This document shows positions 1 to 64,000 of a DNA stretch of 64,000 nucleotides, in pieces (the first letter of the stretch is position 1; the number at the start of each line of letters is the position of its first letter). Under the pieces are notes generated by a model, which saw only the letters and a list, made by a program, of their open reading frames with translations, had not been told where the DNA came from and ran no database searches. Position numbers and translations under genes: made by a program. Source of the stretch: Candidatus Thorarchaeota archaeon (lineage in GTDB: Archaea > Asgardarchaeota > Thorarchaeia > Thorarchaeales > Thorarchaeaceae); NCBI GenBank assembly GCA_029855935.1, contig JAGSHN010000027.1, forward strand, positions 1-64,000, given 5' to 3'.

Positions 1-468
1 GATGAGCTGTGTTTCCATTCCGTAGGGCTCGGCCAAGCGTTTCATCTCACGCTCAATCTCGTCGAACGGCGGCTGAATCAGGTCAATCTTGTTTCCGACG
101 AGAATGAACCGGCCGCCATCTCCGTCTCTGAGACGCAGGCTGCTGTTCTCCTCTATTGCAGGAAGCCAATAGCCAAAGACGGCATCGAGTGTCGACATCC
201 GGGTGACATCAAAGAAGAGAAGTCCGAGCTTGGCACCACGGATCATCGTCTTCAAGGTCTCAATGAACCGGAGTTGTCCGCCAAAGTCCCAGATTGATAG
301 CGTGACCGATCGACCGTCACCGAGCGTGACTTTCTTTGTGTCAAAACTTGCGCCCACTGTAGTCCTCAACTTTGCTGGGTCGGGAAAGGTGCCTGTCGTC
401 CAGCGGCTTGTGAATGACGTTTTCCCGCACTCAGTTTCTCCCAGTACGACTGCCTTGAGTATAGCCAT
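1..468 (-). CDS. Ras/Arf-like small GTPase, C-terminus beyond window
   Basis: Reading the minus strand from the ATG at 468 gives an open frame of 156 codons that runs off the left edge, so the C-terminus is missing. All main GTPase motifs are present: a P-loop GETECGKTS near residues 9-17, a switch I threonine in TTVGASF, the G3 motif WDFGGQ, and the G4 motif NKID. The DxGGQ form of G3 resembles Arf/Rag/MglA-type small GTPases. Such proteins bind and hydrolyse GTP and act as molecular switches on membranes; they are greatly expanded in Asgard archaea. It is the last visible gene of a minus-strand operon that also encodes two polytopic membrane proteins and a longin-like protein, which suggests they are its partners. 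No lipidation signal is visible in this portion. The family call is firm; the subfamily is uncertain. Confidence 0.93.
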   Translation of the reverse strand, partial: MAILKAVVLGETECGKTSFTSRWTTGTFPDPAKLRTTVGASFDTKKVTLGDGRSVTLSIWDFGGQLRFIETLKTMIRGAKLGLLFFDVTRMSTLDAVFGYWLPAIEENSSLRLRDGDGGRFILVGNKIDLIQPPFDEIEREMKRLAEPYGMETQLI

Positions 469-524
469 CGTCCTGTCGCTCCGTTCTCGCCAGGCTGGTG
501 TAAGATGCCCATCGCCTTTTTACT

Positions 525-1865
525 CTAGCTAGTACGACTTCGTAGACGATGACGGAGTGTCGGGCTGCTCAACAACAGGGAGATGGAAACCCCCACGAAC
601 AGGAACAACGTAATCGGTACGGGGATGACAAATGAGAGCATCACCGCGAACACGAGCAACACAATCGACAGCATGAACCAAGCAAAGTATCCTGCAGCGG
701 TCCGTGCTCCAAGCCTGTACAGACGTCGAACGGTGTACGCATAGGCTACAATCCCCACAACGAGCATCCCGGCGGGCGCCCAGAGGAGCGATTCGAGTGT
801 CCAGCGTCCTGCAGATGCGAAGTCGTGCGCAAGAACGCTGACGACCGTCACAAACACCAAGAAGACGCGACGAGCAAGCGAGACGTATCTCTTCGTTATG
901 GTCGCAATTGCTGCGACGACGAAGGCACCGATGGTGCCGTTTCCAAGCACCCACTCCAGCCACTGAATGTCAAGAAGTACTAAGTTCGGGTAGCTGAAGG
1001 CCCACTCGACTATGTGCAGAGTAACGAGAAGAGAGGCCGCTACAAGTGACGCCGTGATATAGCTTGGCACGGAGGCCTTCGTAGTGGTGGCCTGCTGTGC
1101 GAAGAAGTCAAGGGAGAAGAGACTTGCAAACACGGGTAACGTTGCGATCACAACGAAGGCCAGACGGAAGTAGTCCGCGTCAAGTGCAAGCGCCAAGGCA
1201 ATCGGAGCCACGTTCATCACAGCATAGAATACCGTGTACAGACTCGCAATGAGTCGCCACGGACGAGTCACAGAGGCCAGCAGCGCTGCGGAGAGGGCTG
1301 CGGGAACAAAGACGTAGGGCATCAGCTGCAGATTCGTGATAAGCTGTCCGGTCAGTATCAGGGTCCACACTATCAGGAAAGACCCCTCGATGCCGAGAAG
1401 ACTCGCTGCAAAGGGACTCGGCGAGGAGTAGAGAATCCACACCGTGAGGAGAAGGGTGAGCGTGAAGAGCACGGCGAGGGACAGGACCATCAGCTCGTAG
1501 GTAGTGGTAGGGTCGAGAACTATTGGCACGATCACCGCGAGGCCAATGAGTACCGTTGTCCCGGCGTACCCAAGACGATGTATGACGCTAGAGTCAGTAG
1601 CGATGTGAATGACTGCATTGATGAGGAAGACCATGTAGAAGGTGATTGGCAGACGCTGTGCGGTCAGATCGGGCCAGAACACGCCCACAAGGACTATCAC
1701 CCCAATCGTGACCGTAGCGGCACCAAAGAAGGCGAGAGCTCGTACTGTACTGGACGACAGGCCGTGTCTCACGCCAGCGACTGCTCGCACATAGATGCCC
1801 AGAGCCAGCACAAGCAGAACAAGCGACATCACCGAACCAAACTGGAGAACTGTGTAGTAGTCCAT
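525..1865 (-). CDS. Polytopic membrane protein, paralogue of upstream neighbour
   Basis: A 446-residue protein made almost entirely of hydrophobic helices, about twelve by eye, with short loops and no soluble domain. It belongs to no family I recognise. It is clearly paralogous to the next gene upstream (1872-3284). Both begin MDY, both carry an SPSPF motif in a mid-protein loop, an RPxRLI segment, and an LDFF-x-x-x-A-x-x-TKA loop, and they have similar length and helix spacing. The ATG at 1865 lies 6 bases after the stop of the paralogue and has a GGAG about 11 bases upstream, so the two are probably co-transcribed and translationally linked. It is followed 56 bases later by a small GTPase. 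A role as a transporter-like or scaffold membrane partner of the GTPase is inference only. Confidence 0.85.
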   Translation of the reverse strand: MDYYTVLQFGSVMSLVLLVLALGIYVRAVAGVRHGLSSSTVRALAFFGAATVTIGVIVLVGVFWPDLTAQRLPITFYMVFLINAVIHIATDSSVIHRLGYAGTTVLIGLAVIVPIVLDPTTTYELMVLSLAVLFTLTLLLTVWILYSSPSPFAASLLGIEGSFLIVWTLILTGQLITNLQLMPYVFVPAALSAALLASVTRPWRLIASLYTVFYAVMNVAPIALALALDADYFRLAFVVIATLPVFASLFSLDFFAQQATTTKASVPSYITASLVAASLLVTLHIVEWAFSYPNLVLLDIQWLEWVLGNGTIGAFVVAAIATITKRYVSLARRVFLVFVTVVSVLAHDFASAGRWTLESLLWAPAGMLVVGIVAYAYTVRRLYRLGARTAAGYFAWFMLSIVLLVFAVMLSFVIPVPITLFLFVGVSISLLLSSPTLRHRLRSRTS

Positions 1866-1871
1866 TCTCTC

Positions 1872-3284
1872 TCACGCTCCACGGCTCCTGACCATTGGCC
1901 TGAAACTCCGCTTCAGAGTACCATACGCCTCGGATGGAACGCTCTTCAGTAGGATCAGCCCCGTTAGTACCCATATGATGATATTCACAATCAGTTGAGA
2001 CCTGTCAGAGTACAGAACAACTCCCGAAGCAAGTAGGGCACTGACTGTAAAGGCGAGCAGTCGCTTCGCGGCAGTATCGCGTCCTAGCCGCCTCAGGTCA
2101 ATCATTATCTTTGACATCAGGCCGACCGCTATCACAATGAAGACGATGAGAGGCAGATACAGAAGCTCTAGCTCGTAGCGTCCCGCATTGATCCACGGAA
2201 AGCCGAGTACGATGAGTACTGAGCTGAACACCAGCAAACTGTCAATCCCCCACTCTATTGCCCAGCCACTGTAGGTGGCTGTCAGTGCAGCCAGCATGAA
2301 CGACGACACTGCTACAAGACCCAGTAGCCAGTCGGTGTACACTATGTAGGGGTCCCAGACGCCGTGGATGACGGACAACAGCAGTGTTCCCGCATCTTCT
2401 CCAGACAGGTGGAGCCCCTCAGCAGCGTAAGCCCAGTTCACAAAGTGCGAAACACCAATGAGCAACATAGACGTGGTTGTCAGGGCAAGGAACTTTGGCG
2501 TGCGCGCTTTGGTCTCCGCAGCCTCCTTGGAGAAGAAGTCCAGTGGGAGAACCCACAACAAGGACACAATCATCGACGGAACTACAAATGAGTAGATCGC
2601 AAAGTCATTCGAGAGCATAGACGCAATCACTATTGGAAGCCCTGATCCCAAGGTGATAGAGACCATCGCAAGGTCCAAGATGAGCCTCCTGGGCCGCCCA
2701 ACCGAGGCCAGCGTCGGTGCCATTATTGACACTATCAGCAGAGCAATCGGAGAGTACTGAGGAAACCGAGTGAGTGGTCCCGCAGCCACTATCGACCCAT
2801 AGGCGAAGTTTGCCAAAGAAACTGCAAAGATGGATATTGAGAAGGGAGATGGTGAAACCAGCATCACTTCGAGGGAGACGAGCAGAAGAATCCCAGCAAC
2901 GAGAATTGCCACATAGAACATGAGCCTGAATGCTAGGCCCGTTACAAGGAGCGTGACGATAGTGGCAGTGAGAAAGAACGCCGACAGAATGTAGACAACC
3001 CAGAGCCAAAGCCTGCGCTCAATGTATGCAGTGGCTGCCGATGAGCCCAGAGTCACCAAAGCGATGGCGTAGAGCGTCTTAGTCCATTCAAAGGAGTACA
3101 ACGTTGCAAGGGAAGTCAGCGCTGCAAAAATCAGAGAGAGGGCATAAAGAATGAGCGCCTTCCTTGTCGTTGCCGAGATTGATGAGCCAATCTGTTTCAG
3201 TGTCGCCGCAAATATGACGATGCCCAGAATCGATATCACGATGCCAGCATATGCCGTGAGCAGCAAGACGAGCGCATAGTCCAT
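1872..3284 (-). CDS. Polytopic membrane protein, first of a tandem pair
   Basis: A 470-residue integral membrane protein with about twelve hydrophobic segments distributed evenly over its length. No signal peptide, catalytic motif or soluble domain is visible and I do not recognise a family. The start is well supported: the ATG at 3284 is preceded by AGGAGG at 7-8 bases spacing, one of the best ribosome-binding sites in the window. It shares the MDY start, the SPSPF loop, an RPxRLI segment and the LDFF/TKA loop with the following gene, so the pair arose by tandem duplication. The gene follows the longin-like gene by 12 bases. The unknown pair sits in one operon with a small GTPase, which suggests a membrane complex regulated by it (inference). 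Confidence 0.85.
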   Translation of the reverse strand: MDYALVLLLTAYAGIVISILGIVIFAATLKQIGSSISATTRKALILYALSLIFAALTSLATLYSFEWTKTLYAIALVTLGSSAATAYIERRLWLWVVYILSAFFLTATIVTLLVTGLAFRLMFYVAILVAGILLLVSLEVMLVSPSPFSISIFAVSLANFAYGSIVAAGPLTRFPQYSPIALLIVSIMAPTLASVGRPRRLILDLAMVSITLGSGLPIVIASMLSNDFAIYSFVVPSMIVSLLWVLPLDFFSKEAAETKARTPKFLALTTTSMLLIGVSHFVNWAYAAEGLHLSGEDAGTLLLSVIHGVWDPYIVYTDWLLGLVAVSSFMLAALTATYSGWAIEWGIDSLLVFSSVLIVLGFPWINAGRYELELLYLPLIVFIVIAVGLMSKIMIDLRRLGRDTAAKRLLAFTVSALLASGVVLYSDRSQLIVNIIIWVLTGLILLKSVPSEAYGTLKRSFRPMVRSRGA

Positions 3285-3296
3285 CAGAAGGTCCTC

Positions 3297-3677
3297 CTAT
3301 CTCCAGAGATCGCCAATCTCTTTACCTCTTCGCCTAAGAGCGCTCTCAACCTCCGATGAGAGCTCCGCATCAGAAGCACTTGGATTCTTCATCACCGCCT
3401 TGAGAGCGTCCTCGACCTCCCGCTCACCATCACCCTCGGAGATGAACACTATGTCATCCACCACGCAGTATCCGATGACACCCCGGTCCGATTTCATAAA
3501 GCTGGGAGTCAGATTGGACATCCCTGAGCCGGTTCCTGAGAGTGCTGCAGAGACCAGCTGAACGATGCCAGTGAGAAGGGCAAGGCGCTGTTCGTCTTCC
3601 TCCCTGTCGGGATATATTATTGCGGACTGCATTGTGTCCATATGAACGCGTACTACAAGTCGAACTGTCAAAGTCAC
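3297..3677 (-). CDS. Small longin/roadblock-like protein (inferred fold)
   Basis: A 126-residue soluble protein. The start is a GTG at 3677 that overlaps the stop of the upstream gene in a GTGA junction, implying translational coupling. The predicted order of elements is two strands (VRLVVRVH, QSAIIYP), a helix (residues about 28-46), three strands (LTPSFMKSD, GVIGYCVVDD, IVFISEG) and C-terminal helices. This matches the alpha/beta layout of longin-type domains, which serve as regulators or platforms for small GTPases, and an Arf-like GTPase lies in the same operon. There is no sequence motif that proves the assignment, so the fold is inference from element order and context. The C-terminal 30 residues are charged and helical. 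A roadblock/LC7 or unrelated fold remains possible. Confidence 0.7.
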   Translation of the reverse strand: MTLTVRLVVRVHMDTMQSAIIYPDREEDEQRLALLTGIVQLVSAALSGTGSGMSNLTPSFMKSDRGVIGYCVVDDIVFISEGDGEREVEDALKAVMKNPSASDAELSSEVESALRRRGKEIGDLWR

Positions 3678-3949
3678 TCACCACCAAACGCTCTTGAAAC
3701 CCAGTCGAGTCCGGACACGGGCTTGCTCTCCTCCTCCTTTCTGAGCGGAACGACAACATCCCTGATGCCAAGTCCGTTGGGCGTGTTGTAGAGAGTCACA
3801 AGAAGCTCGTGCCCCTGCTTGCACCGGACTATGATTGTGGGGGAGCGCCCGGTGCTTGTGATCTTGGTCTTGATCTCGGCCTCCTCCTCCCCAGTCATCT
3901 CTATCTCAGCGGGACTCCTGCATTCCGGGCACGAGAACACTATCTTCAT
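3674..3949 (-). CDS. Small zinc-ribbon-like protein
   Basis: A 91-residue protein starting at the ATG at 3949 (MKIVFSCPECRS). A CPEC pair at residues 7-10 and a later C-x3-H in VRCKQGHE form a plausible four-ligand zinc site; the rest is a strand-rich domain (TIIVRC, ELLVTLY, IRDVVVPL). A longer reading exists upstream, but the TATA element at 3984-3992 lies close to this ATG and would exclude the extension. It is the first gene of the five-gene operon that ends in the small GTPase and overlaps the next gene by 4 bases. No family recognised. Metal binding is inferred from the Cys/His pattern, and the function is unknown. Confidence 0.78.
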   Translation of the reverse strand: MKIVFSCPECRSPAEIEMTGEEEAEIKTKITSTGRSPTIIVRCKQGHELLVTLYNTPNGLGIRDVVVPLRKEEESKPVSGLDWVSRAFGGE

Positions 3950-3983
3950 CGATGCATCCCTTCGATGCTCGCTCGTGAACAAT

Positions 3984-3992
3984 ACTTTAAGC
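3984..3992 (-). promoter_or_regulatory. TATA box of the GTPase operon
   Basis: On the minus strand GCTTAAAGT lies with its centre near 3988, about 39 bases before the ATG at 3949. Transcription would start near 3961, giving a leader of about 12 bases. The same GCTTAAA core precedes other genes in this window. Confidence 0.6.
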
Positions 3993-4072
3993 TTCTGTGG
4001 ATGGACACCACACCGCAACAACGGCTCTGAGAGAGGAGAGCAGATTGTCCAGTCCGTCCACGACAGCCGCCG

Positions 4073-4948
4073 TCATCCGGATGGCCACGAGGGACGCATA
4101 GAGACCCACGGCTCGTCCAGATCACCCGCCATCACACCCACTGGCAGGTATGGAGTATCGAACCCTATGCCGACGTCTCCTTGAGAGTCCACCATTATCA
4201 GTCCGGCCTCCCCCGTCGTGCGATCCCTGAGCACCCTCATTATGTTATGTGTGGCATCCCTCACCGTTGAGCCCTCTTCAACGTAGTGAACGGCCATCCT
4301 CGCCATTGTTATGCGCAGTATCTGTTCACCACGACCAGTGCAGCACGCTGCAGCAACCTCGTTAGCGTAGACGCCAGCGCCCACTATGGGAGTGTCTCCG
4401 ACACGTCCTGGCAGTTTCCCAGTCCAGCCGCTCGTGGAAGCAGCACTTGCAAGACGGCCGTACAGATCCACAGCAACAGCGCCGACCGTATCGCAGCCCT
4501 CAGCCAAGGGAGTCATCCCTGTGACACCGGGAGCGACCTCCTCACGGTAGCCCTCTCTGACCATCTTCTCATACAGTCTGATTGCGCCATCGGCGACGAA
4601 CTGCATGTTCGGCGTTCGCTCAAGCACGTATCTGGCGAGGGAGATCGGATGCGTGATGCCGCGTACCGCCATCACGGCACCGCTCTCAAGACGGTTTCCG
4701 TCCATGATGATTGCATCAAGCTCGACGAACCCCTCTGCGTTTGGAGCGGCGCCCCTCCCCGCGGTGAACAGACCGGAGTCCTCCATTACCCAGACCGCTG
4801 CCTCGACGGCCTCGAGCGCCGTGCCGCGCTCAAGCATCACCGCATAGCCCTTTGATGAAGCCCGCCTCACTGCCTCAAGGATTGCCGGATGATCAGACTC
4901 CTTGAAGGATGTTGCCCCGCCGTGAACGACTATGACCGGACGCCTCAT
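4073..4948 (-). CDS. Isoaspartyl peptidase / plant-type L-asparaginase (Ntn hydrolase)
   Basis: A 291-residue protein of the asparaginase-2 / isoaspartyl-dipeptidase family, which hydrolyses beta-aspartyl peptides and/or asparagine after autocleavage into two subunits. It starts with the family signature IVVHGGA near the N-terminus, has GRGAAPN and ELDAIIMDG in the first half, and then CDTVGAVAVD. The threonine of that last motif is the expected N-terminal nucleophile released by self-cleavage. SGWTGKLPGRVGDTPIVGAGVYAN is the usual segment after it (key residues G-W-T, GR-GD-PI-GAG). I chose the ATG at 4948 rather than the in-frame ATG at 5002. The upstream residues do not fit the family, and the likely TATA box at 5016-5024 would place the transcript start downstream of 5002. 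It appears monocistronic. Confidence 0.92.
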   Translation of the reverse strand: MRRPVIVVHGGATSFKESDHPAILEAVRRASSKGYAVMLERGTALEAVEAAVWVMEDSGLFTAGRGAAPNAEGFVELDAIIMDGNRLESGAVMAVRGITHPISLARYVLERTPNMQFVADGAIRLYEKMVREGYREEVAPGVTGMTPLAEGCDTVGAVAVDLYGRLASAASTSGWTGKLPGRVGDTPIVGAGVYANEVAAACCTGRGEQILRITMARMAVHYVEEGSTVRDATHNIMRVLRDRTTGEAGLIMVDSQGDVGIGFDTPYLPVGVMAGDLDEPWVSMRPSWPSG

Positions 4949-5015
4949 TTCGGGCACAAGTCGCAGCCACGTTCCAACAAGAAAAAAGTATCGAGAGAGC
5001 ATTGTGGTCGCTGTC

Positions 5016-5024
5016 GCTCTTAAG
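5016..5024 (-). promoter_or_regulatory. Probable TATA box of the asparaginase gene
   Basis: Minus-strand GCTTAAGAG centred near 5020 predicts transcription from about 4993 and a leader of about 45 bases to the ATG at 4948. The match to the local GCTTAAA consensus is good but not exact. Confidence 0.45.
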
Positions 5025-5399
5025 CTCCACGCGCCCGGCTGACCACAGCCCCAGAGGACTGCAGGGCATTTGCAATTCTAGACAGTATTGTAGCAACGTG
5101 CCACCAGTGGAGGCTATCATCCCATCACCGTACCAATGGTCAGACAACAAGACACCACACCTGAACGGGGAACCAGTCCGCATGGCCCCTGATCTTCTGC
5201 CCTCCCCCTCCTCTGTTGGTTGCGGTCCTGGTCCCCCAAACGGCGGCCACAATACTGGCGGGTCACGTCCACTCGCCTTGCTCCTTTTCGTGTGGCCGCC
5301 GGACCAGCGACTGTGAGCAGAGCGTGCGAGAGAGAGTGCCAGGTCGCCGGACATTGACCGAGGTCAGCGCTGAGAAGCGTGCGAGTCGGTCACGGTGTC
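5025..5399. other. Intergenic stretch, no gene seen
   Basis: Between the 3' end of the ABC ATPase gene and the asparaginase promoter I see no credible coding region, tRNA or strong hairpin. A 10-base direct repeat AGCGTGCGAG occurs at 5321-5330 and 5376-5385. The open frames crossing this stretch have low-complexity, implausible translations. Confidence 0.6.
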
Positions 5400-6284
5400 T
5401 CAGAAGCCCATCCGATGGAGCTCTCTACGAAGGAACTCTCTCGTCGTCACGAGCTCATTCCACCTTGCCGCAAACTTCTCGGGCTCAATCTCCTGACGCC
5501 TATACTTTAGCTCCAGCTCTTGGAGTTCGAGATCGGTCTCCGTTATGCGATCGCGCAGCATCTGGGCCATCAGTGCCGCGGTCTTCTCCTCGGTGTCCGT
5601 CGGCCGCTGCACAGAGACAATCCGGCCGTCCAGAATCCTGTAGATGCGGTCGGTCTGACGCGCAATGGCGGGGTCGTGCGTCACGATAATGACCGTCTTC
5701 CCCATCTCCTTGTTGACCCTGTGAAGAAACTCGACAACCCTTGCCCCGGTCTCCGTATCGAGATCGCCCGTGGGTTCGTCACAGATGAGGATTGGCGGGT
5801 CGTTTGCGAGCGCCGCTGCAATCGCCACACGCTGCTTCTCGCCACCAGACAGTTCGTCAGGCTTGTGATTCATCCGGTCTTGGAGGCCCACGGTCTCGAG
5901 AAGTATCTCTGCTCGTTTCCTCCGCTCGGACTGAGGAGCATTGACAGCAAGCATCGGGAGCTCGACATTCTCGAACGCGGTGAGCGTGGGAATGAGGTTG
6001 AGAGTCTGGAATATGTGACCAACAATCCTCTGACGTAAGTAGCCAAGCTGAGCAGGCGTGGCTGCAGTGATCTCTCTTCCCGCCACCCACACTTGTCCTG
6101 CTGTCGCTGATGTCAGGCCCCCAATGATGTTGAGCAGAGTCGTCTTGCCAGAGCCTGACGGGCCCACAATGGCAATCATCTCGCCCTGTTCGATGCTCAT
6201 CGAGAGCCCTCTCAAGGCCTGAATCTCCACCTTGCCAATACGATAGACCTTCACCAAGTCTTTCGTCTCTATGTAACTGACCAT
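5400..6284 (-). CDS. ABC transporter ATPase, LolD/MacB type, with C-terminal helical extension
   Basis: A 294-residue ATP-binding subunit. Visible motifs in order are Walker [10 protein letters not shown] (residues about 39-47), the signature LSGGEKQR, Walker [13 protein letters not shown] and the switch histidine in VTHD. Sequence style and the partner permease place it in the MacB/LolD/FtsE class, which powers mechanotransmission or extrusion rather than classic import. The core ends near residue 230. The remaining roughly 60 residues form a charged helical extension (rich in E, L, R, Q) that standard LolD proteins of about 230 residues lack. It follows the permease gene by 10 bases and is the last gene of the cluster. 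Located on the cytoplasmic face of the membrane; the substrate is unknown. Confidence 0.93.
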
Positions 6285-6294
6285 CCCTTCTCAC

Positions 6295-9066
6295 CTACTC
6301 CCTGAGCACGCTGATCTTCTCCTCTGTCAAGCGCGAGGCCAGTAGCACTGGTATCAGTGCCGCAATGACCACGATCATGACAATCGCAAACATCTCTAGA
6401 CCCACAAGGAGGTCGAGGACGATACGGGGGCGGACCAGCTGCATTGCGTTCTGACTCTGGTTGGCAATCTCGCCGAAGAGCTGTACGAGCCCGGTCCCGA
6501 GCCCCAACAACAATGAGAAGACCACCATGACCAGTACTTCACCGAACAGTACCTTCAGCACTTGCCTGCGCTCGAAACCTCTGACACCAAGGAGAGTCAC
6601 CTCGTACTCCTTCTCCTTCAGTGTCAGCCCCACAACCAGAACCGTACCGACTACGGCAAGAACAAGTGCAAAGAGTATGCCCACCCACCGCGTACGAACA
6701 CCAGCCATCTGAAAGTCATTCTCCTGCAATTCCTGTATCTCTGAGGTCATCGAGTGGGTCTCCACATAGTCTGGAAACATCGATGCAAGCTGTTGCTCAA
6801 TCTCGGTGCCGTTGAGGTCGGGTGCTGTCTTGACCAGCAGATGAGGCTGGCAGGAGGACAACAGTCCTGCCGACTCAAGAAAGTCGGTCGGCACGAACGA
6901 CGGGTACAGTCCCGCAAGGGCGAACTGGCCCACGAACTCCTCGAGAGGACTCGCATAGCCAACGAGCTCCACAATCTCAAGCCTGTAGGCGTCGCCCAGA
7001 GCTCTGATCGTGATGAAGTTCCCCACCCGGAGGTCGAGCTCACGTGCCACGGATATCGAGAGCATCACCTTTGACCCAGTGAAATTGTCAAGCGCGGACA
7101 TCGGATTCCCACTGACGAACCAGCCATTCTCGTAGAACGCCGTTTTGGCCCACTCGGTGGCATTGATACCGCGTACCTCCAATGGACCCATCGTGGTGCT
7201 CAGCGAAATACGGTACTCAACTGTCACCGAGACGACTCCGTCTAGGGTCCGTGTAGCCTCAACGACAGGGGTCATATTGTAGCCGGCCGGAAACACCACG
7301 GAGACATCAGAACCCACGGAGTACTGCATATTGCGGAGCGTCCAGTCGGCCTCAGAGTACAGGCTGCCGACACTGTAGACCCCGTACGCCACAATCAGCG
7401 ACAGGACAAAGACCAGGGCCGCGTTTCTGACGGGGTTCCTCCGTACGTTCCGCGTGGCAAGCCGTCCAAAGGCGCCAAAGAATCGTCTCGCAGCACTGAC
7501 TATCGCCGCCTGAAACTTCTGCGACCCACGAAGCAGTATCTTGGTCAGCCCGTACAGGAACAGAATTGGCCCCACAAATCCGAGAAATACGTCGACAGGT
7601 GTCCATATGGCAACGACAATGTACAGTATCAGATTGACTCCGCGGGCAAGGGCCAGCACTGACAATATGTTGATCCCAAGTGCCCACATGATGATCTTGT
7701 ACGTACCAAGTAGCAGGGCGATTGTGGGCAGCAGTCGCCTATACTGACGACGCTCCTCGATGTAGACGTACTGCTTCAGCGCATCAAGAGGTTCCAAACT
7801 GGCCGCGCGATCCGCTGGTCCACGCACCGACCACACCGCAAGTATCATTGTGAAGATAACTATGACCACAGCATCCATCGGGGTACTGGCAATGACGGGC
7901 ATCAGCGACTCAAGACCGGATCCTGCGATGGCGCATCCCATTCCCGCAGCCAGCACAACGCTCAGGGCGCCGGTGCTGATGCCGATTATCGCGGCCTCCA
8001 TCAACAACATCCCGCGAATTCTCTTCGGGCTGAAGCCCTTCGTCTGCAGCAGACCGAACTCCCGTCTCCGCAGGTTGTAGCTGACATCACTGAGCATCGT
8101 TGACGAGTACCAGCTCATGAATATCACAGGCACGGCCATCGCGACGAAGCTCAAGACGATCAACGAACCTATTGCTGACAGAACCGTCAGCAAAGGCGTG
8201 ATGATGCTGGTGACCCGCGTGTTGTACTCAGCGGTGCGGTCTTCAATCTTCGCAACTGCCTGTTCGACGTTGCTGAGTGATCCTGAGAGATCGTATGGGT
8301 TGATGAGCGTATCACGGTCCAATCTACAGAGAAAGGCAGTCTGAACCGCCATCAGCACCACATCGTCGTGGTTCTCGTACCACTTGAGAAGTGGTGCTAT
8401 CGTCTTCTCCCAGTCTACGAGAAGTACGTTGTAGACCCGCTGATTCTGTTGCCGCTGTCGACCCCCACTCAGCTGCTCAAACACCGAGATACTTGAGGGA
8501 TTGAAGAGACGGGCAGTGTTCTCCGAGACGTCGACAAAGCCAGCGACCGTGAGATTGACGAACACGTGACCCACGAAGGGAGGACCTGACAGAAGAAGAG
8601 GGATGTCAACAGTGAGGACCTCCCCGATGGACAGGAGAGAGGCGTTTACTGAAGAGGCCACCACGTACGTCTCATTCGCGGCCAGTGCTGCCGACCCGTT
8701 GATGTGGTGAAGAGACGACATCACGGACGAGTTATCGAACATCCCTACCACAGTGAACGATTGCCCGAGTGTCGCATTATGGGTATAGGTCATACCACCG
8801 TACCTGTCTGCGATCTCCACCTCCGGTAGAGAGTTCAGTACGCTCTGCACCTCGGACAATTCCGAACGCGTCCAGGTGACGTTGTTGGCCACTACGTGGA
8901 CGTCATAGTCAATCTCGCTCAGCGCCGTGGAGACAGCATCAGACGTGAGAACATCCGCAGACATCAGCATGCTCCCAAAGAAGGTCCCTGCAACCAGCAC
9001 ACCGATTACAAGCGCCAGTGTCAGCCTATAGCCACGAGCAACTCTCTTGAGAGCATACTTGAACAT
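6295..9066 (-). CDS. ABC transporter permease with two FtsX modules
   Basis: A 923-residue membrane protein with an N-terminal helix (about residues 14-38), a large extracytoplasmic region (about 40-285), three to four helices near 290-430, a second extracytoplasmic region (about 580-780), and C-terminal helices near 790-915. This is the duplicated FtsX/MacB-permease layout seen in LolE-like proteins. The extracellular parts contain several N-x-S/T sites, in keeping with an exposed archaeal surface. I take the ATG at 9066 as start because a GGAG lies 8 bases before it; a GTG at 9075 is the alternative. It works with the ATPase encoded 10 bases downstream. Substrate unknown; export or surface remodelling is inference from the family. 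Confidence 0.92.
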   Translation of the reverse strand: MFKYALKRVARGYRLTLALVIGVLVAGTFFGSMLMSADVLTSDAVSTALSEIDYDVHVVANNVTWTRSELSEVQSVLNSLPEVEIADRYGGMTYTHNATLGQSFTVVGMFDNSSVMSSLHHINGSAALAANETYVVASSVNASLLSIGEVLTVDIPLLLSGPPFVGHVFVNLTVAGFVDVSENTARLFNPSSISVFEQLSGGRQRQQNQRVYNVLLVDWEKTIAPLLKWYENHDDVVLMAVQTAFLCRLDRDTLINPYDLSGSLSNVEQAVAKIEDRTAEYNTRVTSIITPLLTVLSAIGSLIVLSFVAMAVPVIFMSWYSSTMLSDVSYNLRRREFGLLQTKGFSPKRIRGMLLMEAAIIGISTGALSVVLAAGMGCAIAGSGLESLMPVIASTPMDAVVIVIFTMILAVWSVRGPADRAASLEPLDALKQYVYIEERRQYRRLLPTIALLLGTYKIIMWALGINILSVLALARGVNLILYIVVAIWTPVDVFLGFVGPILFLYGLTKILLRGSQKFQAAIVSAARRFFGAFGRLATRNVRRNPVRNAALVFVLSLIVAYGVYSVGSLYSEADWTLRNMQYSVGSDVSVVFPAGYNMTPVVEATRTLDGVVSVTVEYRISLSTTMGPLEVRGINATEWAKTAFYENGWFVSGNPMSALDNFTGSKVMLSISVARELDLRVGNFITIRALGDAYRLEIVELVGYASPLEEFVGQFALAGLYPSFVPTDFLESAGLLSSCQPHLLVKTAPDLNGTEIEQQLASMFPDYVETHSMTSEIQELQENDFQMAGVRTRWVGILFALVLAVVGTVLVVGLTLKEKEYEVTLLGVRGFERRQVLKVLFGEVLVMVVFSLLLGLGTGLVQLFGEIANQSQNAMQLVRPRIVLDLLVGLEMFAIVMIVVIAALIPVLLASRLTEEKISVLRE

Positions 9067-9100
9067 CAACCACACTCCAGCACCTTTCCGCCCAAAACCT

Positions 9101-9110
9101 CGTTAAAAGG
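9101..9110 (-). promoter_or_regulatory. Probable TATA box of the ABC permease gene
   Basis: Minus-strand CCTTTTAACG centred near 9106 would start transcription near 9079, a few bases before the permease start. The permease and ATPase may therefore have their own promoter besides read-through from the gene at 9179-9694. Confidence 0.45.
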
Positions 9111-9178
9111 CCACTGTACAAGGCATCTAGACGATTGATGCTGTACCATGCAACACGACTCTACCAGCGACCCTTCTA

Positions 9179-9694
9179 CTAGGATCTCCGCCTTCTGTCA
9201 TAGACGTACGTGACGGCTATGGTCGCCAGAGCAAGCACCAGACTGGAGCCCACCACCCACGGCTCGGTCACCGTCAGGTCGGGGATCTCAGGCGGAACAT
9301 GCGTATCGATGTTGATACGGTAGCTGGTCGCCGAGTTGTTCGCCATATCAAAGGCCATCACATACAGTGCATAGGTGCTGTTCGCCTCCAGACGAGGGAC
9401 TTCCGTGACGTACAGCGAACCATTGAACTGCATCGAATAGTTGTGCAGCGAGACTCCCCGACGCTCCACAAACAGTGTGACGTTACGAACTCCTGACTGC
9501 GGGTCGGACACATTGGCCCATGCCCTGAATGATGCGACCTGCGGATTGCCTTCAATCCCCCACGCACTGATCTCCGGACGTAGAGTGTCTACAGCAGAGC
9601 ATGACCCGACCAACAGAGATGTCGTCAGGACAACCGCAATGAGTGCGGTGACGACCACCCGTAAACGACATCCCAGTGAGGGCTCCGCGGTCAT
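9179..9694 (-). CDS. Membrane-anchored extracellular Ig-like protein
   Basis: A 171-residue protein with an N-terminal hydrophobic signal segment (VVVTALIAVVLTTSLLVG, residues about 12-30), one strand-rich extracellular domain of about 100 residues, and a C-terminal membrane helix (SSLVLALATIAVTYVYD) followed by RRRRS. It is thus a type I surface protein. The domain phrase DPQSGVRNVTLFVERRG resembles Ig-like/fibronectin-like surface domains, and several N-x-S/T sites are present. It starts with the ATG at 9694 and precedes the ABC permease and ATPase genes on the same strand, separated from the permease by about 110 bases. It could be an accessory or sensor for that transporter (inference from position only). 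No specific family recognised. Confidence 0.8.
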   Translation of the reverse strand: MTAEPSLGCRLRVVVTALIAVVLTTSLLVGSCSAVDTLRPEISAWGIEGNPQVASFRAWANVSDPQSGVRNVTLFVERRGVSLHNYSMQFNGSLYVTEVPRLEANSTYALYVMAFDMANNSATSYRINIDTHVPPEIPDLTVTEPWVVGSSLVLALATIAVTYVYDRRRRS

Positions 9695-9825
9695 AGTCTC
9701 ACCAGTCCCAGCTCACAAGATATGCTAATCAGTGAACCGATTGAAGCACTCCGGAGCAGAACAACCGCGGACACAGAGAGAGAATAGGGGTGCAACAAGA
9801 AGAGGGTGGGCGCAGTTGCCGGGGC

Positions 9826-9940
9826 AATACGACGCTTGCCGCGCCACCACCTATCAAACACATTTCATTTGAGCGTCGTATTCCACGCGTCCCCTTTTTG
9901 AGACGCGTGCAAGTCACTCGCCGCACGCCAAAGCGAGTGA
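9826..9940. repeat. Cluster of three perfect inverted repeats
   Basis: Three perfect inverted repeats lie in a row upstream of the gene starting at 9694. AATACGACGCT (9826-9836) pairs with AGCGTCGTATT (9872-9882) across 35 bases. CACGCGTC (9884-9891) pairs with GACGCGTG (9902-9909) around a 10-base loop. TCACTCGC (9914-9921) pairs with GCGAGTGA (9933-9940) around an 11-base loop. The arrangement could be a structured RNA, operator sites or the remnant of a small element. Confidence 0.7.
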
Positions 9941-10182
9941 ACGACCCTCGGTCTTGTCGACTGCGCCCATTATTCAGGTGACAACGAATCGGTATAAACT
10001 TTGCCAGAACTACGTCATCCCCACCTCACTGGTGAGATGCGGCGATGCTCAGGAGTCCCGGCGAAGACATCCATATCATATCAAATATGCATAAAAAACA
10101 TCTGGTCACATACGCCTCGCGGACGAATCCCGCGCCATAGTATCGGGGGCGCTGAACAGATTGAGTGAGGGGCAGGAAGAGA
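9941..10182. other. Rest of the intergenic stretch, no gene seen
   Basis: No credible coding region or tRNA. There is an AT-rich patch around 10070-10100 (TATCATATCAAATATGCATAAAAAAC), but it faces no obvious gene. Confidence 0.5.
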
Positions 10183-10224
10183 TTGGAAAAAGAAAGAGGG
10201 GGTGAGGGGCCAAGCCCCTCTCAC
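10183..10224 (-). terminator. Hairpin and T-tract terminator of the FG-GAP operon
   Basis: In minus-strand direction, just past the stop at 10244, a 7-bp stem (GAGGGGC 10204-10210 with GCCCCTC 10214-10220, 3-base loop) is followed by a T-rich run, the complement of 10185-10200. This is a convincing transcription terminator. Confidence 0.75.
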
Positions 10225-10243
10225 TGCGTTGTCTCGACAGATG

Positions 10244-13200
10244 TCACTTGCCCGTCGTGCGTCTGCGACGTCGACGGAGAGCCAGCGCGGCGAGTCCGAC
10301 AAGCAGCGGCGTACCACCTACGGACACGGCGACAGTGAGGCCGAATGCGGAGAAGTCAGACTCGGCCGTGGCAAGGAATGTACCACCCGCGGCTGGCTGA
10401 GTGCCATTCGTCACGACTCCGACGAGGCTGCCCTCGAAGTATGCAACATCCCAGGCAGGCTCCGAGTCAAACTCTGCAGCCACAAAGCCCTCGACGAATC
10501 CCGGTGCTGAATGATACATCGTGGTAGTCGCTGCGTCGGGATCCCATATGACCAGTGTGTTGCCAGCAGAGATCACTGCCGAGTCGTGGTTCCCAGTGGC
10601 GATTGCTCGGACACTCATTGGGCCGACGTAGCTGCCTGCGGACCACAGCGCGACCCACGTCTGGGTAGAGCCTCGACCAAAGTGGACTCCCTCACCCTCT
10701 ACTGCAACGGCCACGCCATCAGCACTGACGCCCGACTCCCATTGTCCTGTGGCGACCGAGGTTATCGCGCCGGTCATTACCTGAAGCCAGAAGTTCTGGC
10801 CAGTCGCTGAGGCATTGATTGTCCTCACGGTCGCGCCCGTGGCTGCGACAACATCGTCGACACCATTCTCATCGAAGTCACCGACAGCGATGTCGGTCAG
10901 GGTGGGACCCGTGAGGTAGTAGTGCTGACGGACGCAGGAGCCCGAGAACATGTACACTGATGTTCCCGCGGCGAGAACAAAGTCAAGCCCTGTCAGGCCG
11001 TCGAACTCTCCTACTTCGAAGTCGACCAGCGATGCGCTGATGTTCACATCGGTGACTGCCTGCTGTACTCCATTCGAGTAGCAGACTGCGTATGTGAGCG
11101 GTGCAGACGTGCTGAAGACCACAACATATTCGTCGCCCAGCACTCCGTGGATGAAGTCGCCAGTCATCACACCAGCGGCCTCGGTGCCGAAGAGGTGGTC
11201 AATCGACGAGATGATGTGACCAGTAGCCCCATCGATGCCGAAGACGCGGGTGAAGCTTGGTGGGTCAGACCGACCAAGGGCCAAGATGTCGAGCACCGAG
11301 TCGCCGTTCAGGTCGCCGAACGTGACCTGCTCCACGTGCGCCCACTGGGACAGGTTCCACAGCACCGACATCGTCTGCGTGCTGTATGCCCAGAGATACT
11401 CGCCCTCCGAGACGATCAGCTCATCCACAGAGTCACCATCGAGGTCCTGTGCCCAGACGCCATCGACATCAGTTGCATAGTTCTGCGACCAGTAGAGGCC
11501 CCAAGATGTGTACGGCGTCGGCCGCGTGTCGGCACCCGCCTCCAGCATCCTGACAACGTACAGTGTGCCGTTGTCAATGGAACCAACGATCTCGTCCATC
11601 CCGTCGCCGTCAACGTCAGCTGCAGCCGCGGCGTTGTAATTCTGGTTCTCGATGTCGAACCAGAGCACGCGACCAGTCAGGGCATCCAGCGCCACAAGGC
11701 CGCCGCTGTCAAGTGCCAGCGCCAGCCCCAGCCGACCATCCGTGAAGGAGCCCTCGTAGGACCCCCGAATCACGCCGGCAAGTGGCGCGTACGTCCAGAC
11801 CTCACGACCCGAGGCGAATTCCTCGTAGTGCACGGCCTTGTTGGTGACCAGCATGGCCTCAAGCTGGGAGTCGTCATCATAGTCTCCAGCGTACAGGAAG
11901 TACGGTAGCTCGCCAGCCGGAAGCGTCTGGGTGGAATTGTAGAGCAGGTCGCCCGTCCGTGGATCCACAATTACAAATCTGTCCCTATAGGTGATGAGAT
12001 CGTCATATCCGTCGCCATTGTAGTCCAAGACCAAGGGGTTGACGTAGGTCGAGCCGACGGTCTCCTCAAGGTGCAGGATCACAGTGCCGTTGCTGCCGTA
12101 GAGAAACGTCACGGTACCGTTCAGGTCGACAAGGGCCAGGTCAAGCTCCGGCCTACCTGAGAAGTTGCCAGCAGCAATCCTCGGCGCCGACAGCAGGCCT
12201 CCTCCAAGGAACCTCGACCAGAGTACGGTACCATTGGCAGCCCACACCTTGACCGTGCTGTTGGAGTTCGTCGCTATCACCTCTGGACCCGGACTTGGAG
12301 CCACATCAGCGACGTATACGTTCCCAGCCCAGTGGAACATAAAGGTGATACCGGTGAACACACGCCGCCACAGGAGAGTCCCATTCGTGGCGTCAAGATA
12401 CGTGTAGTTGCCATCCGAGTGAGACACGCCCAAGCGCAGACCATCGGAAGTGTTCGCAAGGTACATCTCGTGCACACCTGAGCCAGGCCCAGGATAACTC
12501 CACAGAATGCTGCCGCCAGCGCCGTCGAAGGCAGCAATCGTGCCGTTCGTAGATCCCACGATTACCTCATCCTCTCCATCTGAGTCGATGTCATAGGGGA
12601 TGACATACCTGAGAGAGCTGTACGGGACAGCGCCAGCATCGTGGGTCGCCCATACCTGCTCGCTGAACGCAAGCTCCACTGGCGGGAGCGAGGAGTCGTC
12701 AACCTCGAAGATGAAGACCTCTCCGCGTTCGCAGGAGACACCAATCTCCTCGTAGCCGTTGCCGTTGGTGTCATAGACCGTGACACCAGTGACATCGTAC
12801 GGGAATGGGCTCGACACCCAGGCCTCTCTGTGCCTCATCAGTGCACCGCCAAAGTTCGAGTTCTGCAGCTCGTACACGCCGACCCTGTCGTCAAAGCCGG
12901 CTGCGACCTCTCTGCGGCCGTCGTTGTCGGTGTCGCCTGCATCCATCGAGGTGACGCCACCGATGTTGTAGTGGACGAACCGTGACGAGGGGTTGATGCC
13001 GTAGATCAGGTCTGCGTGCTCCTTGTAGAGCTTCCCCGTGTAGTAGGGATTGCTGACATCGAGGAGTCTGCCCTGTGGACCTGCAAGATCATAGATTGTG
13101 CGAATGGAATAGTCAAAGACGTAGACGTAGATGAAGCCACCGCCGACCATTCCAACAATGGCAGGACTGTATGCCGATGGGACGTACAACGGCGCAGGCG

Positions 13201-16200
13201 AGGGCTGGGCCCACGGATGGAGGTACGTGACTGTTCCATCAGGGTTGTCAACCCGCTGCACGTAGTTCGGCAGGCTGGGCATCTGATGACCCTCGTGCCA
13301 GACCAGAAGGTCGTTGGAGTACGCCATCTGCAATCGGTCCTCCACTGGTGCCGCTGGTACCTCGTAGACGACCATCAGAGTGTCCTCAGGCGAGTCCAAG
13401 ACGCCAAGGTCAGGGAAGACCTCGTCAAAGTAGGATGTCGTCACCTGATGCAGTGGCCGGTCGGTCCAGATGAAACTGCTGTTCGTGGTGACAACAAAGA
13501 TGTCGAGATCGGTCTTGGCAACACTGGCGTTATTGGCGGATATGGCCAAGGCCCAGCCTCCATCATTCAGCGCCTCAAGGTCGATGCTGGTCACGGCGTA
13601 GTCCGTGTAGTCCCTGTAGTTGACAGCGATGCCACCTATGTTCCACGTCCCGCTCCAAGACGAGGTATATCCGTAGTAGGGACGTTTGCCAGTCGTCGAC
13701 AGGTAGACAATGCCGAGGGTGCCGTCGCCGAGGAGATAGGGCTTCGGCATTCTCCTGGTCGAGGCAGTGGTTATCTCTATCATGTTGGCCCTGTCCCAAC
13801 CTGTGGAGTCATAGTACCGCATCATGTAGAAGTAGTAGACGTTGGAGGAGCCGGTCCACAGCTCGGCGCGCCACGCAAGGTACAACGTACCGTTGGGTGC
13901 GAAGTACAGTGCCGGATCCATCTCAGCGATGACCGTCCACGTCTGATGTTGTGGGTATGTGTTTGGAGTGACCTGAGCAGTCCCAGACCAGGCATCGGCA
14001 GATACCCCGTAGAGTCGCCAGAAGAGCCGCGGACTTCCCGTGCTTCCGTCAACGAACACGTCCATGATGAAATCGTGGTTTGTGTCCAGATACGCGAGGT
14101 CATTCTGGCCACGGAGGGCGTACAGAGTGGTGTTCTCCTCGCCAGCGCGTGCGGGGCCGGCATCGATGTACGGGTGATTTGGCGAGGATGTCACAATCTC
14201 AGCATTCGTGTAACCAGAGTCCGTACCGTTCCACTCCCAGACATCGAAGCCTTTCCCGTGACCGACGATGATCTCCTGATACGAGTCGTAGTCCTGATCA
14301 TCAATCATCAGGGCCGTGACGGGGTTCCAGTAGACGTACTCGTGAGGCGGGCTCCAGACCTCCTCAAAGCTGAATCCCTTCCACTCATAGATCTTTAGGA
14401 AGCCGTCCTTTCGGCTCTGAGTCACATTGAAGAGACCTCCAAATATCACCTCGCGGTAGCCGTCCTCATCGGTGTCGCCAGCCACGATAGCGTCGATCCG
14501 TGCAGCCTTGAACTTCTCCTGAGCGCCGTTTCCGACGAGATAGAAGAGCCCGTCCATCGAGCCTCCCATGAAGTAGTCAGCTGCGGCGTCCCAGTTGTTG
14601 TACGGGACATTGAACACGAACAGGTATGGCCCAAGAGCAACTATCAGCTCTCGCATATCGTTGTAGTCGAAGTCGTTCCCTGCACCCAGCGCTGTGATCC
14701 GCGGCACATAGCTCCACCCGACCGTCGTGTTGAACTGGGAGTTCCTGAAGTCGATCGTGTAGACTAGCCGGTAGGTGTCGTCGATTCCCGTGTCTTCGAA
14801 GACGTACAACTGCATCCCGGCTGCAGCCACTATCTCCTTCTTGCCGTCAGAGTCGAGGTCAACATCCGCAAGAAGTTCGTCCACGTGATTCCATATCACG
14901 CGGCTGAAGTTGCCCGAGATGCCCTCAAGCTTCTCCCAATAGTACGGGCTCGTTGTGCTCCTGACCGTGTAGTTCACGTCAAACGAGCGGAATGCCCGTT
15001 TGTAGGTGTTGTTGAGCATATGCTCGAACACGTAGAGGTTGTTGTCGTAATCGCCGACTATGAGCTCCCCCTTGCCGTCGCCATCCACATCACCGGACGA
15101 GACCGTCAGAGTCCATCCGTTGAGCTCATCGCGAGTGCTCCAGCTCTCCGTCACGTGATAGCCGAAGTTCCACACGTTTGCATTCTTCGCTATTGAGAAG
15201 TCGTACCTGCGAACTTCGGGATACGTTGCAAGGAGGTAGGAGTTTGACTGATTATAGGATGGCCAGAAGGTGAGGAGATTCGAAGCGACTGACGTGTAGG
15301 CAACAAACACGTACTCGGCTTGGGTGAACGTGGACCATCCGACGTAGTCAAACGTGTACACATAGGAGTCCCAAGGCAGACCGTGTCCCAGCGGCACAAC
15401 GCGGCCCTGTGATATCTTGTAGACCCGGAAGGATGTTTCTGGGTCGGAGTTCACAAAGAGCCGCTTGTTCTCGACCCAGTGCGGGTTGTTTACGTCACCG
15501 ACATTCTCCCAGTAGGTGAAGCCATCACGCCCGTCATAGCTGAGCACCAGATCTATGTCACCGTCGTTGTCAAAGTCGCCAACTGAGGGCTGGCCCCAGA
15601 AATAGTTCATCTCTCGGGAGTTGACCTCCTCGAAGTACCCGGGATGCAGTCGGAACTGTGGCCGTCCAGTCTCGGTCGGACCGATATTCTCGCAGTAGTA
15701 GACGAAGCCTGTGGAGAGGATCATATCATTGTCAAGGTCCCCATCCCAGTCTACGAACTGCACATATGGTCCAGCCTTGGCCTTTGAGAGAGCATCCACT
15801 ATGTCACCTGTCGCATCAATGGCCTCTGGCTTGTAGTAGGCCACATACGGGCTGGAATAGTCCGGTCGGTGGTAGAACGACAGGTATCCGTTCATGCCGC
15901 CCGCGGTGTCGTAGTCCCCACCGGATGCTATGTCGTTACTAAGATAGCTGACGACTGCGTACGGGGCCTCAGGACCATTGTACGGTTCTACAAGCTGACT
16001 GAACATCTCGACCGAGACTATGTCGTACCCAGTCATCGTGTCGATGGCAGAGAAGTCGGCCGTCAAGTCACTATCCACCTCAAGGGAACCGCCCACCGCG
16101 GAGTACACTGTTATTCCGCCAGTCGAGTTGACGGTCAGGACATTCCACGGGTTCGTACCTCCGACCCAGTCGTTTGTGACAACATCGCCAACTGACCAGT

Positions 16201-18184
16201 AGAAATAGCTGGAGTTGGCAATGGGCGTGTAGCTTCCGGGGTAGAGCCAGACAGGGAGCCTGCTGCCGCCGGCCTGCACTGGAATCATATCCCACACGTT
16301 CGTGCCAACCGTGAAGAAGTCGTCACGGCCGGAGTCCCACACAAGATCGTATGAACCACCGTACTTGAACGCGAGGATGTTCCCAGTGACCGTCGCCACA
16401 ATGAGCTTGTTGCTCTGGTCAGGTGGTCCGTTGAGACCGAAGCTCTCGGAGAGCGGGCCGATTGTCACCGTCAGAGCAGTTGTTATCTGCGTGTACACCT
16501 GAGCCAGCTCAATCGAGTCGATGTAGTAGACTCCACCGTTGTACACTGAGATTCGAATGTACCTGAACCAGTCCCACTTTCTGCGACCGAGCGCATCATC
16601 AACATCCACGTACAGGTGATTGCCGATGAAGGAGTATCTGCCCGGGTCAACCTGCTCGAAGTCCGTGCCACTCTGTGAGACCGAGATGTTCATCTCTGAA
16701 CGGACGGACGCGGTCACGGGATCTCTAAGGGTGATGTCAAGATCCCAATCAGGACCAGCACTGCCCGTGCCCTCCTCGTCCTTTCCAAAGTCGATGACAG
16801 CAGTGGCATTATCCACATTCGCTATCGACGAGTCGAACACCGAGTAGTAGCCATCGGTTTCGTTGGCCATTCCAGTGTTGAACGGATAGCACTCCGCATC
16901 GGGATAGAATACGCCGCCACCGACGTACTGATAGCTTATGGGCTCTGGATACAGCGTGCCGTTCCCGAACTGGTAGGACACGTTGTTAGCTGTGACGACA
17001 CTGTCGGCCCAGAAGTCGAGTCTCCACGGAGAGTCGCTCTCAGCCTGCCAGGCCTCCCACGGCCTGTAGACCTTCTCATAGGTGTAGGTCTCACTGGCCT
17101 CGTCCCAGTCCAGCACAAACACACCCTGTCCCTGCGCGACCAGAGCGATCTCGTCGCCTGGTGTGTTGTCGAGCTCTCCGACCTCCATGTCCATTATTGG
17201 AGTCCATGTGTAGTTCTCGGATGTCCACACGAGTCGGTAATGGTTGTCATTGATGAGCGGAAACGGCTCGCCATTGATTGTCATCGTGACGCCGTCATTC
17301 TCGAACACGTAGACACGGCCCTCACGAGTTCCCGCGACAATGTCAGGCAGACCGTTGTTGTTCGTGTCGCCTGTCGCAATCGTGTAGATCCGTCCGTCAA
17401 TCACGTCGCCAGAGTTCCAGACCTCCCGATACGTAATCCAGTGCTCTGGACTGAACGGATAGCCACTATGGTTGTCGTATTCAAAGCACCTCACTTTGCC
17501 ATCCCAAGAACCGACGACAATGTCCGGTCGGTAGTCGCGGTCGACATCGTCGATTCGGACGGCAAATGCCCTGAAGGTGTACGGGCTCGACCAGACGTGG
17601 TCGAACATGTTCTCGGTGTTGGCATAGGGGTCGTAGAGATGCCTCTGCTCGAAGACGTGTACGCGCCCGTCCGAGCTGGCAGCGACTACCTCGAGAAAGT
17701 CGTTCAGGTCGGTATCACCCCAGGCCAGCGACAGTATGTCACCCTGAATGATGCCATCGCCACTGTCCCACACCTTGTCGAAGTTGCCAGTCTCGGGATT
17801 GTACCTGAAGATGTGAATCTCGTTGTCATAGAGATAGCCACCCCCGACAGCAAGGAATCCGGTGTCCTCGTCGTAGGCCAGCGCGTGAACAGCAGCCTTT
17901 GTCTTCCATGGCTCGTACGTCACCCTGTAGTTGTTGGCGCCGTCCTGCAGCACAAGCCCGACATCGTCAGTCGGGTCGACACCCGGTGAGATGTCCTCGA
18001 GGACGCGTGCTATCTCATTCTCACGCAACGGTGAAACTGCCTCCGGAGTGGCTCCCTCTGTTCCGACCTGATCAGCCGCCTCCAAGGCGTTCTCAGATGT
18101 GACTGGAACTGCAGGAACAACAGAGAAGGTTCCCACTATCATCAGAACAAGTGCAAACAGGGTCAGTATTTTCATCTGCTTCAT
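10244..18184 (-). CDS. Giant surface protein with FG-GAP/VCBS propeller repeats
   Basis: A 2646-residue secreted, membrane-anchored protein. The ATG at 18184 begins a signal peptide (MKQMKILTLFALVLMIVG), with GGAGGAG about 9-10 bases upstream and only 4 bases after the previous stop. The long in-frame arginine-rich extension upstream is an artefact of overlap with the neighbour. The body is a chain of repeats with calcium-binding loops of the form D-x-D-x-D/N-G-x-x-E/D followed by hydrophobic strands (for example DTDNDGRREVAAG, DYNGDGYDDLITY, DVDGDGMDEIVG). These are FG-GAP/VCBS blades like those of integrin alpha propellers. A lectin- or discoidin-like strand-rich insert lies around residues 470-650. 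The C-terminus has one membrane helix (VGGTPLLVGLAALAL) and a short RRRRRR tail. Likely role: calcium-dependent adhesion or ligand binding at the cell surface. Ligand unknown. Confidence 0.9.
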   Translation of the reverse strand: MKQMKILTLFALVLMIVGTFSVVPAVPVTSENALEAADQVGTEGATPEAVSPLRENEIARVLEDISPGVDPTDDVGLVLQDGANNYRVTYEPWKTKAAVHALAYDEDTGFLAVGGGYLYDNEIHIFRYNPETGNFDKVWDSGDGIIQGDILSLAWGDTDLNDFLEVVAASSDGRVHVFEQRHLYDPYANTENMFDHVWSSPYTFRAFAVRIDDVDRDYRPDIVVGSWDGKVRCFEYDNHSGYPFSPEHWITYREVWNSGDVIDGRIYTIATGDTNNNGLPDIVAGTREGRVYVFENDGVTMTINGEPFPLINDNHYRLVWTSENYTWTPIMDMEVGELDNTPGDEIALVAQGQGVFVLDWDEASETYTYEKVYRPWEAWQAESDSPWRLDFWADSVVTANNVSYQFGNGTLYPEPISYQYVGGGVFYPDAECYPFNTGMANETDGYYSVFDSSIANVDNATAVIDFGKDEEGTGSAGPDWDLDITLRDPVTASVRSEMNISVSQSGTDFEQVDPGRYSFIGNHLYVDVDDALGRRKWDWFRYIRISVYNGGVYYIDSIELAQVYTQITTALTVTIGPLSESFGLNGPPDQSNKLIVATVTGNILAFKYGGSYDLVWDSGRDDFFTVGTNVWDMIPVQAGGSRLPVWLYPGSYTPIANSSYFYWSVGDVVTNDWVGGTNPWNVLTVNSTGGITVYSAVGGSLEVDSDLTADFSAIDTMTGYDIVSVEMFSQLVEPYNGPEAPYAVVSYLSNDIASGGDYDTAGGMNGYLSFYHRPDYSSPYVAYYKPEAIDATGDIVDALSKAKAGPYVQFVDWDGDLDNDMILSTGFVYYCENIGPTETGRPQFRLHPGYFEEVNSREMNYFWGQPSVGDFDNDGDIDLVLSYDGRDGFTYWENVGDVNNPHWVENKRLFVNSDPETSFRVYKISQGRVVPLGHGLPWDSYVYTFDYVGWSTFTQAEYVFVAYTSVASNLLTFWPSYNQSNSYLLATYPEVRRYDFSIAKNANVWNFGYHVTESWSTRDELNGWTLTVSSGDVDGDGKGELIVGDYDNNLYVFEHMLNNTYKRAFRSFDVNYTVRSTTSPYYWEKLEGISGNFSRVIWNHVDELLADVDLDSDGKKEIVAAAGMQLYVFEDTGIDDTYRLVYTIDFRNSQFNTTVGWSYVPRITALGAGNDFDYNDMRELIVALGPYLFVFNVPYNNWDAAADYFMGGSMDGLFYLVGNGAQEKFKAARIDAIVAGDTDEDGYREVIFGGLFNVTQSRKDGFLKIYEWKGFSFEEVWSPPHEYVYWNPVTALMIDDQDYDSYQEIIVGHGKGFDVWEWNGTDSGYTNAEIVTSSPNHPYIDAGPARAGEENTTLYALRGQNDLAYLDTNHDFIMDVFVDGSTGSPRLFWRLYGVSADAWSGTAQVTPNTYPQHQTWTVIAEMDPALYFAPNGTLYLAWRAELWTGSSNVYYFYMMRYYDSTGWDRANMIEITTASTRRMPKPYLLGDGTLGIVYLSTTGKRPYYGYTSSWSGTWNIGGIAVNYRDYTDYAVTSIDLEALNDGGWALAISANNASVAKTDLDIFVVTTNSSFIWTDRPLHQVTTSYFDEVFPDLGVLDSPEDTLMVVYEVPAAPVEDRLQMAYSNDLLVWHEGHQMPSLPNYVQRVDNPDGTVTYLHPWAQPSPAPLYVPSAYSPAIVGMVGGGFIYVYVFDYSIRTIYDLAGPQGRLLDVSNPYYTGKLYKEHADLIYGINPSSRFVHYNIGGVTSMDAGDTDNDGRREVAAGFDDRVGVYELQNSNFGGALMRHREAWVSSPFPYDVTGVTVYDTNGNGYEEIGVSCERGEVFIFEVDDSSLPPVELAFSEQVWATHDAGAVPYSSLRYVIPYDIDSDGEDEVIVGSTNGTIAAFDGAGGSILWSYPGPGSGVHEMYLANTSDGLRLGVSHSDGNYTYLDATNGTLLWRRVFTGITFMFHWAGNVYVADVAPSPGPEVIATNSNSTVKVWAANGTVLWSRFLGGGLLSAPRIAAGNFSGRPELDLALVDLNGTVTFLYGSNGTVILHLEETVGSTYVNPLVLDYNGDGYDDLITYRDRFVIVDPRTGDLLYNSTQTLPAGELPYFLYAGDYDDDSQLEAMLVTNKAVHYEEFASGREVWTYAPLAGVIRGSYEGSFTDGRLGLALALDSGGLVALDALTGRVLWFDIENQNYNAAAAADVDGDGMDEIVGSIDNGTLYVVRMLEAGADTRPTPYTSWGLYWSQNYATDVDGVWAQDLDGDSVDELIVSEGEYLWAYSTQTMSVLWNLSQWAHVEQVTFGDLNGDSVLDILALGRSDPPSFTRVFGIDGATGHIISSIDHLFGTEAAGVMTGDFIHGVLGDEYVVVFSTSAPLTYAVCYSNGVQQAVTDVNISASLVDFEVGEFDGLTGLDFVLAAGTSVYMFSGSCVRQHYYLTGPTLTDIAVGDFDENGVDDVVAATGATVRTINASATGQNFWLQVMTGAITSVATGQWESGVSADGVAVAVEGEGVHFGRGSTQTWVALWSAGSYVGPMSVRAIATGNHDSAVISAGNTLVIWDPDAATTTMYHSAPGFVEGFVAAEFDSEPAWDVAYFEGSLVGVVTNGTQPAAGGTFLATAESDFSAFGLTVAVSVGGTPLLVGLAALALRRRRRRTTGK

Positions 18185-18188
18185 CTCA

Positions 18189-21100
18189 TCACTCTCCTCC
18201 TCTCTTCCCCTTGGAGGGGCCTTTTCTTGTCGAACTCGATTTCTTCTTCGAAGTAGTCGTCCCCCGGGACGAGGTGCTCTTCGTCGTCTTCTTCGTCTCG
18301 CTCTCGGACTCCGCGGAGCCTGGGGCCTCAGCACCTGACTCCTCTGTCTCGGCACTCTCCTCCTTCGGGGGCCTCTTCTCGCCCCACGGGAGCTTCTTGA
18401 GCCAGCCCTTCTTGTACGAAACAACCAAGACCAGACCAAGCAACACAGCGCCTCCGACTATCATAGCGATTACCCACGGCCCGAGGGGCGCCGTGCCGGC
18501 AAGCACTCTGAATGAGATCTGCTGTGCAAAGACAACTCCGGTGGCATTGCGGCCGAAGACCTGCAACGAGTAGTTGCCAGGAGTCCACTCAATATCGGTG
18601 TAGACCCACTGTTGCGTGGCCGGGTTGTAGGTCAGGCTGATGTTGTCACTCCAGCCCGTCCCGTTGTCGTACCTGAACCACATCTCAACGAAGGGCGTCA
18701 TGTTGACGACGGTCACCGCAGTGTTCTGATACGCGTCACCACCATCCACTGGCGTCATTATCGTCAGTGCGTACTTCCCACGTGCGATGGCCAGCGCCAT
18801 ACTGAACTCCTCGGATGATGTGAAGACGAGCGGGTCGGTCCCGACAGCAATCTCCGTGCCGTCGGAGTAGCCATCACCATCGGTGTCGCGTGAGGCGGGA
18901 TCGGTGCCATAGACGTAGTACTCGTCACCGTCGAGCAGACCGTCAAGGTCGCTGTCCGGGTTCATGAAACCGCCTCCCGGCACCGTCTGCAGCCCCAGTG
19001 CAAACTCCTTGCCATCAGACAGACCATCGTAGTCTGTGTCAAACTCGTCTCCGTCAGGAATACCGTCACCGTCCGAGTCGCTGCTCATCGGGTCCGTGTG
19101 ATAGAAGTATACCTCGGCACCATCGGGTAGATAGTCATCGTCCGAGTCGGGGTCCGTCGCTGATGTGGCGTAGAGGCCCGGAATGACCGTCTGTGCGGGG
19201 ATAGCGCCTCCCGAGGCCAGCGCAACGGACTTGGCCGGGTCGTCTGCTGCAAGCGCGGCCGGACCGATTCCCGTCGACCAGTTCGACGGAGGCCACGGAC
19301 CGTACGGATAGATCTCAGTCAAGGTCTCCTCATTGTCGAGCAGTCCGTCACCGTCGGTATCGTTGTATAGGGCCGACGTGTTGTAGACCCAGATCTCATG
19401 CCAGTCGTCAAGGCCGTCCTCGTCGGTGTCGTTCGAGGCTGGGTTCGAGTTGAACACACAGACCTCCTGATAGTCGATGAGCAGGTCGCCGTCGGTGTCG
19501 GGGTTGACCGGCGAGGTGTTGTATCTCAGGACTGGATAGACTGCCACATACGGGTACGTGATCTCGCTGATGTTCTCAAGTATAAGTTCCGAGCCGTCGG
19601 CCAGCAGGTCGTCATCAGTGTCGTTGTCCAACGGGTCCAGCGGAATCGGGTCCATCCACGGAATGCGTCCGGAACCGAGGTAGAGCTCTATTGAGTCTGA
19701 GAGACCGTCCATATCGCTGTCAGCCTCTGTTGCGTTGGTGCCATAGATCATGACCTCGTCGTAGTCAGACATCGGCCATGTGTACTCACCGTACTCGTTG
19801 GGCTCGTAGATCGAGTCATAGTCTGTGTCCCACGCGAGCGGATTAGTACCGTACAGGTTCACCTCGTCACCGTCACTGAGGCCGTCACCATCGGTATCGT
19901 AGGTGAAGGCACCAGTGTAGTAGACGAAGAACTCCTGGAAGTCCGTCAGCCCGTCATTGTCAGAGTCCTCGTCCATTGGGTCGGACCCGGTGACCAAGAC
20001 CTCATAGCCATCACTCAGCCCGTCACCGTCACTGTCATCCATCAGCGGATTCGTGTGCCAGAAGAAGAGCTCCTCACCGTCCGACAGGCCGTCAAAGTCA
20101 CTGTCAGGCAACGTCGGAGAGGTGCCGTACTTGTAGAACTCGTCACCATCACTGACCATGTCGAGGTCGGTGTCCGCGGACAGCGGGTCCGTCCCCAGCA
20201 GCAGGTCAACCATATCAGGCAGGCCGTCGTCATCAGTGTCAGGGTCGAGATAGTAGGTGTGGTTGCTGTCCTGGCGGAGAACGCCCTCTAGTCCGTCAAG
20301 CAGACCGTCACCATCGGTGTCACCGTTTGTCGGGTCGCTCGGCGGATCCTGAGCCAGCTCGTAGCCGTCAGAGTTCAGCCAGGCACCAGCGGGCGGGTTC
20401 TCCCGCTCGTCAGGCGACACACCAGTGTCGCCATCGGTATCAGGATTGCACGGATTGGTATACACGTGCTTCTGATAGGGCTCCCCATCATCATCGTAGA
20501 GTGTGATGACGAAACCAGCAACCTCGTTACCATCGCTCATCGGGTATTCCTGTCCCTCGGTGCCGGCCGGATAGAGCTTCTTGTTCAGCGCCCAATCGAT
20601 ATCACCGTTGTAGAGCTGCATGTACGAGTCGTCGTCCGTGTCCGCATCGAGTGGGTGCGTATAGCCTCCGTTGAATATCAGAGGCGCGGGGTCGAAGCCA
20701 GAGCCCGGTGTGTCGTTGTAGAGGGAGTCCAGGCCGTAGTACGGTCCCATTGGTCCCTCTTGACCATCGAGAAGACCGTCGCCGTCCGTGTCCGCGACAA
20801 GCGGATCGGTGTGGTCATCATACTTGACGCCGCCGATTATCACATACTCGACCGTCGGAGTGATCCCCGTCATGTTCCACGAGGTGAAGACCTCGTACGA
20901 GTCGGTCAAGCCGTCACCATCCGTGTCCTGTGTCAGCGGATCGGTGCCATAGACCACGACCTCGTCGTAGTCGGAGAGGTCATCCCAGTCAGAGTCCGGG
21001 AACATCGGGTTCGTACCGAGGTCCCATTCCTCGCCATCAAGAAGACCGTCATCATCCGAGTCCGGATCGACCGGGTCAGTGCCCATCGTCTGGACCTCGA

Positions 21101-24100
21101 GCTTGTCATTCGCACCATCGTCATCGGTGTCGGCCTTCATAGGATCGAGGCCCGGTATGGTCTTCTCATACTCGTCGGACAGACCATCGCCGTCCGTGTC
21201 GAAGCCCACGCCTGACTTCTTGTACTCCTCATCCCCAGGCTTGGGCGAGAGATCCCACGGTCCGCCCGGTTCCCACGTCCACGTCTTCTTCCACGACGCG
21301 AACAGGAACTCCAGCTTTAGCTTGAGGGTGAGTATCAACCGGAGCGTGATCTTCATGGGCGAGGGCTTGGACAGATCTTGGAAGAATGACAGGAATATCT
21401 CAAGCGAGCCGTCCAGCGACGCCGAGGCGACTATGATGTCAATTCCAAGGTGCACCGCTGCGCCAATCGTGATGGCCAGCGAGAGTGTGGACACCTCGGG
21501 TTCTATGGCACTGGCCATCTTCCGGACAATGTCGAGCTCGAGTCCGAACCAGACTTTGACGGTGATGCCGTCGAGGCCTATGTAGCTCGCCAGCTTAGAG
21601 AGCACACCGCCACCGACTCCGCCGGTCAGGAAATCAAGCAGGGTGAAGGTCTTGGAGACATCCACCTTCAGCGACAGCGTCCACTCAACAAGCCGGAAGA
21701 AGTCCTCCCACTCGAACATTCCGTTGCGGAAAGTGAACAAGTTCAGCACAAACTTTGCCGACCCGGAGAACGAGAGATCGAGGCCCAGGCTCTCCAGAAG
21801 GAAGCTCATGAATGCGTTCTTCGACGAGTCGAAGCCGGACACACCCAGCTCGGCACGGAACTGTGGCGATATCTCGAAGAATGAGAGGACCACCTTGAAG
21901 AACTCGCCGAGTGAACTCAGCGTGAATGGGTTGCGCCCCTCGAATAGTATCGAACGCAAGAACTCGAAGAACGGCGTCGGGTTCAGATGGAAATTCGCGT
22001 ACAGCCCGAGGTCAAAGGACAGCTCGAAGAGCGACCACTCCCCGAGGCCTATCGGAAGGTTCCCCATGTAGCCCATCAGGTCTGTGAAGCCTGCAAGCGC
22101 ACTGTTCAGACTGTCTTCGAGCTTCTCGAGAAGCGGAGTGATCTGCCCGGTCAACCAGTCGTAGATCTTGCCGAGCAGCCACTGCACGCCGCCCGTGAAG
22201 ATGTCCTTCACGGTGAACAGCAGATTCAGTACCTCAGAGACCATGTCCTCGTCGAACAGGCCCGTGAGCTTGCCAGCCACCGCCGACAGTATCTCCTGAA
22301 TCACGCTCTGGGGGCTCGGTACCTCATCCCTTGACAGACCGAAGGCCTGCGGGAAGAATGACTTGAGCAGCTTGAGTAATATGTCGACAGGCACGTCGTC
22401 AAATGACGGGTAGGTCGCGACAATGGAGCTGACAGCCACAAGGAGTGACTGCATTATTCCCTGGAACGACTGGCCACGCACCATGTTGATGATGCTGACG
22501 ACTCCGTTGACAATCTCGCCAACAGTGTTCAGTGTCTTCTCAACGTCGCCAGCCACTCCGTTGAGAACTCCCTCGCGGTCGAGAAGCCTGATGACGTTCG
22601 TCACCATCTGTGGCAACGAGCCGAGCTCAGAGAGAAAGTTCTCTACAGTGCTGCTGACGAGCTGCTTGAGCTTGTCACTGTCGGTCACAAGGGCGATTAT
22701 CCCGAGAACTGGTTTGAGTGCCCCATTGATGGCATCCATCACGTTCTGGAACTCTGATGTCGACAGACCAAGGGTCTCCACCAGCCGCTCCACGATGTCG
22801 AAAATGTTCGGTAGCTGTGATGGAGCAAAGCCATCGTTGTAAATACCTGTCACAAGAAGCATTGCGTCCTCTATAAGCTCGCGCGTGCTGGCTGGAACGG
22901 TGGACTGGAGGTATTCCGTCATCACGTCCTCAATCTGTGACCTGAAGTCGTCAACACTCGGGAGACCCTCCTCAGCGAACCTCTTTGTTACATTCATCAT
23001 CTCGCGAGCAAAGTCCTCTACCTGACCAACGACCTGTGACTCACCGACAAACTCCCGGACAATCTTGGCGGCAAGTTCCATGACATTCTCGGCCGTGAAG
23101 TGGTCGATCAGGTCAAGCGCACTCATACCAATCTCGATGAGGGCCATTGTCTTGTTGATGACCTCCTGACCAGCAGCGTCAGTGAGGACGTTCAGAGCTG
23201 TATTCAGGAGTTCCTGACCGACATCCTGAATGAATCGTGAGAAATCAAAACTTGACAGATAGTCGACAACCGACTTGATGAAGGCGATACCCCGCTGCAC
23301 AAGTGTCTCGGCCTCACCGAAGGTCAGGCCCAAGGTCGCAACGAGGGTCTTGTTGAGCAGCGCCTTCAGAACGTTGTTCGTGACGAAACTGAGTATCGCA
23401 TCAAAGGCCCCCTTTCCGCCGGAGAGGACATCGGAGATGAGGCTCCAGAGATCGTCACCAATGTTGAGAACGTTGTCAAGGAAGTCCATTACCTCCTGCG
23501 GAATGATCGCCGGCAGGAGTCCCTCTATCAACTCGAAGAAGACATCCTTGATGTTGCCGATGCCGCCACGAAGGTTAAACAGTGCCTTCAGGATGGGCTC
23601 TATGTATGGCTTGAGGCTCTCAGGGAACGGAAACTGGTCAGCGATTATGTTGAGGACTGACTTGAGGGGACTATCAAGGTCAAAGTCCTTCACTATACCA
23701 ATCAGGTCCATTATCTGACTCAGAGTTCCCATTACGTTCTCAATGGCGTCCGTGGGAATGGAGAGTACGTTCTCCCCCACACTCATCAGCAGGTCGAGCA
23801 AGACATCAATTATCTTTCCGACCGGACCACGAAGGCCCGAGTTGATAGGCAGAAGACCAAGAATGAACGAGCCCGGGTCAACATCTGCGGCTGACGTCAG
23901 CTTGATCACAGGCGTGAAGTTCTCGGGAAGCTCGTCTATGTCCAGACGCTCAAGCGAACCGTCCTCCTGCAACGAATAGGCGGCTGGCTCAATCCTTGCC
24001 GGATGCCTCGCCAGCATTGCCTCGTAGCGCTGCTGCGCGGCCGTTGGGTCGACCTCTCCAACAGGGTCAATTGGCTCGAATGTGCGTCTGAAGAACTCGT

Positions 24101-24743
24101 TGAAGTTGTCAGCGTACATCTTCAGAGCCATGTCCCTCAGGTCTGACCCAGCAGAGGCGTACTTGGCATTGACCTCGCCACGTTGCAGACATATCTCGGA
24201 GATGGCGTACACATCGTACAGAATCAGGACCAGACCATCAATCTGTTCGGCCTCGCTCGTGTGAATGTTGGTGTCCTGCTCGCGGACAAAGGTGTCGAGC
24301 GAGAGCGTGTTGCCCATGCCCACTACGTGCTGGGTTCTCTCGTGAGCGTGTATGATGCCATAGAACTCGTCCCAAGGCATCGTGCGGTCCTTGAACTGTA
24401 CGCCCGCGAGCCCCGACTGGAACGCGTAGACCGCAATCCACGGATCATCCAACAACCAATAGTCGATGTCTGAGGCCGACAAAACTGGCAACAGCACGAC
24501 ACGATTGAGCCTATATGAGACCACCTTATGGACGGCCTCTGCAATGGCTCTCATCATCTCATCCGATGAGTCATAGAAGATGTATATGCTCCCAAGGTCA
24601 TAGCCCTCAAAGGGCTGTGGGATTATCCTCTCGTCATCCTGACGCTGGACCGCCTGTCCGGCCCACACGACATTTGGTATGATACTCATTAGCATAAATG
24701 CTAGGAACAATAAAGAGATAACTCGGACCTGATTCTTCCGCAT
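18189..24743 (-). CDS. Giant surface protein with thrombospondin-type-3-like calcium repeats
   Basis: A 2184-residue type I membrane protein. The ATG at 24743 starts a signal peptide (MRKNQVRVISLLFLAFMLMS); longer readings lack the signal at their N-terminus. Residues about 40-280 are a mixed alpha/beta domain. Residues about 290-960 are a long chain of amphipathic helices without a recognised family. Residues about 960-1150 are strand-rich and hydrophobic. Residues about 1180-1970 hold roughly 26 loops of the type DTDGDGLSDGxE, the acidic calcium-binding repeats of thrombospondin type 3. A final Ig-like stretch, a membrane helix (about 2086-2108) and a tail of about 75 residues rich in K, S, T and E follow. 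It is co-transcribed with the FG-GAP protein (4-base gap). The repeats make calcium-dependent rigidity likely. The helical region is unexplained. Confidence 0.9.
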   Translation of the reverse strand: MRKNQVRVISLLFLAFMLMSIIPNVVWAGQAVQRQDDERIIPQPFEGYDLGSIYIFYDSSDEMMRAIAEAVHKVVSYRLNRVVLLPVLSASDIDYWLLDDPWIAVYAFQSGLAGVQFKDRTMPWDEFYGIIHAHERTQHVVGMGNTLSLDTFVREQDTNIHTSEAEQIDGLVLILYDVYAISEICLQRGEVNAKYASAGSDLRDMALKMYADNFNEFFRRTFEPIDPVGEVDPTAAQQRYEAMLARHPARIEPAAYSLQEDGSLERLDIDELPENFTPVIKLTSAADVDPGSFILGLLPINSGLRGPVGKIIDVLLDLLMSVGENVLSIPTDAIENVMGTLSQIMDLIGIVKDFDLDSPLKSVLNIIADQFPFPESLKPYIEPILKALFNLRGGIGNIKDVFFELIEGLLPAIIPQEVMDFLDNVLNIGDDLWSLISDVLSGGKGAFDAILSFVTNNVLKALLNKTLVATLGLTFGEAETLVQRGIAFIKSVVDYLSSFDFSRFIQDVGQELLNTALNVLTDAAGQEVINKTMALIEIGMSALDLIDHFTAENVMELAAKIVREFVGESQVVGQVEDFAREMMNVTKRFAEEGLPSVDDFRSQIEDVMTEYLQSTVPASTRELIEDAMLLVTGIYNDGFAPSQLPNIFDIVERLVETLGLSTSEFQNVMDAINGALKPVLGIIALVTDSDKLKQLVSSTVENFLSELGSLPQMVTNVIRLLDREGVLNGVAGDVEKTLNTVGEIVNGVVSIINMVRGQSFQGIMQSLLVAVSSIVATYPSFDDVPVDILLKLLKSFFPQAFGLSRDEVPSPQSVIQEILSAVAGKLTGLFDEDMVSEVLNLLFTVKDIFTGGVQWLLGKIYDWLTGQITPLLEKLEDSLNSALAGFTDLMGYMGNLPIGLGEWSLFELSFDLGLYANFHLNPTPFFEFLRSILFEGRNPFTLSSLGEFFKVVLSFFEISPQFRAELGVSGFDSSKNAFMSFLLESLGLDLSFSGSAKFVLNLFTFRNGMFEWEDFFRLVEWTLSLKVDVSKTFTLLDFLTGGVGGGVLSKLASYIGLDGITVKVWFGLELDIVRKMASAIEPEVSTLSLAITIGAAVHLGIDIIVASASLDGSLEIFLSFFQDLSKPSPMKITLRLILTLKLKLEFLFASWKKTWTWEPGGPWDLSPKPGDEEYKKSGVGFDTDGDGLSDEYEKTIPGLDPMKADTDDDGANDKLEVQTMGTDPVDPDSDDDGLLDGEEWDLGTNPMFPDSDWDDLSDYDEVVVYGTDPLTQDTDGDGLTDSYEVFTSWNMTGITPTVEYVIIGGVKYDDHTDPLVADTDGDGLLDGQEGPMGPYYGLDSLYNDTPGSGFDPAPLIFNGGYTHPLDADTDDDSYMQLYNGDIDWALNKKLYPAGTEGQEYPMSDGNEVAGFVITLYDDDGEPYQKHVYTNPCNPDTDGDTGVSPDERENPPAGAWLNSDGYELAQDPPSDPTNGDTDGDGLLDGLEGVLRQDSNHTYYLDPDTDDDGLPDMVDLLLGTDPLSADTDLDMVSDGDEFYKYGTSPTLPDSDFDGLSDGEELFFWHTNPLMDDSDGDGLSDGYEVLVTGSDPMDEDSDNDGLTDFQEFFVYYTGAFTYDTDGDGLSDGDEVNLYGTNPLAWDTDYDSIYEPNEYGEYTWPMSDYDEVMIYGTNATEADSDMDGLSDSIELYLGSGRIPWMDPIPLDPLDNDTDDDLLADGSELILENISEITYPYVAVYPVLRYNTSPVNPDTDGDLLIDYQEVCVFNSNPASNDTDEDGLDDWHEIWVYNTSALYNDTDGDGLLDNEETLTEIYPYGPWPPSNWSTGIGPAALAADDPAKSVALASGGAIPAQTVIPGLYATSATDPDSDDDYLPDGAEVYFYHTDPMSSDSDGDGIPDGDEFDTDYDGLSDGKEFALGLQTVPGGGFMNPDSDLDGLLDGDEYYVYGTDPASRDTDGDGYSDGTEIAVGTDPLVFTSSEEFSMALAIARGKYALTIMTPVDGGDAYQNTAVTVVNMTPFVEMWFRYDNGTGWSDNISLTYNPATQQWVYTDIEWTPGNYSLQVFGRNATGVVFAQQISFRVLAGTAPLGPWVIAMIVGGAVLLGLVLVVSYKKGWLKKLPWGEKRPPKEESAETEESGAEAPGSAESESETKKTTKSTSSRGTTTSKKKSSSTRKGPSKGKRGGE

Positions 24744-24911
24744 CTTGTGCAGCACATCCTCTCCGGGTGAACGACCTTCTCTAACGAGGACAAGAACAGT
24801 CGTGGTGGTGGCTGTGATTGCCTGTCTCTGGGTGGGGTGGTATAGAGCCAACGTTCACGAGTGTCTACCTCATCAGAGGAGGTAACTGGTGAGAATTTTC
24901 GACGCAGAACG

Positions 24912-24919
24912 TTTTAAAA
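24912..24919 (-). promoter_or_regulatory. Candidate TATA box for the giant operon
   Basis: TTTTAAAA on the minus strand is the best TATA-like element upstream of the start at 24743. It implies a leader of about 140 bases, longer than usual here. A weaker CTATACC near 24840 is an alternative. Confidence 0.4.
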
Positions 24920-25090
24920 TTTTCCAAGAACTCGTTACGATGGTCAATGCAGCACCTTGGAGATCATAGGCTCCGTGCGTCGACAAATGCGCGCCGTGCA
25001 GATATGACCGACGTATCTGGGTCGTTCAACTATGTCTCGAAATAGCGTGCGGTACGTCGAAAAAGGAGGCTTCCGATTTCCGGAACGACT

Positions 25091-25273
25091 GTTCGGGGAA
25101 TCTAGACATAGAAAAATCTGCCGACAGAAATCGTCGGGCCGTGACAGGGAGTGGGCATAGTCTAGAACCGAACAGGTCCGAAACGAGGAAACTCAAGCAG
25201 TCACGTGACACGGGAACCTGACCAGCAGCAACACGCTGAACGTATCGTTCGGGGATGCCAACCGATAGCGTGT
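25091..25273. repeat. Intergenic structured element with nested inverted repeats
   Basis: Downstream of the NLR-like gene. GTTCGG plus TCTAGAC (25091-25107, 4 unpaired bases between) pairs with GTCTAGA plus CCGAAC (25160-25173), enclosing CCGAC/GTCGG (25121-25125 and 25133-25137). A second hairpin pairs ACACGCT and ATCG (25231-25237, 25244-25247) with CGAT and AGCGTGT (25263-25273), with a 6-base bulge. Minus-strand T runs follow near 25116 and 25066. Either a 3' end with terminators or a small RNA. I see no credible coding region in 24920-25335. Confidence 0.55.
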
Positions 25274-25335
25274 ATGGTGTCAGCGTGAACAGGAAGAGTG
25301 AGGGGGACGGCGTGCGGTTTCTCACTCAGAAACGA

Positions 25336-28300
25336 CTATGCTCCAAAACGCAGCAGCATACTACTGGACATTGCGTATAGGATGCACTCGTCGTAGGAGA
25401 AGGGTGCGCCACGCCACATCACATCGCCCAATGCCAGACCGTAGTGGATGTCAAGCCCGCGTGTCGAAACACCGAGAGCAACTGCTGCAGCACGACGTAG
25501 TGACTCGTCCTCACTGTTGATGAACGGCTCAAGCTTGGCGACACGGGCCTCCTCGCTCCAGCCGCGACTCATCGCACAACCAAGACCCTTCACTGCGGCC
25601 TGGCGGACCTCCCTATCAGAGGCCCTCGTCATCTCGTTCAGGAGACTCACGCACTGTGTGTCGTCTCGGTATTGAGTGCTCAGGATCCCAAGCGCGATGG
25701 CACCGCCTGCTCTCACCATCTCATCGGAGGAGTCGGTGAGACTCTGTACCTCCTTGATTGGCTCTGGCACTCCGCGCGAGATTATACCATAAGAGAGGGC
25801 CGCTCTGAAGCGCACATCAGGGTCACTATCCTCCAGCAGAGGCCGCACGTAGTCCATAAACCTCTGAGGGCGGGGCTTGTTCAGTGAGGCCAGAGCAACG
25901 CCCAGTGCCGCGCTCGCTCGGAACATAGGCTCGCTGTCACTGAGCAGCTCGATGATCTTGCCAAAGAGCTTTGACTCGATGCCTCTGGAGAGGACGAACC
26001 CCAGTGCAATCGGGTACGACTCGCGCATCCTGCCGAACACCCTGTCACCAAGTTCAATCAGATGCTCAGTCTCCGTGGACGGGTCCTCGAGAAGGGGTGT
26101 GATAATACCACCGGCAAGAACGGCAGCCGCCCGCACATCGTCGTGATCATCACTTAGGTGCGAGCGCGCTATTCTGAGTAGCTGGTTGGGATCGCCGTAC
26201 AACGAGCTTCCGATCGCCAGCCCGTGAATCGCGCCCGTGCGAATCTGACCATCGTCGCTCGACAGCAGTTCGCTAGTGATGTCGGTCACATCCTTTCGGT
26301 CTCGAATGACGTTCAGCACCGCCAGCGCGGCACCGGCACGCCGTACACCCCAATCGTCATCAGCAAGGAGCAGACGCGCAATCCGGGCCCGAATCTCACC
26401 GTCCTTGATGGAACAGGCCGTGCAGACGAGTGCCCACGCAGAGGAGATGGCAACGTCGACGTCAGGATCGTCAATGAGAGGCTCAAGCAGCATGGTTCGC
26501 TCAGACTCCTTGAGTGCGAGAGAGGCAATTCCTATTGCCATAGTGGCAGACCTGCGTACGTTGAGCTCGCTGTCGTTCATCAGCGTCGCCAGAGTCTCGG
26601 TCGCGGGGGTGAGAGTCATCCCCAGCGGTAGTGGTACAGGAGGCGCTGACACATCTGATTCCGACACAATCGGTGTGGGAGGCTCCGCCACTGACTCGCG
26701 GTCCTCGACAACCTCCTCCTGTCCGGTCGAGACCGGACCGAATCTCTGCTCAAGAGGTCTGTATTCGGGCTTCTTCTCTTCCTCGTGCTCGGTCGTCCCG
26801 GTCTCGCCCGAGGTGGTGACAACGTCCGGCCCGGGCTGGCGCTCCGGTGTTGGTTCAGGCTCCACGGGCTGCGTGCGTCCCTCGATGAGTTGCTCAACGA
26901 GCCTCTGGATGACCCGGGCCTTGTCTGGCACAAAGGCAGGGATGCGCTTGAGCAGATTGTGGAGCCTCGGGCGGTCCTGCTCATACCTCAGGAGGGTCAA
27001 GACGACAAGCGGTACTGTGAACTCTTTACTAAGGCTCACCTCGGTGCCGCTCTTTCCTATCCGAATCCTCAGCATTCCTGACGACACCAGTGTTGCGAAG
27101 GTGCTCGACTCGGCCTCGATGGGCAGTTTGAACAGTGGGAGGGCCTCGCACTGAGCCTCAATCAACTTCTCGACGGTGGCATACAGTGAGTCTCTCTCTG
27201 TGAGAATTCCAAGCCGGCGGAACACCGAGTCTGCATACTTCGGTCCGCCAGCAAAGAGGTCGAGGAACTCAGGTGAGGAAGGCGACGGCAGAGATCCCAT
27301 CTTGCGGTACCACTCTGCCGACAGACGAAGAATGTACGGCTTGCTGAGCAGCGGCAACAGGTCAAAGGGTACACTCTCGGGAATCCCGTACCGCTGCATC
27401 GCTGCCTTCAGCTCACTCTCTGTGAATTCAGACATCAGCACAGAAACAGGCGTCATCACTCCGACTGCCTTGGCCGCGTCAGTCGCACGTGAGTTCTCGT
27501 AGATATAGTATCTGAGGTCGCCTGCTCCGTACGCTATAGCCTTGCTTGAAGCCCATACTGCGGTTCTGCACGATAGAATGAAAGACACGTAGTCAGACCT
27601 ACAGGCTGCGAGAGCACCCAGCAGGTAGCGGATGTTAGACGGGTCCATCTCGTCAAGACCGTCAAGGAATATGTAGGCGTGGTCATTGGCTGAATTCAGT
27701 ATGGGGTCTATGAGGTCAACGAGGGCCTGGAGGGACTCGACGTGAAAGACGCTTGTGAGGGACTTGATACCGTGACCGAGAGGGACGAAGAATGTAGGAG
27801 AGCCCATCTCCACACAGCGCATTGACATTCTTGCCAAGAACCATGTCTTGCCCAGACCAGCGTCGCCCAAGACAAGGAATATGTTCCTATCCGAGATGCC
27901 CGCGTCGCCCATGAACCGCATAAAGACGATCTCGGGGTCAGTCCTTGGAACGTACAGGTCAGGCGTGTACCTTACTCCAAGCCCGGAGGTGCCGACAGTG
28001 CGCTGTCGCTGAAGTCTGCTGATGACACGCAGGCGATTGATGTCAAGACTCTCGACCGCAGAGTACCGTCCCAGGAACTTCCTATAGGCAATGTCAAGAC
28101 CGTGCTCCATCGCAGAGAGCCTGCTCAAGACCTCATTCAGCTTCTGAGTGGTCTCTTGGGACTGGAGCAGCAGCACATCGATCTTCACACCGCTCTCCGT
28201 GGCAAGCGAGACCACCTGCTGAAGGAGCGCGGTGTTGGACCTCAGCTCGGTCACTATGTCCGTCAGCGTGCCCTGAAACTCTCGAAGACTATACTGAAGC

Positions 28301-28599
28301 GCCGCAACAACCTCTTCTCGTGGAAGACCAGTCTCCTCCGAGACCTTGTCAGCCATCTTGTCGATATTGTTCGGTGTGCCAAGGGACATCAGCTGGTCGG
28401 CCGCATCACCCACAATGTCCTTCACAGCAGACCCAATCACTTCGCTGTCGACGGTCACACCAATCTCGGCCATTGCGCGAGACAGAAACCCACCGACAGC
28501 GGTGGCGGCCACTGGACCGAGGGCCGCTCCCGCGAGCACGGAAGCCGCTGTGACGACCAGACCCTTGCCAGCTCTCTTCAATAGTTTCTTCAGTTCCAT
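25336..28599 (-). CDS. NLR-like NACHT/STAND NTPase with HEAT-like repeats
   Basis: A 1087-residue protein with three parts. Residues 1-50 are a Gly/Ala-rich hydrophobic helix region (AGAALGPVAATAVGGFLS), followed by helical and coiled-coil segments to about 200. Residues about 205-560 are a STAND-type NTPase with Walker A LGDAGLGKTW (about 244-253), Walker B YIFLDGLDEMD (309-319), the sensor segment SFILSCRT, and a following helical/winged-helix part. A Pro/Glu-rich linker spans about 575-660. From about 665 to the end there are roughly ten HEAT-like helical repeats with phrases such as VRRSATMAIG, VRAGGAIALG and RRAAAVALG, some close to proteasome/cyclosome repeats. The ATG at 28599 has GAGGT about 11 bases upstream. 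Effector-NACHT-repeat order is that of NLR immune proteins and bacterial NACHT defence proteins. The defence role is inference. It is monocistronic and divergent from the SatD operon. Confidence 0.9.
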   Translation of the reverse strand: MELKKLLKRAGKGLVVTAASVLAGAALGPVAATAVGGFLSRAMAEIGVTVDSEVIGSAVKDIVGDAADQLMSLGTPNNIDKMADKVSEETGLPREEVVAALQYSLREFQGTLTDIVTELRSNTALLQQVVSLATESGVKIDVLLLQSQETTQKLNEVLSRLSAMEHGLDIAYRKFLGRYSAVESLDINRLRVISRLQRQRTVGTSGLGVRYTPDLYVPRTDPEIVFMRFMGDAGISDRNIFLVLGDAGLGKTWFLARMSMRCVEMGSPTFFVPLGHGIKSLTSVFHVESLQALVDLIDPILNSANDHAYIFLDGLDEMDPSNIRYLLGALAACRSDYVSFILSCRTAVWASSKAIAYGAGDLRYYIYENSRATDAAKAVGVMTPVSVLMSEFTESELKAAMQRYGIPESVPFDLLPLLSKPYILRLSAEWYRKMGSLPSPSSPEFLDLFAGGPKYADSVFRRLGILTERDSLYATVEKLIEAQCEALPLFKLPIEAESSTFATLVSSGMLRIRIGKSGTEVSLSKEFTVPLVVLTLLRYEQDRPRLHNLLKRIPAFVPDKARVIQRLVEQLIEGRTQPVEPEPTPERQPGPDVVTTSGETGTTEHEEEKKPEYRPLEQRFGPVSTGQEEVVEDRESVAEPPTPIVSESDVSAPPVPLPLGMTLTPATETLATLMNDSELNVRRSATMAIGIASLALKESERTMLLEPLIDDPDVDVAISSAWALVCTACSIKDGEIRARIARLLLADDDWGVRRAGAALAVLNVIRDRKDVTDITSELLSSDDGQIRTGAIHGLAIGSSLYGDPNQLLRIARSHLSDDHDDVRAAAVLAGGIITPLLEDPSTETEHLIELGDRVFGRMRESYPIALGFVLSRGIESKLFGKIIELLSDSEPMFRASAALGVALASLNKPRPQRFMDYVRPLLEDSDPDVRFRAALSYGIISRGVPEPIKEVQSLTDSSDEMVRAGGAIALGILSTQYRDDTQCVSLLNEMTRASDREVRQAAVKGLGCAMSRGWSEEARVAKLEPFINSEDESLRRAAAVALGVSTRGLDIHYGLALGDVMWRGAPFSYDECILYAMSSSMLLRFGA

Positions 28600-28836
28600 C
28601 CAGAAAAGACCTCACACGAATGGTCGCCCTAGGTTGGCACTCACTACTGATAAGTCATATCCCTACAGTTTACGTCCCGTGACAACCCTAGTCTTCGGAG
28701 GCGCGATTCTGGATCTGTTGGCGAGGACAGAAACCACTCAAAAGCAGTTTCAGCGCCGGGCGAAATCAAACTGAAATGGTAACAGGAACATCGGACAGTT
28801 AACCAAATAAGTCAACAATGTGTGATGTTGATAGCC
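28600..28836. other. Divergent intergenic region
   Basis: The stretch between the NLR-like gene and the SatD operon. No credible gene or RNA seen. It must hold the minus-strand promoter of the NLR-like gene; ACTTATC near 28650-28660 on the minus strand is a weak candidate. Confidence 0.45.
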
Positions 28837-28839
28837 TCG

Positions 28840-28850
28840 ATAAACTATTA
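28840..28850 (+). promoter_or_regulatory. Probable TATA box of the SatD operon
   Basis: ATAAACTATTA centred near 28845 predicts transcription from about 28872. An ATG at 28883 follows with a short leader, yet that ATG is not in frame with the membrane protein. Confidence 0.5.
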
Positions 28851-28929
28851 TGTCGAAACACGAATCCTAGCAGTGAGTGAATATGGTTGAGCGCAAGAAC
28901 ATAGCAGGGGCTCTGTCCGTCGTATTCAG

Positions 28930-29370
28930 TTGCGTAGTGACATTGCTGTATCGGATGAGGCAGTCCGTGACCCCCTGTTCTTGCTGACGGTACTTGCGTG
29001 TTGGTGGTTCATCACGTTGTTTGTGCCCGCATACATAATTGACCTTGCCAAGAACCACCTGGAGGGTAGCGGAAAAGGCAAGGTCGAGGACTGCGGTGGT
29101 CTGCCGGACGGTGGATATCTCATTGGCCTTACAGAGAGGAGCCTGATCTTCCTGTTTGGCCTTATGAGTCACTTTGACCCCTCACTGTCTTTCTCTTCGA
29201 CGATGGGCTTTGTATCCATAATAGTGACGGGAAAGGCCATCTTCAGATTCTCCAGTCGACAGCCTGCCGACCGGGCCTGTGCTGACTGGTACATTCTAGG
29301 CACTTTCCTCAGCATCACCGCCGCCGTGACGTTGACTTGGACCCTATTTACGTTCATAATCGGAGGGTGA
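28930..29370 (+). CDS. Small membrane protein of the SatD operon
   Basis: About 146 residues from a TTG at 28930 with three to four membrane helices. The central phrase LPDGGYLIGLTERSLIFLFGL and the later GKAIFRFSSRQ...ADWYILGTFLSITAAV match a conserved pattern (glycine, E-R-x-L, K-x-I-x-R-F, G-T-x-L-S) that I associate with membrane proteins encoded next to SatD and with the membrane part of DUF3307 proteins. No ATG exists in this frame upstream. An out-of-frame ATG at 28883, ideally placed relative to the TATA box, opens a 34-codon frame ending at 28987 that encodes a hydrophobic segment. The true protein may start there with a frameshift, or this may be a leader peptide. It overlaps the SatD gene by 4 bases (GTGA). 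Function unknown. Confidence 0.72.
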   Translation: MRSDIAVSDEAVRDPLFLLTVLACWWFITLFVPAYIIDLAKNHLEGSGKGKVEDCGGLPDGGYLIGLTERSLIFLFGLMSHFDPSLSFSSTMGFVSIIVTGKAIFRFSSRQPADRACADWYILGTFLSITAAVTLTWTLFTFIIGG

Positions 29371-30023
29371 GCATTCCAGTGATTGCAGCCATCATCGACC
29401 TCAGACGGTCAAAGAGTGTGACGCCTCAGGAGCGAGGGCCGCTATACGAAAGACTCCGGGAACTACTGGAAGAGGTGAGAAAGTGCTTCAAAGACCAGTG
29501 TGTTGCAAGACCAGCCCTGACACAGGGTGATAGTATTGAACTGCTTGTGAGGAACTGGTTGCCGATTGTCTTTGTCTTTCATCGCCTGTTGATGAACGAC
29601 CTGCCGTTCCACGTGGGAATCGGAACAGGCAGTGTGACTGTCATCCGCGACGAGGCAGATGAGTGTGATGGGCCAGCGTTCTGGAATGCGCGGGAGGCCC
29701 TTGAGGAAACCAAGCGCAGAAGGCGTATGAAGATCTCTGCTGACCTCAAGACAGACGAGAGCGGCGACCCGGCCGAGATCAACGAGGCAGTAATTTCCAT
29801 TCTGTTCCTAGCCATTCTTGAGAAGATGACACGAACACAGGTTCACTACTGCTATCACTTTCTCTGGGAGGGCAAGAGTGTTTCTGAAACCGCAGAAACA
29901 ATGGGAACGTCAAAGGGCAATGCCAGCAGGATTCTGAGCAAGACGCCCTGCCACATACTGAGAAGATTGGTCTCGTTTGCCCGCGGGGCGAGAGAGAGGA
30001 GAACTCCGCAAGAGCACCATTGA
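29367..30023 (+). CDS. SatD family protein with C-terminal helix-turn-helix
   Basis: A 218-residue protein starting with a GTG at 29367 in a GTGA overlap with the membrane protein gene; GGAGG lies immediately before the start. Residues 1-135 show the SatD pattern: VIAAIIDLRRSK near the N-terminus, TQGDSIELLV, a helix-rich middle, FHVGIGTGSV, and DGPAFWNAREAL. Residues about 150-205 contain a helix-turn-helix (SVSETAETMGTSKGNASRIL) of the kind used for DNA binding. SatD was first noted near acid-tolerance genes in bacteria, and its molecular activity is not settled. The fixed pairing with a small membrane protein suggests a membrane-linked regulatory or signalling unit (inference). Confidence 0.85.
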   Translation: MSIPVIAAIIDLRRSKSVTPQERGPLYERLRELLEEVRKCFKDQCVARPALTQGDSIELLVRNWLPIVFVFHRLLMNDLPFHVGIGTGSVTVIRDEADECDGPAFWNAREALEETKRRRRMKISADLKTDESGDPAEINEAVISILFLAILEKMTRTQVHYCYHFLWEGKSVSETAETMGTSKGNASRILSKTPCHILRRLVSFARGARERRTPQEHH

Positions 30024-30171
30024 CACAGAGAGGCGAACAGGCGATCCGACGTCCGAGCCCGGTCGCGTGATACTGAACCGGTGAATGACAACGCTTTTCT
30101 TCGGACTGGCAGAACCAGTCAGGCACAGTTGGCAGACTGGCAAGGCCCCGCTTGAGCAAGAGGAACACAGA

Positions 30172-31638
30172 ATGATTGACCTCACCATTAACGAGGAGCA
30201 GCTTGAGCGCACCGTGCAGCGGTGTAGAGAGAGAGGCATAATCATCCCAACATTTGATGAGATGAAGCACCCGGAGAAGATCCCACAGAGAATCAAGGAC
30301 GAACTTCGAGAGATTGGTCTGTGGGACATCGCGCCTCAGAACCTGTTCCGAATAACGTGGAAGAACGAGCCTGTAGAGCGGGGCGGTCTGTTCAGACGGC
30401 TACCGAACCATATGGAGATACCTCCGGAGATCAGTGGAGTTGAGGCCCAAATAGTAGCCCTCGTCGGAAAGTGGTTTCCCACTGGTTCCCACAAGGTCGG
30501 TGCAACCTTTGGATGCCTGGTGCCCCCGCTGGTGACTGGTCAGTTCGACCCCACACGACACAAGGCGGTGTGGCCCAGCACAGGCAACTACTGCCGGGGT
30601 GGCGCCTACGATGCGACGCTCCTCGCCTGCGACAGCATCGCCATCCTGCCAGAGGGAATGTCGCAGGAGAGGTTCGACTGGCTCAAGACCGTGGCTGGTG
30701 AGATCATCACGACGCCGGGCTCCGAGAGTAACGTCAAGGAGATCTACGACAAGGTCTGGGAGCTCAGACGAACGCGAGAGGATGTCTTTGTCTTCAACCA
30801 GTTCTCAGAGTTCGGAAACTATCTATTCCATTACGATGTGACAGGTCACGCTATGGAAGAGGTCGTCAACAGGGAGTTGGGCGCAGGGAGGCTCCGGGGT
30901 CTGTGCCTCACCACAGGCTCGGCCGGGACAATAGCCTCAGGAGACTATCTGAAGCAGGTGTTCCCGTCGGTCAAGATTGCGGCAGGCGAGGCCCTGCAGT
31001 GTCCGACACTGTTGCTCAGTGGATATGGCGCCCACAGAATCGAGGGGATTGGCGACAAGCACGTGCCGTGGATTCACAATGTGCGCAATACCGACATGGT
31101 CATAGCCATCGATGATAATGACACAATGAACCTGATGCGCCTGTTCAACGAGCCTGCGGGCAGAGAATACTTGGTGAGGGATGTGGGCGCGCCTCCGGAG
31201 ATTGTAGAGCAACTCAATCTGCTTGGAATCTCCTCCATCGCAAACGTGCTGATGGCGGTGAAGTTCGCCAAGTACTTCGAACTCGGTCCGAGGGACATGA
31301 TCATCACAGTGTTCACTGACTCAATGGACATGTACAGGTCGAGACTCGAGGAGGCCAGAGCGTCTATGGGTGAGTACACCAGAGATGATGCCATCAGAGA
31401 CTATCACCGGCACCTCATCGGCATCAATACTGATGCAATGCAGGAGCTGACGTTCTACGACCGGAAGCGTATCCACCACCTAAAGTACTTCACCTGGATT
31501 GAACAGCAGCAGTTCCCGCTTGACGAGCTGAATCGTCAATGGTATGAATACGATGAGTACTGGCCGGGCGTCCAGAGACTCGTACCGACGATTGACCGCC
31601 TGATAGAGGAGTTCAATAGACGCGTCGGACTGCTGTGA
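30172..31638 (+). CDS. PLP-dependent enzyme, tryptophan synthase beta / cysteine synthase superfamily
   Basis: A 488-residue fold-type II PLP enzyme. The cofactor lysine is K108 in FPTGSHKVGATFG, the substrate-binding loop is PSTGNYCRGG, and a glycine-rich phosphate loop LTTGSAGTIASG follows in the second half. It is longer than cysteine synthase (about 300) and TrpB (about 400), with an N-terminal helical extension and a C-terminal addition of about 80 residues. The start is the ATG at 30172 with AGAGGAA just upstream; the in-frame extension before it looks non-coding. Typical reactions are beta-replacement or elimination on serine- or cysteine-like substrates, but the substrate cannot be named from sequence. 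It stands alone, convergent with the following gene. Confidence 0.88.
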   Translation: MIDLTINEEQLERTVQRCRERGIIIPTFDEMKHPEKIPQRIKDELREIGLWDIAPQNLFRITWKNEPVERGGLFRRLPNHMEIPPEISGVEAQIVALVGKWFPTGSHKVGATFGCLVPPLVTGQFDPTRHKAVWPSTGNYCRGGAYDATLLACDSIAILPEGMSQERFDWLKTVAGEIITTPGSESNVKEIYDKVWELRRTREDVFVFNQFSEFGNYLFHYDVTGHAMEEVVNRELGAGRLRGLCLTTGSAGTIASGDYLKQVFPSVKIAAGEALQCPTLLLSGYGAHRIEGIGDKHVPWIHNVRNTDMVIAIDDNDTMNLMRLFNEPAGREYLVRDVGAPPEIVEQLNLLGISSIANVLMAVKFAKYFELGPRDMIITVFTDSMDMYRSRLEEARASMGEYTRDDAIRDYHRHLIGINTDAMQELTFYDRKRIHHLKYFTWIEQQQFPLDELNRQWYEYDEYWPGVQRLVPTIDRLIEEFNRRVGLL

Positions 31639-31684
31639 ATCTGCGAGCTACTCAGCCAACCAGCAGACAGTCTCAGAAGGGGCG

Positions 31685-33124
31685 CTATTGGGCAGCCCTC
31701 TCGCGTCTGCGTTCCACATAGCGCCAGACTCGACCCAGTGCCGCTATGGCCTCTCTGACACTTCTGAAGACAGGAAGTCCTGCCTCCACAAAGATACGCC
31801 ACGTACGAATCCTGGCCTCAGGAAAACCCGTGTCCGGCACCGCCACAAGAACGGGTTTGTTGCGCTTTGCCACGACGTCGCTCGCGGCGCCAGCCATACT
31901 CAACCAGAAGCCGTCAATAACGTCCAGAGCATCCATTATGGTCGCAACACGCTGGATGTTCGGAACATCCGCCTCGATGATCAGCGAGTCGAAGTTCTTC
32001 TCGTCGCCCACGATTCTGATGACCTCTGAGATTGTCTGATCCTGATAGTAGTCTGCCGCCAGGTCGATCGGGTTGCCCAGTCCCGTACCGACGTCGGCAA
32101 TCAGCGGGTCGAGACGTTCAACGGTCTCCTCTGAGGTGCGTGGCACCCTAAGCCCGTTCTCGACACAGAGGTCAGAGTAGACGACACTGGCGCCTCCACT
32201 GATGGCCACCATGCCCACGCGGTTTGACGCAGGTGGTGGACACTGGGAGAAGACGCTGAGTGTGGCCACAAGATCCTCCACGCTTGTGACCGTCACTACA
32301 TTGGCCTGTCTGAAGGCGGCGTTCCATATCTCAGAACTGCCAGCAAGGGCACCTGTATGAGAGGATGCTGCGCGAGAACCCTCCTCAGTCCGTCCGCCCT
32401 TCAGAACAACAAGCGGCTTCTTCTCCGTGAGCCGCATCATCGCATCAAGAAGTGCTCGACCGTCATTCGTACCCTCTATGTATGCGCCAACAACGCTCGT
32501 TTCATCATCATCCGCAAAGTAGTCGACTATCTCGGGAGCAGTGATGTCGATCTGATTCCCGAAGCTGAACAGCTTACTGAAGCCCACGCCTGACAGGGCG
32601 CCAGCTGTGTAGACAGCGATGGCAATTCCGCCGGACTGGGAGAGAAATCCGACCGGGCCTATGCTCCGCTCTGCGGCCGGCATGAATGCGAAGCCAAGAC
32701 GGGGATGGCAGAGTCCCATGCAGTTCGGCCCAAGGACCCGCATCGGAAGAGAGTGGACGAGCTCCCTCAGCTCCTGCTCACGTCGGCGACCCTCCTCCGT
32801 TCCAAGCTCTGAGTATCCGCTTGTGAATATGGTTGCGCCCCTCGCCCCTTTCCTCGCTGCCTTCTCGATGACCTCCGGGACATACCGATTCGGCACTGAA
32901 ACAATGACGTAGTCGATGTTGTCTGGAACATCGTCGAGGTCGCGATATATCTTGTGACCAAGCACCTCGCCCTCGCTCCTCGACACGAGCCAGACCTTGA
33001 GGTCGTGCTCCCACTGCAGCATAGAATGGGGCCAATAGTAGCCCATCTTGGCGCTCACTCCGACGATCGCGACCGAGGATATGTCCAGCATCTCACTGAT
33101 TGAGGGTCTGTCGATGGGGGTCAT
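31685..33124 (-). CDS. Acyl-CoA synthetase (ADP-forming), alpha subunit
   Basis: A protein of 479 residues from the ATG at 33124 (489 if the ATG at 33154 is used). It has an N-terminal CoA-binding Rossmann domain (SSVAIVGVSAKMG, LGPNCMGLCHP), then succinyl-CoA-synthetase-like flavodoxin domains with SQSGGIAIA and FGNQIDI. SSHTGALAGSS holds the catalytic histidine that is phosphorylated during ATP formation from acyl-CoA. These enzymes convert acetyl- or other acyl-CoA, ADP and phosphate to acid, CoA and ATP in archaeal fermentation. The beta (ATP-grasp) subunit is not fused and not in this window. I prefer the ATG at 33124 because a TATA-like CTTAAATG overlaps the ATG at 33154. Confidence 0.9.
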   Translation of the reverse strand: MTPIDRPSISEMLDISSVAIVGVSAKMGYYWPHSMLQWEHDLKVWLVSRSEGEVLGHKIYRDLDDVPDNIDYVIVSVPNRYVPEVIEKAARKGARGATIFTSGYSELGTEEGRRREQELRELVHSLPMRVLGPNCMGLCHPRLGFAFMPAAERSIGPVGFLSQSGGIAIAVYTAGALSGVGFSKLFSFGNQIDITAPEIVDYFADDDETSVVGAYIEGTNDGRALLDAMMRLTEKKPLVVLKGGRTEEGSRAASSHTGALAGSSEIWNAAFRQANVVTVTSVEDLVATLSVFSQCPPPASNRVGMVAISGGASVVYSDLCVENGLRVPRTSEETVERLDPLIADVGTGLGNPIDLAADYYQDQTISEVIRIVGDEKNFDSLIIEADVPNIQRVATIMDALDVIDGFWLSMAGAASDVVAKRNKPVLVAVPDTGFPEARIRTWRIFVEAGLPVFRSVREAIAALGRVWRYVERRRERAAQ

Positions 33125-33150
33125 CGGTGGGGCGCCGAAGCCCGGGCCCA

Positions 33151-33160
33151 TCATTTAAGA
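33151..33160 (-). promoter_or_regulatory. TATA box of the acyl-CoA synthetase gene
   Basis: TCTTAAATGA on the minus strand, centred near 33156, predicts transcription from about 33129, five bases before the ATG at 33124. It overlaps the alternative start at 33154 and so argues against it. Confidence 0.5.
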
Positions 33161-33200
33161 GTAGTGGGCCCCACCGCCACGTTCAGACGGTCAATCCGAA

Positions 33201-33210
33201 AGTGTTTAAT
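33201..33210 (+). promoter_or_regulatory. Probable TATA box of the PIN-domain gene
   Basis: AGTGTTTAAT centred near 33207 implies transcription from about 33234 and a leader of about 55 bases to the ATG at 33290. It lies back to back with the minus-strand TATA box at 33151-33160. Confidence 0.45.
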
Positions 33211-33289
33211 TCGGCCGGAAGACGCAAGTCCTGCAAGACTCTCCTCCACAATCGACCTCAGATGGAGTCTAGTCACAGGAGACAGTCCA

Positions 33290-35116
33290 ATGCGTGCATA
33301 TCTTGACGCAAACTTCTTCATCAGCGGATTTAGCGACAGGCCAAAGGACGTCCACATCGTCAAAGAGGCAGCGGACAGAGTCGGAATCGAACTATGGGTC
33401 ACAAGACAGGTCTTCCACGAGCTCAGATGGTACCTCCGACGAGAGGTCGAGAAGGCCATCAAGATTGATGAGACACTGAACAAGGAGGTCAAGGAGTTCG
33501 TCCAGAGCATCAAGAGGCCTGAGTCCTCACTGCCACAGATGAACGACATGTCTCTGGTCCTCGCTGCAATGCGCGCGAAGGATGCCAAGATTGTCACAAG
33601 TGATCTCAAGCTGCTGAACACGATACAGGACTTGAATGTCGATGTCGAGGGAATAGTGGGCTCTGCATTCGTACTTGAGCTCATTGAGTCGCTTGATGAC
33701 GAGAAGCTGCGTCAGCAGCTCGTACCCATTCGTGAACGCATCTACTCTGAGGAGGTCAGGTACAGCATCGCGCGAAGAGAGGCCTACGACCCCGTCACAA
33801 GGATCAGGATCATCGAGGAACACGCGCTCCGAGTGATAAGGACTGTCAAGCGCCCTGTCGAGAAGATGGACAAGAAACTCTCGCGTGGCCAGCCCCTGTT
33901 CGTGTTCGACTTTCTTGAGGAGATAAAAGCGGGCATTCCCGGTATGTTTGAGGACTTTAGAGCCGGCAAGTACGAGACGCTGGCCCAAGAGATTGAGGCG
34001 GTCCAGAACGAGATTGAGAGGATGCTCATAGTCTCAACATTGACAGAGGACAGTGAGACCCATCAGGCTCTTGTCCAACATGCCTCCGACCTGACGCTGT
34101 TTCTCTACTACCTTGAGATGATATGCCACCTCTATCGTGGCACTCGCGAGGGAGTGGAGGATGCGGTCGCCATCAGCGAAGAGGCATTTCGTCTGCTGAT
34201 GTTTGCCTCCGTCAAAGACGAGGAGCTGAAGGCCTCTGTCTTCTTCCTCAGAATACTGCTGGGTCTGATCAAGCAGGACTACCAAGACATCGACTACTTC
34301 TACTCGCTGTACGAGAGCCTGCTTGACAGGGCTGGCCTCGAACAGATGAAGGAGACATCCGAGGGGCTCTACGTGACGATGCAGATCCTGCGTAAGTTCA
34401 TGGGAGGCTTCTCCATCGTCAAGACCAAGCTGAGATATCCCAGTGTCACGGTGGCAATGCTCAACGACATCGCAAAGTACTACATCCAGTTCGAGGAACA
34501 CGACGCCGCATGGCAGCTCGCGGTCAATGCATACAAGATTGGCGTGGCCTACGGAAAGGAGGACGGCGCTCTACAGTCGTTCCTCATGCTCTACAAGATC
34601 AGTGCGTCGGCAGGGGATAGATACAATCCGGCTCTTGAGAAGATTGCAGAGCACGCCCTCAAGACGTTCGTGAAGAACGGCTGGGGTACGAGCGAGATAA
34701 CACCAATACTGAACGAGATACAGGGCAACCCCAACCCGATACCCAAGATGCCCACAGGCAAGCCCACGCTTGTCGACAAACTACCAGAAGAGCTGCGAGG
34801 GTGGATGGATGTCCTTCTGACGCGAAGAATAGGCGATGAAGATGTCCTCGTCGTGCGCAATGCTCCGCTTCAGGCACGGATGGGAATCGTCATCACCGAC
34901 GAACCAGAGCTGAAAAAGCTACGCACCGGCCACAAGATCGCATTGATTGGCGGCAAGTTCCTGCTTGAGGAGCCGGACAAGGATACAATATCTAAGTACC
35001 GTGTGATGCTACTGATAAGGCCTGACGAGAATGCGGAGATAACCTACGAGGGCGAGTACGGGTTCAGCAGGATGCGTGTGACTCGTCCTGAGGTCAGTGA
35101 GGCAGCCACTGAGTGA
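33290..35116 (+). CDS. PIN-domain protein with long helical repeat region
   Basis: A 608-residue protein. The start is the ATG at 33290 (MRAYLDANFF); the preceding in-frame residues do not resemble protein and overlap the promoter. Residues 1-140 form a PIN nuclease domain with acidic residues in YLDANFFISGF, NDMSLVLAA and IVTSDLKLL, the usual metal-binding set. Residues about 150-500 are entirely helical, resembling TPR-type repeats. Residues about 515-600 form a strand-rich C-terminal domain (EDVLVVRNAP, GIVITDEPELKKL, RVMLLIRPDE). PIN domains cleave RNA. Fusion to a large helical platform suggests a regulated or targeted RNase rather than a VapC toxin, and no antitoxin gene precedes it. 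The stop overlaps the next start (GTGA), linking it to a small membrane protein. Confidence 0.85.
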   Translation: MRAYLDANFFISGFSDRPKDVHIVKEAADRVGIELWVTRQVFHELRWYLRREVEKAIKIDETLNKEVKEFVQSIKRPESSLPQMNDMSLVLAAMRAKDAKIVTSDLKLLNTIQDLNVDVEGIVGSAFVLELIESLDDEKLRQQLVPIRERIYSEEVRYSIARREAYDPVTRIRIIEEHALRVIRTVKRPVEKMDKKLSRGQPLFVFDFLEEIKAGIPGMFEDFRAGKYETLAQEIEAVQNEIERMLIVSTLTEDSETHQALVQHASDLTLFLYYLEMICHLYRGTREGVEDAVAISEEAFRLLMFASVKDEELKASVFFLRILLGLIKQDYQDIDYFYSLYESLLDRAGLEQMKETSEGLYVTMQILRKFMGGFSIVKTKLRYPSVTVAMLNDIAKYYIQFEEHDAAWQLAVNAYKIGVAYGKEDGALQSFLMLYKISASAGDRYNPALEKIAEHALKTFVKNGWGTSEITPILNEIQGNPNPIPKMPTGKPTLVDKLPEELRGWMDVLLTRRIGDEDVLVVRNAPLQARMGIVITDEPELKKLRTGHKIALIGGKFLLEEPDKDTISKYRVMLLIRPDENAEITYEGEYGFSRMRVTRPEVSEAATE

Positions 35117-35622
35117 GCAGGAATACCAATGAATCACGACACGTTGCGACAACGAACGAGGAGAGATCACTGGGAAGTGAGGGACTGATGATACCCGAGC
35201 TGGCAGTCCTATTGGTTGGGACTGGACTTGCTGCTGCGTTGAACTACTACGTGAACCGCGCGCCCGGCAGCACGCCAGAGGACTTTGCTGTAGGACCAGA
35301 GGAGCTTGATTTGTCCTGTGACTGTTGCCTCGGCCCCCTCATCATTCCGCTGATCGTAGTGGCAGTCTATGCGACCTCTTCGACCTCGTTCGAGAATCGC
35401 TGGGTCATCTACCTTCTCGGTGCAACGGCCTTCTTTGTCGTCCTGGTCGCAGGAGTGCTGGGCCGCTATCGCCGTCGTAGAGAGTGGGCAGAGATGGCAA
35501 GTCTGCTGGAGAGAGTAATTCCGACCGAGTATGCGGCACTGGGCGGCAACACAACAACATACCGACTCGATATCGGTGACGACGAGAACAACGACGAGGA
35601 GGACTCCGGCGATTGGATTTGA
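35113..35622 (+). CDS. Small two- to three-helix membrane protein coupled to the PIN gene
   Basis: A 169-residue protein starting with a GTG at 35113 that overlaps the upstream stop by 4 bases. After a polar N-terminus of about 25 residues come hydrophobic segments at about 27-45 (PELAVLLVGTGLAAALNYY), 72-92 (CLGPLIIPLIVVAVYA) and 98-118 (VIYLLGATAFFVVLVAGVLG). A short acidic tail (DDENNDEEDSGDW) ends the protein. A DLSCDCC motif lies just before the second helix. No family recognised. Tight coupling to the PIN-domain gene suggests the nuclease-like partner may be held at the membrane (inference). Confidence 0.75.
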   Translation: MSRNTNESRHVATTNEERSLGSEGLMIPELAVLLVGTGLAAALNYYVNRAPGSTPEDFAVGPEELDLSCDCCLGPLIIPLIVVAVYATSSTSFENRWVIYLLGATAFFVVLVAGVLGRYRRRREWAEMASLLERVIPTEYAALGGNTTTYRLDIGDDENNDEEDSGDWI

Positions 35623-35722
35623 CAAGATGGCGGGATGATGATTGCTAACTCGTTGGCGACACGCGATAGGCCCAGTGGCAACGGGCAGCATATGACTGCT
35701 GTGCCGTTGGAGACCGCCGAGA

Positions 35723-36079
35723 TCATCCAATCTCGACCTTGTCCTCCTTGACATTCGGCATCTTGATTGCCATTGCCAGCGCGTCCTTGGTTGCCGTGGC
35801 CTCGAACCAGTGTATCTCGCCACGCTCGACAAGGATAACGTCGCCAGGACCAAGGTCGTAGAGCGTGTCAATGACACCGAACTGCATCTCAGTCAGGGCT
35901 ATGAACAGCTCGTCGAGAGAATTGTGAGTGTGGGCTCTCGTTCTTCCACCAGCAGGAACACGCACAAGAATCGCACCTGCAGTGTGGAGTGGCTCCGGGA
36001 ACTCCAAGTCCGCCAGATAGTATGCGACATATCCAGGACGTTTGACCGGTTCTGTCGCTGACACTAGGTATAGCTTCAC
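35723..36079 (-). CDS. Cupin-domain protein
   Basis: A 118-residue single-domain cupin. The first cupin motif is RTRAHTHNSLDELFIAL, with metal-binding histidines and glutamate, and the second is GPGDVILVERGEIHWFEA, with the last histidine. The start is a GTG at 36079 with GGAG just upstream. A TATA box lies at 36121-36133. Small cupins of this kind act as isomerases, dioxygenases, sugar epimerases or sensors; the substrate cannot be assigned. Monocistronic, convergent with the PIN operon and divergent from the LOG-like gene. Confidence 0.88.
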   Translation of the reverse strand: MKLYLVSATEPVKRPGYVAYYLADLEFPEPLHTAGAILVRVPAGGRTRAHTHNSLDELFIALTEMQFGVIDTLYDLGPGDVILVERGEIHWFEATATKDALAMAIKMPNVKEDKVEIG

Positions 36080-36120
36080 CGTCTCCAGACCTCACTTGCC
36101 CTCCAGTGACGTAGCTCACG

Positions 36121-36133
36121 GCGATATTTAAGC
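36121..36133 (-). promoter_or_regulatory. TATA box of the cupin gene
   Basis: GCTTAAATATCGC on the minus strand is centred near 36128. Transcription would begin near 36101, leaving a leader of about 22 bases that includes the GGAG site. Confidence 0.6.
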
Positions 36134-36283
36134 AGCGGGATTGGGGAGAGGGCCCTACTGCGCAGCCGGACCGCGAGGGCGATCTGTGTCTCGGGGCCCA
36201 GCCTCGCGATTGGACTTGCCTCAACGTCAGGCTAATTAGAGCGCCGGGCCCGACAGGTCAAATTGTCGGAGATGAAGTGAGCC

Positions 36284-36805
36284 ATGCCACGCGTGATGAT
36301 CTCAGTGATTGGCGGTTCTGAGGTTGACGAAATGACCCTCAGTCTCGCAGAGGAAACGGGAGCGGCGATAGCCAGAAGGGGCGCTGTGCTGGTCTGTGGA
36401 GGCCTCGGTGGGGTGATGGAGGCTGCGTGCAGAGGGGCTAAGAGAGAGGGTGGTCTCACCGTCGGCATCTTGCCAACAGAGTATCATGAACACGCCAACC
36501 CGTATGTCGACATCGCCATTCCAACGGGACTCGGCTACGCGCGCAACTTCCTCGTTGCACGGTCCGGGATGGGAGTCATTGCTCTTGGCGGTGCGGCCGG
36601 GACGCTCAGTGAGATGGCGATTGCGTGGTTCTCAGACAGGCCTATCGCGGCAATCGTCCCCTCCGGGGGGTGGGCGGCACGCCTTGCGGGAGAGAGGATT
36701 GATGGACGCCGACCTGACACGGTGTACGCAGCGAAGACCGCCGATGATGCAGTGGACTACATCTTGAGGACCATCAGAAACCGGCACGGGGTGGACTTGT
36801 CTTGA
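36284..36805 (+). CDS. LOG-like / TIGR00725-type nucleotide-binding protein
   Basis: A 173-residue Rossmann-like protein of the LOG (lysine-decarboxylase-like) superfamily, subfamily TIGR00725. VMISVIGGSEV lies at the N-terminus, with VLVCGGLGGVMEAACRGA in the first half and VIALGGAAGTLSEMAIAW in the second. The last motif corresponds to the family PGGxGTxxE, with the catalytic glutamate kept. LOG enzymes release the free base from nucleoside 5'-monophosphates; for this archaeal subfamily the substrate is not established. The ATG at 36284 follows a divergent promoter region. The stop overlaps the start of the phosphatase gene (TTGA), so the two proteins are probably made together. Confidence 0.87.
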   Translation: MPRVMISVIGGSEVDEMTLSLAEETGAAIARRGAVLVCGGLGGVMEAACRGAKREGGLTVGILPTEYHEHANPYVDIAIPTGLGYARNFLVARSGMGVIALGGAAGTLSEMAIAWFSDRPIAAIVPSGGWAARLAGERIDGRRPDTVYAAKTADDAVDYILRTIRNRHGVDLS

Positions 36806-37641
36806 ATAGCAACATCCTCGACGAACTCGTCCGTGGAGAGAGGAATCTCGGTGAGGCCGAGGCTCTGGACCTGATAGATGAGCTGAGTGGTCTGTACAAG
36901 AAACTGGACAATGTCGTCGAAATCCCTGACAGTGGCATTGTGTTTGTCGGCGACCTCCACGGAGAGCTCGAACAGGCACAGAAGGTAGCAAGGCGATACA
37001 TACGGAGGTATCACGTGGTGTTTCTCGGAGACTACGGCGATCGTGGTCCGAAACAAGTTGAGACCGTCAATCTCGTTGTGGCAATGGCAGTGACCCATCC
37101 CGACCGGGTGACTATGCTGCGTGGTAATCACGAGACGAAGAGCGTGGCCGAGTGGTACGGCCTCTTCGGTGCGGTCTCCGAGGCCTACTCAAGGGAGGTC
37201 TTCGAGGAATACTGCCGCGCGTTCGAGACCCTGCCGCTGGCGGCGATAAATAGCAGGGGAGTGTTCTGCTGCCACGGTGGGGTGCCAGAGGGTGTGACAT
37301 CACTTGCGGACCTTATGGGGGTCAACAGATTCCAGGTCGATCCCACGGACCCCATCGTTCTGCAGATTCTGTGGAACGACCCCAGAGAGGGCGACTTCGC
37401 CTTTATGCAGAACCTGCGCGGAGGCGAGAGCAGATACTTCGGCAGGATGGCCTTTGAGGAGTTCAGGAGAAACCTCGGGATTGACCTGATCGTCCGTGCT
37501 CACGAGGTCCATCCGAACGGCTACATCTGGCTGTTCGACAACCATCTACTCTCAGTGTTCAGTGCCACATATCTTGGCCGTGTGAGTCCAAAGGTTGCGG
37601 TCATTGACAAGAAGGGGCAGATCAAGTTGGACAATCTGTGA
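36802..37641 (+). CDS. PPP-family serine/threonine protein phosphatase
   Basis: A 279-residue metallophosphatase with the complete PPP signature set: GDLHGE (50-55), GDYGDRG (76-82), RGNHE (107-111), CCHGGVPEG and RAHEVHPNGY. Those residues bind two metal ions and phosphate. The length and motif spacing match the catalytic core of PP1/PP2A-like enzymes. A helical N-terminus of about 45 residues precedes the core. The start is a TTG at 36802 in a TTGA overlap with the LOG-like gene, so expression is coupled. PPP phosphatases dephosphorylate Ser/Thr proteins (some act on nucleotides). No kinase gene is near by. Confidence in the family is high, while the substrate is unknown. Confidence 0.93.
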   Translation: MNSNILDELVRGERNLGEAEALDLIDELSGLYKKLDNVVEIPDSGIVFVGDLHGELEQAQKVARRYIRRYHVVFLGDYGDRGPKQVETVNLVVAMAVTHPDRVTMLRGNHETKSVAEWYGLFGAVSEAYSREVFEEYCRAFETLPLAAINSRGVFCCHGGVPEGVTSLADLMGVNRFQVDPTDPIVLQILWNDPREGDFAFMQNLRGGESRYFGRMAFEEFRRNLGIDLIVRAHEVHPNGYIWLFDNHLLSVFSATYLGRVSPKVAVIDKKGQIKLDNL

Positions 37642-37694
37642 GAGGTATGTCGTGAGTCACGTGTAAGGACTGATGAGAGTCGTGGGAGGGGAAG

Positions 37695-37703
37695 GATTTA
37701 TTC
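37695..37703 (+). promoter_or_regulatory. TATA box of the alpha-mannosidase gene
   Basis: GATTTATTC centred near 37699 predicts transcription from about 37726, five bases before the ATG at 37731, so the message is nearly leaderless. Confidence 0.5.
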
Positions 37704-37730
37704 AGTCGTCAGTGAAGGGAAACGAACTCT

Positions 37731-40553
37731 ATGAGCGGTAAGATCATCCTGATTCCACACACCCACTGGGACAGAGAGTGGTACGAGCCCTTTCAGAGGT
37801 TCCGAGCAAGGCTCGTTCGGCTCATAGATGACCTTCTCGACATTCTCCGGACTCAGGACTACAGATTCATGCTCGACGGTCAGACTGTCATCATAGAGGA
37901 CTATGCAGAGATTCGGCCCAATAGAGTCGAGGAACTACTCCAAGAGGTCCGTGCCGGTCGGGTGGCAATTGGCCCATGGTACGTCCTCGCCGATGAGTGG
38001 CTCGTCGGGGGAGAGAGCCTCATTCGAAATCTGGAGTACAGCTACTCGCTTGCCCAACGGCTCGATATCCCGTTGATGGGAGCCGCGTACCTCCCTGACC
38101 AGTTCGGTCACACAAGCGCCATGCCTCAGATCTTGGCGGACCTGACATCACTGGACAGCGTTGTTCTGTGGAGAGGTGTTCCAAGAGACATCCTCACCGT
38201 CCCGTTTGTCTGGAGATCTCACCGTGAATCTGAGGCCAGCGTTCTTGGCGTCTATATGCCCAATGGCTATGGGAACGTCGCCCGTCTTCCAGAGGACTAT
38301 GAGGAGTTCAAGGAACGAGTCCACGAGACTGTTGGAGATCTGCGACCGTTCTCTCCCGTCCCCGTCTATCAGCTGATGAACGGGTCGGACCATCTGACGC
38401 CACAGGCCTTTGTGGCCTCGCACGTTGAGGCCCTGAGAGAGGAGGGCGTTGACATCACTCTCGGTAGCGTCGAGGACTTCGTGCTTGCTCTGAGAGAGGC
38501 CATCGAGTCCGAGGGCTACACTCCGCCCTCATTCAGTGGCGAGATGCGCTCTCCTGCCAGAGCACCGCTACTGCAGGACACGTACTCAGCACGGATGTGG
38601 ATCAAACTGTGGAACCAGCGTGTCGAGGACCTCCTGTGCAGGGAGGCCGAGCCACTCAGCACGTACCTGTGGCTCTATCTCGAACGAGAATTTCCCTCCC
38701 AGCACCTGCTGACGGCGTGGAAGTGGCTCCTCAGAAATCACCCCCACGACTCAATCTGCGGGTGCTCTATCGACAGAACGCACGAGGAGATGCGGACGCG
38801 ATTCTCATGGGCTGAGAGTATCGCTGAGAGCATCATCGACAGTGCCATCGAGGAACTGACGGAGGCATCGCCGACCTCGGACACTTCCTCCATCCTGGTG
38901 TTCAATCCCACCAATGTCGATACCGAGCCGCTGTACGTCGAGTTCACACAGCCTCAGGAGGTACGTGTGAGGGGAGTTAGAGGCCCTGATGGTAGGGTCT
39001 ATCCTGTCCAGAAGATTGTATCGAGCAGCGATGTCTTTATGGACATGACAATTGGTCTCAGAATGGCCCGTATGGGACTGAGGCTGCTCACGGGCAGAAG
39101 GCTCACCAACTTCTACATCAATGGTGCGGAATACTACGATGGTGACAAGGAGGGTCTGCTCGAGCTCCGACTCATCGCTGACATGGAGCCCCTCGGAGAG
39201 TTCGACATAGCAGAGATGAAACAGAGATTCGTCGAGATCATAGAGAGCGGTCGCTACAAGAAGGTGCATCTTGTGGCGAGAAGGCCTACGCAGGTCAGGT
39301 ACGCAGCAGCTCTCCCGCTTCCAGCCCTTGCGTTCTCGGAACTGAGGCCGACAGAAGAGGACCCAGACGCCGATAGCGGATCTCAAGTTGTCACCACCAG
39401 AGACAGGGTGACCAACCAGTTCTATGAGGTCGAGTTCAACCGAGACGGGAGCATCAGCCTGCTCGACAAAGCCAGCGGCCAGCTCTTCGATAGGATGCAC
39501 TTCTTCGAGGACTACGGCGACAGAGGAGACGAGTACACGTGCAGTCAAGTAGGTCCCGAGAGGGCCAAGGTCAAGAGAGTCAGGCGCGAGGTCCTGCTGG
39601 CGGGACCAGCAATTGGCGAGATACATCAGGAACTCGTTGTCGAGGTGTTTGCAGGCCTTGACGAGAGCAGAGAGAAACGGTCGGGTAGGACTCAGCTGAC
39701 CATTGAGAGCACGTTCAGATTCTATGCGGACTCGCCGAGGATAGATGTGGTCACAAGACTCACCAATACCGCCAAGGACCACAGACTCAGAGTGTGCTTC
39801 GACCTCCCATTCAGCTCCAGCACAACAGAGACGTCTACACACTTCGGATATGTTGTCAGGAGGGGCGAGGCCGAAGAGATACCCGGGCCTGAAGAGCTCG
39901 AGAGGACACACGCATCATACCCCGAACACCCGTCACCAGTACAGCCCCAGAAGCGCTTCATCCGTGTCAGCGACGCGGACGGGGTCAACGCCGTGACAGT
40001 CTACAACAAGGGATTGCACGAGGTGGCGCTTGTCAACGGAGAGAGAATCGCACTAACACTTCTGCGGGCCGTCGGCTGGCTCTCGAGGTCGGACTTTCCT
40101 GAGAGGCCGGTACATGCAGGCCCCGCAGAGGAAACACCCGGCGCGCAGGAGTTGGGAGTTGAGTACGTCTTTCACTACGGATTCGCTGTCCATCCTCGCG
40201 AGCTGCCGATTGTGGTCAGTGCCGACTACGGTGATTCGCTTGCAGGACCCATTCTTTCTATCTCTCTCAACAGACGGCGACCTCCGCGCCAGATTCTAGA
40301 GCCCATTGTTCGACTCTCAAACAGGGCGATCAGGATATCGTCACTGCGCGTCCGTGACGACGGACTTGTGGTCACGATGTACAATGTGACCCCCCGACCT
40401 CAAGAGACAGAGATCATCCTACCGCCTGGCCGGTTCGGTCGCATCGAGTCGATTCTCGTCGACGGAACAGTGAGAGAGAGCTTCGACATTGCTGACAACG
40501 CTGTGACACTGAGGTTTACACCAAGACAGATACGTATGTGTCGGCTCGTCTAG
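37731..40553 (+). CDS. GH38 alpha-mannosidase
   Basis: A 940-residue glycoside hydrolase of family 38. Residues 10-17 (HTHWDREW) hold two zinc ligands. LPDQFGHTSAMPQI at 121-134 holds the nucleophile, D123. NHPHDSICGCS near 336-346 holds the further zinc-binding histidine. The remaining two thirds form the beta-sandwich domains normal for the family, and the total length is typical of bacterial and archaeal members. There is no signal peptide, so the enzyme is cytoplasmic and probably degrades or recycles mannose-containing glycans or mannosylglycerate-like compounds. It has its own promoter and is followed by an operon with prenyl-phosphate and flippase-like genes, which may be a loose glycan-related neighbourhood (inference). 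Confidence 0.95.
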   Translation: MSGKIILIPHTHWDREWYEPFQRFRARLVRLIDDLLDILRTQDYRFMLDGQTVIIEDYAEIRPNRVEELLQEVRAGRVAIGPWYVLADEWLVGGESLIRNLEYSYSLAQRLDIPLMGAAYLPDQFGHTSAMPQILADLTSLDSVVLWRGVPRDILTVPFVWRSHRESEASVLGVYMPNGYGNVARLPEDYEEFKERVHETVGDLRPFSPVPVYQLMNGSDHLTPQAFVASHVEALREEGVDITLGSVEDFVLALREAIESEGYTPPSFSGEMRSPARAPLLQDTYSARMWIKLWNQRVEDLLCREAEPLSTYLWLYLEREFPSQHLLTAWKWLLRNHPHDSICGCSIDRTHEEMRTRFSWAESIAESIIDSAIEELTEASPTSDTSSILVFNPTNVDTEPLYVEFTQPQEVRVRGVRGPDGRVYPVQKIVSSSDVFMDMTIGLRMARMGLRLLTGRRLTNFYINGAEYYDGDKEGLLELRLIADMEPLGEFDIAEMKQRFVEIIESGRYKKVHLVARRPTQVRYAAALPLPALAFSELRPTEEDPDADSGSQVVTTRDRVTNQFYEVEFNRDGSISLLDKASGQLFDRMHFFEDYGDRGDEYTCSQVGPERAKVKRVRREVLLAGPAIGEIHQELVVEVFAGLDESREKRSGRTQLTIESTFRFYADSPRIDVVTRLTNTAKDHRLRVCFDLPFSSSTTETSTHFGYVVRRGEAEEIPGPEELERTHASYPEHPSPVQPQKRFIRVSDADGVNAVTVYNKGLHEVALVNGERIALTLLRAVGWLSRSDFPERPVHAGPAEETPGAQELGVEYVFHYGFAVHPRELPIVVSADYGDSLAGPILSISLNRRRPPRQILEPIVRLSNRAIRISSLRVRDDGLVVTMYNVTPRPQETEIILPPGRFGRIESILVDGTVRESFDIADNAVTLRFTPRQIRMCRLV

Positions 40554-40582
40554 CGAGGAGCCTAGACCGCTATGGAGTTACG

Positions 40583-40591
40583 TTCATAAAG
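40583..40591 (+). promoter_or_regulatory. Possible TATA box of the DUF362-UbiA operon
   Basis: TTCATAAAG centred near 40587 would start transcription near 40614, about 38 bases before the ATG at 40652. The match is weak. Confidence 0.35.
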
Positions 40592-40651
40592 GCTAACCGT
40601 GCGAGAGGAGCAGAGCAGCTCCCAGACTCAACATGGCCGAGATGAAACAGG

Positions 40652-41734
40652 ATGGTTAAGGTCGCTGTGGTGAAGACCACACCCAAGACTGTATTTGACG
40701 ACATTGCGCGTGCGATGGACCTTGCAGAGTATCAGAAGTATATTGACAAGAATGTCGTCACCACGATAAAGCTGAACCTCTCGTGGAGCAAGTTCTTCCC
40801 AGCGTGCTCGACAAACCCCTACATCCTCGACGGTTTTCTCCGCAAGCTGATCAGTGACGGCTACGAGGCGAGAAGGATTCAGGCCGTTGAGAACGAGACG
40901 GTAGTGACCAACATCTATCAGGGTGTCAGAGGGAACAACTGGTATCCCGTCTTCAGGAAACACAGGATACGTTTCCTCCCGCTGATCAAGGCGACCTACG
41001 TGCCTGTCAAGCTGCCGCAGAAGACCATCGCTCTTGAGGACATCTTCGGGGAGGTCATCGCCCCAAAGGAGATCTTTGGCACGAACATCGTCCATCTTCC
41101 CACAGTCAAGACGCACGGTCACAGCCAGATGACAGGAGCGCTCAAAGACTCCTTCGGCCTATACTTGACAAAGAACCGGCATCTTGCCCATCTCAAGATC
41201 CATGAGGTCCTTGTGGACCTGCTACTCCTTCAGAAGACAATCTCCCACTCGGAGTTTGTGCTCACTGATGGGACGATAGTGGGCGACGGTCCCGGCCCAA
41301 GGACGATGATACCGAAGGTCGGCAACATCCTGATAGCAACTCACGACATGGTGGCAGCTGACACTGTTCAGACGCGAATAATGGGCATTGACCAGCGTCT
41401 TGTCCGGAAGCTCCAGATTGCAAAGGAGCTCGGCCTGGGCGAGGCCGACCCGAACAAGATAGAGCTCGTCGGCGATTTCGAGTCCTGGGAGGATCTGCCG
41501 AACTTCCACTTGAGCCCAGGACAGAGCCCGGTCATTGCTTGGAACAGGGGTTTCCTGAGGTTTCCCGGCATGGAGTGGCTTCTGTTCAGGTCACCACTGA
41601 TGTGGCTCCCCACTCAGCTGTCAGCACTCTATCACGACGGGCTGTGGTATCCCTTGAAGGGTAAGAGATGGGTGAATTGGTTCTTCAAGGAAACCGAGTG
41701 GGGGAAGCTGTGGAAGAGCTACTCGGAGGAGTAG
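40652..41734 (+). CDS. DUF362 domain protein
   Basis: A 360-residue protein. The family pattern is seen in VTTIKLNLSWSKFFPACSTNP near the N-terminus (key residues N-L-S-W, C, N-P), in TVKTHGHSQMTGALKDSFGLY in the middle and in LTDGTIVGDGPGPR later. These are characteristic DUF362 segments. The usual C-terminal ferredoxin-like cysteine clusters found in some members are absent. The C-terminal 60 residues are aromatic-rich and may touch the membrane (WLLFRSPLMWLPTQL). The biochemical role of DUF362 is not established. It is the first gene of a tight operon with UbiA (7-base gap), PHP and flippase-like genes. Confidence 0.88.
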   Translation: MVKVAVVKTTPKTVFDDIARAMDLAEYQKYIDKNVVTTIKLNLSWSKFFPACSTNPYILDGFLRKLISDGYEARRIQAVENETVVTNIYQGVRGNNWYPVFRKHRIRFLPLIKATYVPVKLPQKTIALEDIFGEVIAPKEIFGTNIVHLPTVKTHGHSQMTGALKDSFGLYLTKNRHLAHLKIHEVLVDLLLLQKTISHSEFVLTDGTIVGDGPGPRTMIPKVGNILIATHDMVAADTVQTRIMGIDQRLVRKLQIAKELGLGEADPNKIELVGDFESWEDLPNFHLSPGQSPVIAWNRGFLRFPGMEWLLFRSPLMWLPTQLSALYHDGLWYPLKGKRWVNWFFKETEWGKLWKSYSEE

Positions 41735-41741
41735 AGGTCGT

Positions 41742-42698
41742 ATGGGACTCCGAAACTACGTTCAGCTGATGCGCCCGTGGCAGTGGTACAAGAACCTGCT
41801 AGTGTTCCTCGCGGTCATATTTGTTGACATCCCCCACGAGTGGCCCTGGGACAAGACGCCGGCAATCTTCCAGTGGCACTACTATCCGCCGCTGATTCTG
41901 GGCTTCATCGCACTGTGCGCGGTATCAAGTGCAGGATACATAATCAATGACATAAAAGACATAGAGAGAGATGCGGCCCACCCGGAGAAGAGAAATAGGC
42001 CTCTGCCGTCTGGCGAGGTGAGCAAGAACACTGCGCTCGCTTTTGCGTTGATCCTGATGATAGGAGGGCTAACACTCGCATACGCTCTGGACACCGTCTT
42101 TCTGATGCTCGTCATCCTCTACATCATCAACTCACAGCTCTACAACCTGTTCCTCAGAAAGTGGGCAGTCATAGACGTGATCACGATTGCAGTTGGGTTC
42201 ATCATCCGAGCGATAGCAGGAACATTCCTCATACACGTTCCCTTCACTTCTTGGCTGGTGATAGGGGTCTTCTTCTTCGCGCTCGTGCTGGGCTTCGGCA
42301 AACGCAAGAACGAACTGCAGCTCCTCGGGGAGGATGCAGCCATTCACAAACCGGTCTTCCAGCAGTACACTGAGACGATGCTCGACCACGGAATCACAAT
42401 GTCAGCCACGTGGGTACTCTTCTTCTATACGTTCTACTGCTACGAGAACTTCAAGGACGTGATGCAGGCCCAGCCTGTACTCCTCACAGTGCCAGTCGTG
42501 GCGGGGATACTGCTGCGCTACGTCTATCTCGTCTTTGCGGGTAGTCCCGTTGGTCGCAACCCGCACCTCGCGCTGCGGGACAAGGGAATTGCGCTGGGCG
42601 TGATTATCTATGGCATCACACTGTTGTGGACTGTCTTCTTCTGGCAACCAATCTTCGAGTTTTTCTACGACCTGTTCCCACCTCTGTTCCCCCCCTGA
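41742..42698 (+). CDS. UbiA-family prenyltransferase, DPPR-synthase-like
   Basis: A 318-residue integral membrane protein with about nine helices. The first aspartate motif is NDIKDIERDAAHPEKRNRP (residues about 67-85), which binds the prenyl diphosphate or phosphate through magnesium. The second conserved loop is GFGKRKNELQLLGEDA. That second loop is typical of the decaprenyl-phosphate phosphoribosyltransferase group rather than of quinone or heme prenyltransferases. The likely reaction is transfer of a phosphoribosyl group to a polyprenyl phosphate, giving a lipid-linked pentose donor for glycans. The ATG at 41742 has GAGGT a few bases upstream. It sits between DUF362 and PHP genes. The substrate is inferred from motif resemblance. 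Confidence 0.9.
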   Translation: MGLRNYVQLMRPWQWYKNLLVFLAVIFVDIPHEWPWDKTPAIFQWHYYPPLILGFIALCAVSSAGYIINDIKDIERDAAHPEKRNRPLPSGEVSKNTALAFALILMIGGLTLAYALDTVFLMLVILYIINSQLYNLFLRKWAVIDVITIAVGFIIRAIAGTFLIHVPFTSWLVIGVFFFALVLGFGKRKNELQLLGEDAAIHKPVFQQYTETMLDHGITMSATWVLFFYTFYCYENFKDVMQAQPVLLTVPVVAGILLRYVYLVFAGSPVGRNPHLALRDKGIALGVIIYGITLLWTVFFWQPIFEFFYDLFPPLFPP

Positions 42699-42702
42699 TG
42701 TG

Positions 42703-43386
42703 ATGGTGACGCCATTGACACGCAGACTCTCAGCCTTCGACCTGCACACGCACACTATCCACTCCAAGGACGGACTCACTCCGCCAAGGGATCTCTTCAA
42801 GATAATGCGGAGGAAGAAGCTGCGTGGCGTCGCTGTCACGGAACACATCCGGCCGTCATTCACACGGCCCATCGTGCGCGAGAACAAGTTCCTCATCCCG
42901 GGATGTGAGCACAAGTCGTCAGACTACGGCGAGATCATAGGCCTCTTTGTGACAGAGCGTGTGGAGAACAAGACGTTCGTAGAGATTGCCGAGGACCTCC
43001 ACGACCAGAACGCGCTCACCGTCCTCCCACATCCCCGAGATCCATTGAGAAAATACACAGCACTTCGTCGAGGACTTCCTGACGCGCTGATTGTCAAGCA
43101 TATCGACCTCGTCGAGGGGATAAACTCGCGTTGTGTGCTGCCATCCTTCAACAGAAGTGCGCAGCGGCTTGCGAGACGCCTGGGAAAGCCTATGACGGCA
43201 GGCAGCGATGGTCACAGCTTTCTAGAGATAGGCCACGCTAGGACGTGGCTCGCCGACGTAGAGAGCGTTGACGACATCTACGAGGAGCTGAAGGCTGGCA
43301 GAACCTGGATCTCGGGCCGGCCATCGTTCCCACTGTGGCAGGTGCCAACGATGATGTGGCAGAGGCTGAGGAGGTTCGCTCATTGA
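42703..43386 (+). CDS. PHP-domain metal-dependent phosphoesterase
   Basis: A 227-residue PHP-domain protein. Metal ligands can be read in order: FDLHTHTIHSKDG near the N-terminus, AVTEHIRPS, PGCEHKSS, VLPHPRDP and AGSDGHSFLEIGHA. This is the complete histidine/aspartate set of the family related to histidinol-phosphatase and YciV-like phosphoesterases. The start is the ATG at 42703, 4 bases after the UbiA stop; upstream in-frame codons lie inside the UbiA gene. In an operon with a DPPR-synthase-like enzyme a role as phosphatase on a lipid-linked phosphoribosyl intermediate is attractive, but that is inference. Confidence 0.9.
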   Translation: MVTPLTRRLSAFDLHTHTIHSKDGLTPPRDLFKIMRRKKLRGVAVTEHIRPSFTRPIVRENKFLIPGCEHKSSDYGEIIGLFVTERVENKTFVEIAEDLHDQNALTVLPHPRDPLRKYTALRRGLPDALIVKHIDLVEGINSRCVLPSFNRSAQRLARRLGKPMTAGSDGHSFLEIGHARTWLADVESVDDIYEELKAGRTWISGRPSFPLWQVPTMMWQRLRRFAH

Positions 43387-44438
43387 ACGAGACAGACAAC
43401 ACGACAAGAGAGTCCTTCATCAGTGTTCACAAGCTTGTGCTGTTCGTCATTGCGGGCGTGGCGGTCTATCTGGCCATCGGCCTGTATGGCAAGTTTGACC
43501 AGATCGCAGCCGCGATCAACAGCATTCCGTGGTACTGGGTGGTCCCCGCTATGATGGGGCTCTCATTCCTCAACTACGCAATAAGATTCATCAAGTGGCA
43601 ATACTATCTGCACAGGATCGGTGTCAACCTCTCCAACTCCGACTCGTTCAGCGTCTTCCTCGCGGGATTCACTCTGACCGCGACCCCCGGAAAGATTGGC
43701 GAGGCGGTCAAGGGGGTCTTCATCAATAGACTCGACGGCACACAGCTCGCCAAGACTGTCCCCGTCGTCGTCTCCGAGCGTGTCACTGACCTGCTGGCTA
43801 TGATCATTCTTGCGGCGCTGGGATTCATCTTTGGTCTCTCCGGCGGCGAGCAGATGTACCTTCTGCTCCTCCTCGGGGCCGTGGCCCTCGTGGGCGCTTT
43901 GATCCTCGGTCATAGCGCGTTCTATCAGAGATTCGTTAAGAAGATGGTCTCTTTTGGGCCACTGAAGAGGTTTCAGGACAGCTGCGATGTGATCGAGAAC
44001 ACGATGGTCCGCACGTTGGGGCCGCGCCCGATGGTTCTTGCCACTGCAGTGAGCATACCCGGTTGGTTCATGGAATGCCTCGAGCTGTGGCTCCTTCTCA
44101 GCCTTCTCTCCGGTGCAGGACTGCCATCGCTGACACCTGCCTCGCTGCTGCTACTGGCGCAGACGACCTTCATCCACGCGGCTGCGTCGACCGTCGGAGC
44201 TCTGCTCTTCTTCCTACCTGGCGGTCTTGGCGGATACGAGCCATTCGCGATATACGTGATGGAGTTCGTACTAGGTCTCACTGCATCGGTCGCGGGCGCA
44301 GCGACAATACTGATCCGCTTTGTCACACTCTGGTTCAGTGTGATGGTCGGCTTCGTTGCGGCTGGGATTGTTACAAGGAGGGCACGTTCCAACAGGCCTG
44401 CTCCTGAGAGCGACAGCCGAGAGGACGACACGGTCTGA
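43383..44438 (+). CDS. Flippase-like membrane protein (LPG-synthase TM / UPF0104 family)
   Basis: A 351-residue protein with eight or nine membrane helices. The family pattern includes RFIKWQYYLHRIG after the second helix, TPGKIGEAVKGVFINR and VVVSERVTDLLAMI, then a later GGLGGYEPFAIYVM segment. These mark the lysylphosphatidylglycerol-synthase transmembrane / UPF0104 family, whose members act in lipid-linked sugar or lipid transfer and flipping. I take the TTG at 43383, which overlaps the PHP stop (TTGA), a junction used twice in this window; an upstream in-frame start at 43335 would overlap by 52 bases. It is the last gene of the operon and a plausible flippase for the product of the UbiA enzyme (inference). 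Confidence 0.88.
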   Translation: MNETDNTTRESFISVHKLVLFVIAGVAVYLAIGLYGKFDQIAAAINSIPWYWVVPAMMGLSFLNYAIRFIKWQYYLHRIGVNLSNSDSFSVFLAGFTLTATPGKIGEAVKGVFINRLDGTQLAKTVPVVVSERVTDLLAMIILAALGFIFGLSGGEQMYLLLLLGAVALVGALILGHSAFYQRFVKKMVSFGPLKRFQDSCDVIENTMVRTLGPRPMVLATAVSIPGWFMECLELWLLLSLLSGAGLPSLTPASLLLLAQTTFIHAAASTVGALLFFLPGGLGGYEPFAIYVMEFVLGLTASVAGAATILIRFVTLWFSVMVGFVAAGIVTRRARSNRPAPESDSREDDTV

Positions 44439-44481
44439 TGTGCTGGCACTTCGAATAAGTCTCTTCGCTGCTGGCACCACG

Positions 44482-44489
44482 CTTAAAAC
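44482..44489 (+). promoter_or_regulatory. TATA box of tyrS
   Basis: CTTAAAAC centred near 44485 predicts transcription from about 44512 and a leader of about 10 bases before the ATG at 44522. This fits that ATG better than the GTG at 44513. Confidence 0.6.
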
Positions 44490-44521
44490 GCAAACGCCGC
44501 AACAGGGAACGGGTGAGCAGA

Positions 44522-45541
44522 ATGGCAGACCCGTATGAGATAGCAGCCAGCAACGCCGAAGAGATCGTCACCGAAGAGGAGATTCGCAAGATCCTCGACA
44601 GCGGAGAGGGTTTCAATTTCTACTATGGGACAGCACCAACGGGACCATTCCATTTCGCCTATCTCATACCTCTCAACAAGCTGGTTCAGTTGACCGAGAT
44701 AGGGGGACGTGGCACCATCCTGCTTGCCGACTATCACGCTCACCTCGACGACCGCAAGACAAGCTTCGAGGAGATGGACCTGCGTTCCAAGTACTACGAG
44801 GAGTGCATAAGGGGTGTTCTCGGCGAGCACGCCAACAGGCTCGCGTTCGTGAGAGGCTCCTCATATCAGCACAAGAGAGACTACGTAGAGGATCTATACA
44901 AGATTGCAGCCCGCGTCACGACAAAGAGAGCATTGAGAGCTGCAAGCGAGGTGGTCCGCATCAGGGGAGATGCCAAGGTCTCGGAACTCATGTACCCGCT
45001 TCTTCAGATCCTCGATGTCAAGTATCTGAAGGCGGACATTACCGTCGGCGGCATCGACCAGCGGAATATCTACATGCTCGGTCGAGAGGTCCTCGAGACC
45101 GTCGGCTACAAGAAGGGGGCCTACATCTTCATGCCACTACTGCCGTCACTACGTGGTGGCGGACAGAAGATGTCTGCGAGTGACCCGCTCTCACACATCC
45201 GCGTGACCGACTCGCCTGAGGAGATACGGACGACAATAAGAAAGGCCTACTGTCCTGCAGGCGTCCTTGAGCAGAACCCGATAACCGCGACCGTTCGATA
45301 CATCCTGATGCCCAGGTTTGGAAAGATACTGATTCGACGAAAGGAGAAGTTCGGGGGCGACATCGAGTTCGACTCTGTTGAGGAGTTTGAAAATGCCTAT
45401 GCAGACAAGGCCGTTCATCCTCTCGACCTGAAAGAGGCCGTGGCAGAGGGTCTGATTGAGCTTCTCAGGCCAGCGAGAGAGTACTTCGAGAAACACCCAG
45501 ACCTTCTCGAAGAGGTTGAGAAGACGTTTTCCCAGGAGTGA
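44522..45541 (+). CDS. tyrS: Tyrosyl-tRNA synthetase, archaeal type
   Basis: A 339-residue class I aminoacyl-tRNA synthetase that charges tRNA-Tyr. The tyrosine/ATP site is seen in FYYGTAPTGPFHFAYLIP (HIGH-like motif), ILLADYHAHLDD and VGGIDQRNIYMLGRE. The KMSKS-type loop is GGQKMSASDPLSHIRV. The short length and the lack of an S4 domain are those of archaeal/eukaryotic TyrRS rather than the bacterial enzyme of about 420 residues. Tyrosine specificity, as against TrpRS, is suggested by the YYG, ADYHAHLDD and GGIDQRN segments. It is monocistronic with its own promoter and convergent with the giant surface-protein operon. Confidence 0.93.
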   Translation: MADPYEIAASNAEEIVTEEEIRKILDSGEGFNFYYGTAPTGPFHFAYLIPLNKLVQLTEIGGRGTILLADYHAHLDDRKTSFEEMDLRSKYYEECIRGVLGEHANRLAFVRGSSYQHKRDYVEDLYKIAARVTTKRALRAASEVVRIRGDAKVSELMYPLLQILDVKYLKADITVGGIDQRNIYMLGREVLETVGYKKGAYIFMPLLPSLRGGGQKMSASDPLSHIRVTDSPEEIRTTIRKAYCPAGVLEQNPITATVRYILMPRFGKILIRRKEKFGGDIEFDSVEEFENAYADKAVHPLDLKEAVAEGLIELLRPAREYFEKHPDLLEEVEKTFSQE

Positions 45542-45693
45542 GGAACTCCTCGTTCTGCATATCTCTTGCTGGAGGACCCAGCTGGAGAGACCAGAACCTC
45601 TCACTCATAGCGATGTACACCTGAGTGGAGGCGCGGCCGGGCCGGACACCCGCTTCGGGGCTCGACCCAGCCTTGCCAACTCCTCGCATCCAA

Positions 45694-48600
45694 TCAGTCG
45701 AGGTCAAGCCCAATACTGCGCAACAGTGCCTCAAGGTCGGCCTTTGAGAGTGTCTTTGCCTGTTCGAGTATGATCTCAATCTCATCGGGACCTATGCCCT
45801 TCTGCTCCAGTCTCCTGCGCAGTTCCTCAAGCTGCTCCGGATGCTCCGCCAGGGCCGGCTCACGGACCTCCTGTACCTTACCCTCGGCCTCGGCAATGGC
45901 CTCGGCTCGACGCTGCTCCTCCTGGGCGATGACCTCCCGGAGGAAGCCGACACGCTCGCTGGGCTTCATCCTCGCGAGGTCAGACCTGAAGGCCTCAATC
46001 TCCTCGTCACCAAGACCGGTCAGCTGAGCGAGGTACTCCAGTAGCTCCTCGACCTCTGGTACCACAGCCTTGATTGGATATCCATCAACATCCTCCGACT
46101 CCTTGGCGAGGTTGACAGGAGCCAGCTCTTCATTCGCCATCTCTAGTAGGACGTCCTGCCGCGACCTCACAGGTGGTGCCTTGGGCACCTTGCCGCGCTT
46201 CAGCGCGCCGAGCATTCTGTTGATGTAGCGGATCATCTTTGGCACGCTGAGAACCTTGACATAGAGTAGGAGCAGTAGCGCAAGGATGACCAGAGAGGAG
46301 CCACCGTAGACGGCCACGTTCTGAGCAAAGATCTGCGCCTCACTTGGGCTGGAGTAGATTGTGAATGCGACCTGCTGTGAGACGAAGTCGTCCTTTGAGA
46401 GAGTGACGACAAAGTAGAACGTGCCGGGGTCAGTCACCTGCACAATGAAGACGTACGTGCCGTTGCCAGTGTTGCGTGTGAAGTCGGGGTAGAAGGTGAG
46501 ATTTCCATCGCCACTAATGCCGACCTCATAGTCGGCGTCGTCAATGCCCACGTTGTGGTCGAGGTCCCAGTACTGGACCGTTATCTCAAGACTCGCTCCT
46601 GGGTAGGTCCGAATCTCCTGAGTGGACACGTAGTAGGTCGTCAGCACCTGACGTACCGTGATCTGCACGGTCTTCACCGGGATGAGATAGTAGGGCCCAG
46701 AGAACACAAGATCGACTCGGTAGGTGTCAATCGGCAGGTCTCCGCTCACTGAGAGGAGGTAGGAACCGTTCTCCATCTGGGTCAGAGGAGCAATACCGAT
46801 TCCCTGCCAGTGAGCCTCGGCCACAAGATCAGTGATGATCTCGTCTGTAAGGTCATTGCGCACCGTGAACGCCAGAGAGGCGGTCTCATTGATAGGCAGC
46901 GAGTACGCTCCGACGCCGAGTATAGTGGCCGGAGTCCTGAGCATCACAAGGTTTAGCTCGATTGTGCCAGTCGCATAGTTTGGCACAGTCATCGACACTG
47001 ATACGATGTAGGTACGTGGATTGGTCACATTGACGACCACTGTGATCAGGTACGTGCCATTGCCGAGGTCGGTCACAACAGCGGGGCCACCAGACCAGCT
47101 CGCCGTCACTGAGGCACCGACCACGGGCTGATCGTTGTGGACGTCCCAGTACAACGTCCTGAACTGCACGGTGTCGCCGTAGTAGCCGGACAGAGTCGGC
47201 GCAGTCGAGTTGAGTACCGTGGGGACCTCGAAGACGTTGAATGACACTGTGCGTCGTGCTGTGGCGTAGCCATCCCGGGCTGCAATGACCGACAGCTCAA
47301 GACTGCCAGTGCTGAGCCGACTGGTGTTCACGGTTGTCACATATGTGCCATCAGGCTGCTCGTGGAGCAGACCTGACAGACCGCCCACCACGTAGGTCAC
47401 GCTCGCGCCCGTGACTCGTGTGCCCACAAAGGTATCGTTGTATTCAACAACGAGCTGGACAATGTCACCATAGTATGAGTTGACGAGTATCGCGCCACCA
47501 TTCAGCGTGAGCGATGTCGGTGTAGGCAATACTATGATCGTCACAGGAGTGTCGAGGAAGTCGTAGTTTGGTGCCAGAGCATGTAGTGTCGCCTGATAGT
47601 CGCCAATGGCGAATCCTGTGGAGTTGATGTAGCCGACGTAGTACCCTGGCGTACCGTTCGCATACAGGTGCGCGACTTTGTCGCCCCACAGGAGCGTGAC
47701 ATTGGCATCCTCGATCGGTACATTCCGCGCTGTGGCATTCAGGTACACCCAGAACTCGTTGAGGCCCGACGGATAGACATCCACAACAGAGGACATCGCC
47801 ACTATCGATCCCGAAGCCTTTGTGACAACCAAGGTAAAGGTTGCAGAGCGGGGCTGATAGAACTGCTTGGACGCCACGACCACAGGCTCGTAAGTACCAT
47901 ACCTCTGAGTGGCGGTGTCTAGATGAAGGACGTAGGTGCCGTTGCCAAGGTCGACAAAGGGATAGACCGTACCGTTCCACTGCAGCTCCACCGTCATCTC
48001 TGGGACGGGCGTATTCGTCAACGCCTCGACGACATCGGCGCGAATATCAATGAACTCGCCCCACTCAGCATAGTATGTGGTCTTTGATAGAGTGAGATCG
48101 ACTGTCAGTGCTGCAGGCTGGATCATCACAGTCGCTGTTGCCTGGCGGTAGTCCGTCTTCGTCGCCCACACGGCAAAATAGTACTGCTGAGCCAGCAGAC
48201 CAGTCGTATTGATGGTCAGCTGATAGACGCCACCACCTATCTCCATAATCGTGACCGGAGTGCCATACAGTGACGTCCAGTTGGTCTCCACCGTGGCCCC
48301 AGTCACAACAGTGTCGTGGTCGGAGTCGTACAACGTGACATTGACCACATGTAGGGCTCCCACAGGTAGTGAGGCTGGCGATGGTGCCTCGGTGACCAGT
48401 GTAGTCTGGATGAGCCGGATCACTGCACGGATGTCATACGCCGAGCGCTCAGCATAGTATGGATAGCCCGGGCGACTCGCAGTGAGATTGAAGAAGATAG
48501 AGCCAGTACCGAGGAACTGCGAGGTGGGTATCTCAAGGAGGTAAGAACCGTCGCCGTTGTCGGTGATGTTGTAGATGCCCGGCGAGATATTGAGGAATGC

Positions 48601-51600
48601 GACCGACACGGACGCACCGCTTATGCCAGCTCCGGAGATGAAGTCTGTGTACTCGAACACGATGGATATGTTGTCGCCGTAGGGCGTGGTACCGACAAGC
48701 GGAAACAGTATCTGAGTGGGCCGCTCGGTCGTCGTGGCATAGGTCGTCGCGTTGCGTGCTGCATAGTACGGAGGCTGGCCTGTCTTGTCGATGGTCACAT
48801 AGATGGGAACATTCGATACAAGGTGAGTGGAGTTCAACAGGGTGGAGTTGAAGCTTATCGCGTACTCCGTGCCGAGAGAGGCAAGAGAGTAGTCACCAGA
48901 GCCTATCGGTGTCTGGGCTGGTCCAAAGGTCAGAGCAATGTTCGACTTGGTGATCGATATCGCCTGGCCCGTGAGGAAGTCACTGAACTTGAACTGGAAT
49001 GTCACATTCTCAAGGAACGGTGTGTTGCCCGGCGTCTGGGTGATCAGAATCTGCGTCGGGCGCTCGCCTACACGAATGTAGATCACCCTATGTGCTGGCG
49101 CGTAGAATGGCACGCCCGACCAGCTCAAAGACACATTCACCGGGAAGGCCCCGAGGGAGCCCAGAGACTCACTATCGACGAGAATCCTGAACTGTCCGTT
49201 GCCCAGTGGCACAACCCAGTAGTCAGTGCCCTCAACGAGCGGGCTGACGGATGAGTTTGAGCAGGACACCACCACAGTTGCTCCGTCGATGGGAGAGCCA
49301 TCATTGTCGTCTGTGTACGTGACCACGAAGGTCGCATTCTCAAGGTAGTACGTCAGATCGGGTATCTCATATGCAAGCTGGGTGGCCCGCTCTGAAACAG
49401 CGAACCCGAACACATCGCTGGCATCCGCCTCATAGTTCGAGCCAGTGTAGACAATGGTCGCATTGAGAGTGAAGACGCCATCCGATGGGAACCCTGTGGT
49501 GTTGAGAACGACCTCGTACTGCCCGTTCCCAAGATACGTCACCGTGTAGTAACCTGCCAATGAGGCGTTCAGCGTCAGTGTTCCCGTCATTCCACTGGAC
49601 GACCCAGAGATCAGGTCGGTGTAGGTGAAGACCACAGTCACGTTCATTCCCCACTGGCCCGGCTCGAAGGAACCGTGTGTCAGCTGAGTGTTGCGAAGCG
49701 TGACCCGCAGGGTGAACGACTGGTTTGCCAAGTCCCTGTAGTAAGGCTCACCGCTCCACCCGATGTTCAGGTGCAGCGTGAACGTGCCGACGCCTCCCAG
49801 AGACTGTGTGTCGATCAGCATCGTGAAGAACCGGCTGGAGTCATCGTAGGACAGTGAGTAGGAGACCCAGCCCTCCGCCAGAGAGATCGAGATGGCTGAG
49901 CTGTTGGCAATCCGCTCCGACGAGAGCGAGTCAACGTAGCTGAAATAGAAAGTGGCACTCTCACCAAAGGGCGCAGGCTCAATCGGCACGTAGTCCAGAT
50001 ACGTGAGCCGTTCAAGCACCACGAGGCTGACGGTCATGCTCCTGTTCTCATACAGGGGGGCCTGACCAGAGCGCCACGTGAAGTTCAGTCTAAACTCGAA
50101 TGTCCCAGTTATGAGGAATCTTGATGTGTTGAGCCTGAACTCGTACGTCCCGGGCGATCCACCGAGCTCTGATACGACGAAGTCGGCCTGCGTCACAGGG
50201 TGACCAGCAGTGATTGGTGTGATGTAGACGAACACGTCTCCTGTGGAGTTGGATATGCGGGTTGAGTTGACCTTGTCCCAGTAGACCACCGTGAACGTGA
50301 AGTTCTCAAGATAGTACTTTGCCGTGGGCGCCTGTTCCAAGTAGATGCTCGTGTCAGTACCGAGGATACGCACCGATGTATGGATTGTCCCGTTGTAGTA
50401 CGTCGGTACCGGGCCGGTCCACCGGACTTCGATGGTGATGTCTTTCCAGCCAATCGTTCCCCACTGGTCAGCAGAGAATGTGATGTTGTAGTGGCCTGTG
50501 CCCAGCGTCGAACTCGAGACGCTCCACGTGAGAGTGGCCGTCGGCGACGAAACGGTGATACGGACATACCCGGTGAGGTTGTCGATGCCCACGCCGAGAT
50601 CCAGATCGCGGTACTCCACGAGCACGATCACAGTGCCCGTGTATGGTGTCTGGTCCACAGGCTTGTCAAGCACAAAGAGTGTGTCGTGGCTTCTGATCTG
50701 CACCTCGACAATGAATGTGTGATTCTGATAGTTGGGTCGTGATACGTCGAACTGCACAGTGTAGAAGCCGCCCGGTGAATTGACCGGGTCGTCGTCCTCC
50801 GTGAACAGTGTTATCTCGTACTCACCGGGCGAGACCTCAATGACCGTGTAGTTCTTCTCGCCAGTGGTGTGGAAGCTGGTCCAGTTGCAGACAATCGAGT
50901 TGTTGGCGCCAGTCACCGGCACATTCGAGTCCGTGTCTGTCCACGTCAGACGGAACGAACGCGACTCGCCCACAGGTATTGAGAGCTGATTGGCCGTGTA
51001 GGAGATGGTATTGTAGATCTCGCGTACGTCAACGTACAGGATGAGGCTCTTTGCCACAACAAACGGTGCTGTGGCCTGTACGAGTATGGGGTATTCTCCT
51101 ATCGGGATGCCAGCCGTTGAGAGCGTCACATCATAGAGGCCACCACCGACCTCAGCCACTGTATACGAGGCAGTCCAGTTGCACGTGATGGTTGCACCTG
51201 TTATGCCTGTCCCGTTCACGTTGGTATAGTTGACTCTGAATGTCTGGTCAAGACCAACGGCATTTGAGATTCCAGGATAGTCAGGTGACTCTAGGGTGGC
51301 GTCATAGTAGACGTTGAAGATGATCTGGGCAGTGGAGACGTCATACGCAGTGCGCGACCACGATATGTCCATTGTGAACTGGCCCTTGCCGGGCACAGTG
51401 CTTGTGTCAATGACCTTCGTGTACTCACCGTTGCCGCTATCATCGAATGTACCTGACCCACCAGCCCACGTGTAGCTCATAGTCCCACCCGGGACCAGCA
51501 CGTTGCTGTCTGTGTCATTGACCTTCAGAATCACTAGGACGAGGTTCTCATAGGTGGTGTTGGTCACCCACGTGGACACCGCGTCCGAGAGATATGACAT

Positions 51601-53430
51601 CACAATATTCGAGGTATGTCTGACAGTAAACGGTCTCTTGAAGAAACCGACATTCTGAACAGAGCCGCTTGCCCCCTCGTCGGTGGCATAGGCCTGAACC
51701 ATCCAGTTGCCAGCCGGAGCTGTGGAGCCGTCCATGACAAATACCGAGGAGGTGGCATAGCCCAGAGCGTCCACTGTGGCGTTCTCGGTGTACCAAGTGC
51801 TGCCGTCGGGAGCGAATATCGTGATGTTGACAACCGAGTTTGTGTACTGTGAGCCAGCGTAGACCCGGACCTGGCTGGAGTTGCCCGCACGCAGCTCGAC
51901 AGTGCGCGACCACGTCGCGGTGTTCGGATCATACAACTTAAGGTCTGTGATCATATTGGGCGCAGTGCTCAGTATGCGCCAGTACCCGTACCGACCTGCC
52001 TCGGTCGTCACCTCGTATGCTGAGACGTTCAGGTACCCGTCACCGGGGTCGCCACCACTCCACCCACTGGTGAGATTCTGCGAACTCGTCAGAGGTCGAG
52101 ATACGTTGAACACGTCTCGCGTCGAGGGAATGGTCATATTGAAGAAGTACCTGTTGACGTAGCCCTCGGGGATGTCAGCGTAGAAGTAGTTGGCAAACTG
52201 CGCGTCGGTGCCATTCTGCACCGTAAACGTCTCACCGTAGGCCGTCGGCGAGATGTCGTAGACCGTCAGCGCGTTGTGCCTGCGGGCGAACATATTGATG
52301 TTGACGTCAAACTCCACGATGATGGGCCTGTTAGGTGTGGGATTGGTCGGTGTCGGCCACCACGAGAAGTTCATCGGAATGGGGTTGCCTGTCCACGGCA
52401 TCTGTGGGTCCTGAGTCAGAGAGCCGGTGCCAGTCGTGGTGCCATCGAGGACCGACTCTTCATTCATCTTCAGGTTTACATCTGACGGATTGGCGAGCGT
52501 CTTCACGTAAAGCTCGACATTGTCGAACTTGGCCCTTGGAGCGATGTCAGGATCGTACCCTACGTTCTGCTTGCTCCAGAGGCCCACCTCAATAGACACA
52601 GAGGGCAGGGAGAAGATGTCGCTGGGCACTGACACGAGGCCGGAATCAAACCATGTCTCCTCAGCCCCAATGTCATCGAAGACGAGCTGCCAGACCATAG
52701 AGCCCTCGACACGAGCGTACACTGCAAAGGAACCAGTCATTCCATAGTGGGTGTCATCCCGAGTGTCTGCCCAGTAGTCAAGCCGTAGACCCGCCCAGAC
52801 CACGGGGCCTCTGTCTACAGTCATTGTCTGTGTCGCGTAGGCATAGTCCCCAGCGTCATAACCGTACGGCGCGGACTGCGAGTTGCTGTTGATCTCGACA
52901 TCCACGCACGGTCCGCCACTGGCGTCGCCTGTGGAGTTGTATGACGCTGCAGGAGTGCTGGAGCCACCAGCACCAGTGGTAGCGTAGGTCCAGTCATTCT
53001 GGGTCGCAAAGTCCGGACTATGGACCCACGTCCTGTTCTCGGTGAGCTGAGTCACCTGCAGCTCCGCGTGGTACGCCTCCCAGTCCGGGCCCAGAGACAC
53101 GTTGACCGCAGAGCCGACCGTCGTGTTGTCGGTGTTGTAGCGCAGCGAGACCGCGTCTACAATGGTCGTGCTGTTGCCGTATTCGGCACCAACCCGCGGG
53201 GACGCTATGCCATTCCATTCCACCCAACCCTGGTCTGAGAGAACGAACCTGTGAAGCTCCTCGCCAGGTCCAACCTCGATAGTCTGTCCATTGCCAATGT
53301 CAACTACGCGGTTGGCCCCCTTCTGTCCGTCGGTGGCAGAGGACGGCATCTTGGCCATCTGACCGGCCGAGAGCACAGACACTGTCAGGAACACGAGCAA
53401 CAGGGCAAAGACCACTATCTTCCGCTTCAT
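45694..53430 (-). CDS. Giant Ig-repeat surface receptor B with conserved cytoplasmic tail
   Basis: A 2578-residue type I membrane protein. The ATG at 53430 has GGAG 8 bases upstream and starts a signal peptide (MKRKIVVFALLLVFLTVSVL); a GTG at 53439 in a GTGA overlap is the alternative. Residues about 30-330 form strand-rich, jelly-roll-like domains. About 600 onward holds 17 Ig-like domains of roughly 95-110 residues, each with a Y-x-D in the middle and a G-x-G-x-Y strand late. One membrane helix (SSLVILALLLLLYVKVL) follows, then a tail of about 187 residues. The tail has VPxxxRxIxxM, PVRxRxxxxxM, MKPSERVGFLREVI and IGPDEIEIILEQAK motifs shared with the upstream paralogue. Many N-x-S/T sites fit a glycosylated surface. 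Likely an adhesin or receptor; the ligand is unknown. Confidence 0.92.
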   Translation of the reverse strand: MKRKIVVFALLLVFLTVSVLSAGQMAKMPSSATDGQKGANRVVDIGNGQTIEVGPGEELHRFVLSDQGWVEWNGIASPRVGAEYGNSTTIVDAVSLRYNTDNTTVGSAVNVSLGPDWEAYHAELQVTQLTENRTWVHSPDFATQNDWTYATTGAGGSSTPAASYNSTGDASGGPCVDVEINSNSQSAPYGYDAGDYAYATQTMTVDRGPVVWAGLRLDYWADTRDDTHYGMTGSFAVYARVEGSMVWQLVFDDIGAEETWFDSGLVSVPSDIFSLPSVSIEVGLWSKQNVGYDPDIAPRAKFDNVELYVKTLANPSDVNLKMNEESVLDGTTTGTGSLTQDPQMPWTGNPIPMNFSWWPTPTNPTPNRPIIVEFDVNINMFARRHNALTVYDISPTAYGETFTVQNGTDAQFANYFYADIPEGYVNRYFFNMTIPSTRDVFNVSRPLTSSQNLTSGWSGGDPGDGYLNVSAYEVTTEAGRYGYWRILSTAPNMITDLKLYDPNTATWSRTVELRAGNSSQVRVYAGSQYTNSVVNITIFAPDGSTWYTENATVDALGYATSSVFVMDGSTAPAGNWMVQAYATDEGASGSVQNVGFFKRPFTVRHTSNIVMSYLSDAVSTWVTNTTYENLVLVILKVNDTDSNVLVPGGTMSYTWAGGSGTFDDSGNGEYTKVIDTSTVPGKGQFTMDISWSRTAYDVSTAQIIFNVYYDATLESPDYPGISNAVGLDQTFRVNYTNVNGTGITGATITCNWTASYTVAEVGGGLYDVTLSTAGIPIGEYPILVQATAPFVVAKSLILYVDVREIYNTISYTANQLSIPVGESRSFRLTWTDTDSNVPVTGANNSIVCNWTSFHTTGEKNYTVIEVSPGEYEITLFTEDDDPVNSPGGFYTVQFDVSRPNYQNHTFIVEVQIRSHDTLFVLDKPVDQTPYTGTVIVLVEYRDLDLGVGIDNLTGYVRITVSSPTATLTWSVSSSTLGTGHYNITFSADQWGTIGWKDITIEVRWTGPVPTYYNGTIHTSVRILGTDTSIYLEQAPTAKYYLENFTFTVVYWDKVNSTRISNSTGDVFVYITPITAGHPVTQADFVVSELGGSPGTYEFRLNTSRFLITGTFEFRLNFTWRSGQAPLYENRSMTVSLVVLERLTYLDYVPIEPAPFGESATFYFSYVDSLSSERIANSSAISISLAEGWVSYSLSYDDSSRFFTMLIDTQSLGGVGTFTLHLNIGWSGEPYYRDLANQSFTLRVTLRNTQLTHGSFEPGQWGMNVTVVFTYTDLISGSSSGMTGTLTLNASLAGYYTVTYLGNGQYEVVLNTTGFPSDGVFTLNATIVYTGSNYEADASDVFGFAVSERATQLAYEIPDLTYYLENATFVVTYTDDNDGSPIDGATVVVSCSNSSVSPLVEGTDYWVVPLGNGQFRILVDSESLGSLGAFPVNVSLSWSGVPFYAPAHRVIYIRVGERPTQILITQTPGNTPFLENVTFQFKFSDFLTGQAISITKSNIALTFGPAQTPIGSGDYSLASLGTEYAISFNSTLLNSTHLVSNVPIYVTIDKTGQPPYYAARNATTYATTTERPTQILFPLVGTTPYGDNISIVFEYTDFISGAGISGASVSVAFLNISPGIYNITDNGDGSYLLEIPTSQFLGTGSIFFNLTASRPGYPYYAERSAYDIRAVIRLIQTTLVTEAPSPASLPVGALHVVNVTLYDSDHDTVVTGATVETNWTSLYGTPVTIMEIGGGVYQLTINTTGLLAQQYYFAVWATKTDYRQATATVMIQPAALTVDLTLSKTTYYAEWGEFIDIRADVVEALTNTPVPEMTVELQWNGTVYPFVDLGNGTYVLHLDTATQRYGTYEPVVVASKQFYQPRSATFTLVVTKASGSIVAMSSVVDVYPSGLNEFWVYLNATARNVPIEDANVTLLWGDKVAHLYANGTPGYYVGYINSTGFAIGDYQATLHALAPNYDFLDTPVTIIVLPTPTSLTLNGGAILVNSYYGDIVQLVVEYNDTFVGTRVTGASVTYVVGGLSGLLHEQPDGTYVTTVNTSRLSTGSLELSVIAARDGYATARRTVSFNVFEVPTVLNSTAPTLSGYYGDTVQFRTLYWDVHNDQPVVGASVTASWSGGPAVVTDLGNGTYLITVVVNVTNPRTYIVSVSMTVPNYATGTIELNLVMLRTPATILGVGAYSLPINETASLAFTVRNDLTDEIITDLVAEAHWQGIGIAPLTQMENGSYLLSVSGDLPIDTYRVDLVFSGPYYLIPVKTVQITVRQVLTTYYVSTQEIRTYPGASLEITVQYWDLDHNVGIDDADYEVGISGDGNLTFYPDFTRNTGNGTYVFIVQVTDPGTFYFVVTLSKDDFVSQQVAFTIYSSPSEAQIFAQNVAVYGGSSLVILALLLLLYVKVLSVPKMIRYINRMLGALKRGKVPKAPPVRSRQDVLLEMANEELAPVNLAKESEDVDGYPIKAVVPEVEELLEYLAQLTGLGDEEIEAFRSDLARMKPSERVGFLREVIAQEEQRRAEAIAEAEGKVQEVREPALAEHPEQLEELRRRLEQKGIGPDEIEIILEQAKTLSKADLEALLRSIGLDLD

Positions 53431-53435
53431 CTCTC

Positions 53436-56400
53436 TCACTCCTCCTCACCCTTCAGCTGCCGCAGCAGCGCGTCTATCTCGGCCTTGGTCAGGGCCTTCG
53501 CCTGTTCCACAATCAGATCTACCTCATCAGGCTCGATACCGAGGCCGAGTAGCTCTTGTCGAAGCTGCTCCAGCTCCTCCTCTGTCAGCGCCCGTGCCGC
53601 CTCAGGTGGCGCCGCCTCCTCGACTTCGGGCGCGGCTGCGACCTCCTTGGCCCGTCTCGCCCGCTCCTGCCTTATGACCTCACGTAGGAACCCAGCACGC
53701 TCGCTGGGTCTCATCTGGTCGAGGTCTGCACGGAGTGTGTCGATGTCAGACTCCGTGAGGCCGACGAGCTCAGCGAGCTCTGCCAAGAGAGCCTCAACAT
53801 CCAAGGCGGACACATCAACCGTCGACGGGGCCACGTCCTCATCCGTCTTCGTTATGTTGACGGGCTCCACCGACTCGTTCATCATATCAAGAATCATTGT
53901 TCTACGGTCACGCACAGGGGCGGCGGTGGGTACACCACCCTTTCGGAGCACACTCTCCATGTGGCGAATCTTGCGCACGAGAGGCGGCACCGAGAGGACC
54001 TTGATATAGAGCGCCGCAAGACCACTCAGCACAAGAATTGCAGCAGCGAGATAGCCGAAGGACGTGAACAGGGCCTGACGCTCGGGCGTCATCACTGTAT
54101 ACACCACGGCCGTGTACTCCGCCGCCTCGTGATCGCTGACGGACAGACGGATGTGAATCTCGTACGTGTTGAGTCCCGGACCAACAAACCCAAAGACATA
54201 GGTCCCGTTGCCCAGGTCGCGATTGAGGTCGGACACCAGTTCAAGTGTCGTCCCCTCGGTGCTGTTGACGGCACCGGGCAGCGGCCTGTCGTGATCAAGG
54301 TCCCAGTATGTCACTGTCACAGTGAACTCCTCACCCTCGTAGAATGTCGATGGATGACTTGCGACCCGCAGCTCGGTGTGGATGAGCCTTATTGTCATAC
54401 TGCTCCTGATCTCAGCGACAGAGTAGTTACCACGGGTCATGGTGACACGGATGGCGTAAGGTGTAGACCGGACCTCCAACCTCTCAATCCCCGTCGCCTC
54501 AGGACCGAAGGCATAGGAGCCGTTGCCCATTGGGACGAGGCTCACTGCTCCAAACTCCCAGATTGCTGCAGCAGTGCAGTTGGTCACGGGCCGGTCATTG
54601 AGTGTGTCCCACAGGGTGAACACGACAGTGTAGTCATCTCCCACTGGGAAGTCCACAGTGGTCGTGCCACGAATCTCCGTGGGTATCGGTCGCACCACCA
54701 ACCTGACTGAGCTAAACGCCGACTCGTACCTGTCACGAGAGAAGGCGAGGAATATGTCGTAGGCAAGAGGACTTGCTGGTTGAATCGTGGAGTTGATTGT
54801 CAGGACGTAAGTGCCGTTGTGGAGATCCACAAGCTGACCTTGTGTCAGACCTATCTCATAGATGGCTGTGGCATTGGTCACTCCCACATCATTGTGAGTG
54901 TCCCAGAACAGTAGGCGGAACGTAGCATTCCTGCCGTAGTACACCTCTACCTGACCACTACCAAGGACATCAATTCTCGTGGGAATACGTAGTACAGTGA
55001 CCACAAGCTGTGTGGTCGCGGGGGTGTGAGCAGCCTTGCTGGCCGTCACAGTCACGACCCAGCCTCTGACATCCAGATTGGCAGTCGGCACAATAGCGGT
55101 GTAATACCCAGGTTGTGTGGCAGGCTGCATCTGGCCCTCAATGTCTGCGATACGGTAGGTCACGTTTGCCTCAGTCACTGGCACCCCGAGATCGGTGTTG
55201 TTATAGTACACCGTGAGGTTGAACGTATCGCCATAGGTGACCGACAGACTTGTGATGCCCTCAAAGGCCAATAGTTCAGTTGATGCCTCTCTCACCTCAA
55301 TCGAGATTGACGAGCTGGCACTACCGTAGTTCGTCGATGTGGCTTGGAACGTCAGCTGATAGCTCCCGACAGGGACATCCGGTACCGACAGCAGGCCCTC
55401 GTACCGAGCAGTAGTGACGTTCCACACCAAGTAGCCACTCCCGCCAGCCCAGCTGAAGGATATTGATCCGACTGGTATCGACGAACCGTTCGCCGCCACG
55501 GTGTAGTAGGCCAGCAGCTCAGTGGTCTGGCCAAGAGTCAGTGTTGACTGACCTATGGACACCACAAGTGAGGCGGGCACCTTCCCTATCCTGATGTCGA
55601 TGTCGACATCACGGGTCTCGTAGTTGGTGAGCTCCGAATGAAACGTGAGTCTGTAGTCTCCAGCCGAGTAGAGTTTGGTCCTGATTGTAACTTGGTAGAG
55701 ACCACCACCGACCTCCGTCAGCACGTAGATGTCGCCAACCATCTTCAGTGTGACGGAGGCACCAGTCACGGGACTGGCATCTCGGAGATCGGACAGCGTG
55801 ACATTGAAGGTCACGAGGTCGCCGTAGATGATGCTCACAGGCGAGAATGTCACGTCGAGGTCCACAGGTACTGGACTGAGGGCGAAGTCCGCCGTCACTG
55901 TCTTGTTGTAGTGGAGATGACGGGAGGCATTGACATGAAACTCGTAGACGCCAGCAGTGAGCCCAGATGTGTCTATTGTCAAGTGATAGATTCCGTTCCC
56001 CACCTCCGCTATCGAGGAGCTGGTGCCATAGAGCGAGGTCCAGTCAGTGACCACAGTGGCACTCTCGATTCCGAGACCTGTCAGTACGTTCGTGAAGTTT
56101 ACATTGAGAATGACTGTGTCGCCGGAATAGTAGGTCACACCAGCTGGGACCGTCACCTCAAGGCTCGTGGACACAGGGTTCACAATGACAGAGAAGAAGA
56201 CATTCGTCTTGTTCTGATAGAACGGCGAGCCGGTGGAGGTGATGTTGAAGACGAAGTGATATCGTCCTGTCGAGCCAAAGGTGCTGGTGTTGACTCTTAT
56301 CTCATAGATGCCGCCACCAAGGTCCAGCACCCAGCTCTGAATGGGAGTCACATTCAAGCATTTGACGGTCACGGTGGCACCCGGAATCCCAGCGCTGGTG

Positions 56401-59400
56401 TCGTAGTCCGCAAACTCGATCAGTGCAGTGGCGTTGTACATGATGTCTGCGGGCGGCGTGGAGACCACTGCAACTTGCGAGGGGCGTCCCGTGATGGTCG
56501 CCTCCGTGGTGGTTGTGGAATTAGAATAGTACGGTGCAGTGTCACCCCAGTAGAACTGAACCTCGATGGGGTGACCCTCGACTAGAACAGAGGTTAGTAT
56601 CGTGGAGTTCAAGGAGATACGGTATCCGGTAGCAGTTAGGCTGAGGGCGTAGTCACCTGCGGAGAGCGGTATGTGAGATGCACCGTGAAACAGCAACAAG
56701 ACATCCTTGCTGAGAGTGACAGACGAACCGTCCAGACCGTCCGTCGCAGCCACAACAAAGGTGACATTGTTGAGAAACGGCGTGTTGAGAGGCGACCTCA
56801 CCACAGACAGGTGGAGGGGACGTCTTGATACCTCGATGGCCACAGAGAGCGTTCTCTCGAGGTAGTAGGGCTGTCCGGTGTAGTTCGCCACTATGTCGAT
56901 TGTGTATGAGCCGAAATTCCCAAGGGCCTGTGTCGAGATTCTCACACGATATCGTCCAGAACCGAGATAGTCAACCCAGTAGTTCACGCCCAACTGGAGC
57001 CCCGTTGCTGCAGTCGTACAGGAGGCATAGATCGATGCGCCAGCGATGCCGACATTCGTTGTGTCATCGAAGTAGAAGACTGTGACGTTGGCCTGCGTGA
57101 GATACGGCGCGGGACCCGGCAGCTCGCTTGTGAGCTGAGTCCTGCGTTGGACCACTGTCAGATAGAATGAGTCTGTGGCGTTCTCACAGTAGCGCGTCCC
57201 ACCATAGGTGATGCTGACATTGATGAGGTAGGTTCCCAGCTGACCGAAGGCACTCGTATTGAGAACCAGCGTGTATGTACCGTCAGCATTGTCCTCGACC
57301 GAGTAGTAGTCTTTCAACCAGGAGTCAAGCGTGAGATTGCCACCGTTCATTCCCGCGGTTGAGTAGTCATCGAGATCCCTATAGGTGAACAGCAGGGTGA
57401 GATTCGCGGCAAACTGAACGGACGTGTAGCTACCGTGCACAAGCTCTGTGTGGCGGTATCTCACGGTTATCGGTACCTCTACAGAGGTCCGGTTTTGGTA
57501 GTAAGGTGTGCCGACCCAAGTTATGTTGATGTGGAACACGCGAGTCCCTGGTGCCCAGGACGAGGTGTCTATCTCCAGATAGAACTCACCTGTTGCGTCG
57601 CCGCCGTAGTATAGTGTGTACGTCACAGCCTCAACAATCTCGATGTGCAGGCTTGAGGAGTTGAGAATCGGAGCGCCAGTGAGCGAGTCACGATACGTGA
57701 GGGTGAGATTGACCAGCTCGTCGTACGGTGTCACGGGCAACGGCGTCCACTCAACGGTCGTCTGTCTCTGTGTGGCACGCACTGTGACAATCAGAGTCTT
57801 GTTCTCGTACAACGGTAGAGCGCCCTTTGTCCAGTTGAACCATACCTCAAGGTCGCAGGATATTGGCCCACTGAGGAAGGCCGAGTCGAACTCGAACCAG
57901 TACTCACCCGGTTGATTGTCGGGGTCGACCTCGTAGATCATCATCTTTGACTGATCAAGGGACTGGCCGGGTGTGAGCACGGTCACAGTGATATGGACAT
58001 TTCCTGCATACGAACCCGTCGAGTTGACGATGCCAGTCTGTGCGCCGACATCGTAATAGACCAGCGAGAAGGTGATGTTCTCATCATACGGCGTCATAAC
58101 AGGGTTCACACCGATGAAGAGCTCGGCCGGGGTGGCTGTCACGACCACGGCGACCTCATCAAGATAGAGCGTCTCGTTGGTGTACTTCTCAGTGGGTCCT
58201 GTCCAGTTGGCGTGGATTGTCACGTTCTTTCCGCCAATCGAGCCCCACGAGTCAGCAGGGATGAGGACCAAGTACTCTCCCGGTGCGGAACCGTTGGTGA
58301 CGGTGTACGGCAACGAGGGGATGTCCGCGACTGCATAGATATAGACATAGTAACCTGTGGCGGAGCCGTTCTCTATCCCAACCTCCGCATCGACATCCCA
58401 GTACATCACTCTGATCTCAATCGTCCCCGTGTAGGGTGTGGGTTCAACCGGATTGACAAGATACAGCGATGTCAGATGCGTCCTCAGTTCGAGTTCAATA
58501 TAGAATGTATGGTTCTGAACACCGCCCTGCTCCACATCCACCTGCACCGTGTACAACCCGAGCGTGTCAGTGTCGACAGAGTAGATTGAGATGTTGTACT
58601 CGCCAGGAGTGGACGTCTCGACGACGGTGTAATGACCGTGTGAGCCAGTCCAGTTCAGCGTGAAGGCGCTCTCTGCACCTGATATTGGGAGGTTGTGGTC
58701 GGTGTCCCGATACGTGACCGTAAATGATGCGACGTAGCCAACCGGTAGAGAGAGATGACTTGTTGAGGGGGACGCCGACGTGAACAGCTCTCGAACCTGA
58801 ACAGACAGCTCAATCGTTCTGCGCTCCACAAAGTCCTTTGACGCCGTTATCTGGACCACGTACGTCGCCAGTGGGGCGGTACTCGTGTCGAGCGACAGTG
58901 TGTAGTAGCCCGGATTCCCTGCCTGTGGAGTGACCGTGTAGGTGCCGAGTGTCCAATTGCAGGTTATCGTGGCCCCAGTGATGCCGTTACTCCTCTGATC
59001 CTCGTAGTACAATGTGAGGTCAGCCGAATATCCCTTTGGAACATCGATGCCCGGCGCGTCGGGTGAGAGCAAGTCACTCAAGTAGATCACATTGATAGTA
59101 AAGGTGGCCGAAACGGAATCGTAGTATCCCTTTGTCCATTGCAGGGCCACGTCGTATTGCCCATTGGATGCCAAGAGCGATGTGTTCAACGCAATGTTGT
59201 ACTCGCCAGTACCGAGGTCATTCATAGTACCCGACCCGGCCGCCCAGCTGTATGCCATCACACCCTCTGGGAGAAGTTCGCCGTTGTCCGAGTCGTTGAC
59301 TCGCACCTGGAGAAGAACGACATCGCCATAGGTCACGTTGACACTCCACGTCGTGCGACCCTCAACAGGATATGTCACAGACATGACGGTACCGTGCTGG

Positions 59401-62120
59401 ATGCTGAAGCCTCGCCTGAAGTACCCAACATTATGGATCTCTCCTGCGGACGCGCTGTCGTTGACGAAGGCCTGGACCTCCCACGGGCCAACTGAGGCGT
59501 TGTAGGCTCCCAGAGTCACGGTGTCCGTCACCGCATATCCGTTCGAGTCAACCGTTGCAACCATTGAAGTCCACGGATTTCCGAGCGGGTCGTATATCGT
59601 GAAGCCAACAATGTCGTTGGCGTAGGCTGGGGACAGCGTGGCTCTGAACCGTGTGACATCATTGGCACGAAACGTCCTGGTGCGCACCCACGCCGAACCG
59701 TCCCAGACCTCAAGGTCGCTTATCATATTCGGTGACCAGCCCTTCAGATACCAGAAGCCGTTCTGAGCGGTGGTGGTCACCTCGAAGGCTGACACATTCA
59801 GAAGCCCATCTCCCGGGTCTCCATAGCTCCATCCATACGTCAGGTTCGTGTATCTGTCAGTGGGCTGCCCCACGTGATCGATGTCACGGTTGAGCGGAAT
59901 TGACACGTTGAAGAAGAACTTGGGCTCATAACCACCGGGAACAGCTGCGTAGTGGTTTGTTTCCCAGCGGACCGCCGTAGCATTCTCGACGTAGTAGCTG
60001 TCACCCGATGCGAAGTTGGCTGTGTTGTAGACCGTATCGAGGCCATACCTGCGAGCATATGCCGTTACACTCGCATCCATTGTAACCCGAACCTCAAGAT
60101 TCGGGACCGGAGGCAGTGGGACCGGGGTCCACGTGAAGTTCGCATAGGCCTTACCCTTGGTCCACGGCGTCGGTGGACGATACGTGACAACGCCCTCGCC
60201 ATACACCGGGGTCGAGCCCTGCATCACGTTCTGAACAGGAACTCCGTCCATCGTCAGGTTGACCTGCTCTGGAGTGGCCTTGGCCTTGATGTACAGGACT
60301 ATGTTGTCGAACCGACCCTCGGGCAAGATATCATTATATCGATACCACTCCTTTTGTGTGACCCTCAGGCCTATCATCAGGGGAACGTTCGGCAGCGACA
60401 GGGATGTGTAGTCCACCGGCACCAAGCCCGTGGAGTACCACGTGTTATCATCAGCGATGTAGTCGAACTTGGAACTCCAGAGATAGGAGCCGCCGTAGTC
60501 GGGATCGCCGACAGAGACGAAGAGCTCGAAGAAGCCGGTCATATACGATCCCCATCCGCGGCAGTCAGCATAGTAATCGAGCATGAGGCCGGCCCACGTG
60601 ACCTCCCCACGATTGATTGTCAGATCCTGTCGGACGTACGCCTTCTCACCCGGGCTATACCAGAAGCCGTACAGGCCAGAGACCGGGTCGGAGTGATAGT
60701 ATCCTCCAATCTGAGCGATGATCGCCCCGTCTCCAGCGGCGTGTCCATTCGGGGACCAGGTGATAGACGTGCGAGATGTGCCATCGCGTTCGACTGTATA
60801 CACGTAGCCACTGGCGTTCACGGCAACTCCATAGATGAATCTGAACTGGGCGTTTCCTGTGCCATCGCCACCCCAACGTCCCGAGTACGAACCAGTCTGT
60901 GTAAAGTACTGCACACGGTCGTTGCCCATGTCAGCCACGTAGATGGTACCATCAGAGGCAACATCAACGTCAGCAGGATCTCGGAAGGACCCTGCCGATC
61001 CACTACCAGCGAAGCTTCCGCCCGAACCGACAAGGCTGAGGTAGGTCCCCTGATAATTGAACCTCTGAACCCTGTTGTATGTGCTGTCGACAACAATTAC
61101 CTCATCATTGTTTGGATTGACGCCAATTCCCGTTGGGGCGTTGAACTGACCAGTACCAGTCCCCTGAGAGCCCCAAGAGCCTACAAAGTTGTAGTTAGAG
61201 TCAAAGTACTGGACACGGTCATTGCCCATGTCCGTGACATAGATGTATCCGTTGACGCTACCTACCGCCACGTCAACCGGACCGTGGAATTGACCGTTGC
61301 CCGTACCGGGACTGCCAAATTCTGCAATGAAACTACCAGAGGAGTCGAAGACTTGGATTCTGTCGTTACCGTGGTCCACAACATACACGTGGCCCGAGGA
61401 GTCCACATCGATGCCGAGCGGTCTGTCGAACTGACCCTGACCTGTGCCGAATGATCCCCACTGTGTGACGAAGTTTCCTGAGGCATCAAAGACCTGAATG
61501 CGATGGTTGTCAGTGTCCGCGACGTACACATACCCAGAGGAGTTGATTGATATGCCCCACGGATTGAGGAACTGTGAGGAGGAGGATCCGCGGGATCCCC
61601 ACTGACCCTGATAGTTGCCCGTAGAGGTGAAGAACTGAACACGGCTGTTGCCCTGAAAGCCGCTCACTGTCCGGTTTGTCCGGAAGGTCCAGTCGTCCTC
61701 GTTGGCGAACCCGTAGTTGACCACCCAGCTCCTGTTCTCCGCTATGTTGCTCACTCTCGACGTGACCTGATACGACTCCCAACCAGAGCCCACGGGGACT
61801 GTCCGCACGGCTGTACTTCTCGCCTGCGTGCTCGGGTCGTAGACCATACCAATGTCCGAGAAGACATCTGTCCGATTACCGTACTCGGCCACGGACAGAG
61901 GGTCCCCTACGCCTGTCACCGAGGTGGGCGCCGTTGAGATCACGTATTTGTAGAGGACCTCATCAGGACCTACCTCCACATACTGACCATCTCCGACCTC
62001 GACCATTCTTGGTCCGGCAGAACTCTGCTGGCTGGCAGGCGGGAGGGGCATGCTTGTCAGGACCGACAACACAAGGGGCACGAATACCAGCACCAGGCTC
62101 AGGCTCCGAACTCTCTTCAT
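53436..62120 (-). CDS. Giant Ig-repeat surface receptor A with inserted NHL propeller
   Basis: A 2894-residue type I membrane protein, upstream paralogue of the gene at 45694-53430. The ATG at 62120 (MKRVRSLSLVLVFVPL, signal peptide) has CGGAGGT about 8 bases upstream. Order: N-terminal domain, a six-bladed NHL propeller (residues about 147-446, with repeats such as GIDVDSSGHVYVVDHGNDR), the rest of the jelly-roll domain, 17 Ig-like domains colinear with those of the paralogue, a membrane helix, and a cytoplasmic tail of about 185 residues. The tail has the motifs SVPPLVRKIRHM, PVRDRRTMILDMMNE, MRPSERAGFLREVI and IEPDEVDLIVEQAK. The propeller is absent from the paralogue and accounts for the length difference of about 316 residues. 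Probable adhesion or recognition protein; partners unknown. Confidence 0.92.
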   Translation of the reverse strand: MKRVRSLSLVLVFVPLVLSVLTSMPLPPASQQSSAGPRMVEVGDGQYVEVGPDEVLYKYVISTAPTSVTGVGDPLSVAEYGNRTDVFSDIGMVYDPSTQARSTAVRTVPVGSGWESYQVTSRVSNIAENRSWVVNYGFANEDDWTFRTNRTVSGFQGNSRVQFFTSTGNYQGQWGSRGSSSSQFLNPWGISINSSGYVYVADTDNHRIQVFDASGNFVTQWGSFGTGQGQFDRPLGIDVDSSGHVYVVDHGNDRIQVFDSSGSFIAEFGSPGTGNGQFHGPVDVAVGSVNGYIYVTDMGNDRVQYFDSNYNFVGSWGSQGTGTGQFNAPTGIGVNPNNDEVIVVDSTYNRVQRFNYQGTYLSLVGSGGSFAGSGSAGSFRDPADVDVASDGTIYVADMGNDRVQYFTQTGSYSGRWGGDGTGNAQFRFIYGVAVNASGYVYTVERDGTSRTSITWSPNGHAAGDGAIIAQIGGYYHSDPVSGLYGFWYSPGEKAYVRQDLTINRGEVTWAGLMLDYYADCRGWGSYMTGFFELFVSVGDPDYGGSYLWSSKFDYIADDNTWYSTGLVPVDYTSLSLPNVPLMIGLRVTQKEWYRYNDILPEGRFDNIVLYIKAKATPEQVNLTMDGVPVQNVMQGSTPVYGEGVVTYRPPTPWTKGKAYANFTWTPVPLPPVPNLEVRVTMDASVTAYARRYGLDTVYNTANFASGDSYYVENATAVRWETNHYAAVPGGYEPKFFFNVSIPLNRDIDHVGQPTDRYTNLTYGWSYGDPGDGLLNVSAFEVTTTAQNGFWYLKGWSPNMISDLEVWDGSAWVRTRTFRANDVTRFRATLSPAYANDIVGFTIYDPLGNPWTSMVATVDSNGYAVTDTVTLGAYNASVGPWEVQAFVNDSASAGEIHNVGYFRRGFSIQHGTVMSVTYPVEGRTTWSVNVTYGDVVLLQVRVNDSDNGELLPEGVMAYSWAAGSGTMNDLGTGEYNIALNTSLLASNGQYDVALQWTKGYYDSVSATFTINVIYLSDLLSPDAPGIDVPKGYSADLTLYYEDQRSNGITGATITCNWTLGTYTVTPQAGNPGYYTLSLDTSTAPLATYVVQITASKDFVERRTIELSVQVRELFTSASPSTSHLSLPVGYVASFTVTYRDTDHNLPISGAESAFTLNWTGSHGHYTVVETSTPGEYNISIYSVDTDTLGLYTVQVDVEQGGVQNHTFYIELELRTHLTSLYLVNPVEPTPYTGTIEIRVMYWDVDAEVGIENGSATGYYVYIYAVADIPSLPYTVTNGSAPGEYLVLIPADSWGSIGGKNVTIHANWTGPTEKYTNETLYLDEVAVVVTATPAELFIGVNPVMTPYDENITFSLVYYDVGAQTGIVNSTGSYAGNVHITVTVLTPGQSLDQSKMMIYEVDPDNQPGEYWFEFDSAFLSGPISCDLEVWFNWTKGALPLYENKTLIVTVRATQRQTTVEWTPLPVTPYDELVNLTLTYRDSLTGAPILNSSSLHIEIVEAVTYTLYYGGDATGEFYLEIDTSSWAPGTRVFHINITWVGTPYYQNRTSVEVPITVRYRHTELVHGSYTSVQFAANLTLLFTYRDLDDYSTAGMNGGNLTLDSWLKDYYSVEDNADGTYTLVLNTSAFGQLGTYLINVSITYGGTRYCENATDSFYLTVVQRRTQLTSELPGPAPYLTQANVTVFYFDDTTNVGIAGASIYASCTTAATGLQLGVNYWVDYLGSGRYRVRISTQALGNFGSYTIDIVANYTGQPYYLERTLSVAIEVSRRPLHLSVVRSPLNTPFLNNVTFVVAATDGLDGSSVTLSKDVLLLFHGASHIPLSAGDYALSLTATGYRISLNSTILTSVLVEGHPIEVQFYWGDTAPYYSNSTTTTEATITGRPSQVAVVSTPPADIMYNATALIEFADYDTSAGIPGATVTVKCLNVTPIQSWVLDLGGGIYEIRVNTSTFGSTGRYHFVFNITSTGSPFYQNKTNVFFSVIVNPVSTSLEVTVPAGVTYYSGDTVILNVNFTNVLTGLGIESATVVTDWTSLYGTSSSIAEVGNGIYHLTIDTSGLTAGVYEFHVNASRHLHYNKTVTADFALSPVPVDLDVTFSPVSIIYGDLVTFNVTLSDLRDASPVTGASVTLKMVGDIYVLTEVGGGLYQVTIRTKLYSAGDYRLTFHSELTNYETRDVDIDIRIGKVPASLVVSIGQSTLTLGQTTELLAYYTVAANGSSIPVGSISFSWAGGSGYLVWNVTTARYEGLLSVPDVPVGSYQLTFQATSTNYGSASSSISIEVREASTELLAFEGITSLSVTYGDTFNLTVYYNNTDLGVPVTEANVTYRIADIEGQMQPATQPGYYTAIVPTANLDVRGWVVTVTASKAAHTPATTQLVVTVLRIPTRIDVLGSGQVEVYYGRNATFRLLFWDTHNDVGVTNATAIYEIGLTQGQLVDLHNGTYVLTINSTIQPASPLAYDIFLAFSRDRYESAFSSVRLVVRPIPTEIRGTTTVDFPVGDDYTVVFTLWDTLNDRPVTNCTAAAIWEFGAVSLVPMGNGSYAFGPEATGIERLEVRSTPYAIRVTMTRGNYSVAEIRSSMTIRLIHTELRVASHPSTFYEGEEFTVTVTYWDLDHDRPLPGAVNSTEGTTLELVSDLNRDLGNGTYVFGFVGPGLNTYEIHIRLSVSDHEAAEYTAVVYTVMTPERQALFTSFGYLAAAILVLSGLAALYIKVLSVPPLVRKIRHMESVLRKGGVPTAAPVRDRRTMILDMMNESVEPVNITKTDEDVAPSTVDVSALDVEALLAELAELVGLTESDIDTLRADLDQMRPSERAGFLREVIRQERARRAKEVAAAPEVEEAAPPEAARALTEEELEQLRQELLGLGIEPDEVDLIVEQAKALTKAEIDALLRQLKGEEE

Positions 62121-62209
62121 CTGACAACCTCCGGGTCGCGCACGCTCGACCTTCGGTATGCCCACAAGGGGCCTCCGCGGTTAGACAATCTTCAACCCGC
62201 CAATCCGCC

Positions 62210-62219
62210 CTAAAAAAGG
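62210..62219 (-). promoter_or_regulatory. Probable TATA box of the Ig-repeat operon
   Basis: CCTTTTTTAG on the minus strand, centred near 62215, predicts transcription from about 62188 and a leader of about 68 bases to the ATG at 62120, including the GGAGG site. Confidence 0.45.
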
Positions 62220-62578
62220 TGCTGCGCGACAGATGGTTCACAAAACAGTCAGGATTGACAAAAAATCGAAACTCTGTGGTGGGCCTGGGAGCATTGCCCA
62301 GAGCAGTGAACGTAGCCGCAGCTTCAATCCACAGACCGGGGGCAGATTCTTCTCGCAATCATCGGCGTGGCGCCCAGTGCGCGACGGCTCCCAGCAACTA
62401 GTCAGGTCATTCGAATAATGTTAGTCTCGATTCCCGGACGGGGGGTTCGAAAAATACTGGGACGTAGAAACCGTCGTGGAGGGCCCACTGATGTATTCTG
62501 GCGATAGGCCGACGTATGGACTGGGCTCACGCCGAATCTCAGGTCAATCTTCTCAGACGCCCTGATGACGCCTAGAAG
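62220..62578. other. Intergenic stretch, no gene seen
   Basis: This separates the protease gene from the Ig-repeat operon. I see no credible coding region or tRNA. A GGGGGTTCGAAA around 62442-62453 resembles a tRNA T-loop, but no matching stem or cloverleaf surrounds it. Confidence 0.5.
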
Positions 62579-64000
62579 CTATGAGGATGGATGTCTACGT
62601 TTTCGCATCACAACAACCAAGACAGCAACGAGGGCAATCGTCCCGGCCGCAGCCGCCACTGGCAAGAGCGGCAGGGGTGAAGGACCCCCAGTTTCGGTGA
62701 CAGACAGGAGGGTCAGAGTGGTGCTGGCCGTGTTCAGGCCCCAGTCCTGAACGTATACGGCAAGAGTCACGAGGTGTGCGGTGGTCGGGACGGCAGGGAG
62801 CAGGCCCGTCCAGAGGGTACCATTGAACGAGAGATCAATCGTGGAGCCTGTCCCATCGATGTCAATCACTGCTTGCACACTGTAGACGCCTGAGAAGTCG
62901 TCATGGGTTGAAACATCAATCTCGGCGCCGTCGTAGAGGTTCGAGATGTTGACCACGATGTCCTCGATCACTGGCGGAGCGGTGTCCACTTTGGAGAAGT
63001 AGAGACGACGAATCCAATGCTTCGCCTTGAGCAACGTGCTGTAGGCGCCCTTCCAGTCCATCCGGTTGAGCTGGCCCAGCGCCTGCAACAGCAGTTCTTC
63101 CGCTCTGTCACGTGCAGTTGCTGTCTCTGGGCGCGGGTTATCACCGATACTGGCCACCTCCTCTGAGAGGTCGCTGGCCACACTCACGTACATCTGATCC
63201 GTGTAGGTGCCCTGTGCCCAGTTCTGCTCGAACGACGAGGTGCCGTTGTGAAATGAGTAATACCCCATCGGTCCATAGTAGAAGTCAGCCGCATAGTGGT
63301 GTACACTCCACGAGTGGCCGAAGCCAATCGCGTGCATGGTCTCGTGAAGCTGTATCGCCGAGACTCCCGCCTTGGGAGTCACGCCGTCAGGGAGATAGTA
63401 TCGCTCCCAAGACTTCCAGATCACAGTCTGACCACCCCCGCCAAGCCCGGTGAAAGTCCTGTTCCCATAGACCATTACCATCTTCTTCTTGATGAATACG
63501 ACCGAGAACACGTTGACATCATACAGCTCCGAGATGTAGTTGGGGCGCATGGTCTGATAGATTGCATTGAAGAGTCCCGCACCATCAACGTAGGTCGTAC
63601 CATCGTCAACCCAGGCGAATTGCCAGAAGAGATTCTTCCACGCGGGATAGTCGTCGATGTCAAGATATTCGACACTGACGTCCCAGTCGATGAACGGTAT
63701 CAGCTCATTCAGGTGAGCAAGCTGTAGGTCGGCACTGGTCACCCACTCGAGGCTCTCTACGCTCACGCCAGCGGCCACATCCATACAGAACACCAGGCAC
63801 TTGACCCGCCCAGATTCAGCATAGGAGGTTGGAATGTGCTGACCTGGAAAGAAGAGATAGGTGACTGGATCGTAGATGTATTCTTGGAGATACGAGTTGA
63901 GCACGATTCTATCGTCCTGCTGCGTCAGGTTGAGGGTCGAGACCAGCTCGTCCATATCATAGAAGGTGTACTGCGGATCGTCATCATATGGGGCCTCGCC
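62579..64000 (-). CDS. Membrane-anchored metzincin-type metalloprotease, N-terminus beyond window
   Basis: 473 residues are visible; the frame is open to the right edge, so the N-terminus and probable signal peptide are missing. The zinc-binding motif HETMHAIGFGH is a perfect HExxHxxGxxH of metzincins, and a methionine in YYGPMGYYSF 21 residues later is a good Met-turn candidate. After the protease domain comes a helical stretch, then one Ig-like domain (VIEDIVVNISNLYDGAEID onward; key residues IVVNI, DGAEI). A C-terminal membrane helix (LLPVAAAAGTIALVAVLVVV) and MRKRRHPSS follow. The catalytic part is therefore outside the cell. It lies upstream of the giant Ig-repeat operon on the same strand, separated by about 460 bases, and could process surface proteins (inference). 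Confidence 0.88.
   Translation of the reverse strand, partial: GEAPYDDDPQYTFYDMDELVSTLNLTQQDDRIVLNSYLQEYIYDPVTYLFFPGQHIPTSYAESGRVKCLVFCMDVAAGVSVESLEWVTSADLQLAHLNELIPFIDWDVSVEYLDIDDYPAWKNLFWQFAWVDDGTTYVDGAGLFNAIYQTMRPNYISELYDVNVFSVVFIKKKMVMVYGNRTFTGLGGGGQTVIWKSWERYYLPDGVTPKAGVSAIQLHETMHAIGFGHSWSVHHYAADFYYGPMGYYSFHNGTSSFEQNWAQGTYTDQMYVSVASDLSEEVASIGDNPRPETATARDRAEELLLQALGQLNRMDWKGAYSTLLKAKHWIRRLYFSKVDTAPPVIEDIVVNISNLYDGAEIDVSTHDDFSGVYSVQAVIDIDGTGSTIDLSFNGTLWTGLLPAVPTTAHLVTLAVYVQDWGLNTASTTLTLLSVTETGGPSPLPLLPVAAAAGTIALVAVLVVVMRKRRHPSS

What the first reader, a model, noticed from the sequence alone, without database searches (positions are those of the whole stretch)
45694..46260. Conserved cytoplasmic tail domain shared by the two giants
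Each tail of about 185 residues (also 53439-54000 in protein A) has the same modules: LSVP followed by a basic helix with VPxAxPVRxR, then acidic helices, a PSERxGFLREVI motif and a final helical hairpin GIxPDEIxxIxEQAKxLxKAxxxALLR. Tails of this size and conservation imply a defined intracellular partner, as in integrins or cadherins. I know no family name for it.
Basis: partly seen in the sequence, partly recalled or inferred. Interest (0 to 1): 0.7.

Follow-up and report, generated by a model that had tools for sequence, protein, structure and literature searches.

The report
Modular cytoplasmic tail of archaeal surface giants
Two giant cell-surface proteins of a Thorarchaeota archaeon, a relative of eukaryotes, end inside the cell in the same conserved modular tail; its membrane-next part recurs across many Asgard groups, often beside genes for a protein shaped like a eukaryotic GTPase controller, which hints at an ancient outside-to-inside signalling link that could now be tested.

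Summary
Both tails (185 and 186 residues after one transmembrane helix) are real and 46-49% identical. The same tail occurs in a third giant of this genome and, strongly, in 43 of 47 Thorarchaeal genomes searched, usually in several copies. Its modules are conserved at 58-67%, the linker between them at 26-29%. No Pfam, NCBIfam or PDB entry matches it. It is modular: a juxtamembrane segment, then two related three-helix units; one paralogue group carries five. The juxtamembrane segment, but not the whole tail, recurs directly after the C-terminal membrane helix of surface proteins in many other Asgard families. There, 25 of 45 such genes lie within 3 kb of a gene for a longin plus winged-helix protein (0.5 expected); held-out genomes agree. 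That protein's model best matches GATOR1-containing structures. In Thorarchaea a fourth giant sits between this gene and an Arf-like GTPase gene. The tail is therefore best read as a receptor tail that docks a longin-type GTPase regulator. For the two window tails this is inferred through the shared segment; their own loci hold no such neighbour, and no binding was tested.

The parts
45694..53439 (-). Protein B, 2581 aa: signal peptide, long array of Ig-like repeats, one C-terminal transmembrane helix, cytoplasmic tail
   Evidence: Pfam finds no named domain above its cut-off
46267..46341 (-). Transmembrane helix of B (about 25 residues)
   Evidence: Hydrophobic stretch directly before the tail; only 35% conserved among orthologues
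46114..46266 (-). Juxtamembrane segment of B (tail residues 1-51): LYVKVLSVPKMIRYINRMLGALKRGKVP...R, helices 10-23 and 36-51
   Evidence: Alignments A1 and A4, AF2; counterparts in other Asgard families
45907..46071 (-). Helical unit 1 of B (residues 66-120) with PSERVGFLREVI
   Evidence: Invariant S-E-R, G-F, E-V, Q-E in 46 tails; helices 70-83, 87-98, 102-130
45844..45906 (-). Variable linker of B
   Evidence: 26% mean pairwise identity, lowest pLDDT
45706..45843 (-). Helical unit 2 (C-module) of B, GIGPDEIEIILEQAKTLSKADLEALLRSIG
   Evidence: Profile match 6.5e-20; present in four copies in one paralogue group
53436..62165 (-). Protein A, 2909 aa: as B, with an inserted NHL beta-propeller; its stop overlaps the start of B
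60876..61571 (-). NHL beta-propeller in A (residues 199-430)
   Evidence: Pfam NHL 1.4e-26; missing in some A orthologues
54012..54086 (-). Transmembrane helix of A
53859..54011 (-). Juxtamembrane segment of A
53652..53816 (-). Helical unit 1 of A with PSERAGFLREVI
53451..53588 (-). Helical unit 2 (C-module) of A
   Evidence: Profile match 1.4e-18
62579..64000 (-). Upstream neighbour of A: membrane-anchored metzincin-like metalloprotease (HETMHAIGFGH, then PMGYY); the gene runs past the window edge (725 aa in L230)
   Evidence: motif kept in all 7 loci that reach it

Best explanation
The tail is a real, modular cytoplasmic domain of single-pass giant surface proteins of Thorarchaeia. It consists of a juxtamembrane segment (Y.R..S.P..[IV]R followed by an amphipathic helix and a [KR]G motif) and a chain of related three-helix units: two in the A, B and C paralogue groups, five in group D. 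Most likely mechanism: the juxtamembrane segment docks a cytosolic longin plus winged-helix protein, NPRL2/3-like in fold, that regulates an Arf/Rag-like GTPase, so that the state of the ectodomain is reported to, or a regulator is anchored at, the inner membrane face. The further helical units recruit additional or reinforcing partners. Shown: the modules, their conservation, their distribution and the gene linkage. Inferred: the binding, the GTPase control, and that A and B use the same class of partner although their own loci do not encode it.
For: Tail in 43 of 47 Thorarchaeal genomes with strong matches, none as strong elsewhere; the 55 named loci in genome contigs carry Thorarchaeota or other archaeal MAG titles. 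Modules 58-67% identical against linker 26-29%, TM 35-42% and adjacent ectodomain 40-44%. AF2 pLDDT 81, about 90 over most of the first 60 residues. Four C-module copies in each of five group D proteins. A terminal unit from other Asgard tails aligns to both unit 1 (91%) and the C-module (86%), with 0 of 40 heptad-preserving column shuffles reaching either score. Juxtamembrane segment after the C-terminal TM in many other Asgard families. Longin/wHTH gene within 3 kb of 25 of 45 such genes, 0.5 expected, 14 of 20 genomes; five of six held-out genomes agree. All 33 genomes tested with the segment have the longin/wHTH gene; only 1 of 23 without it has a full-length one. Partner model: longin order of strands and helices plus two winged helices, best PDB matches KICSTOR-GATOR1 entries. 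Gene order longin/wHTH - giant - Arf-like GTPase in Thorarchaea.
Against: No partner gene lies beside A, B, C or D giants. The longin/wHTH family has other paralogues not beside such genes (19 of 69 counted are). The juxtamembrane similarity outside Thorarchaeia is short (about 45 residues) and was collected with the Thorarchaeal profile, so the profile-profile value is partly circular; basic residues after a TM are expected anyway. Foldseek similarity rests mostly on the longin domain (TM-score 0.25 by query length) and sequence search finds no NPRL2. Related genomes are not independent. Nothing was measured.
Confidence: 0.45

Rival explanations
1. The tails bind each other: they hold A and B (and paralogues) together as hetero- or homo-oligomers, and the conserved helices are an assembly interface, not an adaptor site.
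For: A and B are neighbours with overlapping ends, kept together in Thorarchaea, both tails conserved; unit 1 ends in a long charged helix.
Against: The juxtamembrane segment also occurs in single genes with no tandem tailed partner, and its linkage to a cytosolic longin gene is not explained.
Confidence: 0.2
2. The tail is a cytoskeletal anchor, as integrin and cadherin tails are: it ties the giants to actin or other filaments through a partner encoded elsewhere.
For: Long helical tail on very long ectodomains; a cultured Asgard archaeon has actin filaments and abundant surface proteins (PMC9834061).
Against: No cytoskeletal gene near the tailed genes inspected; no sequence or fold match to known cytoskeletal binding modules.
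Confidence: 0.15
3. The juxtamembrane segment is only a stop-transfer and membrane-insertion signal shaped by charge bias, and its gene linkage reflects ancestral gene order.
For: Basic residues after a TM are expected; part of the linkage is in closely related genomes.
Against: Position-specific conservation of P, R, G and a later R; absence in all listed f17/f18 genomes at E<=0.01; linkage in several distant families with different gene orders.
Confidence: 0.12
4. The three-helix units are ubiquitin- or ESCRT-binding modules that govern turnover of the giants.
For: Three short helices, repeated in one group; Asgard archaea have ubiquitin and ESCRT genes (own knowledge).
Against: No UBA, CUE or ESCRT-related match in Pfam, PDB sequences or PDB folds for the tail.
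Confidence: 0.05

Closest known systems
Integrin and cadherin cytoplasmic tails
   Same: Long adhesive-looking ectodomain of repeats, one TM helix, conserved tail that would bind an intracellular adaptor
   Different: No sequence or fold relation was found; tails here are longer, all-helical and modular; the linked gene is a longin/GTPase-type protein, not talin or catenin
NPRL2/NPRL3 of GATOR1 and other longin GTPase regulators (for the linked partner, not for the tail)
   Same: N-terminal longin order of strands and helices, winged-helix units after it, best Foldseek matches to GATOR1-containing entries; Asgard 'NPRL2-like longin domain' proteins are already listed as eukaryotic signature proteins (PMC9834061)
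   Different: No detectable sequence match; gene linkage to surface proteins, which I did not find described
Ragulator/LAMTOR platforms
   Same: Roadblock/longin-fold proteins recruit GTPases to a membrane and can bind a partner helix (PMC10933270)
   Different: LAMTOR1 is an extended lysosomal scaffold protein; here a transmembrane surface protein would be the anchor
Archaeal Ig-repeat surface proteins and S-layer-like giants
   Same: Ig-like repeat ectodomain with a C-terminal membrane anchor
   Different: Common anchors end in a few basic residues, as P0003 in this window does; these have a conserved tail of 185 to about 415 residues

Membership tests
Integrin or cadherin tail | Sequence or fold relation to a known tail | tested here: not met
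   No Pfam, NCBIfam, PDB-sequence or Foldseek match
Integrin or cadherin tail | Binding to a cytoskeletal adaptor | not testable with these tools
   Needs biochemistry
A single Thorarchaeal tail-domain family | Homologous tails in paralogues and orthologues after a C-terminal TM | tested here: met
   111 ORFs matched in the first search round, 89 distinct tails
A single Thorarchaeal tail-domain family | Higher conservation than linker and adjacent ectodomain | tested here: met
Asgard-wide juxtamembrane family | Profile similarity at the same place after the C-terminal TM | tested here: met
   short and partly circular
Asgard-wide juxtamembrane family | Presence of the whole Thorarchaeal tail outside Thorarchaeia | tested here: not met
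   Only the first 45-120 residues match outside, most fully in family f9
NPRL2/3-like longin protein (linked partner) | Longin domain followed by winged-helix domain | tested here: met
   AF2 pLDDT 81, pTM 0.72; Foldseek E=4.5e-4 to 9o5d_D; chain identity not verified
NPRL2/3-like longin protein (linked partner) | GAP activity with arginine finger toward a Rag-like GTPase | not tested
   Catalytic arginine not mapped here
UBA/CUE-type ubiquitin binder (C-module) | UBA or CUE profile or fold match | tested here: not met

The most novel reading that the evidence does not exclude
Asgard archaea possess a conserved transmembrane signalling route in which giant Ig-repeat surface proteins dock NPRL2/3-like longin proteins through a common juxtamembrane segment and so control Arf/Rag-like GTPases: a receptor-coupled forerunner of the eukaryotic longin/GTPase systems, elaborated in Thorarchaeia by a tail of tandem helical units.
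Probability: 0.3. Interest if true: 0.92.

Novelty: new variant of a known kind. Interest (0 to 1): 0.7.

Why it matters
Asgard genomes are rich in eukaryote-like small GTPases and longin/roadblock proteins, but what they respond to is unknown, and one structural study notes that GTPase genes in MK-D1 are not generally in operons with their presumed regulators (PMC10933270). A conserved gene linkage between surface receptors, a longin-type regulator and a GTPase gives a concrete, testable upstream input. It also defines a domain for a set of very large surface proteins; in a cultured Asgard archaeon such surface structures have been seen as densities in tomograms (PMC9834061).

Tried and rejected
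Known-family assignment of the tail: Pfam, NCBIfam, PDB sequences and PDB folds gave nothing above noise (the weak DUF6074, RecX, Thf1 and MgtE hits were set aside). Direct comparison of unit 1 with the C-module was inconclusive (37%, 20 columns); kinship was supported only through the intermediate unit of other Asgard tails. A C-module in cytosolic proteins of the genome: only two weak partial hits, a helicase-like ATPase and a membrane protein, both judged chance. A partner gene beside A, B, C or D giants: none; the neighbours are conserved housekeeping-type genes. In-frame stops reported for some Loki-type matches are matches that run past the end of a short tail, so no broken genes were inferred. 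Literature searches for a described tail or receptor link found none in the held library.

Full report
Observation. The two giants were translated and compared. B (45694-53439, minus) and A (53436-62165, minus) each begin with a signal peptide, run through an array of Ig-like repeats and end in one hydrophobic helix followed by a tail of 185 (B) and 186 (A) residues counted from LSVP. The tails are 46-49% identical. The ectodomains also align end to end at 34% identity, so A and B are tandem duplicates, and the start of B overlaps the stop of A. A carries an NHL beta-propeller that B lacks.

Occurrence. A third giant with the same tail is in the same genome. In 228 genomes of the phylum the full tail profile gives strong matches in 43 of 47 genomes of the window's own family; one more (G032) has only a weak match, and the three without one (G005, G028, G036) are 52-88% complete. 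Loci with organism names are almost all Candidatus Thorarchaeota; the few others are 'archaeon' or 'Lokiarchaeota' MAG titles. A and B are orthologous across Thorarchaea, in a conserved setting: metzincin-like gene, A, B, then convergent tRNA synthetase, LPG synthase, PHP and UbiA genes. Group C giants have their own conserved setting.

Anatomy. Eighty-nine distinct tails were collected and most of them aligned. Group A/B tails have one C-module; group C tails have a longer variable linker and one C-module; group D tails (L068, L076, L089, L095, L101) have four. In A and B orthologues the juxtamembrane part plus unit 1 is 58-61% identical, the C-module 62-67%, the linker 26-29%, the TM 35-42% and the last quarter of the ectodomain 40-44%; the middle of the ectodomain is 52-57%. 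AlphaFold2 on 46 tails gives pLDDT 81, with helices 10-23, 36-51, 70-83, 87-98, 102-130, a break at 131-135, and 143-155, 160-170, 175-185; pTM is low (0.35), so the relative placement of modules is not known. Foldseek finds only generic three-helix bundles, best E 1.4. Unit 1 and the C-module did not align convincingly with each other, but the terminal unit of tails from other Asgard families aligns to unit 1 over 43 columns (91%) and to the C-module over 39 (86%), with 0 of 40 heptad-preserving column shuffles reaching either score. The tail is thus probably a juxtamembrane segment plus a chain of one kind of three-helix unit.

Beyond Thorarchaeia. A profile of the first 125 residues matches proteins of many other Asgard families at E 1e-13 to 1e-2. 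Read individually, these matches lie directly after a C-terminal TM of large ORFs. The common core is about 45 residues: an aromatic and basic residues, P..[IVL][RK], an amphipathic helix, [KRSE]G in most, and a later R. The rest of the tail differs: 44 to 98 residues in Loki-type (f2) proteins read, up to 342 in family f9, where the counterpart of PSERxGFLREVI is P..DRVWFLEDL. Because the set was collected with the Thorarchaeal profile, the profile-profile value (98.7%) is partly circular. All listed f17 and f18 genomes lack it at E<=0.01.

Linked gene. Reading the genes around such proteins showed a recurring soluble protein of about 375 residues beginning MP.G....W. Of 45 juxtamembrane genes in 20 genomes, 25 have this gene within 3 kb, against 0.5 expected; 14 of 20 genomes show it. 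Some of these loci had been used to find the gene; in six genomes not used for that, five again show it within 3 kb of a juxtamembrane gene (one search compared). All 33 genomes chosen for having the segment have the gene; of 23 without the segment only one has a full-length copy and two have partial ones. Its model (pLDDT 81, pTM 0.72) has the strand and helix order of a longin domain followed by two winged-helix units, and the best PDB matches are chains of KICSTOR-GATOR1 and SEA complex entries, with a Lokiarchaeal longin domain at rank 21. The chain sizes fit NPRL2/NPRL3, which carry N-terminal longin domains and act on RagA (PMC8534245); I did not verify the chains. 'NPRL2-like longin domain' proteins are already listed among Asgard eukaryotic signature proteins (PMC9834061).

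A fourth giant. In this genome a 2354-residue giant on contig C19 has a divergent juxtamembrane segment (E 1.8e-5) and lies between the longin/wHTH gene and an Arf-family GTPase gene with an N-terminal extension. The order longin/wHTH - juxtamembrane giant - GTPase recurs in G015, G010 and G014. In G013 the giant between the two has no detected segment, but another juxtamembrane giant lies on the far side of the longin gene; in G024 the longin and GTPase genes are adjacent; in G002 and G012 the longin gene and giant are adjacent and no GTPase was seen. In family f12 (L259) a GTPase, the longin/wHTH gene and a juxtamembrane giant are neighbours.

Mechanism. Established knowledge: longin and roadblock proteins form platforms for small GTPases, and roadblock-type dimers can bind a partner helix (PMC10933270). 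The simplest reading is that the juxtamembrane segment is the docking site for a longin-type GTPase regulator, and that the helical units added in Thorarchaeia bind further partners. For A and B this rests on the shared segment alone: none of their loci, nor those of groups C and D, encode the longin protein nearby. Binding, direction of signalling and GTPase control are inferred. Rivals are tail-tail assembly, a cytoskeletal anchor, and a mere stop-transfer signal.

Verdict. I rate it a new variant of a known kind (modular receptor tails), with a domain family that no searched library names.

Noticed in passing
window 62579-64000 (-), continuing to G000:C4 about 64757 (L230 4583-6757): Directly upstream of A, a 725-residue membrane-anchored protein with a metzincin zinc signature HETMHAIGFGH and a Met-turn-like PMGYY; the signature is kept in all seven loci that reach it. 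A possible sheddase for the giants.
   Followed up: partly
L228 (G000:C19) 13016-16383: After the fourth giant: an Arf-like GTPase with an N-terminal extension, then three small or coiled-coil proteins (187, 123 and 476 aa) on the same strand, so a possible larger signalling operon.
   Followed up: partly
L234 1307-3307, L235, L238, L239, L245, L260, L261, L262: In Loki-type loci the longin/wHTH gene is directly followed by a TrmB-type winged-helix plus coiled-coil protein of about 640-670 residues.
   Followed up: partly
window 10244-18439 (-): Giant with FG-GAP/PQQ-type beta-propeller repeats and only a short basic tail (RRRRRRTTGK): a contrast to A and B.
   Followed up: no
window 18189-24851 (-): Giant with bacterial TSP3 repeats and a Lys/Ser/Thr-rich tail.
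   Followed up: no
window 1-519 (-): Ras-family GTPase, cut by the window edge.
   Followed up: no
window 25336-28599 (-): Protein of 1087 aa with HEAT repeats and a weak STAND-NTPase match.
   Followed up: no
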